Shown here piece after piece: positions 1 through 64,000 of a DNA stretch of 64,000 bases; within the stretch, counting starts at the first letter, position 1, and every line of letters starts with the position of its first letter. The translations under genes were made by a program, and so were the position numbers. Under the pieces are notes generated by a model. It saw only the letters and a program-made list of their open reading frames with translations. It was not told the origin of the DNA and ran no database searches. The stretch is from Belliella buryatensis (GTDB lineage: Bacteria; Bacteroidota; Bacteroidia; Cytophagales; Cyclobacteriaceae). Location of the stretch: positions 1-64,000 of the forward strand of contig NZ_FZOK01000007.1 of the NCBI RefSeq assembly GCF_900188245.1. The letters run 5' to 3'.

Positions 1-93
1 CATCGTGGTATTGTAAGTTATCCCAAACTTCTTAGAAATTGAAATACTAACTATATTTGAATAATAAAAGTGTCAACCATTTTCAGGACGAGA

Positions 94-220
94 CACCCTA
101 TTCCTCTTTCACCCTTCAAAATTCCTCCTGCTTCCCTCCTTCCTCCTTTACTTGGTTCATTGTACTTTGTACTTCGTACCCCTTTCCCCTTTTTCCTTTC
201 CCCTTTCAACCCTTAGACCT
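94..220. repeat. Polypyrimidine tract with short GTAC periodicity
   Basis: This stretch follows the stop codon of the LytTR regulator gene. It is almost all C and T on the plus strand, so it is G/A-rich in the sense of that gene's transcript. It holds three GTAC tetramers spaced exactly 7 bases apart (162, 169, 176). Open frames across it translate to low-complexity Pro/Ser/Phe-rich sequence and are not credible proteins. A second purine-rich tract of related style lies after the Fic gene near 61.3 kb. Bases 1-93 hold nothing I recognise. Confidence 0.5.
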
Positions 221-955
221 TCAGCCCTCCACCCAATCCCGAAAAGCAGCAGTATTCGCCTGACTTGTGATCAACTTCTGCTTGGCTCCCTCAACCTGAA
301 TGGCTAGACTATTCTTCCCATAGCGCTCCATACGCTGAATTGCCCGCTTATGAACCAACTCGGCCCTGTTGATTCGGAAAAACCTACTTGGATCTAAGCG
401 CTCCTCAAGCTCCTTTAAAGTAAGCAAGCCCATCAAGTGGCTTTTTCCAGCTAGATCTATAACCTTGACTACACCCTCCTCAGCCAAGAAATAAGCAATT
501 TCCTCCACCGCAAGAAAGTAACTATCCTTGGCCGTATTGATGGTAAACCTACCTTTATACGCTGGCTTATCCAGCTTGATACTCGTCTCCGATTTGGTAA
601 AAAGTAGAAATTTCTTCCAAGCTTTCTCAAAACGCTCAAACGTAAAGGGCTTCAATAGGTAATCGATCCCATTGCTTTCAAAAGCCTCGAGCATATGCGC
701 ATCATAAGCAGTTGTGAAAATCACGGGGGACTTCAAGGCAATTTCTTGATAAATCTCAAATGCATTCCCATCCTGCAAAGCGATATCAGAAAAGATCAGA
801 TCCACTTGACCTCCACGCTCAAAAAATACGATCGCCTCTTCCACTGTAGCACATTCACATACCACCTGCACAGGCTGAGTCAATTGTTCCAAGTAGCGCT
901 TCAGTTTCCTCCTAGCCGGCAACTCGTCCTCTATGATCAAGATATCAATGTTCAT
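221..955 (-). CDS. LytTR-family response regulator
   Basis: Cytoplasmic two-component response regulator. The receiver domain (about residues 1-120) has the acidic pair in IIEDE near residue 9, the phosphoacceptor D57 in the segment IFSDIAL, and the conserved lysine K102 in LLKPF. The C-terminal half (about 145-240) is a LytTR DNA-binding domain, recognised by the segment FRINRAELVHKRAI. The length of 244 aa is normal for the family. The start overlaps the end of the histidine kinase gene upstream by 11 bases, so the two are translationally coupled and very likely form a cognate pair. The target genes cannot be told from the sequence. Confidence 0.93.
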   Translation of the reverse strand: MNIDILIIEDELPARRKLKRYLEQLTQPVQVVCECATVEEAIVFFERGGQVDLIFSDIALQDGNAFEIYQEIALKSPVIFTTAYDAHMLEAFESNGIDYLLKPFTFERFEKAWKKFLLFTKSETSIKLDKPAYKGRFTINTAKDSYFLAVEEIAYFLAEEGVVKVIDLAGKSHLMGLLTLKELEERLDPSRFFRINRAELVHKRAIQRMERYGKNSLAIQVEGAKQKLITSQANTAAFRDWVEG

Positions 956-1976
956 TTTTAAATATTAAAGGAATGGTAACTTCAAAAGTACTTTCATTTT
1001 GCTTGATGTGCATGCTGTATTTGCCAAGCAACTCAAACTGTGTACGTAAATTCTGCAAAGCCCTGCCCCCACCTTTTTTCACTTGCTTTTTGGGCTTTAG
1101 TACATTACTAATTTTCAAAGACATTTCGCTAATTTTCAATTGAATAGCCACAGGAGACAGCTCAGTGCCAAGGTTATGCTCAATGGCATTCTCTATCAGC
1201 AATTGTAAACTAAGTGCAGGCAAAAAAGCCTGAGTTGGCGCTTCACCCGTAATATCCAATTTATAAGCCTGCCCATATTTCTGCTGCATCAATCTAAAAT
1301 ATCGCTGTGCAAAGGCCAATTCATCATTCAAAGGTACCAGTTGCTGGTCCGACGACTGTAATACATAGCGATAGATATCAGAGAAATCATGTAAAAATGC
1401 GGATGCTTGTACTTGATCTTCTTCTATCAGTTGATCGAGTACATTGAGGTTGTTGAAAAGAAAATGTGGATCAAGTTGCGCTTTGAGCTGAGCCAGCTGA
1501 CTTTGCATCTGTGTCTTTTCCAAATTGGCCAGCTTGGCTTTATCCTCTTGGTTCTTCTGAAAATAGTAATGCGCCAAAAAGAATCCCCCATAGACAAATA
1601 CATCCATGACGTACTTGATATTAGAGCTAATGAGTGATGCTTCATTGAAGTTTCGCGCTACCGTCCCGAAGGATAGTGCAACCAAATAGGAAAGCAGGTT
1701 ATTGCCCAAAACATAGATCAGAAGTGAAATAACAAAAACCCGAATCGCTCTAGAAAGGGAGACCTGCTCATCAAACCTTTTGATCACTATCCCAATGATC
1801 ACAAACAAAAGCATGGCATTGAAGAGTTGCGCCACAGCTGCCTCTGGGGTAAATATATACCAATCCACCTTCCTTCCAAAGAAATACCTGATCTGAACAG
1901 ACTCCAAATAGGCAAAAATGACGATGAATGCCAGAAAGTACTTATTCAGATAAAAGGATGCAAAAAACTGTCTCAT
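945..1976 (-). CDS. LytS/YehU-type sensor histidine kinase
   Basis: Membrane histidine kinase of the His_kinase (LytS-like) class. The N-terminal 140 residues hold about four hydrophobic membrane segments with no obvious extracellular sensor domain. A short coiled linker (about 142-165) leads to the H-box, with the phosphorylated His at about 171 in DPHFLFNNLN. The N-box is seen as LLIENAIEHN near residue 260, and a glycine-containing ATP-lid segment (KKGGGRALQNL) follows. The gene overlaps the LytTR regulator by 11 bases. The gene upstream is followed by a terminator, so this pair probably has its own promoter. The signal sensed is unknown. Confidence 0.92.
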   Translation of the reverse strand: MRQFFASFYLNKYFLAFIVIFAYLESVQIRYFFGRKVDWYIFTPEAAVAQLFNAMLLFVIIGIVIKRFDEQVSLSRAIRVFVISLLIYVLGNNLLSYLVALSFGTVARNFNEASLISSNIKYVMDVFVYGGFFLAHYYFQKNQEDKAKLANLEKTQMQSQLAQLKAQLDPHFLFNNLNVLDQLIEEDQVQASAFLHDFSDIYRYVLQSSDQQLVPLNDELAFAQRYFRLMQQKYGQAYKLDITGEAPTQAFLPALSLQLLIENAIEHNLGTELSPVAIQLKISEMSLKISNVLKPKKQVKKGGGRALQNLRTQFELLGKYSMHIKQNESTFEVTIPLIFKNEH

Positions 1977-1995
1977 GGTGGGGTTTCTAAAAGGT

Positions 1996-2024
1996 AAAAA
2001 TAGCCCTTTTTGGAAAAAGGGCTA
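1996..2024 (-). terminator. Intrinsic terminator of the 2037-2813 gene
   Basis: A perfect 11-bp inverted repeat (TAGCCCTTTTT with AAAAAGGGCTA, two-base centre) is followed on the minus strand by five T residues. It sits 12 bases past the stop of the upstream gene and about 20 bases before the histidine kinase ATG, separating the two transcription units. Confidence 0.75.
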
Positions 2025-2036
2025 GAACCATAACAA

Positions 2037-2813
2037 TTACTTTTCAGGAGCAGGAGGGAAAGAATACAAGACTTCACCATTTTCACTGAAGAAATCCAGC
2101 TTGGCTTGATTCTCTTGATCCACATAGAACATCGCCCTAGGCATACCCTGATCATCAAAGAGGAAGAGTCCATTGTTTTGACTACCTGATTTGCCTAGCA
2201 TCACTCTAGGGGCACCACCGACTAGTCCTTGCTCCTGGTACTCCATCATCTTGGCACGAGCTGCTGAAGGATCGGTTTTTCTCAATTCCTGCAGTTCAGC
2301 CATGATTTCCATGGTTTTGAGTTGGGTCTCATTTTCTGCTCTATCCATAAATACCAAGCTACTGCTCACCCTTCTACGATCTCCTTGCTTGGAATCAGTA
2401 GTCAAGAGCTGCATCACCTGATCCCCATCATACTGGTCAAAAGTCAGGGAGAGTCCAGCACTATGTCCATTTTCAGTCAAAGCTCCATCGTAGATAAAGC
2501 CACCACATTCGATCCCATCTTCATTGAAGAAGATCATCCCTGAGCGTTTTTTCCTATCTGCATTGGTTGGGCGATTGTTGATTTGCGTATCTCCATTTGG
2601 AAACTTGTCCACATTAGTAATGATCATTTTGACTGTCCCATCTGCTTCTACAATGTTGATGCGCTGCACATCGATCTCTTCAAATTGATGATGGCCATTG
2701 TTTTTGAATGCCACCGTTGCGACTAAGACCAGGCCCAAAGCCATGGCGGTCGAAAAACTCCTGAGTACTACTAATTCTCTGTTCATATTGTTGAGGTTTA
2801 TGTTGAAATTCAT
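2037..2813 (-). CDS. Membrane-anchored protein of unknown function
   Basis: I do not recognise this protein. It has a single hydrophobic segment near the N-terminus (roughly residues 15-35, ending in LVLVATVAF) and a hydrophilic remainder with several short repeats of an 'IFFNEDG / FLFDDQG / FYVDQENQ' kind, suggesting a beta-rich exported domain. The ATG at 2813 is preferred over an in-frame start at 2879 because a TACTTTTG promoter box ends four bases before it and would lie inside the longer reading. ATG 2786 is a second possibility. A strong terminator follows the stop. Confidence 0.7.
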   Translation of the reverse strand: MNFNINLNNMNRELVVLRSFSTAMALGLVLVATVAFKNNGHHQFEEIDVQRINIVEADGTVKMIITNVDKFPNGDTQINNRPTNADRKKRSGMIFFNEDGIECGGFIYDGALTENGHSAGLSLTFDQYDGDQVMQLLTTDSKQGDRRRVSSSLVFMDRAENETQLKTMEIMAELQELRKTDPSAARAKMMEYQEQGLVGGAPRVMLGKSGSQNNGLFLFDDQGMPRAMFYVDQENQAKLDFFSENGEVLYSFPPAPEK

Positions 2814-2817
2814 GCTC

Positions 2818-2825
2818 CAAAAGTA
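2818..2825 (-). promoter_or_regulatory. Bacteroidota -7 box (TAnnTTTG) directly before ATG 2813
   Basis: On the minus strand the sequence TACTTTTG matches TAnnTTTG and ends four bases before ATG 2813, so transcription would begin at or next to the start codon. No TTTG lies at the ideal 19-20 base distance upstream, so the -33 element is weak. Confidence 0.4.
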
Positions 2826-2930
2826 GCATGACTGCTCACCAAACCCTCCCCCTTTCCAATGAACCAAGGAAAATACCAAATGAATATGGGGAATGAATAG
2901 ATTAATGATTTAAAAAAAATTACAAGCCGA

Positions 2931-2954
2931 GTTGTTTTTGGTTTAAAAAACAAC
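2931..2954 (-). terminator. Possible terminator of the large secreted-protein gene
   Basis: A 9-bp inverted repeat (GTTGTTTTT with AAAAACAAC, six-base loop) lies 25 bases past the stop of the 2979-6125 gene. The T-rich run on the minus strand starts only about a dozen bases further on, so termination efficiency is uncertain. Confidence 0.4.
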
Positions 2955-2978
2955 CCAAGGCAATTGCTAGATATACTA

Positions 2979-5900
2979 CTATTTTATTTTAGTTAAAGTG
3001 CCAAGTATTGATTCCCTTTCAATTTGACCATTTATTTGGAATTCATAGTCAAACCGGTATCCATAAACTCCTGTTGGTGTTGGCTTTCCTTGAACTGATC
3101 CATCCCAAGGAATATTACCTTGATGAATAAGCTCGCCCCATTTATTATAAATACTTAAGACAAACTGTAAATCACCACAATTAGAGACAGGTCCAAATCC
3201 CCCTTCAGAAGGATCAAAACCTGTAGGCATTCTTATAATAGGCGTAGATTCAGTAACCATTACCCTTCCTATATTTACGCAACCTTCAACATTAGTAATG
3301 ATGACTTCATACATTCCTGATCCTACTTGTTCAATTTCTTGGGTCATTTGCCCATTATTCCACAAATAAGTGTATGGACCTGTTCCGCCGATTAATTCTG
3401 TGCTAAGCACTCCATTATTTTCACCTGGACAAGGGTTTTGGACTGTTTCAATTAAGACTTCTAGGGCTTCTGGGCTATCAACGAAAACCTCAGTCGCAAT
3501 TTGACATTCGTTGGCATCCAATACAGTAATACTATAATTCCCAGATTCTAGGCTTTCCAATTTGATCAAATCATCATTGACCTCAGCACTTTCAATGTCA
3601 ACACTATAAGGTCTTTCACCTCCAATAATTCTTAAAGATATACTTCCATCCATATTTCCAAAACAGCTAACGTTTTCTACATCTATGGTTAAAAATTCAA
3701 GTGGATTTGGTTCAGTTACTATTAAGTTTTCAAGTTGAATTTCACAAGACTGACTATCTTTTATATTGACATTATACGCACCAGCAGAGAGGTTTTCTGC
3801 AATATTATCATCTAAACCTGGATCATGAGACCAGATAAATTGGTAAGGAGGTATTCCTCCTTGAACTTCAATTTCTAACTTACCATCCGATCCTCCACTG
3901 CAACTTACCTCTTTCAATTCTGATACAATAGCTTCTAATCCTGAATTGATAGCTACGATTAGGGTAGGTGAAAAGCCCTCACACAGGTTGTCAATTAGAC
4001 TATACTCCCGATAAAAGATAGCTCCCATTACTTCCCATTCATTCCATAAAATTTCAACGTCAGGATTCCTGTTATCTCCAATAATTGTCCCTCCCATTAC
4101 TTCCCATTCATATGCTCTAGAAGGTTGAGGGTTTGTGACTTGATAAATAAATGTTTCAGATGTATTACATATAAAATCAACACCTTCTGGAATCAGAGGT
4201 GCAATTTCTTGATTAATAGTGACCACGAGTTCTACTGGGGTTCCTCTGCAACCATTAATTCCAATGGGAATACCAATAATTTTTGCGTTTTCATTTGGAT
4301 CATTCCATTGAACAGTTACGACACTATCTTCTTGGTTTAGGATAACCCCTCCCTCCACACTCCAATCTACTTGTGCTAAATTTCCTGATCCAGTAAAAAT
4401 GTAGTCAAATACATCAACTTGTGGGCAGGCATGTTGTGGCCCTGTAACTTCACCTCCTATATCTTCTACTTCCACTTCAAAATAATGAACCTCTGTTTCA
4501 TCGCAGCCAGTATCATTTTCAGAAGCGTAGATTTTGACTTCATATAGACCCGCATCAGAATAGGTATGGGTTACGTTTTTTCCTGACTTTGAAGCCGATC
4601 CATCTCCAAAGTCCCATGTAAAAAAGTTGAAATTGAGGTTTGAAGACGAAATACCCCAGTTGCCCTCTTGATTCAAACAAGCAATTCGTGGACTTCCAGT
4701 AGTAAAATCATCAAATGTAGAAGTTACCTCGTAACTTGAATTACCGAACTCTTGACCATAACTTAAAGCATAAGATGAGGAAGCGCCTACTGCATAGAAA
4801 TAACCCATAAAACCACCTGGGTTAGCCAATTCATGAACTCCTGGATTAAGGTTTATTTGAGCATAAGAAAAACTCGGATCATTATTTATAGGAACAAACT
4901 GGTTTCCAACATTTTCGCCATCAATTTGCATTTGGTCAACATCTGAACTAGCAACAACGATTTGTGCATAATGCATGCTCGTATTGAAAACACGGTGTGC
5001 AAGAAGACTCAAGTTCGTATAAGCCTCTTCAAAAGGACGATAATTCACCATTTGGGGATTTCCATAATTTAAAATATTTGCTGGTGACTGCACTGAATTT
5101 TCATCTAAAATCAAACAAGAATATGATTTCCCAAATCCAAAAACAGCCATAGGATTGTTACTCGAAAAATGCAATGCTAAGCCATCAGGAACATCCATAG
5201 TATAAAACTCTCCTGAATTTAGGGTTGCTAAAAGGTCATCTCCTGAATAAACTTCCGTATTGTCGAACGCAGCTATAAATTTAACCAATTCACCCAATTG
5301 TCGATTCCGCAATGGAATATGGAAAAATTCTCTACCCCAGCTTGATACAGGTTCGTTCTGATTGAAAATATGAGAAGTCGAAAATGGACCACACTCAGGG
5401 TCGCCTATATCAGCAAATTTATTTCCTGAAAATACCGCAATTCTACCACAGCTTCCATTTGTATTTAACACCCTTACTCTTGTACCAGTGAGATCCGCTT
5501 GCGACTTGAATTGATAAGTCTCCCCTTTATTCATTGTAATAGTAAAAGCATCAGTGGAATTGAATACAGGGGCAGAAGGACTCACTTCAATCAAGGTATT
5601 ATCTTCAGTTGCAACAATAAGTACCTGACTTTCATTATTGAACTGACGTATTCCTAGTCTTATTCCCTTGGTTTGGTTTTCATAATGAGAAGCAATAAAA
5701 TAATCATCACCAAGTTTTTCAAAAGGTAGAACTAGTGTACCGTCAAATGAGCCGGGTTTTGCATTTATTGCATAGACTGAAATTTCTCCTTCTGAATATA
5801 TATGGACTCCTTTACTTTCAATAATAGTATTTGTTTCTATTACCATGATTGAATTGAGCTCATGCTCAAAAATCTCTCCTTGATTTAAAGCAAAATCTAC

Positions 5901-6125
5901 AGAACCTCCATTATATTCAATTGAACCGATAACATCGTTTTCCATAGCAGTTATCACTATAGTCGGAACAATTGGATCTCCTTGAAACAAGTTATCCATA
6001 AAACCCACAAAAAAATGCTGAACTTCTTTAACCCTATCCAAATCTTGTGATCGAACTTCTGTAAAGGACAATACAAGCAAAAAACAAAAAAATGAAAAGA
6101 CGATTTTTTTAGCTTTATTCTTCAT
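2979..6125 (-). CDS. Large secreted IgGFc-binding/PKD/SprB-repeat protein with T9SS type B sorting domain
   Basis: Secreted or surface adhesin-like protein of 1048 aa. A signal peptide covers about residues 1-27 (ends VRSQ). Residues about 60-450 resemble the IgGFc-binding domain of Bacteroidota proteins. A PKD fold follows near residue 505 (WDFGDGSAS), then Ig-like domains. Three SprB-type repeats lie near 740, 818 and 895, each built on a Cys-x-Gly-x2-(D/N)-G start and a GG-(I/E/T)-x-PY core. The last 80 residues (IYNKWGELIHQGN, then WDG and PTGVYGYRF) are a CHU_C/type B sorting signal, so export by the type IX system is expected. It stands alone; its role in adhesion or gliding is inference. 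Confidence 0.88.
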   Translation of the reverse strand: MKNKAKKIVFSFFCFLLVLSFTEVRSQDLDRVKEVQHFFVGFMDNLFQGDPIVPTIVITAMENDVIGSIEYNGGSVDFALNQGEIFEHELNSIMVIETNTIIESKGVHIYSEGEISVYAINAKPGSFDGTLVLPFEKLGDDYFIASHYENQTKGIRLGIRQFNNESQVLIVATEDNTLIEVSPSAPVFNSTDAFTITMNKGETYQFKSQADLTGTRVRVLNTNGSCGRIAVFSGNKFADIGDPECGPFSTSHIFNQNEPVSSWGREFFHIPLRNRQLGELVKFIAAFDNTEVYSGDDLLATLNSGEFYTMDVPDGLALHFSSNNPMAVFGFGKSYSCLILDENSVQSPANILNYGNPQMVNYRPFEEAYTNLSLLAHRVFNTSMHYAQIVVASSDVDQMQIDGENVGNQFVPINNDPSFSYAQINLNPGVHELANPGGFMGYFYAVGASSSYALSYGQEFGNSSYEVTSTFDDFTTGSPRIACLNQEGNWGISSSNLNFNFFTWDFGDGSASKSGKNVTHTYSDAGLYEVKIYASENDTGCDETEVHYFEVEVEDIGGEVTGPQHACPQVDVFDYIFTGSGNLAQVDWSVEGGVILNQEDSVVTVQWNDPNENAKIIGIPIGINGCRGTPVELVVTINQEIAPLIPEGVDFICNTSETFIYQVTNPQPSRAYEWEVMGGTIIGDNRNPDVEILWNEWEVMGAIFYREYSLIDNLCEGFSPTLIVAINSGLEAIVSELKEVSCSGGSDGKLEIEVQGGIPPYQFIWSHDPGLDDNIAENLSAGAYNVNIKDSQSCEIQLENLIVTEPNPLEFLTIDVENVSCFGNMDGSISLRIIGGERPYSVDIESAEVNDDLIKLESLESGNYSITVLDANECQIATEVFVDSPEALEVLIETVQNPCPGENNGVLSTELIGGTGPYTYLWNNGQMTQEIEQVGSGMYEVIITNVEGCVNIGRVMVTESTPIIRMPTGFDPSEGGFGPVSNCGDLQFVLSIYNKWGELIHQGNIPWDGSVQGKPTPTGVYGYRFDYEFQINGQIERESILGTLTKIK

Positions 6126-6617
6126 TCGTTGAATTTTCTATTCAAAAAATCAAAACCTTATTATCGAAAATAAGAAAAATTGTTGAAATTCCTTTCGGGT
6201 TGAGACATTTTCTCAATTTATATCAAGCTTCTAGATTATTTAATTGTTAGAGTAAGTTTGATCAAATTAGTAAAAATTATAATGTCACAAAATAAGTATG
6301 TGCCTTGTTCTATCTTAGAAATTCATTTGCATTAACCATCTTTAGACCATTCTTTGGTAACGCCCAATTCATACTTTTTGCATGTGGAAGTTATTAAAAA
6401 TAAGTCTATTCCTTTCTTTTGTGTTCATTTCTCATAACTCTTAAAGTTCTGACTAACGTATTTGTAAATACTTGATAACAATTCAAATACTACAATCATT
6501 TTTCTCAATTTCCTCGTGTTCTTCATCCCATCCGTTAGCTTACGAAATCAACTTTTTAAGAGTAGGGGGAATCTCGGATAACGTTTAATATTAAAACCAA
6601 AGTAATCCCCACCCCCA
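6126..6617. other. Gene-free AT-rich intergenic region
   Basis: This 492-base stretch lies between two minus-strand genes. It should hold the promoter of the large secreted-protein gene, but I find no convincing TTTG/TAnnTTTG pair. A small 6-bp inverted repeat (TTGAGA/TCTCAA) lies near 6200. I see no RNA gene, mobile element or credible small gene in it. Confidence 0.5.
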
Positions 6618-7766
6618 TCACTCCAACTTCACCTTATAAATCTTAACGAAGTCTTCTTCCTCTTCTAAGTTAATGCTGTTTTTGAAATAAAGATAATCAC
6701 CCCTGACTAGCCATTGGGTATCATCTAATTCAACTGGGATTTCTAGTTGCTTAATCAATTCACCTTCTAAATCCATCACCAAAAGCCTGCTTGGGTAGTC
6801 CCTACGAGTTTTATTCATCATTTCACTCCAATGCACATTTTCATATTTGTCTTGTTCCCTTTCCGATATTCCGGGGAAAAATGAAACTAGAATGTACTTA
6901 TCAGTCACTTTGATATTATCAAATCTCCCTGAGAAAATATCAGGATTGATAATTCTAGGATCTGCCTCTTCAAATGGCTCACCTTGGTTAAAATGATAAT
7001 CAGGAATGTTGAGCGGAATTCTTTTGATTTGTTTATAAGGAGTATTTACATCGTGAATATTCAAAGCTGGTTCTATCCCGACTATATAATAGATTCTATC
7101 AGTGTCTGTGGTTACTCTAGGGACTAGGTGGGCAATATCGTGTGCTTTTCCATTTTTAAAAAAACTGGTTTCGTCTAGATACATAAACTGCTCTACATTT
7201 CTTTCTAAGGTGTCAAACCAAGCCAAGGCAGTGTAGTTTTCATAAAACTCAGGTGTGTTTCTTTGAAAATTTCCTCTTCCAGAGCCCGTAGTTAGAATTC
7301 TATTTCCTACCCAGTAAAATTCGGTATCTGCAGAAGCCCTTCCAGAGAATGCAGGCATTTTTTCTCGCTGATGTTTTCCTCCATGAACCAAATTCCCCTC
7401 TAAATCATAGGTGTAGACCCCTTGATTGGAAACAATTGTGAATGTTTGACCATCAGCACTGAATTTTCCTGCACCAAGTGGAAATGAACCATATCCATCT
7501 GGATCCTCACGGTCTTTTTTGATCTCAAAAATTTCTGTTCCTGTATAATTACTGACAACCAATGAAGCTTTCTTTTGATCAAAGAACAACGCGCGTTCAG
7601 TTGCAGGATGAATATCCATGAAATTCAATAAACCAAAGTATGGAACCTGAATAGAATCCACTTTAGTCAAAGTCAAATTTTCGACATTCGTGATATTTTC
7701 AGTATTTTTCTCCCCACAGGAAAGTAAAAACAGGACACATGCAAATGGTAGTAAATAGTTTTTCAT
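6618..7766 (-). CDS. Six-bladed propeller lipoprotein, DUF4221-like
   Basis: Exported lipoprotein of 382 aa with a signal peptide and lipobox ending LLSC, Cys17 being the lipidation site. The rest has short repeated strand motifs (VSNYTGTEIFEI, VYTYDLEGNLV, LLVMDLEGELIKQL) typical of a beta-propeller, and the overall style matches DUF4221/6-bladed propeller lipoproteins common in Cytophagales. It stands alone between the big adhesin and a divergent TatD-like gene. A second member of the same type is at 39993-41168. Function is unknown. Confidence 0.75.
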   Translation of the reverse strand: MKNYLLPFACVLFLLSCGEKNTENITNVENLTLTKVDSIQVPYFGLLNFMDIHPATERALFFDQKKASLVVSNYTGTEIFEIKKDREDPDGYGSFPLGAGKFSADGQTFTIVSNQGVYTYDLEGNLVHGGKHQREKMPAFSGRASADTEFYWVGNRILTTGSGRGNFQRNTPEFYENYTALAWFDTLERNVEQFMYLDETSFFKNGKAHDIAHLVPRVTTDTDRIYYIVGIEPALNIHDVNTPYKQIKRIPLNIPDYHFNQGEPFEEADPRIINPDIFSGRFDNIKVTDKYILVSFFPGISEREQDKYENVHWSEMMNKTRRDYPSRLLVMDLEGELIKQLEIPVELDDTQWLVRGDYLYFKNSINLEEEEDFVKIYKVKLE

Positions 7767-7827
7767 AGGACTAAGAATTTCTTCTAAACTAATAAGTAAA
7801 AAGTTGCGATCAAAATTTAACTCAAAA

Positions 7828-8475
7828 TTGAAGTTATTAAATATACATACCCATAGGCCGAATCAAGCCAATGCAATTTTCAACCAAGAGACTGCCACAC
7901 AGCAAACCAAGTATTGCTATAGCCTCGGTCTACATCCTTGGTACTTGGATACAAACTGGGAATCTCTTTTGCAAGAAATGAAAACGAAAAGTGATGACCC
8001 AAACCTCTTTGCCATTGGAGAATGTGGGTTTGATTTGCTCAAAGGACCAAAGGAAGCCATCCAAATCGCAGCTTTTGAAGCACAGCTGCACTGGGCCAAA
8101 GAACTGGGAATTCCTATCATCATGCACCAAGTGAAAGGACTGCATGTATTACAACAATCCCTCAAGCACTTCAAAGATCCTCCTGCCATAGTTTGGCATG
8201 GCTTTATGGGTAAATCTAGTAGCTTTCAAAGTCTAATGAACTTTCCGATTTACTTTTCCTTTGGTGCAGCCATTTGCAAAGACCATAAACTGACAATTGC
8301 TACACTTGAAGCGTTACCACTTGAGCGTATATTTTTTGAAACTGATGATTCAGATTTTACCATTGAGCAGGTTTTTTCAAAAGCTTCTTTAATTTTGCGC
8401 CTTCCTGTTGAGAAATTGGCTAGACAGGTGATAGAAAATTGGAATCATATATCAAAAAGAAAAATACATGAATGA
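7828..8475 (+). CDS. TatD-family metal-dependent hydrolase
   Basis: Cytoplasmic TIM-barrel hydrolase of the TatD family, whose known members act as DNases on phosphodiester bonds. Metal ligands are visible: HTH at the N-terminus, the Glu of GECGFD, a His in IIMHQ, the His of WHGFMG, and the Asp of FETDDSDF. No ATG exists upstream. I chose the TTG at 7828 (reads MKLLNIHTH) because it places the metal motif at the usual distance; a TTG at 7804 is the alternative. At about 215 aa it is shorter than E. coli TatD. It overlaps the tcdA gene by eight bases. Confidence 0.85.
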   Translation: MKLLNIHTHRPNQANAIFNQETATQQTKYCYSLGLHPWYLDTNWESLLQEMKTKSDDPNLFAIGECGFDLLKGPKEAIQIAAFEAQLHWAKELGIPIIMHQVKGLHVLQQSLKHFKDPPAIVWHGFMGKSSSFQSLMNFPIYFSFGAAICKDHKLTIATLEALPLERIFFETDDSDFTIEQVFSKASLILRLPVEKLARQVIENWNHISKRKIHE

Positions 8476-9193
8476 TTTGGCTTGGCTTTCTAGAACGGAA
8501 TTGATTGTAGGCAGAGCGGGATTGGAGAAATTGGCAAAAAAACACGTGCTGGTGGTCGGTCTCGGGGGAGTAGGGTCCTTTGCGGCGGAGTTTATCTGTA
8601 GAAGTGGTGTTGGTGAGATGACCATCATCGATGGTGATGCCGTGGATGTCTCCAACTGCAACAGACAACTACCAGCCACACAAAAAAATGTGGGACAACT
8701 CAAAGCTGACTGGATGGAGGAGCGACTGACAGCAATTAACCCAGCTTTGAAAATTCACGTGATCCGCGAATTTCTCAAGCCTGATGCCATGTATAATCTC
8801 CTTCAGGAAAACGAATACGACTATGTAGTCGACTGCATCGACAGCTTTAGTCCAAAGCTTCATTTGATAGAAAGTGCTTACAAGAGAGGTTTTCCATTGG
8901 TAAGCTCCATGGGAGCGGGAGGAAAAGTGGACCCTACACAAATTAGAATCGCTGATATTTCCGAGACTTACAATTGTAAATTAGCTAAGCATGTCAGAAA
9001 ACGAATTAAGAACAAAGGAATAGCTTCGGGCTTCAAGGCAGTATTTTCTACTGAGCTTTATTTAAAAGACAGTTTGATGATGACGGATGGTCGTAATTTT
9101 AAGAAATCAGCCTATGGAACCATGTCCTTTTTACCTGCAGCATTTGGTTGCTCTTGTGCTTCAGTAGTAGTCAATGATTTATTAGCTGGTTGA
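8468..9193 (+). CDS. tcdA: tRNA threonylcarbamoyladenosine dehydratase
   Basis: E1-like (ThiF/HesA superfamily) enzyme that cyclises t6A37 of tRNA to ct6A in an ATP-dependent step. The nucleotide-binding glycine motif is GLGGVGS near residue 32, followed by the acidic DGDAVDVSNCNRQ segment that binds ATP-Mg, and DCIDSFSPKL downstream. The length of 241 aa fits the family. The gene overlaps the TatD-like hydrolase by eight bases, so the two are probably co-transcribed. The call over other ThiF relatives rests on overall pattern (the IDxxxPK-like segment and length). Confidence 0.9.
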   Translation: MNDLAWLSRTELIVGRAGLEKLAKKHVLVVGLGGVGSFAAEFICRSGVGEMTIIDGDAVDVSNCNRQLPATQKNVGQLKADWMEERLTAINPALKIHVIREFLKPDAMYNLLQENEYDYVVDCIDSFSPKLHLIESAYKRGFPLVSSMGAGGKVDPTQIRIADISETYNCKLAKHVRKRIKNKGIASGFKAVFSTELYLKDSLMMTDGRNFKKSAYGTMSFLPAAFGCSCASVVVNDLLAG

Positions 9194-9395
9194 TGGTTTA
9201 AGTGACAGATTACAAGCTTTTTAGGGGTTGTTAGAAGTTCTATTTTAATCCTTTTTTATTGACAAAATCTTTTCGTTTGATCCTCTTTTTTTGCCATTTA
9301 ACCTGCTTTTTATCCACTCAAAATTAATTCAATATTTGAGTTAAACTATTTGGTAACTCGCGCTGTCTAAGAGTGGATTTAAATAACCAAAACGA

Positions 9396-12248
9396 ATGAA
9401 AATTATTTACAAATTATTTTTCTTGTTGTTATTAACAGGCCTTTCGCTTGAGGTCTCAGCACAACGAGGTCAGGGACAGCAAGGCCAAAGGCCAGACTTG
9501 AAATTTAAGGGAAAGGTTATCGAAGGGCCTAGTAAACTACCTTTGATAGGCGCCAATGTCCTAGTAAAGACTGTGACAGATTCTCTATTGACATCTACAG
9601 TGACGGATGTTGATGGTAATTTTGAAGTGAGCCGTCCTTGGATTCCTAATGTAAAAGTGGAAATCACATTCCTAGGCTATGAAAAATTCTCCAAAGAAAT
9701 GGGCATGAGAGATGGCCTAGACTTGGGAATCATCGCATTGAATGAAGATAGCAAACTCCTCGGTGAGGTGGTTATTGAAGGACAAATAGTCGTTGGAGAA
9801 CAAAGAGGAGACACCACTTCTTTCAATGCCAATGCTTTCAAAACCAGAGAAAATGCAGATGCAGAAGACCTGATAAGAAAATTGCCAGGTGTGACCATTC
9901 AAAACGGTCAAATCCAAGCCAGAGGTGAGCAAGTGCAAAAGGTATTGGTAGATGGAAGAGAATTTTTCGGAAATGATCCTTTCCTAGCCATGAGAAACCT
10001 TCCAGCTGATGTGATAGACAGAGTCGAGATCCTTGATCAAAGATCAGATCAATCAAGATTGACAGGTTTTGATGATGGCAACTACTCAAGGACCATCAAC
10101 ATCGTAACCCGTGGAGACAGAAGACAAGGTGTATTTGGAAGAGTGTATGGTGGTTATGGTACAGACGACAGATATTCCGCAGGTGGAAGCATCAATATTT
10201 TTAAAGGTGATAGAAGGATTTCCCTTGTAGGTCTATTCAATAACATCAACCAACAAAACTTCTCCCAGGAAGATCTTGGTGGAGGTGGAGGCGGCCGTCC
10301 AGGTGGAGGAAGACCTGGAGGAGGACCTAACTTCGGTGGTGGCCAAGATAACGGTATCATTACCACCAATAGCATGGGATTGAACTACTCTGATAAGGTA
10401 GGTGATAAAATGAATGTGACAGGTAGTTATTTCTACTCCAATTCAAGAAATAATCTGAGCAGTTTTACCAATAGAGAAATCATTCTTTCTGAAACTAACA
10501 GACAGTTCTACACCGAAGATTTGATCAATACAGTAGAATCTGGCAATCACAGAGCCAATGCTAGAATTGAATATGATGTCAATCCAAAAAATGCGATCAT
10601 CATCACGCCTAGTTTGAATTACACAACAAGTAATGTTTTTTCGGACAGAGATGCTTTTACGGTAAACAATGCACTGAACCCACTAAGTAGTACAAGATCA
10701 ATCTCAGGTTCAGAGTCAAGAGGGTATAACCTTTCCAATAACTTGGTTTATAGATACAAGTTTGAAAAGCAAGGAAGAACGCTTTCAACGACATTATTTA
10801 CTGCGCTGAACGAAAGAGATTCGTATTCTGAATTACTTGCAGCCAATAGAGACTTTATCAGAAATATCAGTGATACCATCAATCAGGAAACGTTCGGTTT
10901 AACTGAAGGATTCAACTATAGAGCAAATGTGCAGTGGACAGAGCCTTTGAATGAGAATAGCTTGATGACATTCTCTTATCAAGTTTCAAATAATAAGTCT
11001 TCTGCTGATCAACAAGTATTCAGTTTGGTTCCTGAAGCAGGAATCATGGTATTGGATACTGCATTGAGTAACGTGTTTGACAATAAATTTGTAGTACAAA
11101 GACCAAGTGTTGGCTATAGATACAACTACAAAAATTGGAATATCAATGCCAACTTGGATTACCAATATGCAGTGCAAGACAACGAGGCTCTTTTTCCATT
11201 GGAAAGAGTTTTCAACAGAAGCTTCAGCAATTTCTTACCAGCTGTGAACTTGAACTATAGAAACATGATGAAAGGAACTACTTTCAGAATGAGATATAGA
11301 ACTTCTACACAAGAACCAAGTGTAAATCAATTGCAAAACGTAATCAACAACTCCAACCCACTCAACCTAAGTGTGGGTAATCCTAATCTAGGTCAGTCAT
11401 TCAATCACAATTTATTTGTGAATGTGGGTAAATTGAATCTTGAGAAGTCTAGAACCTTCTTTGTGTTTGCATTTGCATCCTTAACAGAGAACTTCATCGG
11501 TAATACTACTTTTGTTGCCCAAACAGATACTTTGATCAATGGAGAGGTGCTCTTGAGACCAGGAGGTCAGCTAAGTAGACCAGAAAACCTAGGTGGCAGA
11601 TTCAATGGTAGAATTTTCTCTACTTATGGTGCTCCGATCAAAGCAATCAAGTCTCAGTTCAACATGAATACTTCCGTATCATTCAATAGAACTCCAGGGA
11701 TCATCAATGGACAAAGAAACCAAAATGACAATATCGATTTAAGTCAAGGTGTGACTTTAACGTCCAACATCAGCAAGGACTTTGATTTCACTTTGTCTAC
11801 CACTGGTACTTATACGATAGTGAACTCTTCATTGCAAACCAACCTGAACAATAACTACTACATTCAGAACTCCAATATCAGGTTGTACTACTCTCCAAAC
11901 AACGGTAAGTTGTTTGTGTCCAATGTAGTAAACAATGCACTTTATAGAGGTCTCTCTGCAGGCTTAGATCAGCAGGTTTGGTTGTGGAACATCGAAGGTG
12001 GATACAGATTCTTGAAGGATAACAAAGGAGAATTGAAGTTGACAGTATTTGACCTTTTGCGTCAAAACAATGCCATTGCTAGAACAATCAACGACGTGTC
12101 TATTACAGATACCTTTACTCAAGTATTGACAAGATATGCACTATTGACTTTCACTTACAACATCGGAAGCTTCAAGCAGCCTGCTAGAGAGCAAGGTGGT
12201 AACCCAATGATGCGAATGATGCAAGGTGGCGGCGGTAGAAGCTGGTAA
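9396..12248 (+). CDS. TonB-dependent receptor-like outer membrane beta-barrel protein
   Basis: Outer membrane protein of 950 aa. A signal peptide (about 1-22, ends VSAQ) is followed by a CarboxypepD_reg-like domain (about 33-125, KGKVIEGPSKLPLIGANV), a plug-like domain (about 140-230, with LPGVTIQNGQIQARGEQVQ) and a long barrel of the outer-membrane-beta-barrel (OMP_b-brl_3) type. A glycine/proline-rich insertion lies at about 298-326 and a Met/Gly-rich tail closes the protein. No SusD-like partner is adjacent, so the substrate is unclear. It is a single-gene unit ended by a strong terminator. Confidence 0.9.
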   Translation: MKIIYKLFFLLLLTGLSLEVSAQRGQGQQGQRPDLKFKGKVIEGPSKLPLIGANVLVKTVTDSLLTSTVTDVDGNFEVSRPWIPNVKVEITFLGYEKFSKEMGMRDGLDLGIIALNEDSKLLGEVVIEGQIVVGEQRGDTTSFNANAFKTRENADAEDLIRKLPGVTIQNGQIQARGEQVQKVLVDGREFFGNDPFLAMRNLPADVIDRVEILDQRSDQSRLTGFDDGNYSRTINIVTRGDRRQGVFGRVYGGYGTDDRYSAGGSINIFKGDRRISLVGLFNNINQQNFSQEDLGGGGGGRPGGGRPGGGPNFGGGQDNGIITTNSMGLNYSDKVGDKMNVTGSYFYSNSRNNLSSFTNREIILSETNRQFYTEDLINTVESGNHRANARIEYDVNPKNAIIITPSLNYTTSNVFSDRDAFTVNNALNPLSSTRSISGSESRGYNLSNNLVYRYKFEKQGRTLSTTLFTALNERDSYSELLAANRDFIRNISDTINQETFGLTEGFNYRANVQWTEPLNENSLMTFSYQVSNNKSSADQQVFSLVPEAGIMVLDTALSNVFDNKFVVQRPSVGYRYNYKNWNINANLDYQYAVQDNEALFPLERVFNRSFSNFLPAVNLNYRNMMKGTTFRMRYRTSTQEPSVNQLQNVINNSNPLNLSVGNPNLGQSFNHNLFVNVGKLNLEKSRTFFVFAFASLTENFIGNTTFVAQTDTLINGEVLLRPGGQLSRPENLGGRFNGRIFSTYGAPIKAIKSQFNMNTSVSFNRTPGIINGQRNQNDNIDLSQGVTLTSNISKDFDFTLSTTGTYTIVNSSLQTNLNNNYYIQNSNIRLYYSPNNGKLFVSNVVNNALYRGLSAGLDQQVWLWNIEGGYRFLKDNKGELKLTVFDLLRQNNAIARTINDVSITDTFTQVLTRYALLTFTYNIGSFKQPAREQGGNPMMRMMQGGGGRSW

Positions 12249-12278
12249 TAGATTAATTTGATAATGGTTAAAACGATA

Positions 12279-12308
12279 AAAGCCGACCCTGTTAAGGTCG
12301 GCTTTTTT
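12279..12308. terminator. Bidirectional intrinsic terminator
   Basis: A 10-bp perfect stem (AAAGCCGACC with GGTCGGCTTT, seven-base loop) with a T run on the plus strand and A residues on the left side. It lies between the convergent barrel and fasciclin genes and can serve both. Confidence 0.88.
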
Positions 12309-12330
12309 ATTGTCAAATATTCTAAAAGAA

Positions 12331-12900
12331 TTATTCAGACTTAGGTAACACCACGGTATCAATGGAGTGGATGACACCGTTTGACTGATATACATCAGCA
12401 ATGGTTACTTTTGATTTGTTGCCATTTTCATCAGTGATGTAAAGGTCCTTACCTTGCATCCAAGCAGTGAGTGTTCCTCCTTGTACTGTGGTCAATGTAG
12501 CTTTGCCATTTCCTTTTTTGATTGCATCAGCGATTTCTTTGGATCCTAATTTACCCGCTACCACATGGTAGGTAAGAATTCCAGTCAGTGTAGCCTTGTT
12601 TTCTGGTTTTACAAGTGTCTCAACTGTTCCAGCAGGTAGCTTTTCGAAAGCCGCATTGTCTGGAGCAAATACTGTGAATGGCCCAGGAGTCTGTAAGGTC
12701 TCTACTAATCCAGCAGCCTGAACTGCTGCTACCAAAGTGGTATGATCCTTAGAATTCACCGCATTTTCTACGATATTCTTTGATGGGTACATTGGAGCAC
12801 CACCAACTGTGACTGTTTTTTCCTTCTGTGCAAAAGTTTCTGTAGCACTTAAAGAAATCATGGCAAAAAACGCCAACGATAATAATCTAATAGTTTTCAT
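12331..12900 (-). CDS. Secreted fasciclin (FAS1) domain protein
   Basis: Secreted single FAS1-domain protein of 189 aa. A signal peptide covers about 1-24 (ends TFAQ). The FAS1 core shows the expected pieces: VAAVQAAGLVETLQ, the H1 segment FTVFAPDNAAFEKLP, the YHVV segment, and the H2 end NGVIHSIDTVVLP. FAS1 proteins mediate cell-surface or matrix adhesion in other organisms; the partner here is unknown. It is monocistronic and converges on the barrel gene across a shared terminator. Confidence 0.93.
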   Translation of the reverse strand: MKTIRLLSLAFFAMISLSATETFAQKEKTVTVGGAPMYPSKNIVENAVNSKDHTTLVAAVQAAGLVETLQTPGPFTVFAPDNAAFEKLPAGTVETLVKPENKATLTGILTYHVVAGKLGSKEIADAIKKGNGKATLTTVQGGTLTAWMQGKDLYITDENGNKSKVTIADVYQSNGVIHSIDTVVLPKSE

Positions 12901-12980
12901 AATAAGAGTGTTTTATTTTAGATGAGAACAATTACGAGAAGACTTTCTCCATTGGATTTGCTATAGCAAAAAAATGATAG

Positions 12981-13017
12981 AAAAAAATTAAGGCTACCTC
13001 TGATGAAGTAGCCTTAA
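12981..13017 (-). terminator. Intrinsic terminator of the 13043-13426 gene
   Basis: A perfect 10-bp stem (TTAAGGCTAC with GTAGCCTTAA, ten-base loop) is followed on the minus strand by a run of seven T residues. It lies 25 bases past the stop codon. Confidence 0.85.
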
Positions 13018-13042
13018 CGGATTTAGGTTTATTGGTATTTGC

Positions 13043-13426
13043 TTAATTGTCTTCTCTAAACTTGTCTACCACATACAAGAAAAGATTAAATGATAGGGTT
13101 GACATACCTTCTTTCTTATTATCTTTTTCCCCACCTTGCTTGTAAAGTGGATTATCTTTTTTAATTTGAGTGGTGCTGCTCGGCTTGAGATCCTTAGATG
13201 AATTTTGAGTATTTTGCCTCAGATAAAAATCAGATTTATATTCAACAGAATTTGATTCTGGGTTTTCAAAAGTATTGATAGCATCAGAATTTTTCTGAAC
13301 ATCCGTAATTGGCCTTTCTTTCTCACCTTGGGCTAGTGCATTGATTGAACCAATTACACAGAACATTATTGCGAATAAGAAACCTTTTGTGCTGATAGAA
13401 GAAATAATATTTTGCTCTGACATCAT
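13043..13426 (-). CDS. Small exported protein of unknown function
   Basis: I do not recognise this 127-aa protein. Residues about 12-33 form a hydrophobic signal peptide or anchor (ends NALAQ), and the remaining 90 residues are polar and low in complexity, rich in Lys, Ser, Asn and Asp, so probably disordered. Two adjacent ATGs begin the frame (13426 and 13423). A clear terminator follows, supporting it as a real transcribed gene. It is divergent from csaA. Confidence 0.6.
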   Translation of the reverse strand: MMSEQNIISSISTKGFLFAIMFCVIGSINALAQGEKERPITDVQKNSDAINTFENPESNSVEYKSDFYLRQNTQNSSKDLKPSSTTQIKKDNPLYKQGGEKDNKKEGMSTLSFNLFLYVVDKFREDN

Positions 13427-13499
13427 TTGTGGCTCTAGTCTGATTAAGTAACTGTGATTTAGCGTATAAGGTTTGTAAAAGTATAAAAAATAAATAGTA

Positions 13500-13835
13500 A
13501 TGCAAACGATTGTGCTTTCTGATTTTCAAAAGATAGACCTAAGAATTGGGACGATCATTCATGCCGAGGTTTTCGAAAAAGCCCGTAGGCCCGCGTATAA
13601 ACTAAAAATCGATTTGGGTGAATTGGGTATCAAAAAATCATCCGCTCAGATTACTGACCTTTATCAGCCAGAAGAATTGATTGGGAAGCAAGTAATCTGT
13701 GTCTGTAATTTTCCACCCAGACAAATCGCAGACTTTATGTCTGAAGTCTTGGTGACTGGCTTTGGTGATGGTCATGGTGCTATTGCTCTTGCCACAGTAG
13801 AATTTCCAGTTCCAAATGGAGGAAAACTACACTAA
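13500..13835 (+). CDS. csaA: CsaA-type tRNA-binding domain protein
   Basis: Small cytoplasmic OB-fold protein of the tRNA-binding (Trbp111/CsaA) family. The hallmark start [11 protein letters not shown] and the pieces [19 protein letters not shown] and [11 protein letters not shown] match CsaA closely, and 111 aa is the usual length. In Bacillus CsaA is described as an export-related chaperone and structure-dependent tRNA binder; the role in Bacteroidota is not settled. Its 3' end overlaps the convergent Rieske gene by four bases. Confidence 0.92.
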
Positions 13836-14155
13836 GGCATTTCTATTTCTAATCCTGAATCAGTGAGTTTAATTGAGTAAGTTTCCAAGGTTCCACAAGA
13901 ACCAGCTTTTACCTCGCCAGATTTCATGTGGAATCTATATTCATGTAGCGGACAGACTACTTCCTCAAAATCAGTAATCATACCTTGATGGAGTGAGGCT
14001 TTTCGATGGGGGCAGTGTTGTTCAAAAGCGTAGAAGCTCTCGTTTATTCTGCTGATGCAGATTCTTTGACCACCGACTTGCAGGAGTTTGATCTGTTTGT
14101 TTGGAATCATCCCCACTGCTTCTTTTTTGCTTTGTCCTAATGTAAATGTTTTCAT
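13832..14155 (-). CDS. Rieske [2Fe-2S] protein
   Basis: Small soluble Rieske ferredoxin-like protein of 107 aa. The cluster ligands are clear: C48-x-H50 (QHCPHRKA) and C68-x2-H71 (VCPLHEYRF), separated by the usual 17 residues. No signal peptide is present, so it is cytoplasmic. It resembles NirD and ferredoxin components of ring-hydroxylating oxygenases, but no oxygenase or nitrite reductase gene is nearby, so the redox partner is unknown. Confidence 0.9.
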
Positions 14156-14207
14156 TTTGCGCTATTTTATTGGTAATTTAGAAAACTAAACCTAAACCAT
14201 AGATCCA

Positions 14208-14951
14208 ATGAAAAAAATATTGATACTGCCGCTTTTGTTTTTGATGGGTACAGTCATCGGTCAAACACTGGAAGGAGCTTGGAAGTTGACTCACCAAAAT
14301 GGCAAAGAAGTGACGGATAAGACCGTTGTTAAAATCTTTCAAGACGGTTATTTTTCCTACGGCTCCAAAGAGACTAACACCAATAAGTTTCTAGGTGCTG
14401 GTGGAGGAGAGTTTAGCTTGAGAGATAATTATTATACAGAATCCTTCGATTTTAATACAGAAGAAGATTTGATCGGTGTGACTGTGGAATATTCCCTTGA
14501 TATGGTGGATGGGAAAATTGTCACTTCTATAGAAAAAGGAGGAACTGCTAATGTACAGATCTGGACAAAAGTAAGTGACGCAAAAGATGATTTGACTAGA
14601 AACTGGGTCTTCACTGGAAGAAAAAATGATGGTGAAATCAGTAGGTCAACTCCGGGAGCAAGAAGAACAGTAAAAATTCTAAGTGGGGGTCACTTTCAAT
14701 GGATTGCTTTCAATTCTGAAACAAAGCAATTTTCAGGAACTGGAGGAGGTACTTATACAGCCAAGGAAGGTAAGTATATAGAAAATATCGAGTTTTTCTC
14801 TAGAGATGATAATAGAGTCGGAGCAAGCCTAGAGTTTAACTACGAGGTGATCGATGGAGAGTGGCATCATAGTGGAATGAGTTCTACCGGTAATCCAATT
14901 TACGAGATTTGGTCAAAATACTCAGACGCTTACAAGAAGCCAAGCAAATAA
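14208..14951 (+). CDS. Secreted two-repeat lipocalin-like protein of unknown function
   Basis: Exported protein of 247 aa with a signal peptide (about 1-19, ends VIGQ). The mature part is a tandem duplication of about 110 residues: unit 1 starts LEGAWKLTH and has GGGEFSLRDNYYTESFDF and GVTVEYSLDMVDGK; unit 2 starts LTRNWVFTG and has GGGTYTAKEGKYIENIEFF and GASLEFNYEVIDGE. Both units end in a (V/Y)-(Q/E)-I-W-(T/S)-K segment. This is the pattern of lipocalin-like membrane or secreted proteins of Bacteroidota. Ligand and role are unknown. Confidence 0.75.
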   Translation: MKKILILPLLFLMGTVIGQTLEGAWKLTHQNGKEVTDKTVVKIFQDGYFSYGSKETNTNKFLGAGGGEFSLRDNYYTESFDFNTEEDLIGVTVEYSLDMVDGKIVTSIEKGGTANVQIWTKVSDAKDDLTRNWVFTGRKNDGEISRSTPGARRTVKILSGGHFQWIAFNSETKQFSGTGGGTYTAKEGKYIENIEFFSRDDNRVGASLEFNYEVIDGEWHHSGMSSTGNPIYEIWSKYSDAYKKPSK

Positions 14952-14977
14952 AATTATTCTTCGTCCAACAAAGAATG

Positions 14978-15009
14978 TATCCCAACTTTATCTTGTTGGG
15001 ATATTTTTT
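14978..15009 (+). terminator. Intrinsic terminator after the lipocalin-like gene
   Basis: A 9-bp stem (TATCCCAAC with GTTGGGATA, eight-base loop) is followed by six T residues. It ends the unit 26 bases past the stop codon and 33 bases before the antiporter start. Confidence 0.88.
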
Positions 15010-15041
15010 GGTTATAATTTTCAAAATTATTTAGAAATAGT

Positions 15042-17189
15042 ATGATCTTTCTCCTTGCTTTTGACACAAGTTTGCCACTGACAAATCCTGTATTGAAGTT
15101 TCTTCTGATACTAATCATTATTTTGTTTGCCCCAATTATTCTCAATAAAATTAAAATACCTCATCTATTGGGGTTGATTATTGCGGGAGCTGTCATCGGT
15201 CCAAATGGTTTTAACCTGATGCAGAGAGATAGTAGTATCATCCTCTCAGGGACAGCTGGTTTACTTTATATCATGTTTTTGGCTGGTTTAGAGATAGATT
15301 TGGCTGATTTTAAGAAGAATAGTAAGAAAAGTATTGTCTTTGGATTATATACATTTATTATTCCAATGGTGTTGGGAACGCTTTCAGGCTTATATATTTT
15401 GAATTTTTCGATTTACACTTCAATTCTGCTGGCAAGTATGTTTGCTTCACATACACTTATTGCGTATCCTTTGATCAGCAAATTGGGAGTTGCAAAAAAC
15501 AAAGCGGTCAATATTACTGTAGGAGGCACAATGATTACAGATACACTTGCCTTGTTGGTGTTGGCTGTAATAGTAGGAATGACAACAGGAGAAGTAAATA
15601 CAGAGTTTTGGGTCAAGCTTTCTTTGTCCATTATAGCATTTGCGTTAGTTGTCATGTTGCTTTTTCCAGTGATTGGACGCTGGTTTTTCAAAAGATACGA
15701 TGACAATGTGTCTCAGTATATTTTTGTTTTAGTAATGGTTTTTCTTGGGGCTGTGCTCGCTGAGATTGCAGGGATAGAAGCTATTATCGGCGCTTTCTTA
15801 GCAGGCTTAGCATTGAATCGATTGATTCCTCACACTTCGCCATTGATGAATAGAATTGAGTTTGTTGGTAATGCAATCTTTATTCCGTTTTTCCTAATTG
15901 GTGTTGGAATGCTAATCGATTACCGTGCTTTTTTTAAAGATCTAGAAACGATCAAGGTTGCATCAGTTATGATTGTAGTAGCGACAATAGCCAAATTTGT
16001 AGCGGCTTGGTTAACTCAAAAAACCTATAATTTCACACTAGATCAAAGGCGTTTGATTTTTGGGTTGAGCAATGCTCAAGCAGCAGCAACTTTAGCAGCT
16101 GTATTGGTTGGTTATAATATTGTGTTAGGTGAAAGCGCCTCAGGCCAACCTGTAAGATTGCTCAGCGAAAGTATCTTAAATGGAACAATCTTGATGATCT
16201 TGTTTACTTGTACTATTGCTTCTTTTGTAGCTCAAAAAGGAGCTAAGAATATTGCCTTATCAGAAGCATCCGAGAATGAATTAGATGATCAAGAAGGTCA
16301 GGAGAAAATTTTGATCCCAATTAGTAATATTGATACCACAGATGAGCTTGTAAATCTTGGGGTCACTATCAAATCAAAAATCAATAAAAGTGGTCTTTAT
16401 GGGCTTAGTATTATTGACAACAATTCCACTGAGGGAACAGCCGACAAAAACGCTAAAAAAATACTTAATCAAGCAGCAGTGACTGCTTCTGCAACAGATA
16501 ATCACCTCAATCAATTGCTTCGTTATGATTTAAATATTGTAAATGGGATTACCAGTGTCGTAAAAGAGCATAAAATCACAGACTTAATTTTAGGATTACA
16601 TGTCAAAAAAGGAATATCAGACTCTTTCTTAGGGCATTTGACAGAGGGTATTTTAACCAAATGTAATACCACTACATTAATATATAAACCTGCTCAGCCT
16701 TTTGGTACGGTCAAAAGGCATATCATTATAGTACCGAAACATGCCGAAAAGGAAATAGGATTTCCTTTTTGGATTATCAAAGTTTGGAATATTGCTAGAA
16801 ATTCTGGTGCAAAATTAGTTTTTTATGCTACAGAGGAAAGCCTATACATAATTAATGAGATTCAATCAAAGCATCCAATTGAGGCTGAGTTTCACGAGTT
16901 TGATGAATGGGATGACTTTTTAATTTTATCGAGAGATTTTCATAAGGATGATAACCTGATCATTGTCATGAGTAGAAAGGATAAAGCTTCTTATCACAGT
17001 AATATGAATAAGATTCCTTTGTATCTTAATAAGTATTTTAAGGAAACTAGCTATATTCTGATTTACCCCATGCAGGCTGGAGTTACAGATGATTCTCATA
17101 TTGATTTGAAAAACCCAACTTTCATTGAGCCACTTGAAAAGCTAGACGAGATAGGAAAAACACTCGTAAGATTATTTAAAAGAAAGTAA
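15042..17189 (+). CDS. CPA2-type cation/proton antiporter with C-terminal UspA-like region
   Basis: Inner membrane antiporter of the monovalent cation:proton antiporter-2 family. Residues about 15-400 contain roughly 12 membrane segments with family features (LLGLIIAGAVIGPNGFNL, MFLAGLEIDL, GAFLAGLALNRL, GLSNAQAAATLAAVLVG). A soluble tail of about 300 residues (415-715) follows and looks like one or two universal-stress-type alpha/beta domains (segments EKILIPISNI, KITDLILGLHVKKG, RHIIIVPKHA). KefC-like RCK domains are absent. The ion specificity (Na+ or K+) cannot be told. The gene stands alone after a terminator. Confidence 0.9.
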   Translation: MIFLLAFDTSLPLTNPVLKFLLILIIILFAPIILNKIKIPHLLGLIIAGAVIGPNGFNLMQRDSSIILSGTAGLLYIMFLAGLEIDLADFKKNSKKSIVFGLYTFIIPMVLGTLSGLYILNFSIYTSILLASMFASHTLIAYPLISKLGVAKNKAVNITVGGTMITDTLALLVLAVIVGMTTGEVNTEFWVKLSLSIIAFALVVMLLFPVIGRWFFKRYDDNVSQYIFVLVMVFLGAVLAEIAGIEAIIGAFLAGLALNRLIPHTSPLMNRIEFVGNAIFIPFFLIGVGMLIDYRAFFKDLETIKVASVMIVVATIAKFVAAWLTQKTYNFTLDQRRLIFGLSNAQAAATLAAVLVGYNIVLGESASGQPVRLLSESILNGTILMILFTCTIASFVAQKGAKNIALSEASENELDDQEGQEKILIPISNIDTTDELVNLGVTIKSKINKSGLYGLSIIDNNSTEGTADKNAKKILNQAAVTASATDNHLNQLLRYDLNIVNGITSVVKEHKITDLILGLHVKKGISDSFLGHLTEGILTKCNTTTLIYKPAQPFGTVKRHIIIVPKHAEKEIGFPFWIIKVWNIARNSGAKLVFYATEESLYIINEIQSKHPIEAEFHEFDEWDDFLILSRDFHKDDNLIIVMSRKDKASYHSNMNKIPLYLNKYFKETSYILIYPMQAGVTDDSHIDLKNPTFIEPLEKLDEIGKTLVRLFKRK

Positions 17190-17228
17190 ACTTGGAAAAA
17201 GCTTATTAGACTCCTTAATACTAGTTTT

Positions 17229-17828
17229 TTATTCAGCTAATAATTTGACTTCTTCATATCGAAAGCACGAAGTAAGGTGATCATTGACCAAGCCAGTAGC
17301 TTGCATATGGGCATATATTGTCGTACTTCCAAGAAATTTAAATCCTCGTTTTTTGAGATCTTTGGCCAAGCGATCAGACTCGGAAGTAATAGCAGGGACC
17401 TCTTTCATGCTCTTTGCTGCTCGATTGATTACTTTACCATTGACAAAGTCCCAGATATAATTGCTAAAATTCCCAAACTCACTCTGAACTTCCATAAATC
17501 GACGTGCATTATTCACTGCCGCTCGAATCTTGAGTTCATTGCGGATGATTCCAGGGTTGCTGAGTAATTCTTGAATATAGCCTTCAGGCATATCGGCGAC
17601 AACTTTGTAATCAAATTCAGCAAAAGCCTTTCTATAACCTTCTCTCTTTTTCAAGATGGTCGACCAGCTTAATCCCGCCTGTGCGCTCTCCAATATCAAA
17701 AACTCAAAATGAATACGATCATCATAGACAGGTACGCCCCACTCCTTATCATGATAGGTTATATATTCTTCGAAGCCCATGCACCATGGACACCTGTATT
17801 TGGAAGGATCTTGAGGTAGGTTAGGCAT
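17229..17828 (-). CDS. tag: DNA-3-methyladenine glycosylase I
   Basis: Base-excision repair glycosylase that removes 3-methyladenine from DNA. The N-terminal segment RCPWCMGFEEYITYHDKEWGVP and the downstream FEFLILESAQAGLSW match Tag, including the zinc ligands (Cys in the CPWC region, with His and Cys near the C-terminus in HLTSCFR). I chose ATG 17828 (MPNLPQ), which leaves five bases after the TspO stop; an ATG at 17849 would overlap TspO by 16 bases. Length of about 199 aa fits Tag. It forms a minus-strand unit with the TspO and DUF4286 genes. Confidence 0.94.
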   Translation of the reverse strand: MPNLPQDPSKYRCPWCMGFEEYITYHDKEWGVPVYDDRIHFEFLILESAQAGLSWSTILKKREGYRKAFAEFDYKVVADMPEGYIQELLSNPGIIRNELKIRAAVNNARRFMEVQSEFGNFSNYIWDFVNGKVINRAAKSMKEVPAITSESDRLAKDLKKRGFKFLGSTTIYAHMQATGLVNDHLTSCFRYEEVKLLAE

Positions 17829-17833
17829 AACTG

Positions 17834-18298
17834 TCAGTTCAAATACCAAATACTAGCATTGAGCAAACTCGCGAAACTTACCCATAAAAAGTATGGGATA
17901 AATAAATAAGCCGCGGTGTTGCTGATGGGTTTGAATAGCTTGATACATGCTAGAATAGAAATCCAAAGAGGGATGATAACAATTAACCCTAGCAGTGGTG
18001 ATTCTAAACCAAAAAAAGCAGGAGACCAAAGTGCATTCAAGACCATCTGAATTCCGAACAGCCAAAGTGCTCTTTGCTTGAAAGGATGGTTGGATTTCCA
18101 AATCAGGTAGAGTGAAATTCCAATCATAATATATAAGGTGGTCCATACAGGCCCAAAAACCCAAGAAGGTGGATTGAAACTTGGCTTATTGATCGTCTGA
18201 TACCAACTTCCCACTGAGGACACAGTGACCAATGCTCCCAAAACCCCGGAGACTTGGGGAATCAAGATTGAGATGACGAGTTTTTGCCAATTTTTCAT
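17834..18298 (-). CDS. tspO: TspO/MBR family tryptophan-rich sensory protein
   Basis: Inner membrane protein of 154 aa with five membrane helices. Family motifs include KPSFNPPSWVFGPVWTTLY in the first loop and LWSPAFFG in the middle. Bacterial TspO binds tetrapyrroles and in Rhodobacter represses photopigment genes in response to oxygen. The divergent carotenoid locus starts 410 bases away, which makes a light/oxygen-related role conceivable but unproven. It sits one base after DUF4286 and five before tag. Confidence 0.93.
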   Translation of the reverse strand: MKNWQKLVISILIPQVSGVLGALVTVSSVGSWYQTINKPSFNPPSWVFGPVWTTLYIMIGISLYLIWKSNHPFKQRALWLFGIQMVLNALWSPAFFGLESPLLGLIVIIPLWISILACIKLFKPISNTAAYLFIPYFLWVSFASLLNASIWYLN

Positions 18299-18299
18299 A

Positions 18300-18602
18300 T
18301 CAGACCATTTCCAGTAAGGTCATGAAGATCGCTAATTTTTTCGGAAATTTCTTTTGCACTATGGCATTATGCTGATCAAAATATTGGTGCTGATAGGCCA
18401 TGACCTGTTCCATGTTTTTGGCAAAGTATTGTACGGAATAATTCACTCCACCATCCTCTGAGTCATGCATGATTCTAAAAAGCTTATTTTCTACAAACTT
18501 TTCTGTAGACATAACTTCCGGTATGTGGATTTTTTTCATCCAAGTGACCCAGTCTTGTTCCACATCCTTTTCCACATTGACAGTTATATTATATAGTATC
18601 AT
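18300..18602 (-). CDS. DUF4286 family protein
   Basis: Small 100-aa protein of the DUF4286 family, recognised by the start MILYNITVNVEKDVEQDWVTWM and the HIPEVMSTEKF segment. It resembles a dimeric alpha-beta barrel (ferredoxin-like fold) and has no signal peptide. First gene of a three-gene minus-strand unit with tspO and tag, separated by one base from tspO. Function unknown. Confidence 0.85.
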   Translation of the reverse strand: MILYNITVNVEKDVEQDWVTWMKKIHIPEVMSTEKFVENKLFRIMHDSEDGGVNYSVQYFAKNMEQVMAYQHQYFDQHNAIVQKKFPKKLAIFMTLLEMV

Positions 18603-18709
18603 CCGTTTTAATCTTTATTTTTACGGCACAAATTTACCAACATTTATTGGTTTGACCTGTTTATTCCTGCACAATCCTCCCAAGAGCAAGTACAGATTCT
18701 CAGCATCAC

Positions 18710-19378
18710 ATGAAAAACAATACACTTCGAGATAGATTGACTGCTATCTTCAGCGACAAGGTTTTACTTTTTAAAATTGCCATTACCATATTTCATTTGG
18801 TAGGTGTGATGGGAATGAGTTTACCAGTGTTGAGACCTTACTTTCAACTTCTGACTCCTTTTCATTTGCTTTTGAGTACCATGCTTTTATTTGTATTCCA
18901 CAAAGAATGGAATAAGGCCTTTATTGGCTTTATGATCATCTCTTTCACAATAGGGTATGGCTCGGAAGTGATGGGCGTACATACTGGGTTTCCATTTGGT
19001 AATTACAGCTATGGCACTGTGCTTGGGTTCCAATTATTTGAAGTCCCTTTATTAATAGGAGTGAATTGGCTTCTCTTGGTATACTTGACAGGTGGGATTT
19101 TAAAAAATAAAATAAAGAATGATTACCTAGCTGCAATAGTCGCCTCCCTGATCATGGTAGTCTTGGATTACCTGATAGAACCAGTAGCTGTAAAGCTCGA
19201 CTTTTGGACCTGGGAAAATGATGTCATCCCACTAAGTAATTTTATCGGATGGTTTGGGGTGGCTTTCATTATTCATTTGATTTATAGAAAATTGGACTTT
19301 GAGAAACATAACCCACTCTCATTCTATCTTTTGATCAATCTCACCATATTCTTTATCTTGCTGAATATTTTGTTGTAA
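18710..19378 (+). CDS. cruF: Carotenoid 1',2'-hydratase (CruF-type)
   Basis: Membrane protein of 222 aa with about seven hydrophobic segments. The family signature GYGSEVMGVHTGFPFGNYSYG near residues 83-103 and the VPLLIGVNW segment identify the CruF/DUF422 carotenoid family. CruF adds water to the 1',2' double bond of an acyclic psi-end group and so makes 1'-hydroxy carotenoids such as flexixanthin precursors. A CrtYc/d-type cyclase is less likely given this signature. It leads the crtZ-regulator unit (42 bases to crtZ). Confidence 0.85.
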   Translation: MKNNTLRDRLTAIFSDKVLLFKIAITIFHLVGVMGMSLPVLRPYFQLLTPFHLLLSTMLLFVFHKEWNKAFIGFMIISFTIGYGSEVMGVHTGFPFGNYSYGTVLGFQLFEVPLLIGVNWLLLVYLTGGILKNKIKNDYLAAIVASLIMVVLDYLIEPVAVKLDFWTWENDVIPLSNFIGWFGVAFIIHLIYRKLDFEKHNPLSFYLLINLTIFFILLNILL

Positions 19379-19420
19379 AAAAACATGGTTAAACAAAACA
19401 CCCCCTAACTAGTTACCCCT

Positions 19421-19855
19421 ATGATGAATGCGATCTTATTTACTATACTGGGTTTTGCTGTAATGGAATTTTCTGGTTGGTTTATTCACAAGTACATCAT
19501 GCATGGACCTTTGTGGAATATTCATAAGACACATCATCAGCCCTCAAAGTCCTATTTCGAGCTCAATGACTTGTTTTCGTTGCTGTTTGGAAGCATAGCT
19601 ATTGTATTGATTATCTTAGGTCTATCAGATTTAGATTATAGATTTTGGATGGGGGTCGGAATTAGTTTATACGGAATCAGTTATTTCTTTCTTCATGATG
19701 TGCTGATTCACCGTAGGTTGAAATGGTTTGACAGGCCAAAAAATTCATTTCTAAGGGGTATATTCAAAGCCCATCAAGCGCATCATGCTACGAATAAGAA
19801 AAATGATGCAGTATCATTCGGTTTGTTTATAGTACCAAAAAAATATTTCAAATAA
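19421..19855 (+). CDS. crtZ: Beta-carotene 3-hydroxylase
   Basis: Di-iron membrane hydroxylase of the CrtZ/fatty acid hydroxylase superfamily, 144 aa. All four histidine clusters are present: HKYIMHG, HKTHH, FLHDVLIHRR and AHQAHH. It hydroxylates C3 of beta-ionone rings. It lies 42 bases after cruF and one base before the MerR/B12 regulator, so the three are probably one transcript. Confidence 0.94.
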   Translation: MMNAILFTILGFAVMEFSGWFIHKYIMHGPLWNIHKTHHQPSKSYFELNDLFSLLFGSIAIVLIILGLSDLDYRFWMGVGISLYGISYFFLHDVLIHRRLKWFDRPKNSFLRGIFKAHQAHHATNKKNDAVSFGLFIVPKKYFK

Positions 19856-19856
19856 G

Positions 19857-20759
19857 ATGAATGTAAGTACCTATTCTATCAAGGACCTTGAGCAATTATC
19901 TGGTATCAAGGCTCATACGCTTCGGATTTGGGAGCAGCGCTACAGTCTGCTTTCTCCAAAGCGGACAGATACGAATATCAGGTATTATGATGATGATGAT
20001 TTGAAGTTGATTCTCAATGTAGCACTGCTCAATGACAATGGCTACAAAATCAGCAAGATTGCCAAAATGGATATTACTGAAATCAGGCAGGAAGTAGTAA
20101 AACTAACGGAACGCACCCTCACCCACGATGATCAGATCCATGCACTTACTATTTCTATGATAGAAATGGAAGAGGAGCGCTTTGATAAAGTCCTTTCAAC
20201 CAACATCCTTAAGATTGGTTTCGAGCAGACAATGTTGAATATAGTCTATCCTTTCATGTCAAAAATAGGAGTGCTCTGGCAAACAGGTGCGATCAATCCT
20301 GCACAAGAGCATTTTATCAGTAATTTAGTAAGGCAAAAATTGATAGTAGCAATAGATGGTCAAGTATATAAAGGTGGAGGCAAGAAATTTTTGCTTTTCC
20401 TCCCTGAAGGCGAGCTACATGAAATTTCTCTCTTATTTGCAGCCTATTTAATCAAATTAAAAGGGCATAAAGTGATTTACTTGGGTCAAAGTACCCCAAG
20501 AGCTGATTTGGAGTTAGTGTATAAGATGCATAAGCCAGATTACCTCATGACAGTAATTACAACTGCTCCAGGTTCTGACCAAGTACAAGATTACATTGAC
20601 AACCTTGCATCTGCATATAATGAGGCAGAAATCATATTGTCAGGCTATCAGATCATCGGTCAAGATCTGAGATTCCCTAAAAATGTAAAAACCATGAATT
20701 ATATCCGAGAGATCAAAGAGTATATAGAGGAAATGGAAATGATAGCTCAAGAAAAATAA
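19857..20759 (+). CDS. MerR-family regulator with cobalamin-binding-type domain (CarH/LitR-like)
   Basis: Transcription regulator of 300 aa. Residues 1-75 form a MerR winged helix (YSIKDLEQLSGIKAHTLRIW). Residues about 95-165 are the helical cap of CarH-type photoreceptors with the diagnostic W-x9-EH motif complete (W141, E151, H152). The Rossmann-like domain (177-300) retains the axial His motif as E186-x-H188 but with Ser191 where Gly is expected, and lacks clear S-x-L and GG elements. CarH proteins repress carotenoid genes in the dark through adenosylcobalamin. Position within the carotenoid locus fits that role; B12 binding is uncertain. A terminator follows. Confidence 0.9.
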   Translation: MNVSTYSIKDLEQLSGIKAHTLRIWEQRYSLLSPKRTDTNIRYYDDDDLKLILNVALLNDNGYKISKIAKMDITEIRQEVVKLTERTLTHDDQIHALTISMIEMEEERFDKVLSTNILKIGFEQTMLNIVYPFMSKIGVLWQTGAINPAQEHFISNLVRQKLIVAIDGQVYKGGGKKFLLFLPEGELHEISLLFAAYLIKLKGHKVIYLGQSTPRADLELVYKMHKPDYLMTVITTAPGSDQVQDYIDNLASAYNEAEIILSGYQIIGQDLRFPKNVKTMNYIREIKEYIEEMEMIAQEK

Positions 20760-20781
20760 TTAATAATTAGGCAAAAAAGTT

Positions 20782-20807
20782 AAACAGACCTTATGGTCTG
20801 TTTTTTT
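20782..20807 (+). terminator. Intrinsic terminator after the MerR/B12 regulator
   Basis: A 9-bp stem (AAACAGACC with GGTCTGTTT, four-base loop) running into seven T residues. It separates the cruF-crtZ-regulator transcript from the sigma-crtI operon. Confidence 0.9.
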
Positions 20808-20921
20808 ATTAAAAAGCATGTATATACACTGAAAATGGCTATTTTGGTCATTATATTAACTCAATGTTAATAACACTAGACTTTTTGTTTAATAAAAAAT
20901 AAAAAATATTCCACAAAATGT

Positions 20922-20952
20922 TTTGCGGTTTGTTTAATCATTTATATATTTG
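20922..20952 (+). promoter_or_regulatory. Bacteroidota-type promoter of the sigma-crtI-crtB operon
   Basis: TTTG at 20922-20925, a 19-base spacer, then TATATTTG at 20945-20952. This matches the primary-sigma promoter of Bacteroidota (-33 TTTG, -7 TAnnTTTG). Transcription should start near 20956, about 18 bases before the ATG at 20974. Regulatory binding sites for the adjacent MerR protein would be expected around here, but I cannot point to a clear palindrome. Confidence 0.68.
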
Positions 20953-20973
20953 ATTCAACAAAAACAAAAAGCC

Positions 20974-21486
20974 ATGACAACTCTAGAATTCAGTTACTCA
21001 CTAAACAAGCTCTCTAGTTCTTTAAAGCCATTTGCTTTGAAATTGACCAGAGACATGGATGATGCAAATGACTTGATGCAAGACACAATGGTTAAAGCCT
21101 TCACCAATAGAGATAAATTTACTGAGGGTACTAACTTGAAAGCTTGGTTGTATACGATTATGAAAAACACCTTCATTACCAATTATCAAAGAATGGTAAG
21201 AAGAGGTACTTTTGTTGATACTACTGATAACTTACACTACATCAATTCAGGAGATGTTCTTGTGGAAAATGGAGCATACGGAGATTTCGCAATGGATGAC
21301 ATCTACGAAGCCATTGAAAATCTAGATGATGTCTACAAGACTCCTTTCATGATGCATTATAGGGGTTTTAAATACCACGAAATAGCTGAAAAGCTTGAGA
21401 TTCCAATCGGGACAGTAAAAAATAGAATACATATTGCCAGAAAGATTTTAAAAGACGATCTTCACGTGTACAGACACAAAAATTAA
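20974..21486 (+). CDS. ECF-type RNA polymerase sigma factor
   Basis: Small sigma-70 family factor of about 170 aa with only regions 2 and 4. Region 2 is seen as ALKLTRDMDDANDLMQDTMVKAF and TNLKAWLYTIMKNTF; region 4 as YHEIAEKLEIPIGTVKNRIHIARKIL. ATG 20974 is chosen because the upstream TTG at 20950 falls inside the promoter -7 box. No anti-sigma gene is adjacent. It ends four bases before crtI, so it is the first gene of the carotenoid operon and could amplify or redirect its expression. Confidence 0.93.
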   Translation: MTTLEFSYSLNKLSSSLKPFALKLTRDMDDANDLMQDTMVKAFTNRDKFTEGTNLKAWLYTIMKNTFITNYQRMVRRGTFVDTTDNLHYINSGDVLVENGAYGDFAMDDIYEAIENLDDVYKTPFMMHYRGFKYHEIAEKLEIPIGTVKNRIHIARKILKDDLHVYRHKN

Positions 21487-21490
21487 GCAT

Positions 21491-22972
21491 ATGTCAATAA
21501 AAAATGTAGTGGTCATAGGGTCTGGTTTTGCTGGACTCTCCGCCGCCACACACCTTGCGAATCAAGGTTACAATGTATCAATTCTTGAAAAAAACAGTAC
21601 CCCCGGTGGTCGAGCCAGAAAGTTCGAAGCCGAGGGTTTTGTTTTTGATATGGGGCCAAGCTGGTACTGGATGCCAGATGTCTTTGAGACTTATTTTGGA
21701 TACTTTGGCAAAAAACCTTCAGATTATTATGATCTGATTAGATTGGATCCTTCATATTCGGTCATATTTGGAGACAATGATTTCATGGACATCCCTGCAA
21801 ACCTCGGGGAATTCAGAGGGCTGCTAGAGACAATCGAACCAGGTGTTGGTCCTAAGCTAGATGAGTTTTTGAAGCAGGCTGCTTATAAGTATGAAGTGGG
21901 GATCAAGGATTTGGTCTATAGACCCAGCCGCTCAATTTTTGAGTTTAGTAGTCCTGGACTTCTACTAGATATGATTAGAATGGATATTTTTCAATCCATG
22001 TCTAAGCATGTCCGCAAGTTTTTCAAAGAAGACAAAATTATACGCTTGATGGAATTCCCAGTTCTATTTTTAGGAGAGACAGCTCAAAATATTCCCGCGC
22101 TGTACTCTTTGATGAACTATGCAGATATCGCTTTAGGCACTTGGTATCCGGATGGTGGTATGCACAAGATCATAGAAGGCATGGTGAAGTTGGCTGAGGA
22201 AAAAGGCGTGAAATTCTTTTATGATGCCGAGGTTACTTCCATTGACATTCAAAATGGAATTGCAAAAGCTGTACTCACCAAAGATGGAAGAAAGTTTGAT
22301 GCAGATGTAGTTGTTGCTGGAGCAGATTACAACCATATCGATCAAAAAGTATTGGAGCCAGCATTTAGAAATTATGATGAAAAATACTGGGATAAGCGTG
22401 TGATGGCTCCAGGAAGCTTACTTTTCTATCTGGGAGTAGACAAGAAGCTAGAGAATCTACGACATCATAACCTATTTTTTGATGAACCACTTGGACCTCA
22501 TGCTGACGCCATCTACACTAACCCAAGATGGCCTGAAAAACCTTTATTTTATGCATCAGTTCCCTCTAAGACTGACACAACAGTAGCACCAGAAGGAATG
22601 GAAAATCTTTTCCTATTGGTACCTTTAGCACCAGATTTAGAAGATACTGAAGAGATGAGGGAGAAGTATTACGATATCATCATGGAGCGCTTAGAGCGCT
22701 TGACAGGACAAGAAGTGAGGAGTCATGTGATCTATAAGCGCTCTTATGCGCACAAAGATTTCAAGACTGATTATCACGCATTCAAAGGAAATGCGTATGG
22801 TCTTGCAAATACCTTACTCCAAACTGCTATATTGAAGCCTTCATTGAAAAACAAAAAGGTGAAGAACCTATATTACACGGGTCAATTGACTGTGCCCGGG
22901 CCGGGTGTTCCACCTTCCTTGATCTCAGGTCATGTAGTGGCTAAAGAGGTGATGAAAGAAAACAATTTGTAA
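21491..22972 (+). CDS. crtI: Phytoene desaturase
   Basis: FAD-dependent CrtI-type desaturase of 493 aa that converts phytoene to lycopene by four desaturations at the membrane. The N-terminal dinucleotide motif is GSGFAGLSAATHLA with the downstream PGGRARKFE and FDMGPSWYW; the C-terminal signature is YYTGQLTVPGPGVPPSLISG. Length is normal. It begins four bases after the ECF sigma gene and is followed by crtB after 19 bases. The choice of CrtI over the related CrtD rests on position next to crtB and the overall pattern. Confidence 0.94.
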   Translation: MSIKNVVVIGSGFAGLSAATHLANQGYNVSILEKNSTPGGRARKFEAEGFVFDMGPSWYWMPDVFETYFGYFGKKPSDYYDLIRLDPSYSVIFGDNDFMDIPANLGEFRGLLETIEPGVGPKLDEFLKQAAYKYEVGIKDLVYRPSRSIFEFSSPGLLLDMIRMDIFQSMSKHVRKFFKEDKIIRLMEFPVLFLGETAQNIPALYSLMNYADIALGTWYPDGGMHKIIEGMVKLAEEKGVKFFYDAEVTSIDIQNGIAKAVLTKDGRKFDADVVVAGADYNHIDQKVLEPAFRNYDEKYWDKRVMAPGSLLFYLGVDKKLENLRHHNLFFDEPLGPHADAIYTNPRWPEKPLFYASVPSKTDTTVAPEGMENLFLLVPLAPDLEDTEEMREKYYDIIMERLERLTGQEVRSHVIYKRSYAHKDFKTDYHAFKGNAYGLANTLLQTAILKPSLKNKKVKNLYYTGQLTVPGPGVPPSLISGHVVAKEVMKENNL

Positions 22973-22991
22973 ATAAAGTTGTATATTATCC

Positions 22992-23837
22992 ATGATGGAT
23001 GCAAAAGCTCTCTTTGACCAAACCACCTTTGAATGTAGCCGATTGATTACACAAAGGTACAGCACTAGCTTTACTTTGGGTATCAAAACACTCCATAAAC
23101 AATATCATATGCCCATATATGCTATTTATGGTTTTGTTAGATATGCAGATGAGATTGTTGACACGTTTCATGATCAAGATAAAAAATCTTTGCTGGAACT
23201 ATTTAAACAGGACACTTACAAAGCAATTGAAGAAAAAATTAGCCTTAATCCAGTTTTACATGCTTTTCAAATCATTGTCAATCAGTATAACATTGACAAA
23301 GATTTGATAGAAGCTTTTTTGCATAGCATGGAAATGGACTTAGATTTTAAGACCTACAACGATTCTAAATATCACGAATACATCTACGGTTCTGCTGAGG
23401 TTGTAGGGTTGATGTGCCTAAAAGTTTTCTGCGAAGGTAATGAGACAGAGTATCAAAGGTTAAAAGATCCTGCTTGTAAATTGGGAGCTGCATTTCAAAA
23501 AGTAAACTTTCTCAGAGATATCAAAAGCGATTATGAGGAACGTGGGAGGGTTTATTTTCCAGGGGTTGATTTCATGACTTTTGATAAGACTGCCAAAGAA
23601 ATGATTGAGGAGGATATTCAAAAAGATTTTGATGAGGCTTTGGTAGGGATTAATCAATTGCCAATGGGAGCAAAAATGGGTGTAAAAGTGGCTTATTTAT
23701 ATTACCAGAAGCTCTTCGATAAAATCAAATCTTTGCCCCCCGAAACTATCACCCAAGAAAGAATTAGGATTCCCAATGCAAGAAAACTGTCATTGCTCCT
23801 TGGAACGTACTTCGGTATGAAGCTAGGGTGGGCTTAA
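22992..23837 (+). CDS. crtB: Phytoene synthase
   Basis: Head-to-head prenyl synthase of 281 aa that condenses two geranylgeranyl diphosphates to phytoene. The two Asp-rich sites are visible: YADEIVD near residue 50 and LRDIKSDYEERGRVYFP near residue 177. The protein lacks a membrane anchor, as usual. Third gene of the operon; 72 bases separate it from ispH, with no obvious terminator between. Confidence 0.94.
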   Translation: MMDAKALFDQTTFECSRLITQRYSTSFTLGIKTLHKQYHMPIYAIYGFVRYADEIVDTFHDQDKKSLLELFKQDTYKAIEEKISLNPVLHAFQIIVNQYNIDKDLIEAFLHSMEMDLDFKTYNDSKYHEYIYGSAEVVGLMCLKVFCEGNETEYQRLKDPACKLGAAFQKVNFLRDIKSDYEERGRVYFPGVDFMTFDKTAKEMIEEDIQKDFDEALVGINQLPMGAKMGVKVAYLYYQKLFDKIKSLPPETITQERIRIPNARKLSLLLGTYFGMKLGWA

Positions 23838-23909
23838 ATGTCATATTTTCTTCCATATATAGTGATTTAAGATATCGAAACATTTGAACAAGCTTTAAGT
23901 TAATAGCCT

Positions 23910-24755
23910 ATGATGAATCTTCAAGTACATATAGATCAACACTCAGGATTTTGTTTTGGGGTGGTCTATGCCATAGAGATGGCAGAAGAAATCCTCGATG
24001 AGCAGGGTTATTTATATTGCCTTGGAGATATTGTTCACAATGATGAAGAGGTAAATAGACTTACTGCTAAAGGTCTCAAAATCATCAACCACGATGAATT
24101 ACAAAACTTGGTCAATGAAAAAGTACTGATCAGAGCACATGGTGAGCCACCTTCGACATACGAGCTTTCTATCAAGAATAATTTAACGCTTATTGATGCA
24201 AGTTGCCCTGTAGTATTGAAACTTCAGAACAGAATCAAGAACTCCTTTGATAAAGAAGAAACAATCTACATCTATGGAAAGCATGGACACGCTGAAGTAG
24301 TAGGACTTTTGGGACAGACCAACAACAAAGCAGTGGTCTTCCAAGACATTTCTGAATTAGACATCTCATCCCTTCCTAAAAACCTGACTTTGTACAGCCA
24401 GACCACAAAAAGTACAGACAAGTTTTATGAAATCAATGAAATCCTGAAATCAAACGGAATCACAGTCAATACCAATGATACGATCTGTAGACAAGTTTCT
24501 AATAGGGATAAGGAATTAAGGGCATTTGCTGAAAAGTTCGATAAAATTGTCTTTGTAAGCGGTACCAAATCATCCAATGGGAAGGTCCTCTACAATGTGT
24601 GCAAAGAAAAAAATCCAAACACATACTTTGTGTCCAATCAAGATCAAGTGTGTCCAACTTGGTTTTCTACCAATGACACGGTGGGTATCTGTGGCGCCAC
24701 TTCTACACCTATGTGGTTAATGGAACAAGTAAAAGCAAAATTGGATACTTTCTAA
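23910..24755 (+). CDS. ispH: 4-hydroxy-3-methylbut-2-enyl diphosphate reductase
   Basis: [4Fe-4S] enzyme of the last MEP-pathway step, making isopentenyl and dimethylallyl diphosphate. The three cluster cysteines are C15 (SGFCFGV), C99 (ASCP) and C193 (DTICRQV), with the conserved GKHGHAE and GTKSSNGKVL segments; 281 aa is typical. Its place between crtB and crtW couples precursor supply to pigment synthesis. Two ATGs are adjacent at the start (23910 and 23913). Confidence 0.95.
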   Translation: MMNLQVHIDQHSGFCFGVVYAIEMAEEILDEQGYLYCLGDIVHNDEEVNRLTAKGLKIINHDELQNLVNEKVLIRAHGEPPSTYELSIKNNLTLIDASCPVVLKLQNRIKNSFDKEETIYIYGKHGHAEVVGLLGQTNNKAVVFQDISELDISSLPKNLTLYSQTTKSTDKFYEINEILKSNGITVNTNDTICRQVSNRDKELRAFAEKFDKIVFVSGTKSSNGKVLYNVCKEKNPNTYFVSNQDQVCPTWFSTNDTVGICGATSTPMWLMEQVKAKLDTF

Positions 24756-24779
24756 TCAAGATTCTGCTTACCTTTATTT

Positions 24780-25508
24780 GTGTCAAAAATTATCAACCAT
24801 ACTTCTGAAATCGATCCTAAGGGAATTATCATAGCTGCTACAATAATCATTTTGTGGGCTATTTCTCTTGTTATTTTGCTATCTATTGAATTGAACTGGG
24901 CAAACCCACTCGTCTATTTAGGTATTTTGATTCAGGCCCATTTATACACTGGCCTTTTCATCACAGCCCATGATGCTATGCATGGTTTGGTTTCAAAAAA
25001 CAAGAAGGTCAATCATGCATTTGGCTGGTTTAGTGCCATATTATTTTCATACAACTTTTACTGGAAGCTATTTCCAAAGCACCACGAACATCATCGATAC
25101 GTTGCTACCGACAAAGACCCTGATTATCATGCTTCTGGCAATTTCTTTATTTGGTATTTGAGTTTTATAAGGCAATATGTTACGATTTGGCAAATTTTGC
25201 TTATGGCTGTGACGTTCAATATTTTCAAGCTCTTTCTACCTACTGAAAATCTAATTGTATTTTGGATGCTTCCGGCAATTTTAGCCACCCTTCAGCTATT
25301 TTATTTTGGAACTTACAGACCACACATGGGTGACTCTGACAATGAGCATCATTCAAATACGCAAGAAAAAAACCATGTATGGGCATTTTTAACTTGTTAT
25401 TTTTTCGGTTATCATTTTGAACATCATGATTCTCCTGGTACACCATGGTGGAGATTATGGCAAGTCAAAGAGGAGAATCTGAATTTAGATAACAAAAAAG
25501 AATTATAA
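24780..25508 (+). CDS. crtW: Beta-carotene 4-ketolase
   Basis: Membrane di-iron ketolase of 242 aa that introduces a 4-keto group on beta-ionone rings. Histidine clusters HDAMHG, PKHHEHHR, DNEHHS and YHFEHHD and the closing PWWRL segment identify CrtW. It starts with GTG at 24780; no ATG occurs until the HDAMHG motif, so the GTG start is needed. The gene follows ispH after 24 bases and closes the operon. Together with CrtZ it would make 3-hydroxy-4-keto rings as in flexixanthin or astaxanthin. Confidence 0.93.
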   Translation: MSKIINHTSEIDPKGIIIAATIIILWAISLVILLSIELNWANPLVYLGILIQAHLYTGLFITAHDAMHGLVSKNKKVNHAFGWFSAILFSYNFYWKLFPKHHEHHRYVATDKDPDYHASGNFFIWYLSFIRQYVTIWQILLMAVTFNIFKLFLPTENLIVFWMLPAILATLQLFYFGTYRPHMGDSDNEHHSNTQEKNHVWAFLTCYFFGYHFEHHDSPGTPWWRLWQVKEENLNLDNKKEL

Positions 25509-25559
25509 ATCCATATCTTCAACTCAGTCCGAATATATCTTATATATGATTTAATGGGA

Positions 25560-28500
25560 TCAATATTTCTTTAATACTTTGAATGATTCTAAAGAGTTTA
25601 AATAGACAATATTGACAATATAGAGTCCTGTTGCAGTGTTTTCCATATCAATCTCAACTTTCCTTTCAGAAATGGTGGCAATGTCTTTAACAAGCAAACC
25701 TTTTGAATCTATGATTTGAATGTATTTAACTTTTGTAAATGAATCATCATTAAACTCAATGTTAACTTTGTTTTCTATTAGAGTGGGAAATACTTTAATC
25801 TTAGATATGGGTTTTTCTGGGTTGATATTTGTTATAATATCCAGACTGCTAACTTCCGCTTCAATTGAAATATTATTTAATCTTACATTTCCTGAGTTAG
25901 ATGTAGTATTGCCATCGAAATCAATCCTAATTTGAAACTCATCATTGTCCTCTAAATTTTCTATCCCCTCAAAAGGGATAAAGATTAATTTATAATCATT
26001 AGATAGTTTGAATTCATGTTTTGTTAACCCTTCAATTGTCCATTCACTATCAAATGAAGTTCTATATGAGATCAGGATTTTTTCAGGTCCATTATTAGTT
26101 CTAGAAGCTGCCATTGCGATGGATGGGTTTTTATATCCTCCTAATGGAGAATCTAATATCAGGTAACCAGTTCGATTATCAACTAGCAATGGATTTCTAA
26201 TTCGAATGCCTCTCATATCTTGAAAGTCATAACCTAACCCGTCTGTAATCTCTGATTTAAAATTTATAACAGTAGGGTCGTTCACTCTATCCATTATTCC
26301 TAAAGTATTTTCAAAAGGATAAGGTGAAATTGCAGGGAAAAACTCTAAATTAAACGTCTTATCTTTTAAGGAATAAGTAACTGGAACAATTTTCAAAGGA
26401 GTATCATTCTCAATTTCATTATTAAAAAACCAATAGTGAAGTGTTGATTTATCATCTTGAAGAAGCTTTGAGAACACCGCTTTTACATTTGTGTTTTGTT
26501 CTAAGTGAACTTCTAAATTATCTTGGTATAAAGTTTGATCATTGATAATCCAATAATCAAACTTGAACCCTGGCAATGGAGTTGCTTTAAGGGTAATTGG
26601 TGTACTAGAGCTATAAATACCTTCAAATGGAAATATTTTGTTCCCTGGCCTATGAAGGTTTTCATCTAATCTTAAAGTATTTAATTCAACTTCACCCATC
26701 TCAACATCTGAAACATCCAATAGCAGTTTAATATCTGAGCCAAGCTTTAGTCCTGACCTTAGGAATCCTCTTTGAAGATTAGGTCTTGCTGTTGCATAAC
26801 TTTTCAATTGATTCAAGGAGCTTCCATTAGAATTAATATTCTCTCGTGAACTTGGGTAATATCCCCAGCGGTCAAAATGATTTTCTAATTCAGGTTGGAT
26901 TTTTGAAAAATGTGACTCTGCTATGCTATGAATCCTTTCGGGGTTAAAAGAGGTGTTTATCAAATCATAGAATCTATTGACGAATAAATTCTTAAAAGAG
27001 TCATTTTTCAATAAAGACCTTAGGAAAAGAGTTTTTTCTGGATCGTTAGTGGCAAATTGATTTCCCTTTCCCTCTGGATCAATCCAATTCACAAAAGTAT
27101 CGAAACCAGCACCAAACCTTAAACTAGCATCAAAATCCCATACTATTAACCTAAACTTCCCATCTTCAAACGGGTTTGTAGAAATGTTTTTTGATTTCCA
27201 AAAGCGATAATGCTTATAACCATACCAATCTACATTATTGAAATAAACAAAGGCTATGACATAATCGATGTAACTCAATAAATCCAATTTGGAAGAAACA
27301 TTTTCATAAACTTCATCCGAAGTAATATCTTCCTTGGTCACTAAGTTGTAAAGTGCTCTGTACTCATCTATGTCTCTGGGCTCTCCATATTCAACAAATC
27401 GGCTGCCACTTTGACCCCATGGAGCATTTATCATGATTACTTGATCTGGATCAACTCCATAATAACTGGCTAAATAATTATTATCAATACGATCTCTAAT
27501 ATTAGCGATCCCCCAATATTCTCCATTGAAGTACTTTACTGCAGGTCTACTATTTTGAGTTCCGATATGCATTTCCTTCATTACATGATGAATTACATCA
27601 TCTGTGAGATAATCCATTAAGTCACCACCGTTTCTTAATAGAAGTCGCCTATATCCATTGATTTCTTCTCCTAACTTATTTTTGTTATTTGGGAAAATTG
27701 GATAATTGATTGTATTTGAGTTGTCATAATCTCTTCTTGCGTAAACACGAATTCCTTTATTGGGAGCTCTTCTTGCGCCTCCTCCATGTATTCTAACCCC
27801 TAAGTTTTGATTAAAAACTGATTTCTTATCTTCAAAAAATTCAAGATTGATAGGTCTTTCGAATAACTCTCCAGATTGTTGATAATTTCCTTTATTGACA
27901 TAGCTAGTTTCTGTTCCCCCGTTTTCAAAAAATCTTCTGCCTGGGACAAAAATACCCTCTTCATAACTTAGGAAGTCATAATTGTCTCCAGTTATAGATA
28001 TTACGGGCAAAAGATGGTTAATAGACGATAGTCCTTCTACAAAATATGTTTTTGTAATTGTTGGGCTATATTCTCCATTATAATATACTCTAGCTTTTAA
28101 GATATGAGCCTTGTTAATTTTTTTTGTGGGTTTTTTCCAATTAATGCCAAATTGGTTAAAATATGTTGTAATAACATTTGAGATGTCATTATCCTGACTC
28201 GACTTTTCATCGAACACTAGATTGTTTTCTAGTTGAAATGTTCTGTTATGCCTTTCAGTTAAATAATTGGGCTTATTCTCATTTCGAAAAAAGTAATTAA
28301 AATTATACGCTTTGGGATCAGAAATGTTTTCGTGAATTGGCTCTGACCCATCTAATGTGTATATTATTGAACCATTGGAATTTGGGTTTTCTAAGACCAC
28401 ATTTATAGTTCCATTGTACCAACCTGATTCTAGGTCTATTATTGGTGGATTTAATAAAGAAGAAATATTTCCTTCGGTATTTGAAAATCCTGGAGTTGAT

Positions 28501-28973
28501 TTCGAAAATATAACAATTTCTTCTAATCCATCTTCAATCCTACCATAAGAGAAGTCCCTAGGAATTTCTAATGCAGGAATTTCATCAATCAATAAGCCAT
28601 TTGCATCTGATAAGAAAATTTCTTCACCAGAAGATGAAATACTGAAATTAGTGTGGATTTCTCCATTTTTGACAAAATCCTTCCCAGAAGCCCAGATAAG
28701 TAAAAACCCATTAGCTTCTATTGTTGCCGACGGTATTCTCCATTTAGTAAGGTTATTCCTACTATCGGATAAATAATATCCTTCTAAATTTATTGAAGAA
28801 GAGGCACCGTTATATAATTCAATCCAATCACTAAATTCCTCGTCAATATCTTTAATAGTAGTGCTATTTGATGACATGACTTCGTTTATCTTGATGTTTT
28901 GACCATATCCGTCAGGTACTATTGTTAAGAAAATCAAGAGACTTAGAAATAATAATTGTATATATTTTTTCAT
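25560..28973 (-). CDS. Secreted CotH-kinase protein with lamin-tail domain and T9SS type A sorting signal
   Basis: Secreted protein of 1137 aa. Signal peptide about 1-24 (ends GYGQ); lamin-tail domain about 26-150 (INEVMSSNSTTI, DWIELYN, GYYLSDS); chitobiase-type Ig domain (IIYTLDGSEP); CotH kinase domain about 340-700 with GVRIHGGGAR, the RLLLRNGGD segment and the acidic IVWDFDASLRFG near 610 that should bind metal; beta-rich domains; and a type A sorting tail (about 1055-1137, SKIKVFPTLI then ATGLYIVNI). CotH proteins are atypical kinases that phosphorylate proteins. It is the last gene of the HlyD-VTC-DUF4956-CotH unit, nine bases after DUF4956. Confidence 0.9.
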   Translation of the reverse strand: MKKYIQLLFLSLLIFLTIVPDGYGQNIKINEVMSSNSTTIKDIDEEFSDWIELYNGASSSINLEGYYLSDSRNNLTKWRIPSATIEANGFLLIWASGKDFVKNGEIHTNFSISSSGEEIFLSDANGLLIDEIPALEIPRDFSYGRIEDGLEEIVIFSKSTPGFSNTEGNISSLLNPPIIDLESGWYNGTINVVLENPNSNGSIIYTLDGSEPIHENISDPKAYNFNYFFRNENKPNYLTERHNRTFQLENNLVFDEKSSQDNDISNVITTYFNQFGINWKKPTKKINKAHILKARVYYNGEYSPTITKTYFVEGLSSINHLLPVISITGDNYDFLSYEEGIFVPGRRFFENGGTETSYVNKGNYQQSGELFERPINLEFFEDKKSVFNQNLGVRIHGGGARRAPNKGIRVYARRDYDNSNTINYPIFPNNKNKLGEEINGYRRLLLRNGGDLMDYLTDDVIHHVMKEMHIGTQNSRPAVKYFNGEYWGIANIRDRIDNNYLASYYGVDPDQVIMINAPWGQSGSRFVEYGEPRDIDEYRALYNLVTKEDITSDEVYENVSSKLDLLSYIDYVIAFVYFNNVDWYGYKHYRFWKSKNISTNPFEDGKFRLIVWDFDASLRFGAGFDTFVNWIDPEGKGNQFATNDPEKTLFLRSLLKNDSFKNLFVNRFYDLINTSFNPERIHSIAESHFSKIQPELENHFDRWGYYPSSRENINSNGSSLNQLKSYATARPNLQRGFLRSGLKLGSDIKLLLDVSDVEMGEVELNTLRLDENLHRPGNKIFPFEGIYSSSTPITLKATPLPGFKFDYWIINDQTLYQDNLEVHLEQNTNVKAVFSKLLQDDKSTLHYWFFNNEIENDTPLKIVPVTYSLKDKTFNLEFFPAISPYPFENTLGIMDRVNDPTVINFKSEITDGLGYDFQDMRGIRIRNPLLVDNRTGYLILDSPLGGYKNPSIAMAASRTNNGPEKILISYRTSFDSEWTIEGLTKHEFKLSNDYKLIFIPFEGIENLEDNDEFQIRIDFDGNTTSNSGNVRLNNISIEAEVSSLDIITNINPEKPISKIKVFPTLIENKVNIEFNDDSFTKVKYIQIIDSKGLLVKDIATISERKVEIDMENTATGLYIVNIVYLNSLESFKVLKKY

Positions 28974-28982
28974 AGCTTTAAT

Positions 28983-29657
28983 TTATATCTCATCAAAAAA
29001 CAAATTCACATTATTTACTCCAGGCATTGTTTTCAAATCCTTAACGAAAGTTGAGCCCAGCTTTTCATTTTTAAGCTTAATGTAATAAGAAAATTCAAGT
29101 TGAGTACCATACTCTTCTTCTTCACCTTTAATATTAATTAATTTTGATTTATAACAATATTTATTTAAAGTAGCTTGGAAAGGGTTTTCATTTATACCTT
29201 TTTCAGAACAATAAATCTGCAATAAAAACTCCTTCTGAGGTGGATTACTTGCATTAAGTTTACTTGTTATGAAAATTGCAAGACCAATTAATACTGTGCT
29301 AGAAAAAGTTACTGCATATAATCCAACTCCCGCAGAAAGGCCAATTCCGAGAGCGAAAAAGATAAACATGATGTCTTGGCTATCTTTTACAGCAGTTCTA
29401 AACCTTATGATGGACATCGCCCCAACAAGTCCAAATGCACGAGCTAAATTATTACCAATAACCATAATTACTAATGCAGTAATCATAGTGAGCATAATAA
29501 TTGCGTTAGAAAATGTAGTGGAGTAACTTACTCCTCTGTAGGTAACTCTATAAAGTATTGCTATAAAAATCCCTGATATAAATGACACAAAAATATTTGT
29601 AATTGCTTCTCTTACCGTTAGAGAAAAGGAAAATATTTCTTGTAAGTTTTGTTCCAT
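28983..29657 (-). CDS. DUF4956 integral membrane protein
   Basis: Inner membrane protein of 224 aa with four hydrophobic segments in its first 135 residues and a soluble C-terminal domain of about 90 residues. The segment ARAFGLVGAMSIIRFRTAVKD near the middle is the DUF4956 hallmark. The family is commonly found beside VTC and CotH genes, as here. Spacing is 19 bases after VTC and 9 before CotH. The function is unknown; a channel or transporter role linked to polymer handling is only a guess. Confidence 0.9.
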   Translation of the reverse strand: MEQNLQEIFSFSLTVREAITNIFVSFISGIFIAILYRVTYRGVSYSTTFSNAIIMLTMITALVIMVIGNNLARAFGLVGAMSIIRFRTAVKDSQDIMFIFFALGIGLSAGVGLYAVTFSSTVLIGLAIFITSKLNASNPPQKEFLLQIYCSEKGINENPFQATLNKYCYKSKLINIKGEEEEYGTQLEFSYYIKLKNEKLGSTFVKDLKTMPGVNNVNLFFDEI

Positions 29658-29676
29658 TTTGTTAGATGCTGAAAGG

Positions 29677-30390
29677 TTAAATTGAGCTTTCTATTCCTAA
29701 TGCATATTTTGAAAGAGCCTCGTTTCTTAATCCAAACTCTTGTACAATCGCTCTAGCCCAGCTTGGCATTTCATTTTCAAAGTATTTTATTTCTAAAATA
29801 AAGCTTCCTCGCCATATACGTCTAAGTCCAACAACTCTAAACAAATTTCCAATCTTAGGTGATGGGTAATGTTTAATATTTTTATCAAATGTGATTCTTA
29901 CACCTGAGTCAAATTTTCCATGATATGCTTCTCTTTGATAAACAATTAATGTCTTAGGCTTTAAGTTAAATTTTTCAACGTTAAATAAAAATCTTGTGGC
30001 ATTTTCAATATTGATGTAATCAGTTTCTGAAAATACATCTGAAATTATCCCATTTTTAAGTAATTCTTTTGCTTTTGAAAAATCAAGAAAAGCCCTGTTT
30101 TTAGTAACTCTATCCTCGACTTTCCTTTTAATTTCTAATACAACTTTTGAATTATTATCTCCATATCCTCTAAGTCTAAACTTTTTTCTATCTCGCAATC
30201 CTTCGATTTTTTCAAAATATGAGTTTGTTTGGTAAGAATCAAAGTAAATACTTCTAACTATGTATTCTGGATATCCTCCAATATTTGAAGTATATGCATC
30301 AGGGATTAAAAAAGGCTCAAATCTAGCTCTTAGAGCATTTAGTTGACTCACAGGAACTAGATACTTTTTCTCATGCCTGTATTTTATCAT
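29677..30390 (-). CDS. VTC-domain (polyphosphate polymerase-type) protein
   Basis: Soluble tunnel-fold triphosphate protein of 237 aa with a VTC domain. Basic and acidic tunnel residues appear in order: RHEKKYLV, RSIYFD, KFRLRGY, VLEIKRK, YQREAYHG, RITFD, ILEIKYF and LSKYALG. Yeast Vtc4 makes polyphosphate from ATP with this fold; bacterial members are usually annotated as polyphosphate polymerase domain proteins. The catalytic pattern looks intact. It overlaps the HlyD-like gene by four bases and precedes DUF4956. Confidence 0.9.
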   Translation of the reverse strand: MIKYRHEKKYLVPVSQLNALRARFEPFLIPDAYTSNIGGYPEYIVRSIYFDSYQTNSYFEKIEGLRDRKKFRLRGYGDNNSKVVLEIKRKVEDRVTKNRAFLDFSKAKELLKNGIISDVFSETDYINIENATRFLFNVEKFNLKPKTLIVYQREAYHGKFDSGVRITFDKNIKHYPSPKIGNLFRVVGLRRIWRGSFILEIKYFENEMPSWARAIVQEFGLRNEALSKYALGIESSI

Positions 30391-31472
30391 CTTGAAATTG
30401 TTTTATATAGTAGCCTTTGCAGATATTCTAGAATTGAAATTTTTTCAGTTGAAATTTTCACTTCAGAAATTTCTCCTACATGATTGATTTCATTGGTGTT
30501 AAAAATAGCTGTAATGAAAAAAACTTGTTTTTGATTTATTCTATGGATGACGTTATCAATCTTTAATATTTCTGCATCCAGATTTTTACCTATTGATCTC
30601 AAATAGATATTTACAGGATTGTAGAAAGAAAGGTACTTTTTATCAAAAATATCTATTGGTACCAATGAAACCATTTGATCTTTTTCGTAAACAATAATTT
30701 TCATCATATCGGGAATATCGAAAGAGTTTTGGATCAAGTAACCATCAAATGGAGCTAATACTATAAAATTAGCTAATCTTTCTTGAATTTTTTTTATTTG
30801 ATTTTCAGATTGAATTATTTTAGAAGCTATTAATTTTTCTTGCTCAGGTTTGTCACCTGTGATTGCTGATCTATATTCTGCATCTCTGATCAAAACCTCT
30901 ATCTCCTTCAATCTCAATGAATTTTCTAAAACCTCAATTTCCTGCTTTGTAATCACAGAATCTTTAAATAATCTTAAACTCCTTTCAAATAGTAATTTCT
31001 CTGTATCTAGATCAATTTTTGCCAATCTTAATTTTTCTTGAGAAATATCTCGATCTTCTGGTTTCTGACCAGTGGTAAAAAATATCAATTCTGCTTTTAA
31101 TACTTCAAGATTATCTTCTAATTCTTTTAATCTACGTTGCTCTTCATTTGAATTGACAAATCCAATTGTATCTCCAAAGGATACCTTATTATTGTCTATA
31201 AATTTTGAAGATAGTGTAAACTGAACAACATCACCTCGTGAAAACTCTGTGACGTTGAATGATGTGTTCAATCCCTTAATATTATCTTTAAAGGTTGTAA
31301 TGAAATTCCCGTCAGTTGTTCTTGAGAGAGTCCACTCTTTAGCCGGAATAATCAAGCCTTTAGAATAAATTGTATATTCAATTGTAAAAAATTTCAGTAG
31401 TTGGAATGTAGCAACTATTATTATTGATAGGAGGATAATCTTAATTCCTAAATTTTTGTATTTGTAGTACAA
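30387..31472 (-). CDS. HlyD-like membrane fusion protein (orphan adaptor)
   Basis: Periplasmic adaptor-like protein of 361 aa. One N-terminal membrane segment (about 10-30), a split lipoyl-like region (second half VLAPFDGYLIQNSF near 240), a long helical hairpin between (about 110-235, rich in Glu/Lys/Leu), and a beta-barrel-like end. This matches the HlyD/MFP family, yet no ABC exporter, RND pump or TolC gene is adjacent. The only start upstream of the membrane segment is TTG at 31472. First gene of the VTC-DUF4956-CotH unit. Confidence 0.78.
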   Translation of the reverse strand: MYYKYKNLGIKIILLSIIIVATFQLLKFFTIEYTIYSKGLIIPAKEWTLSRTTDGNFITTFKDNIKGLNTSFNVTEFSRGDVVQFTLSSKFIDNNKVSFGDTIGFVNSNEEQRRLKELEDNLEVLKAELIFFTTGQKPEDRDISQEKLRLAKIDLDTEKLLFERSLRLFKDSVITKQEIEVLENSLRLKEIEVLIRDAEYRSAITGDKPEQEKLIASKIIQSENQIKKIQERLANFIVLAPFDGYLIQNSFDIPDMMKIIVYEKDQMVSLVPIDIFDKKYLSFYNPVNIYLRSIGKNLDAEILKIDNVIHRINQKQVFFITAIFNTNEINHVGEISEVKISTEKISILEYLQRLLYKTISR

Positions 31473-31720
31473 GACAGACAGATTTGTTTAATCTGTAAAT
31501 ATATAGCTTAGTTATTTCAAAAAAAATGCAAATAAGTTTCAAAGAAGGTATTTAGAAGGAAAAGAGGAAAATAGTTAAAAATTATTTTATGTTGTTTTAC
31601 TTATTCTTGCATATTAAAATGAGGTAATAGTTATCAAAATATGAATGACTGAACAAGAAAATGAAATCTTTTAAAACCTTTTGCTTTAAAAATAGATTAG
31701 ATTTCTGTTAATCTCAGCCT

Positions 31721-34126
31721 ATGAAACTTATATACTCGATTATCTGCTTTTTATTTATTTCTTTCAATACTCTTGCTCAAGATGGAGTCATCCAAGGAAA
31801 AGTCAAAAATCCAGTCAATAACGAGTCAATTCCCTTTGCAAATATCGTCATCACAGGAACTGATATTGGAACAGTATCTGACGAAAATGGTAATTATAAA
31901 ATAGAGGGAATAAAACCAGGTCTCTATAATATAAGAGCCAGCTTCATAGGGTTCAAATCTAAGACTGTCTTTGAAGTACAAGTAACCCGTGCACGTGCCG
32001 TCCAGTTAGACTTTGAATTGGAGGAAGAAGCTTCAGATTTGAATGAAGTGGTAGTAAATTCAGAGTTTTCAAGGTCTGATGAAACACCACTTTCTGTCCG
32101 TAGGTTAAATGCCAACGAAATAGAAAGGTATCCTGGAGGGAATAGAGATATCAGCAGGGTGATTCAATCTCTTCCTGGTGTCGCCAGTACAGCAAGTTTC
32201 AGAAATGATATCATTATACGAGGAGGGGCTCCCAATGAAAACAAATTCTACATAGACGAGATAGAAGTCCCAGTGATCAATCACTTTGCCACACAGGGCT
32301 CTTCTGGAGGCCCTGTAGGAATCCTCAATGTGAACCTGATCAAAAATGTAGAAGTAATAACTGGTGGATTTCCAGCCAATCGAATGAATTCCTTGAGTTC
32401 ATTTTTTGAGTTTGAGCTTAAAGAAGGTCGGAGAGACAAGATGTTCACCCAGTTGACAGTAGGTGCAAGTGAATTGACCCTATCAAATGAAGGTCCTCTG
32501 GGTGAAAAAACCACCTATTTGATCTCTGCTCGACGATCTTACTTACAAGGTTTGTTCAGACTTTTAGGCTTGCCATTTTTACCAACCTTCAATGATTTTC
32601 AATTTAAGACCACGACGAAATTTAACGATAAGACCGAGCTGACCTTGATCGGTGTTGGTGCTATTGATCAATTTGCCTTAAATTTCGATGTTCCAAATAA
32701 TGAAACTGAAGAAGAAAGAGAGGAGCGCCTTTTTAGATTAGACAATCTTCCTATTTCTTCACAATGGAACTATGCTACTGGAGCTAAGCTGAAAAGATTC
32801 AGACAAAATGGCTTTTGGACTTTCATATTGAGCAGAAATATGCTCAATAATGAAGCATACAAATACCTTAATAACGATGAAACTGATGCTGCAAACTTAC
32901 TTTTTGACTATACTTCTCAAGAGAGTGAGAATAAATTTAGAGCAGAGAACAGCATTTTTGGTAAAGGATATAGCTTGAAATATGGAGTCAATTATGAATT
33001 TGCGAGATACTTGATCAATAATTTTGATAGGGCTTCGCTTTCGCAAGATGGAGGTATTATCAATATTAATAACACAGCTTTTTTTAATAGCTATGGTGCT
33101 TTCATTTCTGGAACACGGACCTTTCAAGACGAAAGACTCCTGCTATCAGGTGGTATTAGAATGGACGGGAGTGATTTTGGTGTGACAGCTCAAAATCCCC
33201 TCAACCAAATCAGTCCAAGGCTGTCAATTTCTTATCAATTTAAGCCGAACTTCTTTTGGACGGCCAATGGAGGAATCTATTATCAAAAACCACCTTACAC
33301 AGCCTTAGGCTTTAGAAATAATGAAGGGGAATTGGTCAATCAGCTAAATGATATCAGATTCATCAGGTCAAGTCAACTGATCACTGGAATTGAAAGAGTT
33401 CTACCTGAGAAAAACAGGAGATTTACGATTGAAGCATTTTATAAGCACTACAATAACTATCCAACCTCCGTCCGAAATGGAATAGCATTAGCCAATTTAG
33501 GAGCTGATTTTGGTGTAATTGGTAATGAACCAGTAGCTTCCAATGCTGAAGGCAGAGCTTATGGAATAGAATTTCTAGCTCAGCAGCGTCTATTCAATAA
33601 TTTTTATGGCATTGCAGCAGTGACCTTGGTGAGAAGTGAATTTACCAATCCAAATACAGACGGCTTTATTCCTTCCTCGTGGGACAATAGATTCATTATC
33701 ACCATGACTGCTGGGAAGCGATTTGGTAAAAACTGGGAGCTTGGTGGAAGATGGAGGTTTTTGGGAGGAGCGCCTTATACACCATTTGACCTAGAAGCAT
33801 CTACTTTGAGAAATAACTGGGACCTGAGAGGTGCAGGTATTCTCGATTTCAATAACATCAATGGTCAGCGATTACAGTCATTTCATCAGTTAGATTTGCG
33901 TATAGACAAGAAATATTTCTTTGATAAATGGAACCTCAATTGGTACTTTGATGTACAAAATGCATACAATTTCAAAGCGCAACAACCATCCGAACTTATT
34001 CCCAATAGAAATCCAGAGGGTGGTATTAATATTGACCCTAATGATTCCAACAGATACTTGATTAGATCGGTTAGAAGCACAGCTGGGACAGTATTGCCCA
34101 CCATTGGAATTATCATTGAATTTTAA
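31721..34126 (+). CDS. TonB-dependent receptor
   Basis: Outer membrane receptor of 801 aa. Signal peptide about 1-19 (ends TLAQ); CarboxypepD_reg-like domain about 23-108 (GKVKNPVNNESIPFANIVI, GTVSDENGNYKI); plug about 120-230 with IQSLPGVAST and DIIIRGGAPNENKFYIDEIE; barrel to the C-terminus ending in an aromatic-type strand (TIGIIIEF). No TonB box can be assigned with certainty. The substrate is unknown. A BamA-like gene follows on the same strand but appears to carry its own promoter. Confidence 0.93.
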   Translation: MKLIYSIICFLFISFNTLAQDGVIQGKVKNPVNNESIPFANIVITGTDIGTVSDENGNYKIEGIKPGLYNIRASFIGFKSKTVFEVQVTRARAVQLDFELEEEASDLNEVVVNSEFSRSDETPLSVRRLNANEIERYPGGNRDISRVIQSLPGVASTASFRNDIIIRGGAPNENKFYIDEIEVPVINHFATQGSSGGPVGILNVNLIKNVEVITGGFPANRMNSLSSFFEFELKEGRRDKMFTQLTVGASELTLSNEGPLGEKTTYLISARRSYLQGLFRLLGLPFLPTFNDFQFKTTTKFNDKTELTLIGVGAIDQFALNFDVPNNETEEEREERLFRLDNLPISSQWNYATGAKLKRFRQNGFWTFILSRNMLNNEAYKYLNNDETDAANLLFDYTSQESENKFRAENSIFGKGYSLKYGVNYEFARYLINNFDRASLSQDGGIININNTAFFNSYGAFISGTRTFQDERLLLSGGIRMDGSDFGVTAQNPLNQISPRLSISYQFKPNFFWTANGGIYYQKPPYTALGFRNNEGELVNQLNDIRFIRSSQLITGIERVLPEKNRRFTIEAFYKHYNNYPTSVRNGIALANLGADFGVIGNEPVASNAEGRAYGIEFLAQQRLFNNFYGIAAVTLVRSEFTNPNTDGFIPSSWDNRFIITMTAGKRFGKNWELGGRWRFLGGAPYTPFDLEASTLRNNWDLRGAGILDFNNINGQRLQSFHQLDLRIDKKYFFDKWNLNWYFDVQNAYNFKAQQPSELIPNRNPEGGINIDPNDSNRYLIRSVRSTAGTVLPTIGIIIEF

Positions 34127-34128
34127 TG

Positions 34129-34159
34129 CTTGTATGAATAAGTTGAAGCCGTAACTTTG
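34129..34159 (+). promoter_or_regulatory. Promoter of the BamA-like gene
   Basis: CTTG at 34129-34132, 19-base spacer, TAACTTTG at 34152-34159. The -7 box ends six bases before ATG 34166 and covers an alternative TTG start at 34157, so it also decides the start. The predicted transcript is leaderless or nearly so. Confidence 0.55.
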
Positions 34160-34165
34160 CTGCCA

Positions 34166-35308
34166 ATGAAATACCTATCAGCAGCTTTTTTATGGCTTTT
34201 TTGTTGTCCTCTATTTGCTCAAGAGATTGATTCTTTGGATACCAATAAGCAAAAGTCAGGGATTATTGAAAAACTTTTTGATTTTGCAGACAATACTGTA
34301 GACCTTATCTCGGGAGAAAAATGGTCCTTCATTCCAGCCGTGGTTTATTCCCCTGAGACAAGCCTAGGCTTGGGCGCTAGGGCTATTAGAATATTTAGAT
34401 ATAAAGGTGACGTAGATCCATTCCTTCGACCATCTTCATTGCCAATTACTTTTTTGTATACACTGAACAACCAAGCCATTTTCACCACAGAATTGGAGCT
34501 TTGGTCCAATCAAAATAGAGAATATGTAAACGCGCGCTTAGAATTGACCGATTTCCCATTCAAATTTTATGGGATTGGGAATAATTTAGATGCCTCGAAT
34601 GAAGAATTTTACTCTACACGATATATTTATTTCCACATTAATTATGAGCGTCAATTTTTAAAGGGGCTCTATTTGGGGCCAAGATATGAATTTAGAGCAG
34701 ATGACATTTATAAAAAAGAAGAGGGTGGTATTCTCGACAATAACCTTGTAGCAGGAGCCAATGGGCAAAGATTATCAGGATTGGGATTGGTGCTAAATTA
34801 CGACACAAGAGACAATATATTTCAACCAAAAATGGGTTGGAATAATAGTCTTTCTTGGATGAGTTTTCGGTCTGTGTTTGGCAGCAATTTTACTTTTGAC
34901 CAATATGTTATAGATATTAGAAAATACATTAATACCTATAAGAATCAAGTTTTGGCAATACAAAGTTATTTAAGTTTCACTACAGGACACCCTCCATTTC
35001 AGCACATTTCTCTGATTGGAGGGAGTGATTTGATGCGTGGGTATTTTGAAGGAAGATATAGGGATAATCACGCAATCGTTCAGCAGTTAGAGTATAGACT
35101 TCCTGTTTATCGCAATTTTGGATTAGTGTTTTTTGGAAGTGCTGGTCAGGTAGCGGATCGCTTCAGCAATTTTGGCTTAAATAGAACCCGATATGGCGCT
35201 GGCTTTGGTTTTCGCTACCGACTCAATCCTGATGGGCTAAATATCAGAATTGACATTGCTTTTGGTGATCAAAGAGCCTTTTATTTTGGATTGAATGAAG
35301 TGCTTTAA
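34166..35308 (+). CDS. BamA/TamA-family outer membrane barrel protein
   Basis: Outer membrane protein of about 380 aa with a signal peptide (MKYLSAAFLW to FAQ). There are no POTRA repeats; the protein is essentially a 16-strand-type surface-antigen (D15) barrel with recognisable pieces: SPETSLGLGARAI, GIGNNL, YDTRDN, GGSDLMRGYFEGRYRD (the conserved RGY-type lid-lock segment) and RYGAGFGFRYRL. ATG 34166 is preferred because the upstream TTG lies inside a promoter box. The absence of POTRA domains suggests a substrate-specific role or lipase-like partner rather than core BAM function. Confidence 0.85.
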   Translation: MKYLSAAFLWLFCCPLFAQEIDSLDTNKQKSGIIEKLFDFADNTVDLISGEKWSFIPAVVYSPETSLGLGARAIRIFRYKGDVDPFLRPSSLPITFLYTLNNQAIFTTELELWSNQNREYVNARLELTDFPFKFYGIGNNLDASNEEFYSTRYIYFHINYERQFLKGLYLGPRYEFRADDIYKKEEGGILDNNLVAGANGQRLSGLGLVLNYDTRDNIFQPKMGWNNSLSWMSFRSVFGSNFTFDQYVIDIRKYINTYKNQVLAIQSYLSFTTGHPPFQHISLIGGSDLMRGYFEGRYRDNHAIVQQLEYRLPVYRNFGLVFFGSAGQVADRFSNFGLNRTRYGAGFGFRYRLNPDGLNIRIDIAFGDQRAFYFGLNEVL

Positions 35309-35315
35309 ACTTTTA

Positions 35316-37010
35316 TTATTTTAAAATATACGAAATTCCGAATCTTGCCATAAAATGCTGCCTATCATCTCCTGGGACAAAGTATTGATTAGGATCATTT
35401 TCAAGGAACCACTTGTAATTCCAAGTATTGACATACTGGACACTTCCAGAAAGTAGGATGTTTCCTATTTTCCAATCTGAGAACAATCCAGGAACTAGAT
35501 CAATGTACTTTCTTCTCCAATCTCTAACTTCCTCGAACATGTAATAATAAAAATCATTGTTATAGACAATCCTTTCAAACTGAAAGCCTATCCTATTGAA
35601 ATTTTTCACCCAAGCTACTTCCATCCAGTTGACATTAGCAGCTGGCCCATAGCCCATGCCTAATACTTGACCTTCATGGGTATACCCATGTCTCACATGA
35701 TCATGGATATACCAAGTATCAAGGTTCCGAATGCTTTCCCTAATTGTCTGGCCAGTTTGGGTCATTTCTGCGCTAAGTTGGATGTATTGTTGAGGCTTCT
35801 TCAGGGTAAATAGATTACTGAACCCAAAAGTAAAACCTCTATTGCGCTCGGGGGTAATGATAAAATCATTGAATCTTCTAGAATTGCCATTGGTTCCATA
35901 TTCCCCATAGAACTCAAAATGCCCCTCCTGACTTACCCAGCGGAAGAACCCTGAACTGAACTGCTGTCTTTGTTCTCTTTTGGGATTGAATACATTGGCA
36001 TTTGCCTTTTCCCCATTGAAAATTGGCAGATAATCACTGAACCGATCCATATCTACTCTGTACATATGGTTGGTTGAAGCATACCCGATAGAAAGACCAG
36101 GAACCCATTTTGGTTGATAGGTCAATATCATACCCGAAAGGTATCGATCACCATTTTCTCTTTTGGGTACAAATGCATGTGTCTGTTGTAAGCGGTGATC
36201 TTGGTGAGGTAGGGGAAAATCAGAGCCATTTAAATGACCTGCTATGATTTGTCCTTCAAAATGGCCTAATGGGGTTTCTACTGGATTGCGGGTGTTAAAT
36301 GTCAAGTGAGTAAATCCTGGCGCATTATTACTCAAGAGAAGAGAAGACCTCCTAGCAGGTCCCCACCAAAGATTCTCGGTAGATATTCCAATAGAAAAAT
36401 CACCTGGATTAAATCGGAAACTTGATTGACCAGGAAGAAATCTCCTATATGGTCTGTCTCCCATTCTTTCGGGTAAATCGATCCTATTGAGGTGTTCATA
36501 ATAAAAAAACAAAACTCGACCATAATCCCTTGGCATGCCTACGAACTCTTGGTTTTGGGCAACAATTAGCTCTGGTTGAACCTGAATACTAAACTTACCA
36601 TAACTAGCAAAAAAACCCATCCTATACAATGACTGCCAGCCTTTATTTGGTATCATCGCACCATCATTGATACCAAAGCTCAATTCAGAATTGTACTGAC
36701 TCTGAATCGAGAATGGCATCAAAAGAAAAGTGCCTTGATTCTTTTTACCAAATTTTCTATTTACCACCGATGTGTCATAGTCTTGAAAAGTACTGTCCAA
36801 GTCGATACCTGAATAGCGATCGAAAGCATCTAATGGATATAGAGGACGAATTGAAAAAGAATTATTTCCGGAAATCTCTCCAATCAATTGTTTTCTTCTC
36901 AAATACTCATCAAAGCCTGGGGTATTTAGCGGAAGTGTCTGTGTAAAGGCAAAAGTTCCGAAGCCCTGCAAAGCCAATATACTAAATAGTGTTTTAATAA
37001 ATCTTCTCAT
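35316..37010 (-). CDS. Wzi-like capsule assembly protein
   Basis: Outer membrane beta-barrel of about 564 aa in the capsule assembly Wzi family. A signal peptide (ends TFAFTQ) is followed by alternating strands; typical segments are WWGPARRSSLLLSNNAPGF and FRFNPGDFSIGIS. Wzi binds capsular polysaccharide at the cell surface. ATG 37010 lies two bases after the stop of the upstream lipoprotein gene; a TTG at 37016 would overlap it. The convergent partner at its 3' end is the BamA-like gene, eight bases away. Confidence 0.88.
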   Translation of the reverse strand: MRRFIKTLFSILALQGFGTFAFTQTLPLNTPGFDEYLRRKQLIGEISGNNSFSIRPLYPLDAFDRYSGIDLDSTFQDYDTSVVNRKFGKKNQGTFLLMPFSIQSQYNSELSFGINDGAMIPNKGWQSLYRMGFFASYGKFSIQVQPELIVAQNQEFVGMPRDYGRVLFFYYEHLNRIDLPERMGDRPYRRFLPGQSSFRFNPGDFSIGISTENLWWGPARRSSLLLSNNAPGFTHLTFNTRNPVETPLGHFEGQIIAGHLNGSDFPLPHQDHRLQQTHAFVPKRENGDRYLSGMILTYQPKWVPGLSIGYASTNHMYRVDMDRFSDYLPIFNGEKANANVFNPKREQRQQFSSGFFRWVSQEGHFEFYGEYGTNGNSRRFNDFIITPERNRGFTFGFSNLFTLKKPQQYIQLSAEMTQTGQTIRESIRNLDTWYIHDHVRHGYTHEGQVLGMGYGPAANVNWMEVAWVKNFNRIGFQFERIVYNNDFYYYMFEEVRDWRRKYIDLVPGLFSDWKIGNILLSGSVQYVNTWNYKWFLENDPNQYFVPGDDRQHFMARFGISYILK

Positions 37011-37012
37011 GA

Positions 37013-37675
37013 TCAACTAACTTCCATTGCACTAATTTCAATTTTTGATATTGACCAACTTTCATCACATAAAGGATTGCGTGCATTCAATTGTAACAAT
37101 TCGTCCCCCATGGTAAGCTTTACATCTTTGCCAACATGTGGGATAATTTTTGTGACTCGATATTTTGTTGTACCGGAATTATTAGGCCCTGTATTACATC
37201 TTCCTACAGGATATATTCGGACTGAACCTGTTTTTGGTAGATTTTGTCTAAAATATTCTTGTGGAAATGATTGTCTCAAACAAAAGCTATTGACACATGG
37301 TGTATTAGAAAAAGTTGTTCTATAAACCTCTTTATCATCAATCTTAAAATACCAAAAGTCTGGTCCTGAAACACCATCATCCACATTACCATCCCAGCTA
37401 TCATGCGCTAATACATCTATGGTTACTCTAAGTGCATTATGTGGTGGAAGATCTAGAACTCGTACTTTTAGTTCTTCATTATGATAAAACCCAGCTACAG
37501 TATCACCTTGAAACACAAACAGCCTTGCATTGGTAAAGTTCCTAAGATCTAGGGTGTTGAAATTATTTGAATAAATAAGTGTCTCGCTTAAAAGCTCATC
37601 GACACAGGAACTTGAAGTAACTGTCAAAAAAATGAAAGTAATCAAAATATTAAATAGTCTCCTGACTTCTAGCAT
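37013..37675 (-). CDS. Lipoprotein of unknown function, coupled to the Wzi-like gene
   Basis: Exported lipoprotein of 220 aa; lipobox TSSSC with Cys24 as lipidation site. The mature part looks like a beta-sandwich binding domain: it starts with LIYSNNFNTLDLRNF and ends DESWSISKIEIS, a layout often seen in carbohydrate-binding-like modules. Four further cysteines (CVNSFC, GRCN, NPLC) may form disulphides. I cannot assign a family. It ends two bases before the Wzi-like gene, which suggests a shared surface polysaccharide function. Confidence 0.7.
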   Translation of the reverse strand: MLEVRRLFNILITFIFLTVTSSSCVDELLSETLIYSNNFNTLDLRNFTNARLFVFQGDTVAGFYHNEELKVRVLDLPPHNALRVTIDVLAHDSWDGNVDDGVSGPDFWYFKIDDKEVYRTTFSNTPCVNSFCLRQSFPQEYFRQNLPKTGSVRIYPVGRCNTGPNNSGTTKYRVTKIIPHVGKDVKLTMGDELLQLNARNPLCDESWSISKIEISAMEVS

Positions 37676-37795
37676 TGCATTAAATGTAATTTCTAAATAA
37701 AAGTGAAATTCACTTTTTTTAATTATTGACCTACAAATAAACGAAATAAATCTGCAAAATATCTTATTGGGAAAGTTTATTCACTAGTTTATGCC

Positions 37796-37827
37796 TTTGT
37801 AAAGACTCTGGATTATCTCTAATTTAG
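37796..37827 (+). promoter_or_regulatory. Possible promoter of wecB
   Basis: TTTG at 37796-37799, a 20-base spacer, then TAATTTAG (one mismatch to TAnnTTTG) at 37820-37827, 22 bases before ATG 37850. It overlaps the upstream TTG codon at 37832 only downstream of the box. Confidence 0.38.
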
Positions 37828-37849
37828 CTTTTTGTATAAACGAAAATCT

Positions 37850-38944
37850 ATGGTGAAGATTACTTTGGTAGCTGGTGCTAGACCGAATTTCATGAAAATT
37901 GCCCCGATTATCCACAGCCTGCAGCGTCATATCACTAAAGGCGCCAAGCTGAATTTTAGGTTGGTACACACTGGTCAGCATTATGATAAAAAAATGTCAG
38001 GTGATTTTTTTGATCAATTGAATATCCCTGAACCTGATGCTAATCTCGGAGCGGGTGGCGGTTCTCAAGCGGAACAAACAGCCGCAGTAATGATTGCTTT
38101 TGAAAAGGAATTGCTGGCAAATAAGCCAGATCTAGTGATTGTAGTTGGTGATGTGACTTCAACTTTGGCTTGCTCGATCACAGCCAAGAAGCTTTGCATT
38201 GACGTGGCGCACGTGGAAGGAGGTATTCGATCTGGTGATTTGACCATGCCAGAAGAAATCAATAGAATGGTAACCGACAGTATTTCTGATCATTTTTTCA
38301 CCACCTCAGAGATAGCTAATCAAAACCTGCTCAACTCAGGAGTTGCCCAGGAAAGAATCCATTATGTGGGAAACACCATGATTGATACCCTCTTGGCAAA
38401 TAGGTCAAAATTCACAAAGCCAGAAGGAGAATTGTTTGACGCTTTGGAAGCTAAAAAATACTTCGTACTCACGATGCACAGACCTGCCAATGTAGATCAG
38501 GAAGGGCAACTCAAAGCAATGATTGATGCAATTATTGAGGGAAGTCAGAATATGCCGATTTTTTTTCCTGTTCATCCTCGAACAGCCAAGAGCTTGGAAA
38601 ATCTTGGGATAACCTATTCTAACTTACATATGGTAGACCCTTTAGGCTATTTAGAGTTCAATTATTTGGTAGAAAATGCCTTTGCAGTGATTACTGATTC
38701 TGGAGGAATTACCGAGGAAGCAAGCGTGATGAATGTGCCTTGTTTGACTTTGAGAGACAATACAGAAAGAGCTGAAACAATTCATTTAGGGACAAATGAA
38801 TTGGTAGGTACAAATCCTCAAAACTTAGCACCTTTTATGGGAAAATTAATGAAAGGGAAATGGAAATCCTATCAAGGAATCCCTCTTTGGGATGGAAAGA
38901 CAGCTGAGAGAATAGTAGGTAAAATTTTAGAAATTTACGGATGA
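37850..38944 (+). CDS. wecB: UDP-N-acetylglucosamine 2-epimerase (non-hydrolysing)
   Basis: Cytoplasmic GT-B-fold epimerase making UDP-ManNAc from UDP-GlcNAc for surface polysaccharide. Family segments are clear: AGARPNFMK, VHTGQHYD, VVGDVTSTLA, HVEGGIRSGD, MPEEINR, and TDSGGITEEAS near the C-terminus. About 364 aa is the usual length. ATG 37850 is preferred over an upstream TTG at 37832. It overlaps the cupin gene by four bases (ATGA). Nearby Wzi and WcaJ-type genes support an envelope polysaccharide role. Confidence 0.94.
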   Translation: MVKITLVAGARPNFMKIAPIIHSLQRHITKGAKLNFRLVHTGQHYDKKMSGDFFDQLNIPEPDANLGAGGGSQAEQTAAVMIAFEKELLANKPDLVIVVGDVTSTLACSITAKKLCIDVAHVEGGIRSGDLTMPEEINRMVTDSISDHFFTTSEIANQNLLNSGVAQERIHYVGNTMIDTLLANRSKFTKPEGELFDALEAKKYFVLTMHRPANVDQEGQLKAMIDAIIEGSQNMPIFFPVHPRTAKSLENLGITYSNLHMVDPLGYLEFNYLVENAFAVITDSGGITEEASVMNVPCLTLRDNTERAETIHLGTNELVGTNPQNLAPFMGKLMKGKWKSYQGIPLWDGKTAERIVGKILEIYG

Positions 38945-39423
38945 GTAAAAAAAGAATAGAGGAGCTTGTTGCTCAATTGGATTTAAACCCACATCCAGAA
39001 GGAGGATTTTACAAAGAGATATACAGATCTGATTTAGGAGTTAACACTGCTTCTGGAGAACGAAGTATCATGACTTCAATTTACTTTTTGCTGACCTCTG
39101 AGAATATTTCCAAATTTCACCAGATCAAGAGTGATGAAATGTGGTTTTATCATGAAGGATCACCATTGACGGTGCACATGATTGATGAAAGTGGGCGATA
39201 TGAAAAGATAAAAGTTGGTCCAGTAGGTGAAGAAAATAAGCCCCAACAGATGGTTCCTGCAGGAGTGATTTTTGGGTCTACAGTTGATGAAACTGATTCC
39301 TATGCACTAGTTTCTTGTGTAGTCGCTCCAGGATTTGATTTTCAGGATTTCAAGTTGTTTGAAAGAGAAGAGCTTTTGAAGAGATTTCCCGAGCATGCTG
39401 AAATCATCGAGCAATTGACCTAG
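38941..39423 (+). CDS. Cupin protein of the DUF985 family
   Basis: Small cytoplasmic cupin of 160 aa. The start LDLNPHPEGGFYKEIYRSD and the central FHQIKSDEMWFYHEGSPLTVHMI are hallmarks of DUF985. Cupin folds bind metals or sugars, but the substrate of this family is unknown. It overlaps wecB by four bases, so translation is coupled and a sugar-related role is possible. Confidence 0.9.
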   Translation: MSKKRIEELVAQLDLNPHPEGGFYKEIYRSDLGVNTASGERSIMTSIYFLLTSENISKFHQIKSDEMWFYHEGSPLTVHMIDESGRYEKIKVGPVGEENKPQQMVPAGVIFGSTVDETDSYALVSCVVAPGFDFQDFKLFEREELLKRFPEHAEIIEQLT

Positions 39424-39424
39424 A

Positions 39425-39886
39425 TCACATAAATCCCGCTGCCTTCAATGCTGCTTCGGCGATGATGCCATCTTGGGCAGAAGTCACTCCTGAGATGCCA
39501 ATAGATCCAATGATGCTTCCATCCTTGAAGATTGGAAGGCCTCCTTCCACGGCTGTGATAGGCATGGTGGTCAAATGAACAGCTCCACCTTTGATCATAT
39601 CTTCGAAGACTTTTGTAGGACGCTTGAATTCAAATGCAGTCTTGGCTTTCAATTGAGCGACTTCTATACTTCCGGTTTGTGTGCCATCCATTCTTCGCAG
39701 CAAAATCAAATTTCCGCCTTGATCAAGAATAGAAATGACCACATTCCAGTTTTCAGCCATGGCTTTCTCCTGAGCTGCATCAGCAATTTTGTTGGCATTT
39801 TCCAGATTGAGATAGGGCTGGGTCTGTGCTTGGACCAAAGTAAATAATGAAAGACCGAGTAAAAGTGTAGTGAAAATATTCTTCAT
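39425..39886 (-). CDS. Exported heme-binding-type (GlcG/HbpS) protein
   Basis: Exported protein of about 153 aa of the GlcG/HbpS (DUF336) family, with a signal peptide (MKNIFTTLLLG to VQAQ). Family features: ENANKIADAAQEKA, VVISILDQGGNLILLRRMDG, and the glycine-rich close GGLPIFKDGSIIGSIGISG followed by QDGIIAEAAL. HbpS in Streptomyces binds heme; the ligand here is unproven. ATG 39886 is chosen over 39916 since it begins the signal peptide. It converges with the cupin gene, one base apart. Confidence 0.9.
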   Translation of the reverse strand: MKNIFTTLLLGLSLFTLVQAQTQPYLNLENANKIADAAQEKAMAENWNVVISILDQGGNLILLRRMDGTQTGSIEVAQLKAKTAFEFKRPTKVFEDMIKGGAVHLTTMPITAVEGGLPIFKDGSIIGSIGISGVTSAQDGIIAEAALKAAGFM

Positions 39887-39957
39887 GATGTAGAGGGTTT
39901 GATAATTAGAATTCAATTTCAGAATTAATTTCTATTTATGAAATAAAGACCACTTTA

Positions 39958-39989
39958 GTTGATTTTTAACTAAATAAGAAATAGGTTTG
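39958..39989 (+). promoter_or_regulatory. Promoter of the DUF4221-like gene at 39993
   Basis: GTTG at 39958-39961, 20-base spacer, TAGGTTTG at 39982-39989. The box ends three bases before ATG 39993, so transcription should start at the A of the start codon. An upstream TTG at 39987 lies inside the box and is rejected as the start. Confidence 0.55.
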
Positions 39990-39992
39990 ATT

Positions 39993-41168
39993 ATGAAAAA
40001 ACTCCTTTTGCTTCTTTTGATTTCTCCTTTCATCATCGGTATTTACTCCTGTGGAGGAAGTTCTTCAAACTCTGATTTAAATAAAGAATTCGAATTTGTA
40101 AAAGTTGATTCCTTAGTCATTGATATTTTGAAGACTGTCCATATTCTGGACTATCATCATGAAAAAGAATTGTATTTAATTATTCCTCAGATGAGTATGG
40201 AGGGAAGGTTCATGATCATTGACAAAGAAGGACAAATTGTGGCAGAGAATACACTAGCAGAGGGGCCTGATGCTTTTGGGTTGATAACTGCTAGGGTTGG
40301 TTTTGTAGGTGACGAGATCATGGTGGTTACAGAAGGGAAGACTTATGTATATGATCTCAATCTGAAAGTTCAAAGGAGCTTTCCATTTGAGCAAGGGATT
40401 CGGTTTAGGTTGATCAATTTCACTCGAGATAATTTAAGCACTTTCAAAACCAAAGATGGGAATATTTCTGCCGTCGTGAATATGAATGATGAATTTTTAC
40501 AAACTTATCCAGTGGATTATTTTGATACCCTGAATATGGTTCATTTGCAGAATGTCAAGACAGGCGAGATTAAAAAGGGTGGAAAAATTGATGAAAGCAG
40601 TGCTTTCAAGCAAGGAGTTTTTATTCCTTTTATGGATAATCCTATCTACTTTTCTGATTTAAATTCTACTTCAGTTTCTAGTATGATTTGGGGCGATTCC
40701 ATTTTGTATCAAATGGATCCTAATGACAATTTCAAGATTGTCAATAAGATCAACTTGGAAAGAATCACGCCTAATAGGTTGATAACTGTTCCTCTAGAAG
40801 AAGCTACAAGAGCCGCTGTTCAAGAGCATAGAGGAAACAACGTCAAATTTGGTGGAGCTTTCTTTGAGATTACAGGTTATGGTGATGAAATATTAATTGG
40901 CTATAGAACAGGTTCTGATCCAAATATGGTTTTTGAGAATCCAAGTGAGGAGCAGCAGAGGTTAGAAACAGAATCTAGAAAAAAATACTATTTCTATATC
41001 AAAGATGGAAAGCAAGTTGGGAAACCTATTGAATGGAATTTACCAGGGAAAATCCAGCTTAATGTTGGCCCAAATCGCTATCTTCAATATGGCGATCAAG
41101 CCGAACTACATGATTTTGAAAAAGACTATCAATGTTATTACATCTATGAATTGAGGGAAAAATCCTAA
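39993..41168 (+). CDS. Propeller lipoprotein, DUF4221-like
   Basis: Exported lipoprotein of about 391 aa with lipobox ending YSC (Cys20) and a following GGSSS spacer. The mature part alternates short strands (FMIIDKEGQIVAENTL, TYVYDLNLKVQRSF) like a six-bladed propeller; its layout parallels the protein at 6618-7766 (start of mature part 'FVKVDSLVI' versus 'LTKVDSIQV'), so the two are probable paralogues. The 3' end overlaps the convergent methyltransferase remnant by four bases. Function unknown. Confidence 0.75.
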   Translation: MKKLLLLLLISPFIIGIYSCGGSSSNSDLNKEFEFVKVDSLVIDILKTVHILDYHHEKELYLIIPQMSMEGRFMIIDKEGQIVAENTLAEGPDAFGLITARVGFVGDEIMVVTEGKTYVYDLNLKVQRSFPFEQGIRFRLINFTRDNLSTFKTKDGNISAVVNMNDEFLQTYPVDYFDTLNMVHLQNVKTGEIKKGGKIDESSAFKQGVFIPFMDNPIYFSDLNSTSVSSMIWGDSILYQMDPNDNFKIVNKINLERITPNRLITVPLEEATRAAVQEHRGNNVKFGGAFFEITGYGDEILIGYRTGSDPNMVFENPSEEQQRLETESRKKYYFYIKDGKQVGKPIEWNLPGKIQLNVGPNRYLQYGDQAELHDFEKDYQCYYIYELREKS

Positions 41169-41833
41169 AGGTTGTGAGCAACAAAGGACTTGTTCATTCC
41201 CAAGAATTTTTCTTTGAATAATGTTGCTCCTGGAAAGAGTTTCAACATTTCCTTTTTAGATAGTAATCTGATTTCTTTTAAATATTGCTTGGCTTTCTCT
41301 GTCCTCCAACGGTGAAGTCGACTGAGCTTGGTTTTGGTCAGAATAGTGTACACCAATTTGTCTGGAAGATACTGGGCAAAGGGTAGTGCATAGTGAGCCT
41401 CTACAGGAAAATGCCTATTGGGTGTTTGGATGAAGAACTTCTTTCCCACTCGCATGCATTCTTTTGCCATTTTCTCTTGATTCTCGAAAGTGTAAAGGTG
41501 CTCTATCACAGAATTTGAAAAAACCAAATCAAAAGAGTCATCCTCATATTCTGACAAGTCGGTAGCATCACCTTTGACTGCTCTAAGCTGTGGATGTCCT
41601 GTTTCTGAGGCATCTAAGTTGAGTAAAATGATTTCTATCTGGTACTTTTTTTAAAAATTTTTGTCTTTCCAAAAATAAGCTGTTCCTCCAACATCTAGTA
41701 TTTTTAGCTCAGAACCGATGGGAAAATTTTTTTCTATCAAGGTTTCAAATACAAAAAAGCGTCTATGTCTGAACTTATTCCCAATAGATTCTGGATTGTG
41801 TGAGGCGTCCAATAAGTTTTTCAATTTCTTCAT
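41165..41833 (-). pseudogene. Class I SAM methyltransferase, interrupted by an in-frame stop
   Basis: Reading the minus strand from ATG 41833 gives a methyltransferase N-terminus with motif I (ILDVGGTAYFW), then TAA at 41651-41653, then the same frame continues without shift through DASETGHPQL, GDATDLSEYEDDSFDLVFSNSVIEHL (motifs II-IV) to a normal stop at 41165. Replacing the TAA by a sense codon such as TTA would give one 222-aa protein. The stop lies in a run of five A, five T and seven A, so a sequencing or replication error in a homopolymer is possible. It adjoins the polysaccharide genes. Confidence 0.82.
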
Positions 41834-42038
41834 GTTCCGATCAGCCTGATTTATTGGCTCAAAATATATTTTTAATTAACAAATTAATTACCTCAAAAGT
41901 AATACTGCTTTGTAAATCTTTTTTAATTTTACGACCAAATTTAACTATTTGAAGTTTAAAATTCAGATAATCCAAATAAGATTGAAAACTCTCAGTACTA
42001 GTTTCCACGTATTTGGACAAAGGAATTAAAAGATTTTT

Positions 42039-43412
42039 ATGAAAAGACGTTTTCACAAATATTTCCCATGGCTTTTTGTTATAGGGGATTTATTAGTTCT
42101 AATATTGGGACTTACACTATCAGTGGCTTTATTTAGGTACTTCATTGGCTATCCTGAAGTTACTGTAAAATTGTTTGCTTATTTTATCTTTTTCTGGTTG
42201 CTCATCTCGGTCGGAAGAAGAGATTACAAAATTGGAAGGACGACTGAATTAGGTTATACTCTAAAACAAATCCCTGAGTCATTAATTTGGCTGGTGGGAT
42301 TGATGGCTATTTTCTGGATTCCAACGCAAGAGCATCCCTTAGGCATATTTTTCCTGGTAGGGGTAGCTGTTACTCTGGTAGTTTTCTTAAGTATTTACAG
42401 AGTGAGCGTGCACTTATTACTTAAGCAGTATAGGATACAAGGGAAGAATTACAGAAACGCAGTTATCTTAGGAAGAAGTAGCGCTAGCAATAAACTTGCT
42501 CAGGTATTCAAACAAAGAAGAGATTTTGGGATCAACTTTTTAGGGTTTTATGATCAGCTTTCCACCAATCATGTTAATTCACGTGGAGCATTAGAAGCCT
42601 TCTTTGAAGAAGCTGAATCGCTCGATTTGGATCTTGTTTATCTGAGCGAAGATTTAGATGCTCTAACTATGAGGCAAGTGATGGATTATGCGGATGAAAG
42701 GTATTTCAAAGTAAAAATCATACCTAATGGCAACCTTCAACTTGAAAAGAATTTGTCTTTTTCAAAGTATGGAGAGTTTTTTGTCATCAATGTCAACGAT
42801 ATTCCTTTGGACAGTATTCCGAATAGAATTCTTAAAAGGTCTTTTGATATTGTTTTTTCTTTATTCGTTACTGTATTTATACTAAGTTGGATGATTCCAT
42901 TGGTGGGCATTTTGATCAAATGGGAATCTAAGGGGCCAATATTCTTTATTCAAGAAAGAAATGGAGTGAATAATGAAGTATTCAAGTGCTTGAAATTTCG
43001 CTCTATGACTCCAAACGATTATGCAGACACACAGCAAGCAACCAAAAATGATCCTAGAGTAACTAGAATAGGGTCATTTCTTAGAAGGTCATCCTTGGAT
43101 GAAATGCCACAGTTTTTGAATGTATTGTTTGGAAATATGTCTATTGTTGGGCCTAGACCACATACCATTCCTATGAATCAAAATTTTCAATTGCAAGTAG
43201 AGAAATACAATTCTAGACATAAAATCAAACCAGGTATCACTGGACTTGCTCAAGTAAGAGGTTATAGAGGAGAGATTGAAAACCTTAGACAAATTCGCTC
43301 TAGAGTGAGACTAGACTCCTTTTATATTCAAAATTGGTCCATTTGGATGGATTTGAGTATTTGCTACAAAACTATCGGAGAATTGTTGTACAATAGAGAA
43401 AATGCCTATTGA
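42039..43412 (+). CDS. Polyprenyl glycosylphosphotransferase (WcaJ/CpsE type)
   Basis: Inner membrane initiating sugar transferase of 457 aa that loads a sugar-1-phosphate onto undecaprenyl phosphate. Five hydrophobic segments: four in the N-terminal 130 residues and one near 270-290. A CoA-binding-like domain (about 140-250) lies between. The catalytic C-terminal domain shows KRSFDIVFSLF, FFIQERNGVNNEVFKCLKFRSM, RRSSLDEMPQFLNVLFG, SIVGPRPH and KPGITGLAQVRGYRG. It belongs with wecB and the Wzi-like gene in envelope polysaccharide synthesis. A strong hairpin follows. Confidence 0.93.
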   Translation: MKRRFHKYFPWLFVIGDLLVLILGLTLSVALFRYFIGYPEVTVKLFAYFIFFWLLISVGRRDYKIGRTTELGYTLKQIPESLIWLVGLMAIFWIPTQEHPLGIFFLVGVAVTLVVFLSIYRVSVHLLLKQYRIQGKNYRNAVILGRSSASNKLAQVFKQRRDFGINFLGFYDQLSTNHVNSRGALEAFFEEAESLDLDLVYLSEDLDALTMRQVMDYADERYFKVKIIPNGNLQLEKNLSFSKYGEFFVINVNDIPLDSIPNRILKRSFDIVFSLFVTVFILSWMIPLVGILIKWESKGPIFFIQERNGVNNEVFKCLKFRSMTPNDYADTQQATKNDPRVTRIGSFLRRSSLDEMPQFLNVLFGNMSIVGPRPHTIPMNQNFQLQVEKYNSRHKIKPGITGLAQVRGYRGEIENLRQIRSRVRLDSFYIQNWSIWMDLSICYKTIGELLYNRENAY

Positions 43413-43456
43413 TTTTAATTCTTTAGACATAGACTCTTGTTAAGCTAAAAGAGAAA

Positions 43457-43493
43457 TAGAAAAGGCTTTCCTCTCGAAGGAAAGCCTTTTCTA
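43457..43493. terminator. Bidirectional hairpin terminator
   Basis: A perfect 16-bp inverted repeat (left arm TAGAAAAGGCTTTCCT) with a five-base loop lies between the convergent sugar transferase and universal stress genes. The T-rich arms provide the U tract in both directions. Confidence 0.82.
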
Positions 43494-43509
43494 TTGATTA
43501 CTTCTAACT

Positions 43510-44421
43510 TTATATTTTTCTAAGTGCATCTAAGAAGTCCATGGTCTCTCCTTTCTGTTTGAAGATGATCATCGGGATTTCATTATTGACATGAACGAGT
43601 TTTTCGGCTGTGCTTCCTAAGAGAATAGCAGCAGAATTGGTACGACCTCTACTCCCCATCAGGATAAGGTCGATGTTTTCACTTTTGGCTGCTTGTAGAA
43701 TATGACGGCCATCATTTCCATTTTGCTTGAGTACAAACTTACATTCGAAATGCTTTAAGCTATTCTTCTTTTTAAATGTCTCACAATCCTTCCGAGCATT
43801 ATCTTCCAAAATCTTAGCAAATTCCTCGTAGGATTTACCTGTTTTGTAGTATCCTATTGGAACTTCATAGATATGAAAACCAAGGATGTTTACATCTATT
43901 TTGGCCTTCAATGCTTCTGCAAACTTGAAGCACATCAGAGAATGACCTGAAAAATCCAATGGAACCATGATATTTTGGGGCTTTTGAATTGGCCCTTTTT
44001 CTGTCAAGAACAGTACTGAGCAAGGCGCTTTTTGAGCCATGGTTTTGGCTAGGGAGCCACTACCTGGCAACTCGTCTTTTCTGCCCATTATGATCAGGTC
44101 TACATCTTTGATTTTCGCTTGTCGAATAAATGTCTCAAAAGGGCTTCCTTCGAGGACAATAATTTCAGCTTCTATTTTTGGGTCAAGACCAGATGTAGAA
44201 ATCAAGTTTTTTATTTCAGACTTGAGAGACTCGTCTAATGGAGCTAAAAGATCAGGGTAATTTTTTCTAATGTCCTCTGGAAGTGAGAGGTCTTTGGCAA
44301 CGTGCACAAAGTAGAGTTTTTCAAACCCAATGGTCTCAGAGATATAGGCAATTTTTTTTAGGAGGATTGCATCCATTTCGGAAAGGTCCAATCCTATCAT
44401 TGCTTTTTGAAATTTGCTCAT
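43510..44421 (-). CDS. Universal stress protein with two UspA domains
   Basis: Cytoplasmic protein of 303 aa made of two UspA domains (about 1-140 and 148-290). The first has the modified loop [19 protein letters not shown]; the second keeps the ATP-binding pattern [23 protein letters not shown]. The layout is the normal tandem form in Bacteroidota. It is a single-gene unit divergent from the 2'-5' RNA ligase-like gene. The stress signal is unknown. Confidence 0.93.
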
Positions 44422-44531
44422 AGTCTGCTTTTCTGTCTTAGTTTGTCTGTATTTCCTTCTGAAATTTAAGTCTCAAATTCAAAAGTATTTGATTATAATA
44501 CCAATTTCGGTCTTGTCAGCCCGATTTCCAA

Positions 44532-44539
44532 TATATTTG
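44532..44539 (+). promoter_or_regulatory. -7 box (TAnnTTTG) directly before ATG 44546
   Basis: TATATTTG ends six bases before ATG 44546. A TTG at 44513-44515 lies 16 bases upstream, closer than the usual 19-20, so the -33 element is weak. It favours a leaderless or near-leaderless transcript and rejects the longer reading that begins at 44414. Confidence 0.42.
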
Positions 44540-44545
44540 TGGCAA

Positions 44546-45097
44546 ATGGCAAAAATTATCAGTAAATATTTTATTGCATGGGTTCCCTCTGAAAAACTAT
44601 GTGATCAAGTTCATCAACTAAAATTAAACCTTAAAGATACTTTTGGGTTGAAATATGCCCTAAAATCTCCTCCCCATATCACGCTAAAAATGCCTTTCAA
44701 TTGGAATGAAGCCAAGGAGGATATATTGCTTGAAAAATTAAAGGGATATGCTAAAAACCTGAAGGCGTTCTCTATTCAATTTGATGGATTTGGTCGATTT
44801 GGAAAGCGGGTCATATTTGTGAAGGTAAATGAAAATAAAGACTTGATAGCTTTACAAAGCAATTTGACAACTTTTTGTAAAAAAGAATTGAAGCTAGTGT
44901 CTGAGTTGAGTGACCGAAATTATCACCCACATATGACCATAGCATTTAAAGATATCAAGGAGAATGAATTTGATTTGTATTGGAAGGTTATTTCGACTTC
45001 TCCTATTCAAGCAAAAGAAGATTTTGGAAGTATTTCATTATTGAAACGTAAAGAGGGGAAATGGGGAGTTATAAATAGAATCGATTTTATGTTTTAA
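44546..45097 (+). CDS. 2'-5' RNA ligase / LigT-like phosphoesterase
   Basis: Cytoplasmic two-histidine phosphoesterase fold of 183 aa. Both catalytic motifs are present: H44-I-T-L (PPHITLKMP) and H129-M-T-I (HPHMTIAF). Family members hydrolyse or ligate 2',3'-cyclic phosphates or 2'-5' linkages in RNA. The frame is open further upstream to 44414, but that extension is hydrophobic, overlaps the divergent stress gene and precedes a promoter box, so ATG 44546 is used. The 3' end overlaps the convergent DUF6702 gene by four bases. Confidence 0.88.
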   Translation: MAKIISKYFIAWVPSEKLCDQVHQLKLNLKDTFGLKYALKSPPHITLKMPFNWNEAKEDILLEKLKGYAKNLKAFSIQFDGFGRFGKRVIFVKVNENKDLIALQSNLTTFCKKELKLVSELSDRNYHPHMTIAFKDIKENEFDLYWKVISTSPIQAKEDFGSISLLKRKEGKWGVINRIDFMF

Positions 45098-45582
45098 AAC
45101 TTCAATAAACCTGAAGTCCTATCCTTGTATAGAATCAGGCTTTTAGGTTTTCTATCAATGTAAAAATTAATCAGGTTTTGTTGCTCAGCAAATTCTTTGA
45201 CTAATAACGAATTGTTGATTTCTACTGTCATTGGGATTTCAACTTCTTTTCCCTCCAGGTAAAACCAAGCCGCATCTTCTTCTATTTCATAACCCAAATA
45301 GTCTAACTTGACACGTTTACCATTGATGGTAATTTGATTGTGGGTCAGAAGGTATTTTTTGATCATATCTTCTAATCTACTTGGAGAGTTAGGATTGATA
45401 AAATCTACTTTGGTGTCAAAAGTCCTTGAAAGTCCCACTTCAAGGTCATCCCAGAAAATCTTTTGGGCAATCTCAATCGATTTTTCAGTCTTGTTATAAC
45501 GGATGTCAGTCAGGCTGATGTAAAAGGGGTGAGCTAAAACCTTCCATCCCAGAATTAATATGAAAATATAATTATAGACCAT
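45094..45582 (-). CDS. DUF6702 family exported protein
   Basis: Protein of 162 aa with an N-terminal signal or anchor (about 1-18) and a beta-rich mature part beginning HPFYISLTDIRYNKTEKSIEIAQKIFWDD, the hallmark of DUF6702. It is divergent from the HupE/UreJ gene, with an M1 peptidase gene following that; this neighbourhood is often seen together in Bacteroidota. Function unknown. Confidence 0.85.
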   Translation of the reverse strand: MVYNYIFILILGWKVLAHPFYISLTDIRYNKTEKSIEIAQKIFWDDLEVGLSRTFDTKVDFINPNSPSRLEDMIKKYLLTHNQITINGKRVKLDYLGYEIEEDAAWFYLEGKEVEIPMTVEINNSLLVKEFAEQQNLINFYIDRKPKSLILYKDRTSGLLKF

Positions 45583-45676
45583 TTGAAACCCTGTTTTCTA
45601 CTTTTTGTGCAAATTATGCATTATACTTACATTCCCGAAAAAGCAGTATAAATTAATTTAATTCCATAAGGCAATT

Positions 45677-46258
45677 ATGAGCCAATTTCAGTTGTATTTT
45701 GAATTAGGATACAAACACATTTTAGATTTAAAGGGCTTTGATCATATTCTATTTGTGATCGCTCTTTGTGCTATTTATTTAGCTAGAGATTGGAAGAAAA
45801 TCATCATACTAGTGACTGCATTTACCATTGGACACTCCATTACCCTAGCACTCGCTACGCTCAATGTGATCAAAGTAAATTCTGATTTGATTGAGTTTTT
45901 GATTCCAGTGACCATCGCAATTACTGCGCTAGCAAATATTTTCAAACCAAAGCCTAGCAACAGCAGGGGCATACAATTGAATTATATCTTCGCAATTTTC
46001 TTTGGTTTGATCCATGGCATGGGTTTCTCCAATTACCTCAGGTCATTGCTTGGAAGAGAGGCTTCTATTTTTCAGCCACTCCTCGCTTTCAATATAGGTC
46101 TTGAGGTGGGACAGCTGCTGATCGTTGCCTTGTTCCTGTTGGCTTCATCACTCTTAGTAGGCCTGATAGGGGTGAATCGTAAAGAATGGACTTTAGTGAT
46201 TTCCGCAGTGGTACTAGGGATGTCAATCATGATGATGATTGATACCAAGTTTTGGTAA
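45677..46258 (+). CDS. HupE/UreJ family membrane protein
   Basis: Inner membrane protein of 193 aa with about six membrane segments. The start LGYKHILDLKGFDHILFVIALC and the histidine-bearing FTIGHSITLALA and GLIHGMGFSNYL segments match HupE/UreJ proteins, which are associated with nickel or other metal uptake. No urease or hydrogenase is nearby, so the metal is uncertain. It lies 48 bases before the M1 peptidase gene. Confidence 0.9.
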   Translation: MSQFQLYFELGYKHILDLKGFDHILFVIALCAIYLARDWKKIIILVTAFTIGHSITLALATLNVIKVNSDLIEFLIPVTIAITALANIFKPKPSNSRGIQLNYIFAIFFGLIHGMGFSNYLRSLLGREASIFQPLLAFNIGLEVGQLLIVALFLLASSLLVGLIGVNRKEWTLVISAVVLGMSIMMMIDTKFW

Positions 46259-46306
46259 AATATTAATTAACTTGTAAGCATATTGTCTAGTAAAATAAAA
46301 TAACCT

Positions 46307-48625
46307 ATGAATAGAATATTTACACTAGTAATCCTTGGCTTAATGGTGACTTTTAGCGTAGATGCACAGAGAAACCATGCTGAGAGATTTGAGCAGTTGG
46401 GAACGATGTTACGTTCGCCAAATGTATACAGAACTGCCTCTGGAGCCCCAGGTCATATGTATTGGCAACAAAAAGCTGATCACGAGATCGAGGTAGAGCT
46501 TGATGATGAAAAGCAAGCGATCAAAGGCTGGCAGAAGGTGACTTATTACAACAACTCTCCAGATCCACTTACCTACCTTTGGATTCAGTTGGATCAAAAC
46601 GAGAGAGCGGCTGATTCTAGAACTCCTAAGATGGCTCAAAATAGCATCAATGCTAGAATGAATATGCGACAAATCGAAAACATTGTGTGGCATGACCAAG
46701 ACTTAGGCTACAAGATCAACAGTGTGAAAACCATGGGAGGTGATGACCTCAAGATTACCATCAACAATACCATGATGCGTGTGGATCTTCCCCAGCCTTT
46801 GAAAAATGGCGAAACTTTCGAGTTTACCGTGGACTGGAGTTTCAATATTCACGATAGAATGAGCTTTATCGGTGGTCGTCCAGGATATGAATACTTTGAG
46901 AAGGACGGCAATTACCTCTACACCATGGCAGAGTGGTTCCCGAGAATGGCCGTTTATTCTGATTTCGAAGGCTGGCAAAACAAAGAATTTGTTGGCAGAG
47001 GTGAATTTGCCTTGACCTTTGGAGATTATAAAGTGAAAATCACCGTGCCTGCAGACCATATGGTAGGATCAACAGGAGTGTTGCAAAACCCAGAAGAAGT
47101 ACTTTCAGCAACAGAGCTTCAGAGATGGGAGCAAGCTAAGAGGTCTTTTGACAAACCAGTGGTGATTAGGACTCAACCGGAGGCAGAGAAACTGGAAAAA
47201 GGAAAATCAAAAGATAAAAAAACTTGGATTTTCCATGCAGAAAATGTGAGAGACTTTGCATGGACTTCTTCAAGAAAGTTCATCTGGGATGCAATGGCAG
47301 TGAAGCAAGGTGGTAAAGATGTCATGGCCATGTCTTACTATGGTAAAGAAGGTAATCCACTTTGGGAGCAATATTCCACAAGAGTTGTAGCTCACACGAT
47401 CAAGTCTTACTCAGAGAAGACCTTTGATTATCCATATCCAGTAGCGATTTCTGTAGAAGCTAGCAACGGTATGGAATATCCGATGATTTGTTTTAACTAC
47501 GGAAGACCAGATGCTGACGGTACTTACACCGATGCAGTGAAATACGGAATGATCTCAGTGATTATTCATGAAGTGGGACATAATTTTTTCCCTATGATCG
47601 TAAATTCTGATGAGAGACAGTGGTCATGGATGGATGAAGGTCTCAATACCTTTATGCAGTTCATGGCAGAACAAGAATGGGACAGAGACTATCCATCTAG
47701 AAGGGGACCTGCTCACAAGATTGCGCCTTACATGAGAAGTGATCAGAGCTTGCTTGAGCCGATCATGACCAATTCTGAGAATATCATCCAGTTTGGCCCA
47801 AATGCTTATGCAAAACCTGCGACAGCTTTGAATATTCTGAGAGAGACTGTCATGGGCAGAGAGTTGTTTGACTTTGCTTTTAAAGAATATTCCAAAAGAT
47901 GGATGTTTAAGCATCCTACTCCTGAAGATTTCTTTAGAACCATGGAAGATGCCTCAGGTGTAGATTTGGATTGGTTCTGGAGAGGTTGGTTCTTTGGGAC
48001 AGACCCTGTGGATATCTCTATCGAGCAAGTGAGTTGGTATAAATTAGACAATAGAACTCCTGCTGAGAAAAAAGCCGATGCAAAAAAGGCATTTGATAAA
48101 GAAGAATCTTATGTTTCTAAAACCTATAATGCCAAAGATATCGAGCAGACAGTGGTAGAAGCTGACCCCGCGACTAGAGACTTCTACAATAGCTACAACC
48201 CATTCTCTGTCACTCCAGATGATGAGAAAGCATACAAAGATTTCATGGCAAGGTTAAGCCAACAAGAAAAAGACCTGTTGAACAGTGGCTTAAACTTCTA
48301 TGAGATGAAGTTCAAAAATGAAGGTGGATTAGTTATGCCTTTGATCATTCAGTTCAATTATACTGATGGTACATCTGAAGTGGATAGAATTCCTGCTGAA
48401 ATCTGGAGACTCAATGAAAAAGAAGTCACTAAAGTGTTTGCCAAGAAGAAAGAAGTCAAAAATATCGTACTTGACCCATACAGAGAAACAGCAGATATTG
48501 ATGAGTCCAACAACTATTGGCCAAGAACTTTCGCCCCTAGTAGATTTGAACTATTCAAAAGTGCAGGCGGAGCAAGAGGTGTTTCGAACGGTGATAACCC
48601 GATGAAGAGGGCTCAGAAAAAATAA
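46307..48625 (+). CDS. Secreted M1-family zinc metallopeptidase
   Basis: Exported aminopeptidase-like protein of 772 aa. Signal peptide about 1-20 (ends SVDAQ). The N-terminal beta domain is followed by a thermolysin-like domain with the zinc motif H421-E-V-G-H425 and the third ligand E444 in WMDEGLNTF, an exact 18-residue spacing. The usual GAMEN motif is replaced by SNGMEYP, which keeps the GMEYP form found in many M1 relatives. The C-terminus is polar and Lys-rich. It probably degrades peptides in the periplasm or outside the cell. A terminator follows. Confidence 0.92.
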   Translation: MNRIFTLVILGLMVTFSVDAQRNHAERFEQLGTMLRSPNVYRTASGAPGHMYWQQKADHEIEVELDDEKQAIKGWQKVTYYNNSPDPLTYLWIQLDQNERAADSRTPKMAQNSINARMNMRQIENIVWHDQDLGYKINSVKTMGGDDLKITINNTMMRVDLPQPLKNGETFEFTVDWSFNIHDRMSFIGGRPGYEYFEKDGNYLYTMAEWFPRMAVYSDFEGWQNKEFVGRGEFALTFGDYKVKITVPADHMVGSTGVLQNPEEVLSATELQRWEQAKRSFDKPVVIRTQPEAEKLEKGKSKDKKTWIFHAENVRDFAWTSSRKFIWDAMAVKQGGKDVMAMSYYGKEGNPLWEQYSTRVVAHTIKSYSEKTFDYPYPVAISVEASNGMEYPMICFNYGRPDADGTYTDAVKYGMISVIIHEVGHNFFPMIVNSDERQWSWMDEGLNTFMQFMAEQEWDRDYPSRRGPAHKIAPYMRSDQSLLEPIMTNSENIIQFGPNAYAKPATALNILRETVMGRELFDFAFKEYSKRWMFKHPTPEDFFRTMEDASGVDLDWFWRGWFFGTDPVDISIEQVSWYKLDNRTPAEKKADAKKAFDKEESYVSKTYNAKDIEQTVVEADPATRDFYNSYNPFSVTPDDEKAYKDFMARLSQQEKDLLNSGLNFYEMKFKNEGGLVMPLIIQFNYTDGTSEVDRIPAEIWRLNEKEVTKVFAKKKEVKNIVLDPYRETADIDESNNYWPRTFAPSRFELFKSAGGARGVSNGDNPMKRAQKK

Positions 48626-48673
48626 CTTTCTACCCTAGATTTTCTAAATCTATTTTGATTGGGAATTACAATT

Positions 48674-48709
48674 AAAAAAACCTGGTAAAGATATTTATCA
48701 GGTTTTTTT
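48674..48709 (+). terminator. Intrinsic terminator after the M1 peptidase
   Basis: A-rich left arm AAAAAAACCTGGTAAA pairs with TTTATCAGGTTTTTTT (one G-T wobble), with a five-base loop and a T run. It ends the transcript before the TonB receptor gene. Confidence 0.82.
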
Positions 48710-48787
48710 AATCATTTATAGCTAAGGGCTGTTAAAAAGGAATAAATCTATAGCACAAAAATGAGGACAGTCAAAAATCTTAATCGA

Positions 48788-51031
48788 ATGAAAGCAACGA
48801 TAATACCTTTATTCTTTTTCCTGTCGCTCAGTCTATTTGCTCAAACCTCCATCAAAGTTGTAAATTCAAGTAATCTAGAACCGGTTCCGGGAGTTTTCAT
48901 CTCTGGAGCGGGAATTAAAAACACCATTACAGACAATCTTGGAATTGCACAAATAGATTTGACAAAATCTAAAAAGCTGAATTTTTCGCATATAGGCTTT
49001 CAGAAATTAACAGTAGAGATTCTTTCTGTTCAAGATCAAACCATAATGCTGAAACCGACAACAAATGACCTTTCGGCCATTACAGTTGCTGCTTTTGAAT
49101 CAGACAGGCCTTTGCTTCAGCAAGCAGGTGCTGTAAGTAGGGTTTTGGAAAGTGAATTATATCGTTTCAATGAAACATCTATCGTCAATGCTTTCAATAC
49201 CAAAGCGGGTGTAAGAGTAGAAGAGCGGGCGCCAGCTAGCTATAGAATATCTATCCGAGGGAGTTCTTTAAGGTCGCCTTTTGGAGTGAGGAACGTGAAG
49301 GTTTATTGGAATGGAATTCCATTTACTGCGCCAGATGGCACTACTCCATTGAATATTTTAGACCTAAGTAATGTACAAAATACAGAAATTATCAAGGGGC
49401 CAGCAGGAAGTATTTATGGTGCTGGTAATGGTGGAGTGATCAGTTTTGAAAGTAGGAGAACCATTGATGAAAATAGAATTGCCACTGATTTAAATGTGGG
49501 AGATTTTGGTTTGATGAGATATCGATTCGGTATAGATCAGCAAATAGGTAATGGTGGAATCAGTGCATCTTACGTGCATCAAAAGTCTGATGGTTTCAGA
49601 GAGCATTCCGCAGTAGATAGGAAGGTATTTCAATTGGCAGCCCACTTCAATCCTTCCGATAGACAATCCTTATCTACTCAAATTCTGTTCAGTGACCTCC
49701 ATTATCAGATTCCGGGTGCATTGAATGGAACCCAATTAGAAGAAAATCCAAGACAAGCTCGGCCTGGGTCTAAAGATCAAAACAGCTCCATTGCTCAAAA
49801 ATCTGTATATGGCACCATTTCCCATCAGTATGATTTCACGGATAAGGTTACAAATGAGACAGCTCTTTATATCAACACTGCCGAATTTGAGAATCCCTTT
49901 ATTCTAGATTATAAAAGGGAAACTGCCTTTAGTTATGGGGGTAGAACGAAGTTTACGCGTGATGATCACCTTGGGATGTTCCCGATTAGATTCATAGCTG
50001 GAGGCGAATATCAATATGGTTATACTGCCGCTCAAAACTTTGGAAATAGAAATGGACAAGCAGATACCGTTCGATTTAGCGATGACCTGATTACTACTCA
50101 AGCATTTCTTTTTCAACAAATAGAAATAGAGTGGACAAATAAACTCCTGATGACGTTGGCATTTAGTGAGAATTTTTCTAAATATGACATCAATAGAAGT
50201 GTAGACGCTAGTGCCAATGAACCATCACGCAATAGCCGAAGGTTTGACCCCATTGTCATTCCTAGATTGGCCATGGCTTATCAACTCAATCCACGCTCAG
50301 GTATCCATGGAAGTATAAGCTCTGGCTTTTCTCCTCCGAGTATTGCTGAAGTCCGCACCAACGAAGGAAGCATCAATCTAGACTTAGAGGCAGAACGAGG
50401 AATCAATTATGAGGTTGGGTACCGAGCAAGTTATGGGATTTTCAATGTGGATATCACTGCTTTTTATTTCAAATTGAGTCAGACCATTACTTCTTTTACC
50501 AATGAACAAGGAGTGGTTTTATTCAGAAATGCAGGAAGTACCAATCAGAGAGGAATAGAGGCAAGTGTGGACTATGCTCCTTGGAGAAATCAGCAAGCTT
50601 GGATCCAAGAGGTCAAATTCGCCCATGCATTTACAGGCCATTATTTTGAGTTTGCAGATTTTGTCAGTGGTGGTAATGATTTTTCTGGAAATCAACTCAC
50701 TGGTGTAGCACCCAATACTTTGGTCAATCAGTTTGACCTGCGATTCATGCCAGGCTTTTACTTAAACTTCACACATCAATTTGTGGATAAGTTACCATTG
50801 AATGATGCCAATACAGTATTTCAAGAGTCCTATCATCTTGTCAATTCCAGATTGGGTTGGAGAAAAAGTCTTGGAAAAGGTTGGGATGCAGAAATTTACA
50901 CGGGTGTGGATAACTTACTCAATGAAGTATATAGCTTAGGAAATGACCTGAATGCATTTGCAAATAGATTTTTCCAGCCGGCCCCGCTAAGGAATTATTA
51001 TGGAGGGGTTAAGCTTGGGTATTCTTTTTAG
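48788..51031 (+). CDS. TonB-dependent receptor (siderophore-type layout)
   Basis: Outer membrane receptor of about 747 aa. Signal peptide MKATIIPLFFFLSLSLFAQ; short carboxypeptidase-like domain about 20-85; plug with ISIRGSSLRSPFGVRNVKVYWNGIPF and IIKGPAGSIYGAGNGGVISF; barrel ending YYGGVKLGYSF. The plug pattern is that of classical FecA/FhuA-like receptors rather than SusC. An in-frame ATG at 48761 adds nine residues; I prefer 48788, which begins the signal peptide directly. The nitroreductase gene follows. Confidence 0.9.
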   Translation: MKATIIPLFFFLSLSLFAQTSIKVVNSSNLEPVPGVFISGAGIKNTITDNLGIAQIDLTKSKKLNFSHIGFQKLTVEILSVQDQTIMLKPTTNDLSAITVAAFESDRPLLQQAGAVSRVLESELYRFNETSIVNAFNTKAGVRVEERAPASYRISIRGSSLRSPFGVRNVKVYWNGIPFTAPDGTTPLNILDLSNVQNTEIIKGPAGSIYGAGNGGVISFESRRTIDENRIATDLNVGDFGLMRYRFGIDQQIGNGGISASYVHQKSDGFREHSAVDRKVFQLAAHFNPSDRQSLSTQILFSDLHYQIPGALNGTQLEENPRQARPGSKDQNSSIAQKSVYGTISHQYDFTDKVTNETALYINTAEFENPFILDYKRETAFSYGGRTKFTRDDHLGMFPIRFIAGGEYQYGYTAAQNFGNRNGQADTVRFSDDLITTQAFLFQQIEIEWTNKLLMTLAFSENFSKYDINRSVDASANEPSRNSRRFDPIVIPRLAMAYQLNPRSGIHGSISSGFSPPSIAEVRTNEGSINLDLEAERGINYEVGYRASYGIFNVDITAFYFKLSQTITSFTNEQGVVLFRNAGSTNQRGIEASVDYAPWRNQQAWIQEVKFAHAFTGHYFEFADFVSGGNDFSGNQLTGVAPNTLVNQFDLRFMPGFYLNFTHQFVDKLPLNDANTVFQESYHLVNSRLGWRKSLGKGWDAEIYTGVDNLLNEVYSLGNDLNAFANRFFQPAPLRNYYGGVKLGYSF

Positions 51032-51129
51032 TGCATTTTGATCAACTCCTGCGTAGAATCATCCATTTATTGAAACCAATTTTACACTTTTTACATTGTG
51101 TAGAAAAAAAAATCAACCCAAAGAAATAT

Positions 51130-51735
51130 ATGGAAAGACCTGAATTCAATATCGAAGAAGTAACCAAAATCATACGTGGCCGTAGGTCTATGTTTATAGC
51201 CCAGTTCAAGGAAAATGACCCAGTAGATGATGCCATCATTCAAGAGATGTTAGAAAATGCAAACTGGGCACCTACTCACAAATTGACAGAGCCTTGGAAT
51301 TTTACTGTTTTCACAGGAGAAGGCTTGAAGAAGTTTGCGGATTTTCAGGCTGAATTATACAAGCAAAGGGCGGAAAAGAATGGGAACTTTATAGAAGCTA
51401 CTTACCAAAAATTCAAAGAGAATCCACTCAAAGCTTCTCATGTGATCGCTATCAAAATGAAGCGTGACTTGCGAGCAAACCTTCCTGTTATGGAGGAAAT
51501 TGCAGCAGTAGCGATGGCTGTTCAGAACATGTACCTTACTGCTACCGCTCACGGACTTGCTGCTTATTGGGGAACTGGAGGGCCGACTTTTTGGCCTGAA
51601 GCCAAGGAATGGTTTGGATTGGAAGAAGAGGATATGTTGATGGGATTCTTCTATGTGGCAAAACCAGCTACTGACAGATATCCACAGGGAAAACGCAGAC
51701 CAATAGAAGAGAAGGTTGAGTGGGTAAGAGGTTAG
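51130..51735 (+). CDS. Nitroreductase family protein
   Basis: FMN-dependent oxidoreductase-like protein of 201 aa. Segments IIRGRRSMFIAQF near the start, WAPTHKLTEPWNFTVF, and AAVAMAVQNMYLTATAHGLAAYWGTG identify the nitroreductase superfamily (YdjA/YfkO-like short form). The frame is open from a GTG at 51031, which would abut the receptor stop, but ATG 51130 gives the expected family N-terminus. The substrate is unknown. Confidence 0.9.
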   Translation: MERPEFNIEEVTKIIRGRRSMFIAQFKENDPVDDAIIQEMLENANWAPTHKLTEPWNFTVFTGEGLKKFADFQAELYKQRAEKNGNFIEATYQKFKENPLKASHVIAIKMKRDLRANLPVMEEIAAVAMAVQNMYLTATAHGLAAYWGTGGPTFWPEAKEWFGLEEEDMLMGFFYVAKPATDRYPQGKRRPIEEKVEWVRG

Positions 51736-51753
51736 GATCTATAATATTTAATA

Positions 51754-51784
51754 AAAAAAGCCAAGTTTATCACTTGGCTTTTTT
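51754..51784. terminator. Bidirectional intrinsic terminator
   Basis: A 13-bp stem (AAAAAAGCCAAGT with ACTTGGCTTTTTT, five-base loop) between the convergent nitroreductase and DinB genes; T runs on both strands. Confidence 0.9.
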
Positions 51785-51786
51785 GG

Positions 51787-52311
51787 TTACATACCTCTGA
51801 ACCTTGGTGGCTCAATGCCATTGGCTCTGATGTAAGAGATAGCAGCTCCTCTGTGATGGGTGACATGATCATCTATCAGGCTAATAACCTGCCTTCTGCT
51901 ACCGTTCATGCCAAAAATGTCGATCTTTTCTCCCAATTCCAGTTCTGTAAGGTTTGAGAAAGTCTCTTTTCCATAGTCAAAACACTGGTCTACAAAAGCC
52001 TTTAGTTCTGCTTTATTGGCTGGTTTGACAGAAACTTGAAAGCCAGGATTACCCCCATTGAGGTATCCTTGACTGATGCCTACAATTGCCGAAGATAAAT
52101 GTGTCACTTGCTCTGTAAAGCTCATGGCGGTGTCATGCGGCTTGTAGTTGAGCAATTCATCAGGCATTTTGTCCACTACTTCTAATGTGAAAGCTTTACC
52201 ATTGTCCCACTTGAGTATGAATTCTTCCAAGTTGGTTTGTGCCTGCAATGGATTGAGCACAAATGCTGCATAGCATAGGGCTAGCATTATGATTGTTTTT
52301 AATCTTTTCAT
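51787..52311 (-). CDS. Secreted DinB-fold protein
   Basis: Protein of 174 aa with a signal peptide (about 1-24, ends PLQAQ) and a DinB-like four-helix bundle. Candidate metal ligands are H71 (VTHLSS) and H149/H153 in the DDHVTHHRG segment. Most DinB proteins are cytoplasmic thiol- or metal-dependent enzymes, so an exported copy is uncommon but known in Bacteroidota. Its substrate is unknown. It is divergent from gldD. Confidence 0.85.
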   Translation of the reverse strand: MKRLKTIIMLALCYAAFVLNPLQAQTNLEEFILKWDNGKAFTLEVVDKMPDELLNYKPHDTAMSFTEQVTHLSSAIVGISQGYLNGGNPGFQVSVKPANKAELKAFVDQCFDYGKETFSNLTELELGEKIDIFGMNGSRRQVISLIDDHVTHHRGAAISYIRANGIEPPRFRGM

Positions 52312-52372
52312 GGCTACGTTTCCTTTTTTATATAAATTTCAATTATCTCTGATCCAAATCAAAGCAAAATGA

Positions 52373-52380
52373 TAACTTTG
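52373..52380 (+). promoter_or_regulatory. -7 box (TAnnTTTG) directly before the gldD ATG
   Basis: TAACTTTG ends four bases before ATG 52385. The -33 region is poor (TCTG at about 21 bases). The position predicts transcription starting at the start codon. Confidence 0.42.
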
Positions 52381-52384
52381 AATT

Positions 52385-52966
52385 ATGTCTAGTAGGTTTT
52401 TAAACAGTATTTTGGTGATGATGTTTTTGTCGGGATGTGGTGGAGATTACCTACCACGCCCAATGGGTTACAATAGAATCGATTTGCCTGAACACTCTTT
52501 TGAGTCACTTCCTGACTCTTTTCCTTACCTATTTGAAAAGCCTCAAGCTGCCACGGTGGAACAGGATTCTTTCAACTTGAAGGAAGATGCTTGGATCAAT
52601 TTACATTACATTGAGATGGGGGCCAAAGTCCACCTAACTTATCTGTCTCTCGGTAGTCAAGCCGGTGATGTCAAATTGGTACTCAATGATGCGATCAATT
52701 TGACAGCAAAGCATCAAATCAAAGCTTATGGCATTGAAGAGTCTGTGTTATTGACACCCAAAGGCTATACGGGTGTGGTAGCTGAATTGTCTGGAGAAGT
52801 TCCCACGCAGTTTCAGTTCTTTGTGACGGATTCGACCAAGCACTTTCTCCGTGGTGCGCTTTATTTCGATACAGCCATGAAAAATGACTCATTAGCTCCA
52901 GTGATTGAGCACATCAAGATTGACATGATGCATTTGATCAATACTTTGGAGTTTAAGAATTTATAG
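52385..52966 (+). CDS. gldD: Gliding motility lipoprotein GldD
   Basis: Lipoprotein of 193 aa; lipobox FLSGC with Cys18. The signature start of the mature protein, YLPRPMGYNRIDLPEHSF, and the HYIEMGAKVHLTYLSL and FFVTDSTKHFLRGALYF segments identify GldD, which is required for gliding and type IX secretion in Flavobacterium. The common neighbours gldE, ssb and mutY are not in this window. The Mrr-type gene follows 19 bases later on the same strand. Confidence 0.93.
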   Translation: MSSRFLNSILVMMFLSGCGGDYLPRPMGYNRIDLPEHSFESLPDSFPYLFEKPQAATVEQDSFNLKEDAWINLHYIEMGAKVHLTYLSLGSQAGDVKLVLNDAINLTAKHQIKAYGIEESVLLTPKGYTGVVAELSGEVPTQFQFFVTDSTKHFLRGALYFDTAMKNDSLAPVIEHIKIDMMHLINTLEFKNL

Positions 52967-52985
52967 ATTTAAATGTTTTGAATTC

Positions 52986-53855
52986 ATGGTAAAAAGAAAA
53001 TCGAAATCTGAATTTATCAATTGGTTTGGCCCGCTTTTAGATGCTTTAAGGGAACTTGGGTTTTCTGGAAAGCCAAAGGAAGTATCCGATAAAATAGCTG
53101 AAAACTTAAATTTAAAAGAGGAGTTCTTAGATCAAACATTGAAATCTGGCACCAATAAATTTCATAATCAAGTAGCTTGGGCAAGACAGTATTTAACTTG
53201 GGAAGGGTTGTTAGATTCCTCTGTAAGAGGAACCTGGAAACTTACTGAAAAGGGAAAAAATACCTATTTGAACGATGAACAATCTCGAGAAATATTTTTG
53301 AAATGGGTAGCTATTAACCAAAAAGCTAGAATTAACAAATCAAAATTAGAGGTTATAGAAGAACAGGAAGAAAATGATCCTGATTCTGTGGAATTGAAGG
53401 CTGAGAGTAGTTTACTGGAAATTTTGCAGAGCCTTTCTCCAAGTGGTTTTGAGAATGTATGTAAAGAGCTTTTAAGAGAGCATGATTTTGAAAATGTTGA
53501 AGTTGTAGGTAGGTCTCATGATGGAGGGATAGATGGATATGGTGTTCTAGAAGTAAATCCATTCGTTAGTTTTAAAGTGATTTTTCAATGTAAAAGATAT
53601 AAAGGCTCAGTGTCTAGATCCCAAGTTGGAGATTTTAGAAACGCGATGATCGGAAGAGCAGAAAAGGGAATTATTTTAACCACTGGAACATTTACTCGTG
53701 AAGCTGAAAAAGAAGCATCAAGAGATGGAGCACCACAAATCGAGCTAGTAGATGGTCAAAAATTGGTAAAAATGTTTGAAAAAGTTCAGCTAGGCGTTAA
53801 AGAAAGAAAGGTTTTTGATGTGGATATGGCTTATTTTCAAAAGTTTAAAGATTAG
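52986..53855 (+). CDS. Mrr-type restriction endonuclease
   Basis: Protein of 289 aa with an N-terminal winged-helix Mrr_N domain (about 10-100, GKPKEVSDKIAENL, WARQYLTWEGLLD) and a C-terminal Mrr catalytic domain (about 145-265). The PD-(D/E)xK-type site is intact: D183 in GGIDG and Q201-C-K203 in FQCKRYKG. Mrr enzymes are modification-dependent type IV nucleases. No methylase or specificity gene is nearby, which fits a stand-alone type IV role. It is 19 bases after gldD, and probably on its transcript. Confidence 0.92.
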   Translation: MVKRKSKSEFINWFGPLLDALRELGFSGKPKEVSDKIAENLNLKEEFLDQTLKSGTNKFHNQVAWARQYLTWEGLLDSSVRGTWKLTEKGKNTYLNDEQSREIFLKWVAINQKARINKSKLEVIEEQEENDPDSVELKAESSLLEILQSLSPSGFENVCKELLREHDFENVEVVGRSHDGGIDGYGVLEVNPFVSFKVIFQCKRYKGSVSRSQVGDFRNAMIGRAEKGIILTTGTFTREAEKEASRDGAPQIELVDGQKLVKMFEKVQLGVKERKVFDVDMAYFQKFKD

Positions 53856-53991
53856 ATTTTAGTATTGATAATGTCGATTTTATTTATCTTTAGTTTCTTA
53901 ACCAATTACCTAATTATCAAATTTTCAGTCAGGGATAACCAAATTGAAAACCATAAATATCCGATTTAGGCAATCAAAAATATACAAAGTA

Positions 53992-55767
53992 TTATTTCAA
54001 TCCCTTCCAACTTTTTAAAATGATCCCTCCACCAATAAGCGCGATCATAGCGGCAATTATAGCCTCATACGTATCTCCATAAATCCAAAAGCCTACGCTG
54101 AATAAGACAGCATAGACCATTACTGACCCGACTAGCATCAAAGAAATTTCTTTTGATAATCTTCCTTGTTCTGTTTCTTCCTGTGGATATCTTTTTAGAA
54201 GAGATTTCCAGCCTATAGCAGCTGGATTGATCTTACGATAGAAATTTAGGAGCACTTGATCTTGCTCTGGTTGGGTAAAGAGGGTGATCAAAACCCAGCC
54301 TACTGTCGTAATACCCACCCCATAGAGAATTTTAAGATAGGCTTGACTTTCTTCAATGTGGATAAGTTCGTAAGCTGGATTGATTTTTTCGAAGAAAATA
54401 GCCACCAGAAAAGAAATGGCCATACCAGCAATTTCAGTGTAGGCATTGATTCTCCACCAAAACCAGCGAAGAATAAAAATAGCTCCAGTTCCAGCACCAA
54501 TTTGCAATAGGATATTGAAAGCCTCGAGGGCATTATTCAGCTCCAAAGCCAATAATGCAGCCAAGAACATCAAGCCTATTGTGGATAACCTTCCTACTAA
54601 GACCAATTCTTTCTCAGAAGCTTGTGGTTTGATAAAGCGCTGATAGACGTCATTGACCACATAAGAAGAGCCCCAATTGAGATGTGTGGATAAAGTAGAC
54701 ATCACCGCCGCAATCAGTGAGGCCAAGACCAAGCCAATCAATCCCCCAGGAAGATAAGTCAGCATGGCGGAGTAGGCCAGATCATGCCCAAGTTTATCTG
54801 CAGGGATATGTGGAAAAGCTTCCTGCATGTCCGAGATATTTGGAAAAATCACCAAAGATGCCAAAGCAATGATGATCCATGGCCAAGGTCGCATACCGTA
54901 ATGGGCAATATTGAAAAATAGCGTTGCTCCAATCGCATTTTTTTCATCTTTGGCTGAAAGCATGCGCTGTGCGATATAACCACCCCCTCCTGGCTCTGCT
55001 CCTGGATACCAAGTAGCCCACCATTGTATGGCTAAAGGCATCAATAGTAAGGGGATAAATAAGTTAGCATCACTTAAATCAGGAATAAAACTCAGTTTAT
55101 CAGATACATTTGGGTGAGCGAGTAAATTATCCAAGGAACCAATTTCCGGTAGACTTATCACATATACTGCTGCCCAGATCGCCCCTGCCATGGCAATGAA
55201 AAATTGAAAAAAATCTGTCAACAATACCCCCTTAAGCCCTCCCAGTGAACTGTAAATCACTGTGACTATAGAAGCAATCAAAAGTGTTTCAATTGGACTC
55301 AAGCCCAACATTACTCCTCCGATCTTGATCGCTGCAAGGGCTACCGTGGCCATGATGACTACATTAAAAAACACACCCAAGTAGATCGCTCTAAATGCCC
55401 TCAGGAATGCTGCGGGCTTGCCGCCATAGCGGATTTCGTAAAATTCTAAATCTGTCGTGGATTCTGATCTTCTCCAAAGTTTGGCATAGACAAATACAGT
55501 AAGCATACCTGTCAATAAGAACGCCCACCAAACCCAGTTTCCCGACACACCATTGGTACGGACAATGTCTGTTACGAGATTTGGAGTGTCGGCAGAAAAT
55601 GTAGTGGCAACCATAGATACACCTAAAAGCCACCATGGCATATTTCTTCCTGAAAGGAAAAATTCTTTGGAAGAAGAACCAGCTTTCCTTGCAGTCAAAA
55701 CACCAATCAATAAAGAAATTATAAAGAAGGCTCCGATAATGGCCCAGTCCAGAAGGGAAATTGTCAT
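53992..55767 (-). CDS. Sodium:solute symporter (SSS family)
   Basis: Inner membrane transporter of about 591 aa with roughly 13-14 membrane segments. SSS features: GVSMVATTFSADTPNLV, GLKGVLLTDFFQF, SLIAAVMSTLSTHLNWGSSYVVNDVYQRFI. ATG 55767 (MTISLLDWAII) begins the first helix directly; an ATG at 55815 would add a polar tail unusual for the family. The substrate is uncertain; the divergent sugar-kinase-like gene suggests a sugar or amino sugar. Confidence 0.9.
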   Translation of the reverse strand: MTISLLDWAIIGAFFIISLLIGVLTARKAGSSSKEFFLSGRNMPWWLLGVSMVATTFSADTPNLVTDIVRTNGVSGNWVWWAFLLTGMLTVFVYAKLWRRSESTTDLEFYEIRYGGKPAAFLRAFRAIYLGVFFNVVIMATVALAAIKIGGVMLGLSPIETLLIASIVTVIYSSLGGLKGVLLTDFFQFFIAMAGAIWAAVYVISLPEIGSLDNLLAHPNVSDKLSFIPDLSDANLFIPLLLMPLAIQWWATWYPGAEPGGGGYIAQRMLSAKDEKNAIGATLFFNIAHYGMRPWPWIIIALASLVIFPNISDMQEAFPHIPADKLGHDLAYSAMLTYLPGGLIGLVLASLIAAVMSTLSTHLNWGSSYVVNDVYQRFIKPQASEKELVLVGRLSTIGLMFLAALLALELNNALEAFNILLQIGAGTGAIFILRWFWWRINAYTEIAGMAISFLVAIFFEKINPAYELIHIEESQAYLKILYGVGITTVGWVLITLFTQPEQDQVLLNFYRKINPAAIGWKSLLKRYPQEETEQGRLSKEISLMLVGSVMVYAVLFSVGFWIYGDTYEAIIAAMIALIGGGIILKSWKGLK

Positions 55768-55875
55768 AAAGATGATTTTGTGTAATAAAGCTAATGGCTT
55801 TTCTAGGATTTGCAAAGGTGATTGATTCTGTGATTTGACGCTTTTGGTTTATTATTGCACTTCAAATAGAAAACT

Positions 55876-56916
55876 ATGATTGAGCAATCTTATATTTCTA
55901 GGCTAAGCACGTTGTATAACCTCGACTTTTCTACTTTTAATATTTCCTTGTTTGGTGCTGGACATATTCATCAAACATGGTTAGCTAATAGAGAAACTCA
56001 ATCCTATATCATTCAGAAATTCAATAAAAATGTATTTAAAAACCCTGGCTTAATTGCCCATAATCATCAGCTGTTGATTGATCATCTTGATTTTGAAGCA
56101 TTGGATTTTGATTTTCCTCTTCCTATTCCAAATGTTAAGGGAAGGACTCTTTGTTTGGTTGGGGATGAATATTTCAGGGTTTTACCCTTTATTGAAGGAG
56201 TTTGTCTACAAGAGATTGAACAACCAAAGCAGGCATTTTTGGCAGCTAGCGCTTTTGCATCATTGATCCAAGTAGCAGTGCCTTTGGACGTGAATTTGTT
56301 TCAAGAAGTGATTCCGGGTTTTCATGATTTGGAGCTGCGATTTAGTCAATTTATAGAAGCACGGGAATACACTCGGCTAAAAATATCTGGAGAGCTTGCA
56401 GCTATCTGCGAATTTTACTTACAACAAAGTGGAATAGTGAAGGAATATCAAATGTGGATAAGTCTATTACCTAAAAGAATTACTCACAATGATACCAAAA
56501 TCAATAACCTGATTTTCTCAGCTGATTTGACAAAAGTAGAGGCAATCATAGACCTTGACACCATGATGCCTGGATATGCTTTCAATGATTTTGGGGATTT
56601 GGTGAGAACTGTTTCCTGTAATTTGGATGAAAATTCCCTGGATTTTGATTCTCTTAAAGTCAATGTGGATAAATACCAAGCTTTGTACGAAGGATTTCTT
56701 GAAGGAAGCAGAGACACATTGACCAAAGACGAAATCGCCTCACTACACTTTGGTGGAGGAATGATGATCTATATCATGGGGCTGCGTTTTTTGACAGATT
56801 ATTTGAATGGAAATATCTATTATCAAATCAAGTACGAAAATCAAAACTATGACCGTGCAAAAAATCAGATGTACTTACTAAAATCATTGCAGCAGCTTGG
56901 TTTCAATAAGCAATAA
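55876..56916 (+). CDS. APH-fold sugar kinase-like protein (N-acetylhexosamine kinase type)
   Basis: Phosphotransferase of the aminoglycoside phosphotransferase fold, 346 aa. The catalytic loop is H204-N-D206-T-K-I-N-N210 and the metal motif is ID-L-D near 225-228. The pattern FGAGHIHQTWLA near the start and THNDTKINNLIF resembles N-acetylhexosamine 1-kinase/mucin-desulfatase relatives. It would phosphorylate an imported amino sugar or related compound. It lies opposite the SSS symporter with a short shared promoter region. Confidence 0.85.
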   Translation: MIEQSYISRLSTLYNLDFSTFNISLFGAGHIHQTWLANRETQSYIIQKFNKNVFKNPGLIAHNHQLLIDHLDFEALDFDFPLPIPNVKGRTLCLVGDEYFRVLPFIEGVCLQEIEQPKQAFLAASAFASLIQVAVPLDVNLFQEVIPGFHDLELRFSQFIEAREYTRLKISGELAAICEFYLQQSGIVKEYQMWISLLPKRITHNDTKINNLIFSADLTKVEAIIDLDTMMPGYAFNDFGDLVRTVSCNLDENSLDFDSLKVNVDKYQALYEGFLEGSRDTLTKDEIASLHFGGGMMIYIMGLRFLTDYLNGNIYYQIKYENQNYDRAKNQMYLLKSLQQLGFNKQ

Positions 56917-56989
56917 GATACCTTTGCTAAGAATCTGTCTATTAAAGCTTTTCACAATTTTTGTCAAATATCACTTTATTATAGGGTAG

Positions 56990-57052
56990 CTTTTCCAAAG
57001 TTCAGTCTTGTGCTTTGTGTTTACTTTTACATTTAACCAAACTTTGGAAAAG
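56990..57052. repeat. 13-bp perfect inverted repeat between convergent genes
   Basis: Arms CTTTTCCAAAGTT (56990-57002) and AACTTTGGAAAAG (57040-57052) flank a 37-base spacer. It lies between the convergent sugar-kinase-like and amidase genes. It may act as a weak terminator for one side or be a short transposon-derived remnant; no open frame lies inside. Confidence 0.55.
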
Positions 57053-57072
57053 TTTATTTGATTATAACCATT

Positions 57073-58749
57073 TTATCTATCAAATAATGGAGGCCTTTTC
57101 TTTTGCCAATCAGTATGCTCTTGATAGGCTCTTCCTAGCATAATCAATTTTTCTTCATCAAAAAGATTGGCTAAGAAAGTGATAGAAATTGGGCTTCCAT
57201 TTTCCAAGAAGCCATTTGGCATACACAAAGCTGGGTGTCCTGTAAGATTGGTGATTTGCAATTGATTTCCACCATATGATGGTGTCACGATGACATCAAA
57301 TTCTTGAAAAAGCTGATGCATTTCCTCGATCAAGATGGATCTAAACCTATTCGCTTGAATGTATTCCACAGCTGGGATAAATCTTGCTGAACGGAAAAGG
57401 TTTGGCCAGGCATTTCTACCCTGAGCGACTAGCAAATCATCCAAGTCCATTCTAGTGAGGTCGTCAAATGCCGCTGCTCCTTCGGCATACAAAGTTATCA
57501 ACATACTACTGACGTCAACAGATGTACTCAATTTGACCGGATGGAGCTCAAGGCCCATATTCTTCAAGTCTTCCAAAACTTTCCTATCAAAATCATTACT
57601 AGGCCTATTCCCTTGGAAAAAGTCTTCGAAATAGCCTATTTTCAATGATTTTATTGACTTATCCACATTGTAGTTTAGCGCAGCAGCGATGGTTGACTTA
57701 TCTTTTTTATCGAGTCCATTGATCGCATGTAGAATGATTCCATTGTCTAAAGCTGATCTAGAAATCGGGCCTATCTTATCCATGCTCCAGCTCAATGCCA
57801 TTGCTCCATGCTTGCTAACTCTTCCAAAAGTTGGTCTTAAACCTGTCACGCCGTTTCTTGTGGAAGGAGAGACTATGCTTCCAAGAGTTTCCGTACCAAT
57901 AGCGTACGGAACCAAGCCAGCACTCACTCCAGAAGCTGATCCCGCTGAAGATCCGCTAGCTCCTTGATTGAGATTCCAGGGATTTTTAGTTACACCTCCA
58001 TACCATACATCTCCCATAGCCAAGGCACCCAAAGTAAATTTCACTAAAAGTACCCCTCCAGCTTCATTGAGTTTTTCAACAACTGTCGCAGTTTCATTGA
58101 TGACTTGATCCTTGTACGGCATGGCTCCCCAAGTAGTCTTGGTTCCTTTGACAGCAAGGAGGTCTTTGACGCCATAAGGTATGCCATGAAGAGGGCCTCG
58201 GTATTTACCTGCTTTGATCTCAGCATCCATCGCTCTGGCTTGCATCAATGCTTCTTCCTCCATTACTGTGATGACTGCTTGGAGTGTATCTCCATAGGTT
58301 TTGATTCTATTGAGATATATTGTTGTCAACCGTTCGGAGCTCAATTTGCCAGTCCTAATTAATGTGGATAACTCTGCCACACTGAGGTATGCAATGTCAT
58401 TTTCATTTTGAGGTAAAGCCACATTGGTAGGTAGTCCCCACTTTGGATCTGATTGGTTTTGGTTTGGGAAGAATCCATGCGGAAGTGGATTAAATGGCAT
58501 GGATGGGCTAACTGAATTATCGATGATTTGCTTGCGCATATTGTCATAACCGTTTCGATAATTTTTCAGGTTTTGAATCATACTATCACGCTCAGCTGGG
58601 GTAAATTCCAATCCAATAAGCGCCTCAGCTGCTTCAATGGCTGGGGCATTGATTTCTCCCACTTTCTTGCCGACTACAAAGCCTAGTAGCAGCAGCGTGG
58701 GAATTAATAGAATAATTCCCCATTTTCGGTTGTTTGTAAAATCCTTCAT
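57073..58749 (-). CDS. Amidase, membrane-anchored or exported
   Basis: Amidase signature family hydrolase of about 558 aa. A hydrophobic segment near the N-terminus (IILLIPTLLLLGFVVG) suggests an anchor or signal peptide. The Ser-cisSer-Lys triad is seen as GVKDLLAVKG, the SSAGSASG segment and TLGSIVSP. ATG 58749 is used; a longer frame from 58839 would overlap the divergent gene at 58824. It hydrolyses a C-N amide bond; the substrate is unknown. Confidence 0.9.
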   Translation of the reverse strand: MKDFTNNRKWGIILLIPTLLLLGFVVGKKVGEINAPAIEAAEALIGLEFTPAERDSMIQNLKNYRNGYDNMRKQIIDNSVSPSMPFNPLPHGFFPNQNQSDPKWGLPTNVALPQNENDIAYLSVAELSTLIRTGKLSSERLTTIYLNRIKTYGDTLQAVITVMEEEALMQARAMDAEIKAGKYRGPLHGIPYGVKDLLAVKGTKTTWGAMPYKDQVINETATVVEKLNEAGGVLLVKFTLGALAMGDVWYGGVTKNPWNLNQGASGSSAGSASGVSAGLVPYAIGTETLGSIVSPSTRNGVTGLRPTFGRVSKHGAMALSWSMDKIGPISRSALDNGIILHAINGLDKKDKSTIAAALNYNVDKSIKSLKIGYFEDFFQGNRPSNDFDRKVLEDLKNMGLELHPVKLSTSVDVSSMLITLYAEGAAAFDDLTRMDLDDLLVAQGRNAWPNLFRSARFIPAVEYIQANRFRSILIEEMHQLFQEFDVIVTPSYGGNQLQITNLTGHPALCMPNGFLENGSPISITFLANLFDEEKLIMLGRAYQEHTDWQKKRPPLFDR

Positions 58750-58823
58750 GTAGTTTTGTATAGGGTGAAAACCTCTTTTGAGATCATTTGTTAAAATCGT
58801 CTGGAATATAATCATTTCATAGA

Positions 58824-59264
58824 ATGGAGAAAAATACACTTACACCAAACTTCCCAATGCCAATGCGAGGGCTGCTGTTACTGACAGGAATGTACACGTT
58901 TGCTTGGTCAGCTTTCTTTCGATATTTTGGAGAAGACTTATTGAAATGGCAGGCTATGAATATAGAAAGTGCAGTTGATTTGAGTGCTACGGCACTGGGG
59001 AGTTTTGGGATGTTGATTGGGTTTTTGGTTTTTTTGAGTGCTTTTTATCCGATCTCTTGGAATTACCTGGTTGTGGTGGGCATAGTGGGTAAACTCACTT
59101 TGGCTCTATGGTTTGTATTACTTTTTATCCCTGAATTGGGATGGAACAAGCGGACCATTTTTCATGTAGTATTTACAGAGTTACTTTGGCTAATACCTTT
59201 GGTTACAATTTACTTGCGAACAATTAAAGTAAAAGCTTATTTAAAATCACTTCCAGCAGATTAA
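58824..59264 (+). CDS. Small membrane protein of unknown function
   Basis: Integral membrane protein of 146 aa with four predicted hydrophobic segments (about 15-35, 55-80, 83-103, 113-131) and a conserved-looking start PMRGLLLLTGMYTFAWSAFFRYFGEDLLKW. I cannot assign a family. It ends 13 bases before the secreted propeller gene on the same strand, so the two are probably co-transcribed. Confidence 0.75.
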   Translation: MEKNTLTPNFPMPMRGLLLLTGMYTFAWSAFFRYFGEDLLKWQAMNIESAVDLSATALGSFGMLIGFLVFLSAFYPISWNYLVVVGIVGKLTLALWFVLLFIPELGWNKRTIFHVVFTELLWLIPLVTIYLRTIKVKAYLKSLPAD

Positions 59265-59277
59265 AAGCCTAACCTTC

Positions 59278-60507
59278 ATGAAACAAATATATTTTCTCAC
59301 TATTTTACTCCTGATACTGTCTTGTAATTCAAAGAAGGAAGAAGTTTCTTCGACTCAAATTGTACAAGGACTTTATACATTTTCGGAGCCGGGTGTGGTT
59401 TTTGGCCAGCCCTACCTTTTTACCGCTCCATCAGGTGTTGTATACCTGTCATGGGTAGAGCGTGTGAATGAAGTCAATAAAATGATGTACTCCGAACTCT
59501 CAGACAGTAACTGGAGTCCACCTAGAACGATTGCATTTGGAAATGATTGGTTTGTAAATTGGGCTGATTATCCACAACTAGCCGCTTTTGAAGATGGGAC
59601 TTTGGTCGCTTTCTATCTTCAGAAGAGTAGTCCAAGTACTTTTTCTTACGATATCATGTTGACTTTTTCATCGGATGGCGAAAATTGGACTGATCCATTT
59701 GCCCTACATGATGATGGTACGCATACCGAACACGGATTTGTATCGATGCTTCCTTGGGGAGAAAATATGTTTTTTACTTGGCTAGATGGACGCCATACTT
59801 CTGGTGGTGGACATCATAATCATGACCATGGTCATGGCGGGGCAATGACTCTACGTGCGGCAGTGCTCAATACTGAAGGAGCGAAACTGGTAGAGTGGGA
59901 ATTGGATGATCGGGTATGTGATTGCTGTCAGACCACTTCCTCAATGGGAGTAGATGGGCCTGTAGTTTTTTATCGAGATCGCTCAGCTGAGGAGGTTAGG
60001 GATATTTATTGGGTTGCTTATGAAGGCACAGACTGGTCTAGCCCAATGCCAGTTTACAATGACTTCTGGGAGATACCTGGATGCCCTGTCAATGGCCCCC
60101 GATCAGCAAGTCTGAATGGGCAGTCAGCAGTGACTTGGTTTAGTGGAGCCAAAGGGAAATCAACGGTCAAAACAGCCTTTTTTGAAGAGGAGCAAAATCT
60201 TTATGGAGAGGCGACCTTGATAGACCTTGGAAAACCAACTGGAAGGGTGGATATGCTGATGCTGGATGATAACTTGGCCTTGGTATCATGGATGGAAGAA
60301 GGAGGGATTTACCTTAGGACGGTTGAAAGGTCAGGTCAGAAATCTGCTCCATTTCTTGTCGGTAATGTATCAGGCACTAGGTCAAGTGGTTTTCCACAAA
60401 TGACCGATGAAGAAAATCATGTGATTTTGGCTTGGACAGACGATAGCGAAGACACTGCTATAATCAAAACGATGCGTATCAATAAAAATCTCCTTACTCA
60501 CCCCTAA
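59278..60507 (+). CDS. Secreted sialidase-like propeller lipoprotein with Cys/His-rich motifs
   Basis: Exported lipoprotein of 409 aa; lipobox ILSC (Cys16). The mature part is a BNR/sialidase-like six-bladed propeller with Asp-box-like turns (FSSDGENWTDP, FEDGTLVAFY). Two features stand out: a His-rich loop at about 173-187 (HTSGGGHHNHDHGHGG) and a cysteine cluster C214-D-C216-C217 followed by C269 (EIPGCPVNGPRSA). The annotation sialidase is only by fold; the cysteines and histidines look like a metal site. It overlaps the convergent pseudouridine synthase gene by four bases. Confidence 0.78.
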   Translation: MKQIYFLTILLLILSCNSKKEEVSSTQIVQGLYTFSEPGVVFGQPYLFTAPSGVVYLSWVERVNEVNKMMYSELSDSNWSPPRTIAFGNDWFVNWADYPQLAAFEDGTLVAFYLQKSSPSTFSYDIMLTFSSDGENWTDPFALHDDGTHTEHGFVSMLPWGENMFFTWLDGRHTSGGGHHNHDHGHGGAMTLRAAVLNTEGAKLVEWELDDRVCDCCQTTSSMGVDGPVVFYRDRSAEEVRDIYWVAYEGTDWSSPMPVYNDFWEIPGCPVNGPRSASLNGQSAVTWFSGAKGKSTVKTAFFEEEQNLYGEATLIDLGKPTGRVDMLMLDDNLALVSWMEEGGIYLRTVERSGQKSAPFLVGNVSGTRSSGFPQMTDEENHVILAWTDDSEDTAIIKTMRINKNLLTHP

Positions 60508-61091
60508 GAGAGCTTCAAAGCGCTGTAAATCGTGTTTCTGTCCAACTCTCTCACCTCTCCTACATCAAATCCCTCAATGTTCAGATTTTCCATGGAATAC
60601 CTAACCAACCTCAGAGTAGGATAGCCCACAGCAGCAGTCATTTTCCTGACTTGTCTGTTTTTGCCTTCTATCAGGCTGAGTTGGACCCAAGAGTCGGGCA
60701 CATTTTTGCGATAGCGAATGGGCGGATTTCTTGGAGGGAGAGTTGGTGCTTCATTAAGTAATTGGGCTTTGGCTTTTTTAGTATGGTACATTTTCCCATC
60801 TACATTGATATCCACACCATTTTCCAGTTGTGCGATCGCCTCTGCGGTAGGAATACCTTCTACTTGTGCTAGATATGTTCTTTGATGGGCAAATCTAGGA
60901 TTAAGCAAATGATGATTGAGGGATTTGTCATTAGTGATCAGCAGCAAGCCCTCACTATCCTTGTCCAAGCGCCCAACAGGATAAACATCCGATGGAAAAT
61001 CCCCTACCTCTTTTAAGGTATTCGCGTCTCCACTGAATTGGCTTAAAATCCCAAATGGTTTATAGATGATAAAATATCTGTTTTGTGGCAT
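60504..61091 (-). CDS. Pseudouridine synthase, RsuA/RluE type
   Basis: Cytoplasmic rRNA-modifying enzyme of 195 aa in the RsuA/RluB/E/F family. The catalytic motif is VYPVGRLDKDSEGLLLITND with the essential Asp in GRLD, and the C-terminal KNRQVRKMTAAVGYPTLRLVR is typical. It has no S4 domain and begins YFIIYKPFGILSQF, which resembles RluE (23S rRNA U2457). ATG 61091 is chosen; an ATG at 61112 adds seven residues. Confidence 0.92.
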   Translation of the reverse strand: MPQNRYFIIYKPFGILSQFSGDANTLKEVGDFPSDVYPVGRLDKDSEGLLLITNDKSLNHHLLNPRFAHQRTYLAQVEGIPTAEAIAQLENGVDINVDGKMYHTKKAKAQLLNEAPTLPPRNPPIRYRKNVPDSWVQLSLIEGKNRQVRKMTAAVGYPTLRLVRYSMENLNIEGFDVGEVRELDRNTIYSALKLS

Positions 61092-61150
61092 GGATTGATG
61101 ATTAGAATTCAAATTTAAGATAATCGTATATAATTCAAGAGTAAAAGTAT

Positions 61151-61270
61151 TTATCCCTTGGGTTTTAATTGATCCGGATGCTTTTGAGGATCAAAATCAG
61201 CAACAATTCCACTTTCAATACCCTCTAGAATAGACTTTTTAAGCAGGTGGATTTTTTTTCCTTCTTTCAT
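61151..61270 (-). pseudogene. ParD-like antitoxin remnant (39 aa open frame)
   Basis: ATG 61270 opens a 39-codon frame reading MKEGKKIHLLKKS, then ILEGIESGIVADFDPQKHP, then a short Pro-rich end. The centre resembles the C-terminal part of ParD-type antitoxins (LIEGExSGI-x2-FD-x2-K-H). The ribbon-helix-helix N-terminus is missing and the in-frame codons before the ATG contain a stop, and no ParE toxin gene is adjacent. It is probably a decayed fragment rather than a working antitoxin. Confidence 0.45.
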
Positions 61271-61280
61271 AATTTACTTC

Positions 61281-61337
61281 GTGTATCTTGACGCTCGCTT
61301 CTTGCTTTTCATCTCTTTCCCTCTCGCTTCTTACATC
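61281..61337. repeat. Purine/pyrimidine-asymmetric tract with 10-bp direct repeat
   Basis: CTCGCTTCTT occurs at 61294-61303 and again at 61323-61332, inside a C/T-rich stretch that follows the Fic gene stop. In the sense of the Fic transcript it is a GA-rich tract with repeated AAGAAGCGAG. Related in style to the tract at 94-220. Confidence 0.5.
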
Positions 61338-62441
61338 TCATCCCCTTCTCAACTCATAATTCGTACTTCTACCACCTGCTGGTTCTTTTTGGAGAATGTC
61401 TTTATCTATCAGGTCATTGATATCTCGGATAGCAGTGTCTTTGGAGCATTTTGCAATTTTTGCCCACTTGGAAGAAGTCAACTTCCCCTCAAATCCGTCC
61501 ATCAACATATTCAATATTTTACTTTGCCTTTCATTGAGCAACGTTTTTGAATGTTTTGCCCAAAAATCTGCTTTGAACAACACCTTAACCAAGGTAGCTT
61601 CTGTGGCCTGCAATGCATTGATCAGACAGTTTAAAAACCAATGGATCCATGCTGTGATATCAAGATTTCCTTTTTGTGTCTTTTCTAAAATTTCATAATA
61701 CGCTTTTCTTTCAATCCGGATTTGGGCTGACATGCTATAGAAGCGTTGATTGCTTTTATCGGATTGGGCTAATAACATATCTGTCAAAGCTCGTGTGATC
61801 CTACCATTTCCATCTTCAAAAGGATGGATCGTAACAAACCATAAATGCGCTATCGCTGCTTTTAAGACCAAGTCGATATCATTATTGCTGCTGAACCAAT
61901 CTAAAAACTGACGCATCTCATTCTCAACCAGCGCAGCATCAGGAGCTTGAAAATGTATCTTTTCTTTTCCCAAAGCTCCTGAAACTACCTGCATGGGTCC
62001 AGTAGAGTCTTTTCTCCAATCAGCTACAGTGATCTTGTACATTCCGCTCCTACCTGTAGGAAATAATGCAGCATGCCAATCAAAAAGTCTATCCTTGGTC
62101 AAAGCCTGAAAGCAATTGCGAGTAGCATCTACCATCATTTCAACCAAACCATCGACATGCCTATCCGATTCTACAGATCCTGCTATTTCTAAACCCAACT
62201 TTCTAGCAATTGAAGAACGAACCTGATCTGGGTTTAGATATTCCCCTTCTATTTCAGATGATTTCAGTACATCAAGCGTCAAGGTGTCCAACATCGCTTC
62301 ATTTCTTAAATCAAAACCTAGGGATTCCATTTTTCCCGTTAGCCTTCCCTGCAGATTTCTGGCTTGACTCAATAGATTGATGATCTCTTCATTTTTCCAG
62401 TGAAAAGATGGCCAATTAGGATTTTGATGGTTGTAAATCAT
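61338..62441 (-). CDS. Fic-domain AMP-transferase-type protein with C-terminal winged helix
   Basis: Protein of 367 aa. An N-terminal DUF4172-like region (about 1-75) contains the inhibitory motif S-x3-E-G (SSEIEG, about 61-66). The Fic core has the complete active site HPFEDGNGRITR (His at 206), which transfers AMP or another nucleotide to target hydroxyls. The C-terminal 80 residues form a winged helix (SSKWAKIAKCSKDTAIRDINDL). ATG 62441 is chosen because an upstream TTG at 62462 lies within the operator-like palindrome. The inhibitory motif places it among self-inhibited (class II) Fic proteins. Confidence 0.92.
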   Translation of the reverse strand: MIYNHQNPNWPSFHWKNEEIINLLSQARNLQGRLTGKMESLGFDLRNEAMLDTLTLDVLKSSEIEGEYLNPDQVRSSIARKLGLEIAGSVESDRHVDGLVEMMVDATRNCFQALTKDRLFDWHAALFPTGRSGMYKITVADWRKDSTGPMQVVSGALGKEKIHFQAPDAALVENEMRQFLDWFSSNNDIDLVLKAAIAHLWFVTIHPFEDGNGRITRALTDMLLAQSDKSNQRFYSMSAQIRIERKAYYEILEKTQKGNLDITAWIHWFLNCLINALQATEATLVKVLFKADFWAKHSKTLLNERQSKILNMLMDGFEGKLTSSKWAKIAKCSKDTAIRDINDLIDKDILQKEPAGGRSTNYELRRG

Positions 62442-62442
62442 T

Positions 62443-62467
62443 ATTCGTTGCTTATTTTGCAACGAAT
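62443..62467. promoter_or_regulatory. Operator-like perfect palindrome at the Fic gene start
   Basis: ATTCGTTGC (62443-62451), seven-base spacer, GCAACGAAT (62459-62467): a perfect 9-bp inverted repeat that ends two bases before the Fic ATG. A further CGTTGC half-site is at 62534-62539 and a TATTTTGCATTGAATA near-copy is at 62507-62522. The position and the winged helix of the Fic protein suggest autoregulation. Confidence 0.6.
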
Positions 62468-62600
62468 ATAAAAAAGAATCGTCGCATACTAAAATTAATC
62501 ACCGCATATTTTGCATTGAATAGTGTTGTTAATCGTTGCATGGGGTTTTTAAGGAAAACTTTGAGATGAAGATTGGTGAAGGTTAATTGGTTATAAATAG

Positions 62601-62624
62601 TGTTCACCCGAGTTCATCCGTGGT
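62601..62624. repeat. Two-unit 10-bp tandem repeat upstream of the recG end
   Basis: GTTCACCCG and GTTCATCCG are spaced by ten bases in the 190-base gap between recG and the Fic gene. On the minus strand it reads CCACGGATGAACTCGGGTGAAC. It looks like a degraded copy of a short intergenic repeat; no gene is inside. Confidence 0.35.
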
Positions 62625-62631
62625 AAAAAAC

Positions 62632-64000
62632 CTAACTAATCCTACTCCAATTAATCTCATGCTTCTTTTGAGCACGAATTTGTCTTAGAACTAGCGCGTT
62701 TTCAGGTTGGGAGAGATCGGGGTCAGATTGTAGGAGCTCTTGGGCCGCATCTCTAGCCAAGGTCAATATTGGTGCATCCTTACTCAAGTCAGCGATCAAT
62801 AAATCAGCAACACCACTTTGCTGTGTGCCCATCAAATCACCTGGGCCTCGAAGCTTTAAGTCCACATCAGCGATTTCGAAGCCATTGTTTGTTCTAACCA
62901 TGGTATCTAGACGAACCCGGCTGTCTTTTGAGAGTTCGTATTTACTCATCAGGATACAATAAGACTGATCCGCGCCTCTTCCCACTCTACCTCTCAACTG
63001 ATGCAGCTGCGAAAGCCCGAATCGTTCCGCATTTTCTACGACCATCACCGAAGCATTGGGCACATTCACACCCACTTCGATCACCGTAGTGGCTACCATG
63101 ATTTTTGTTTCTCCTTTGACAAAGCGCTGCATTTCGAAGTCTTTGTCAGCGGCTTTCATATTGCCATGCACGATGCTAATCGGATATTCAGGAAATGCCC
63201 GACAGATACTTTCATAGCCATCCATCAGATTCTTTAGATCCAGTGTTTCAGATTCCTCAATCAAGGGATAGACGAGGTAAACCTGTCTTCCCAACTCGAT
63301 TTGCTTTCGCATAAAACCAAAAACCTTCAGCCTGTCTTTGTCATATCTATGCACAGTTTGAATCGGTTTCCTTCCCAAAGGCATTTCATCGATCACTGAG
63401 ATATCCAAGTCTCCGTATAAGGTCATCGCCAAAGTTCGTGGAATCGGCGTAGCTGTCATCACCAAAACGTGAGGAACAAACCTTTCATTCTTAGCCCAAA
63501 GTTTCGCCCGCTGCGCAACTCCAAAGCGATGCTGCTCATCAACTATGGCCAATCCTAGGTTTTTGAATTGGACGATATCTTCTAATAAGGCATGGGTTCC
63601 GATGAGGATATGTAGGTCTCCTGAAAGCAACGTTTCGTGGATTACTTTACGGGCAGATTTCTTAACAGATCCCGTCAGCAAGGCAATATTCAAGCCCATC
63701 AAATCCGCATATTCTTTCAGCCCTTCATAATGCTGATTGGCCAAAATCTCCGTCGGTGCCATCAAGCAAGCTTGCGCGCCCGAACTGATTGCTATTAATA
63801 TACAGATAAAAGCCACCATGGTCTTGCCACTTCCTACATCTCCTTGGATAAGTCGGTTCATTTGCTTACCAGACTTCATATCTGCAAAGGATTCCCTCAC
63901 TACCCGCTTCTGCGCCTCAGTGAGCTCAAAAGGCAGATGCTCTTTATAGAATTTGGTGAGCAACTCCGTTTGATTGAGAACTTGTCCTTGGGATTTTTCT
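62632..64000 (-). CDS. recG: ATP-dependent DNA helicase RecG (C-terminal part, runs off the window)
   Basis: Branch-migrating helicase of recombination repair. The frame continues without a start to the last base of the window, so the N-terminal wedge domain lies outside. Visible motifs: Walker A QGDVGSGKTMVAF, motif II DEQHRFG, motif III MTATPIPRT, motif VI QLRGRVGRG, and the RecG-specific close ELLQSDPDLS. About 456 residues are visible of a family length near 700. Confidence 0.96.
   Translation of the reverse strand, partial: EKSQGQVLNQTELLTKFYKEHLPFELTEAQKRVVRESFADMKSGKQMNRLIQGDVGSGKTMVAFICILIAISSGAQACLMAPTEILANQHYEGLKEYADLMGLNIALLTGSVKKSARKVIHETLLSGDLHILIGTHALLEDIVQFKNLGLAIVDEQHRFGVAQRAKLWAKNERFVPHVLVMTATPIPRTLAMTLYGDLDISVIDEMPLGRKPIQTVHRYDKDRLKVFGFMRKQIELGRQVYLVYPLIEESETLDLKNLMDGYESICRAFPEYPISIVHGNMKAADKDFEMQRFVKGETKIMVATTVIEVGVNVPNASVMVVENAERFGLSQLHQLRGRVGRGADQSYCILMSKYELSKDSRVRLDTMVRTNNGFEIADVDLKLRGPGDLMGTQQSGVADLLIADLSKDAPILTLARDAAQELLQSDPDLSQPENALVLRQIRAQKKHEINWSRIS

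Follow-up and report, generated by a model that had tools for sequence, protein, structure and literature searches.

A HlyD-VTC-DUF4956 gene core with a T9SS-type CotH protein in Belliella buryatensis: a possible route for synthesis and export of a phosphate polymer

Introduction

Why should an adaptor without a pump, a putative polyphosphate polymerase, a membrane protein of a family of unknown function and a secreted kinase-like protein be encoded side by side? The question is raised by four genes of Belliella buryatensis within the window, the stretch of 64,000 nucleotides analysed here (positions 1 to 64,000 of contig NZ_FZOK01000007.1). The initial annotation proposed a membrane complex that makes or moves polyphosphate or another phosphate compound and supports extracellular phosphorylation, and knew of no such system whose function had been described. 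The latter is only partly true. The accessible text of PMC7112168 describes CotH, a polyphosphate polymerase and DUF4956 as an accessory set of Gram-positive Pel operons, contiguous with pel operons of streptococci, clostridia and bifidobacteria, and deletion phenotypes are available from Streptococcus intermedius (PMC12345266, as far as accessible). The three families are thus already known together with Pel; new here are their occurrence without Pel and the additional adaptor.

Results

Gene layout and insertion

The unit and its parts are as follows.
31472-30387, minus strand: HlyD-like protein, 361 aa, TTG start; HlyD/MacA-type periplasmic adaptor with a single membrane helix at the N-terminus; leads the unit
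30390-29677, minus strand: VTC-domain (triphosphate tunnel) protein, 237 aa; putative polyphosphate polymerase
29657-28983, minus strand: DUF4956/MgtC-like inner-membrane protein, 224 aa; five predicted membrane helices and a ferredoxin/ACT-type C-terminal domain
29328..29450, minus strand: conserved core of DUF4956, residues 70-110, with invariant R85-F86-R87
28973-25560, minus strand: CotH protein, T9SS-type secreted, 1137 aa; lamin-tail, CotH kinase-like and sorting domains
26781..27797, minus strand: CotH kinase-like domain, residues 393-731 (Pfam E 8e-38)
28578..28901, minus strand: lamin-tail domain of the CotH protein, residues 25-132 (Pfam E 5e-16)
25605..25790, minus strand: T9SS C-terminal sorting domain, residues 1062-1123 (Pfam E 1e-6; weaker in NCBIfam)
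25509..31690, no strand: inserted block, approximate extent; low GC

The tight packing described before (a 4-bp overlap, then 19 bp and 9 bp) agrees with these coordinates, and all four reading frames are open. The adaptor that heads the unit is indeed an orphan: none of the genes that flank the unit in the window encodes a cognate ABC, RND or MFS pump, and the unit itself contains no OEP gene. One flank encodes a TonB-receptor plug protein, Omp85 and Wzi-like proteins, the other carries desaturase, LytB, phytoene-synthase-type, amine-oxidase-type and sigma-factor genes. The region gave no Rfam match and no tRNA, and neither promoter-like (28 versus 32.6 in shuffled sequence) nor terminator-like sites (1 versus 2.6) were enriched. 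A repeat search detected only short imperfect pairs and named no mobile element.

All four genes lie within one insertion. The site is empty in 7 of 7 other genomes of the genus that were compared (block in 1/8 same-genus genomes), and the GC content of the block is 30.8% against 37.1% and 38.4% in its flanks. The block was probably acquired from another bacterium.

Properties of the four proteins

The HlyD-like protein has no Pfam match and only weak NCBIfam adaptor matches (best E 1.6e-6). A profile built from 24 members of its family matches EmrA (E 3e-17) and MacA (E 8e-12), and the predicted structure (pLDDT 92) corresponds to MacA/EmrA adaptors in Foldseek (E 1e-13). VIA returned a best Z of 13.8 with an rmsd of 12.2 over 244 residues, a high value that fits a protein of several domains joined at bent hinges. 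The adaptor fold is represented with its membrane anchor, its hairpin and its barrel parts, and the protein carries the positions that are invariant in its family alignment.

The VTC domain scores 124 bits against a family cut-off of 23 (Pfam, E 9e-36) and retains K9, R72, R74, K88, K97, R153, R165, E200, K202 and K228. In yeast Vtc4 we take K200, K281, R361 and R373 to have a catalytic role. The VTC family profile matches Vtc4 (E 8e-20); the main aligned segment covers matches to R264, R266, K281, R361 and R373, whereas E426 is matched only in a second segment that by itself is not significant (Vtc4 residue numbers were counted along the printed alignment). The matched positions are invariant or almost so across 65 VTC proteins. 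In the published complex the mutant form of Vtc4 is altered at R264, R266 and E426, according to the accessible part of PMC9911596. The window's VTC protein retains tunnel residues that align with those of the yeast enzyme, and polymer formation itself is putative; none of the papers listed describes activity of a bacterial VTC protein. Pfam revealed no SPX domain in the unit. Since PPK1 is also encoded in this genome, VTC would be dispensable for bulk intracellular polyphosphate.

DUF4956 was identified by Pfam (E 3e-14) and resembles MgtC (NCBIfam PRK09977, E 2.6e-4) without reaching the MgtC/SapB family cut-off (15.1 versus 31.4 bits). Among the matches listed, fold searches hit only the C-terminal tail, with ribosomal protein S6 and NikR as best matches, and gave no placement for the membrane part; ACT and MgtC tails, the latter from M. 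tuberculosis and P. aeruginosa in Foldseek, are also among those listed. The protein carries the positions that are invariant in its alignment. We position the RFR motif towards the end of a helix that faces the cytosol, in a segment (residues 71-90) where model confidence is low (63-68).

The fourth protein is, as proposed, a 1137-aa T9SS cargo with a lamin-tail domain, and Pfam matches all three of its domains. Its CotH domain scores 131 bits against a cut-off of 23.8. The CotH-domain profile matches Bacillus cereus CotH (5jd9, E 1e-35), and the window's protein alone had no PDB match at E 0.1. The kinase residues are conserved in part: D582 and D613 align with the catalytic aspartate pair, but residue 494 is an aspartate, against glutamate in 18 of 19 aligned relatives, and residue 588 a histidine, against asparagine in all 6 of the closest aligned relatives. 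Judged from these residues, kinase activity of the protein is uncertain.

Conservation of the gene core

Same-strand genes were counted as near at distances of up to 4 kb, and CotH at up to 12 kb. One survey covered 65 VTC loci of Bacteroidota and left out a 54-residue VTC fragment (G080:C160). A scan of named genomes with the single HlyD protein gave zero matches and was replaced by a DUF4956 alignment, from which the best 80 of 537 relatives were used, a sample that favours close kin of the window. An HlyD-like gene is near VTC at 43/65 survey loci and at 62/78 VTC loci of named organisms (best 80 of 537), so that the first refuting condition of the initial annotation, an HlyD-like gene that is not conserved next to VTC in relatives, does not apply. 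The order HlyD-VTC-DUF4956 is found at 84 of 98 non-redundant HlyD loci with a median gap of 3 bp, and at 81 of these 84 the HlyD-VTC gap is at most 60 bp (a VTC frame that is too long distorts the value for L038); the order is VTC-DUF4956-HlyD at 13 loci and DUF4956-HlyD-VTC at one. DUF4956 is present in 57/57 VTC genomes and lies within 400 bp of VTC at 61/65 survey loci and 78/78 named loci (best 80 of 537), including L176, where a label filter otherwise hid the VTC gene. This arrangement is not due to chance, and HlyD, VTC and DUF4956 are the conserved core. Blocks related to that of the window are present in numerous bacteria. Seven named loci (L107, L112, L134, L138, L150, L155 and L166) were judged repeats of first-survey contigs; they were omitted from the gap and order counts and from the VTC tree, and retained in the tallies of 62/78, 62/68, 15/62 and 0/143.

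In another VTC lineage DUF2490 replaces HlyD, and the two occur together at 0/143 loci. The 22 Bacteroidota survey loci that lack HlyD, of which 15 have DUF2490, are all from outer-membrane bacteria. Among the named loci (best 80 of 537), and with the outer-membrane status of the phyla as background, HlyD was found at 0/7 loci of Chloroflexota/CPR and at 62 of the 68 others with readable sequence (three loci truncated at the end of a contig, L115, L126 and L142, are excluded). It was below the chosen cut-off at the remaining 6, one of which, L176, has a 54-bit HlyD-like gene after DUF4956. On the VTC tree (134 rows; a quick tree with long-branch warnings) the HlyD label changes 9 times versus 32.7 in shuffles, and the adaptor has therefore been gained or lost several times.

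At 8 of 13 loci hand-picked from 31 VTC-less genomes, an HlyD-like gene lies beside DUF4956; the pair can therefore serve a cargo that is not made by VTC. An OEP gene is part of the operon at three loci: HlyD-VTC-DUF4956-OEP (L103, E 6e-39), HlyD-DUF4956-OEP (L207, E 1e-34) and DUF4956-HlyD-OEP-VTC (L043, E 4e-17). OEP genes are rare among immediate same-strand neighbours (2/109), which is not far above what would be expected from a genome-wide OEP share of a few per thousand. Other immediate neighbours are GH5 (8/109), CBM_6 (6/109) and Cthe_2159 (3/109), with glycoside hydrolases seen mainly in Neomarinimicrobiota. Two candidates were rejected. A protein of ~410 aa after DUF4956-HlyD (L196-L201) appeared TolC-like by eye, but Pfam (run on two of the six members), profile comparison and a PDB search did not support this. 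The closest relatives of the window's unit (L101, L103, L111 and L123) have lipoprotein-like neighbours that resemble propellers by eye, but these exceeded the cut-off of no Pfam family.

CotH is less constant. A domain-only profile found it at 24/65 VTC loci of the Bacteroidota survey; a first count of 41/65 was discarded because its profile had drifted onto shared secretion domains. On the same strand and no more than 12 kb away, CotH accompanies at least 15/43 HlyD loci of that survey and at least 15/62 in the named scan (best 80 of 537), lower bounds because some contigs are short. CotH genes occur in 55/57 VTC genomes versus 80/338 VTC-less genomes, uncorrected for kinship. CotH and VTC thus co-occur at the level of the genome; next to HlyD, CotH is optional.

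Discussion

We tentatively read the unit as phosphate-polymer synthesis coupled to export across the envelope, with CotH as one of several surface partners, and assign this reading a probability of about 0.4. Like yeast Vtc4, the VTC protein would act in the cytosol and use a nucleotide as the source of the phosphate that it polymerises. The inner-membrane DUF4956 protein might receive or gate the anionic product, taking the role of the membrane channel of yeast VTC, and its ACT-type tail is a possible ligand sensor. In outer-membrane bacteria the HlyD-like adaptor could provide the periplasmic path, and a TolC-type exit would be encoded in the operon in a small number of genomes and come from elsewhere in the rest. 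Since a TolC-type gene lies inside the operon at three loci, DUF4956 may fill the inner-membrane place of a tripartite exporter. The product, presumably polyphosphate or another phosphate-rich polymer, would arrive at the cell surface and meet exchangeable partners, here the T9SS-secreted CotH protein, elsewhere perhaps arylsulfotransferase-like proteins, glycoside hydrolases or beta-propellers. We infer the identity of the polymer and cargo, the outward direction and the formation of a complex, as well as any action of CotH, from this arrangement. A bolder version, a polyphosphate secretion machine in which DUF4956 replaces the pump of a HlyD-TolC conduit and the exported polymer serves surface CotH-type proteins as phosphoryl donor without ATP, appears improbable to us. 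If export is correct, several outer-membrane phyla would possess a dedicated route for synthesis and export of a phosphate polymer, DUF4956 would gain a role, and it could be explained how secreted kinase-like proteins work extracellularly.

A less probable alternative is an accessory function for a surface carbohydrate: VTC and DUF4956 would tune or decorate a glycan and CotH would phosphorylate matrix proteins or sugars, polyphosphate export being beside the point. It agrees with the contiguity of the three families with Gram-positive pel operons (PMC7112168, accessible text) and with the neighbouring GH5, CBM_6 and Cthe_2159 genes, and a Wzi-like gene for capsule assembly is located at a distance of 4 kb (35316-37016), albeit outside the insertion. 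According to the accessible text of PMC12345266, deletion of SIR_1592 (four membrane segments and ACT; taken here to be the DUF4956 protein) in S. intermedius led to more Pel, deletion of the CotH gene SIR_1594 to less, and each reduced aggregation by more than 50% in one medium. Aggregation and Pel remained after deletion of the polyphosphate-polymerase gene (same source), which also speaks against polymer export. However, PelG exceeded the family cut-off in 5/395 Bacteroidota-group genomes and in 0/57 VTC genomes (2/57 with weak sub-cut-off matches), none of 8 flanking genes tested encodes a polysaccharide synthase, and the glycoside hydrolases were seen mainly in one phylum. That the three families are not tied to Pel bears on how the streptococcal mutants are to be read.

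It is rather unlikely that DUF4956 pairs with HlyD in the efflux of a small molecule or an ion, or in signalling by it, in an MgtC-like phosphate or metal homeostasis, with VTC balancing intracellular phosphate and no polymer exported. The MgtC-like match and tails of DUF4956 and the DUF4956-HlyD pairs without VTC are in line with it; the presence of DUF4956 in every VTC genome and the close spacing of both genes are not, and we know of no MgtC protein that works with adaptors. Least probable is a recently acquired, possibly non-functional passenger. Such an origin would suit the restriction of the block to one genome of the genus, its low GC and the changed CotH active-site positions, but four open frames and the alignment-invariant positions of VTC, DUF4956 and HlyD argue against it.

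Compared with known systems, the window's CotH protein shares with the CotH spore-coat kinase the aspartates aligning with the catalytic pair, but differs by its T9SS tail, its lamin-tail domain and the exchanges of D for E and H for N. DUF4956 resembles the MgtC/SapB family in its membrane helices followed by an ACT-type domain and in a weak sequence match, yet remains below the family cut-offs, has its own Pfam family and is a regular neighbour of VTC. The Gram-positive Pel accessory set comprises the same three contiguous families (PMC7112168, PMC12345266, accessible parts). Here, however, an HlyD-like adaptor stands where the Pel set has DUF4832 or a cyclic-di-GMP enzyme, CotH has a T9SS tail and no PelG was found in this genome; the three-gene synteny thus occurs outside a Pel locus, where the authors of PMC12345266, in its accessible text, did not find it. 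The yeast VTC complex (Vtc1/Vtc3/Vtc4 polyphosphate polymerase-translocase) couples synthesis to translocation (PMC9911596, accessible part). The unit shares with it a homologous catalytic TTM domain with matched residues and a synthase beside a membrane protein with conserved basic residues, whereas no SPX domain was found here, the membrane part is an MgtC-like DUF4956 protein that is encoded by its own gene and not demonstrably related to Vtc1, and an HlyD adaptor is added. The tripartite pumps MacAB-TolC and EmrAB-TolC, finally, use the same adaptor fold and are matched by the OEP genes in the operons of three related loci; in place of the ABC, MFS or RND pump gene, which is absent beside the window's adaptor, the operon holds DUF4956.

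The conserved core of the unit

Coordinates, order and spacing of the four genes (25560-31472, minus strand) were confirmed by the gene calls of the window, and Pfam identified the CotH, lamin-tail and T9SS-tail domains, DUF4956 and VTC. The first gene, the HlyD-like adaptor, gave no Pfam match and only weak NCBIfam adaptor matches. A profile built from 24 members of its family recovered EmrA and MacA, its AlphaFold model (pLDDT 92.4) resembles MacA/EmrA, and the protein has a single hydrophobic helix, at the N-terminus. The initial annotation was sound in what it observed, and now stands on firmer footing than sequence reading alone could give.

VTC (PF09359) was found in 57 of 395 Bacteroidota-group genomes, all 57 of which encode DUF4956 in a genome-level scan. 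We fetched 63 of the 65 VTC places (the window itself and one fragment were omitted) and added one locus from a separate VTC protein search, giving 64 survey loci, or 65 with the window. DUF4956 is present on the same stretch as VTC in all 65 and lies within 400 bp of it in 61. Within 4 kb of VTC on the same strand, 43 of these loci carry an HlyD-like gene, 15 a DUF2490 gene (assigned by Pfam), none both and seven neither; CotH domains occur on 24. Among the named loci, the best 80 of 537 DUF4956 relatives, 78 contain VTC, always within 400 bp of DUF4956, and 62 of these 78 have an HlyD-like gene. The order HlyD-VTC-DUF4956 prevails in 98 non-redundant HlyD loci (84, against 13 VTC-DUF4956-HlyD and one DUF4956-HlyD-VTC), with median gaps of 3 and 2 bp. 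At genome level, CotH accompanies VTC in 55 of 57 genomes versus 80 of 338 without VTC, uncorrected for kinship. The HlyD frame is split in two at one fetched locus (L069, 8202-9250), and a TGA lies within the DUF4956 match of genome G318 (locus L091).

The interpretation first proposed, a polyphosphate-type membrane complex supporting extracellular phosphorylation by a secreted CotH kinase, is half right: the conserved core comprises adaptor, synthase and membrane protein. This core most likely represents a putative phosphate-polymer synthesis and export module. CotH is an optional surface partner of it, with putative kinase activity.

Residues of the VTC enzyme

In a profile alignment, along which yeast Vtc4 residue numbers were counted by hand, window VTC residues K9, R72, R74, K88, K97, R153 and R165 align with Vtc4 K200, R264, R266, K281, K294, R361 and R373, and E200 with E426, the last pair in a second segment that lacks significance on its own. 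All of these positions, and K228 as well, are invariant or nearly so across the survey. The yeast VTC complex is described as coupling synthesis to transit through a channel whose lining residues are basic (PMC9911596).

DUF4956 and the place of the exporter

The adaptor had appeared to lack an exporter. This point is answered by DUF4956, which holds the missing exporter's place in the operon; orders that include an OEP were found at L103 (HlyD-VTC-DUF4956-OEP), at L043 (DUF4956-HlyD-OEP-VTC) and at the VTC-less locus L207, where an OEP/TolC gene follows HlyD and DUF4956. The DUF4956 model has five long helices (residues 15-39, 47-67, 71-89, 93-111 and 114-135) and a ferredoxin-like tail, for which ribosomal protein S6 and NikR are the best fold matches listed, ACT domains and MgtC tails also being among them. 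R85-F86-R87 is invariant in 64 sequences and, from hydrophobicity and charge, probably sits at a helix end facing the cytosol, a region of low model confidence.

DUF4956 matches without VTC occur in 31 of the 395 genomes, three of them below the family cut-off. At eight of 13 VTC-less loci picked by hand from these genomes, an HlyD-like gene is directly beside DUF4956 (266 bits in L207, six weak by the family profile, L201 via Pfam only). The polyphosphate reading is limited, because some DUF4956-adaptor pairs lack VTC and because OEP accounts for only two of 109 immediate neighbours (same strand, gap below 200 bp, below 1000 aa, CotH-labelled genes excluded).

A second DUF4956-adaptor operon type, in L196-L201 and L208, consists of DUF4956, an HlyD-like gene and a ~410-aa protein without VTC; three members of the latter tested gave no Pfam family, and an SDR-like gene (by eye) follows it in L196, L197 and L201. 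L202, L203 and L206 have a short DUF4956 (~185 aa) beside an opposite-strand gene for a ~625-aa protein, which in L202, the one tested, contains a PPDK_N domain. In L204 and L205, DUF4956 is followed by a 341-aa and then a 480-aa protein, the latter in L204 a purple-acid-phosphatase-like metallophosphoesterase.

Adaptor, outer membrane and surface partners

Chloroflexota and CPR are single-membrane lineages. Among the named loci (best 80 of 537 relatives), the HlyD gene is found at none of seven Chloroflexota and CPR loci versus 62 of 68 others with readable sequence (Fisher p 9e-7, kinship uncorrected and counting seven contigs that also occur in the first survey). In the VTC tree, the Chloroflexota locus L124 groups among HlyD-bearing relatives. 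Since six of the 68 and 22 loci of the Bacteroidota survey are without HlyD, it is not the sole arrangement in outer-membrane bacteria.

The 109 immediate neighbours, in categories that may overlap, include DUF2490 (14), T9SS tails (14), GH5 (eight), SdiA-regulated/phytase-like (six) and arylsulfotransferase-like proteins (four), so that CotH is not the only secreted partner but one among several. Near the unit, secreted proteins of arylsulfotransferase-like type are found repeatedly: 11 of the 52 members scanned in one neighbour cluster belong to it, and one was identified singly in L118. In five Neomarinimicrobiota loci the trio lies amid glycoside hydrolases, identified by Pfam in L145 (GH5 and GH2) and L131 (GH16) and by similarity in L144, L147 and L154.

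Window CotH D582 and D613 align with conserved aspartates. Their counterparts in B. subtilis CotH, matched by pattern, would be D228 and D251, at which changes are reported to be inactivating (PMC7821199). The window has D494 where 18 of 19 relatives have E, and H588 where the six closest have N.

Genomic setting

Flanks of the block in the window
24780-25508, desaturase-type gene
at 31721, TonB-receptor-type gene

In all seven other genomes of the genus examined, the desaturase-type gene is directly followed by the TonB-receptor-type gene (71-90% and 85-95% protein identity to the window), and none of the four unit genes was found in the 16-kb stretch around the empty site. The block between the flanks measures ~6.2 kb, with a GC content of 30.8% versus 37.1% and 38.4% in the flanks. 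Neither a VTC protein search of the remaining 36 genomes from genus and family nor a VTC family search of eight other genomes within the family gave a match. In the tree, the nearest VTC relatives are at most 50% identical and come from MAGs labelled Cryomorphaceae, Flavobacteriales, Saprospiraceae and Cytophagaceae. The simplest reading is that the block was gained in the Belliella buryatensis lineage.

On the left (20950-25508) lie sigma factor, amine-oxidase-type, phytoene-synthase-type, LytB and desaturase genes, presumably a carotenoid cluster, and on the right (34157-37016) an Omp85-domain and a Wzi-like capsule-assembly gene. PPK1 (PF02503) and a second CotH-domain match are also encoded in the genome (C29:184395-184943).

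Comparison with known systems

A literature search, mostly of openly accessible journals, listed no paper besides those cited here on this unit in combination with an HlyD adaptor, nor on the unit as a polyphosphate exporter. Gram-positive pel operons are described with accessory genes for CotH, a polyP polymerase, DUF4956 and DUF4832 (PMC7112168), and a table of C. perfringens loci shows VTC, CotH and a glycosyltransferase at nearby positions (PMC2879425). Loss of SIR_1592 or of the CotH gene in S. intermedius deletion mutants each reportedly altered Pel amount and aggregation, while deletion of the polymerase gene did not abolish aggregation or Pel production (PMC12345266). According to that paper's discussion, its authors did not find synteny of the three genes beyond the Pel locus. 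In contrast, CotH/VTC/DUF4956 synteny is common outside the Pel locus here: PelG lies above cut-off in five of the 395 Bacteroidota-group genomes, and none of these five is among the 57 VTC genomes (weak matches in two of the 57).
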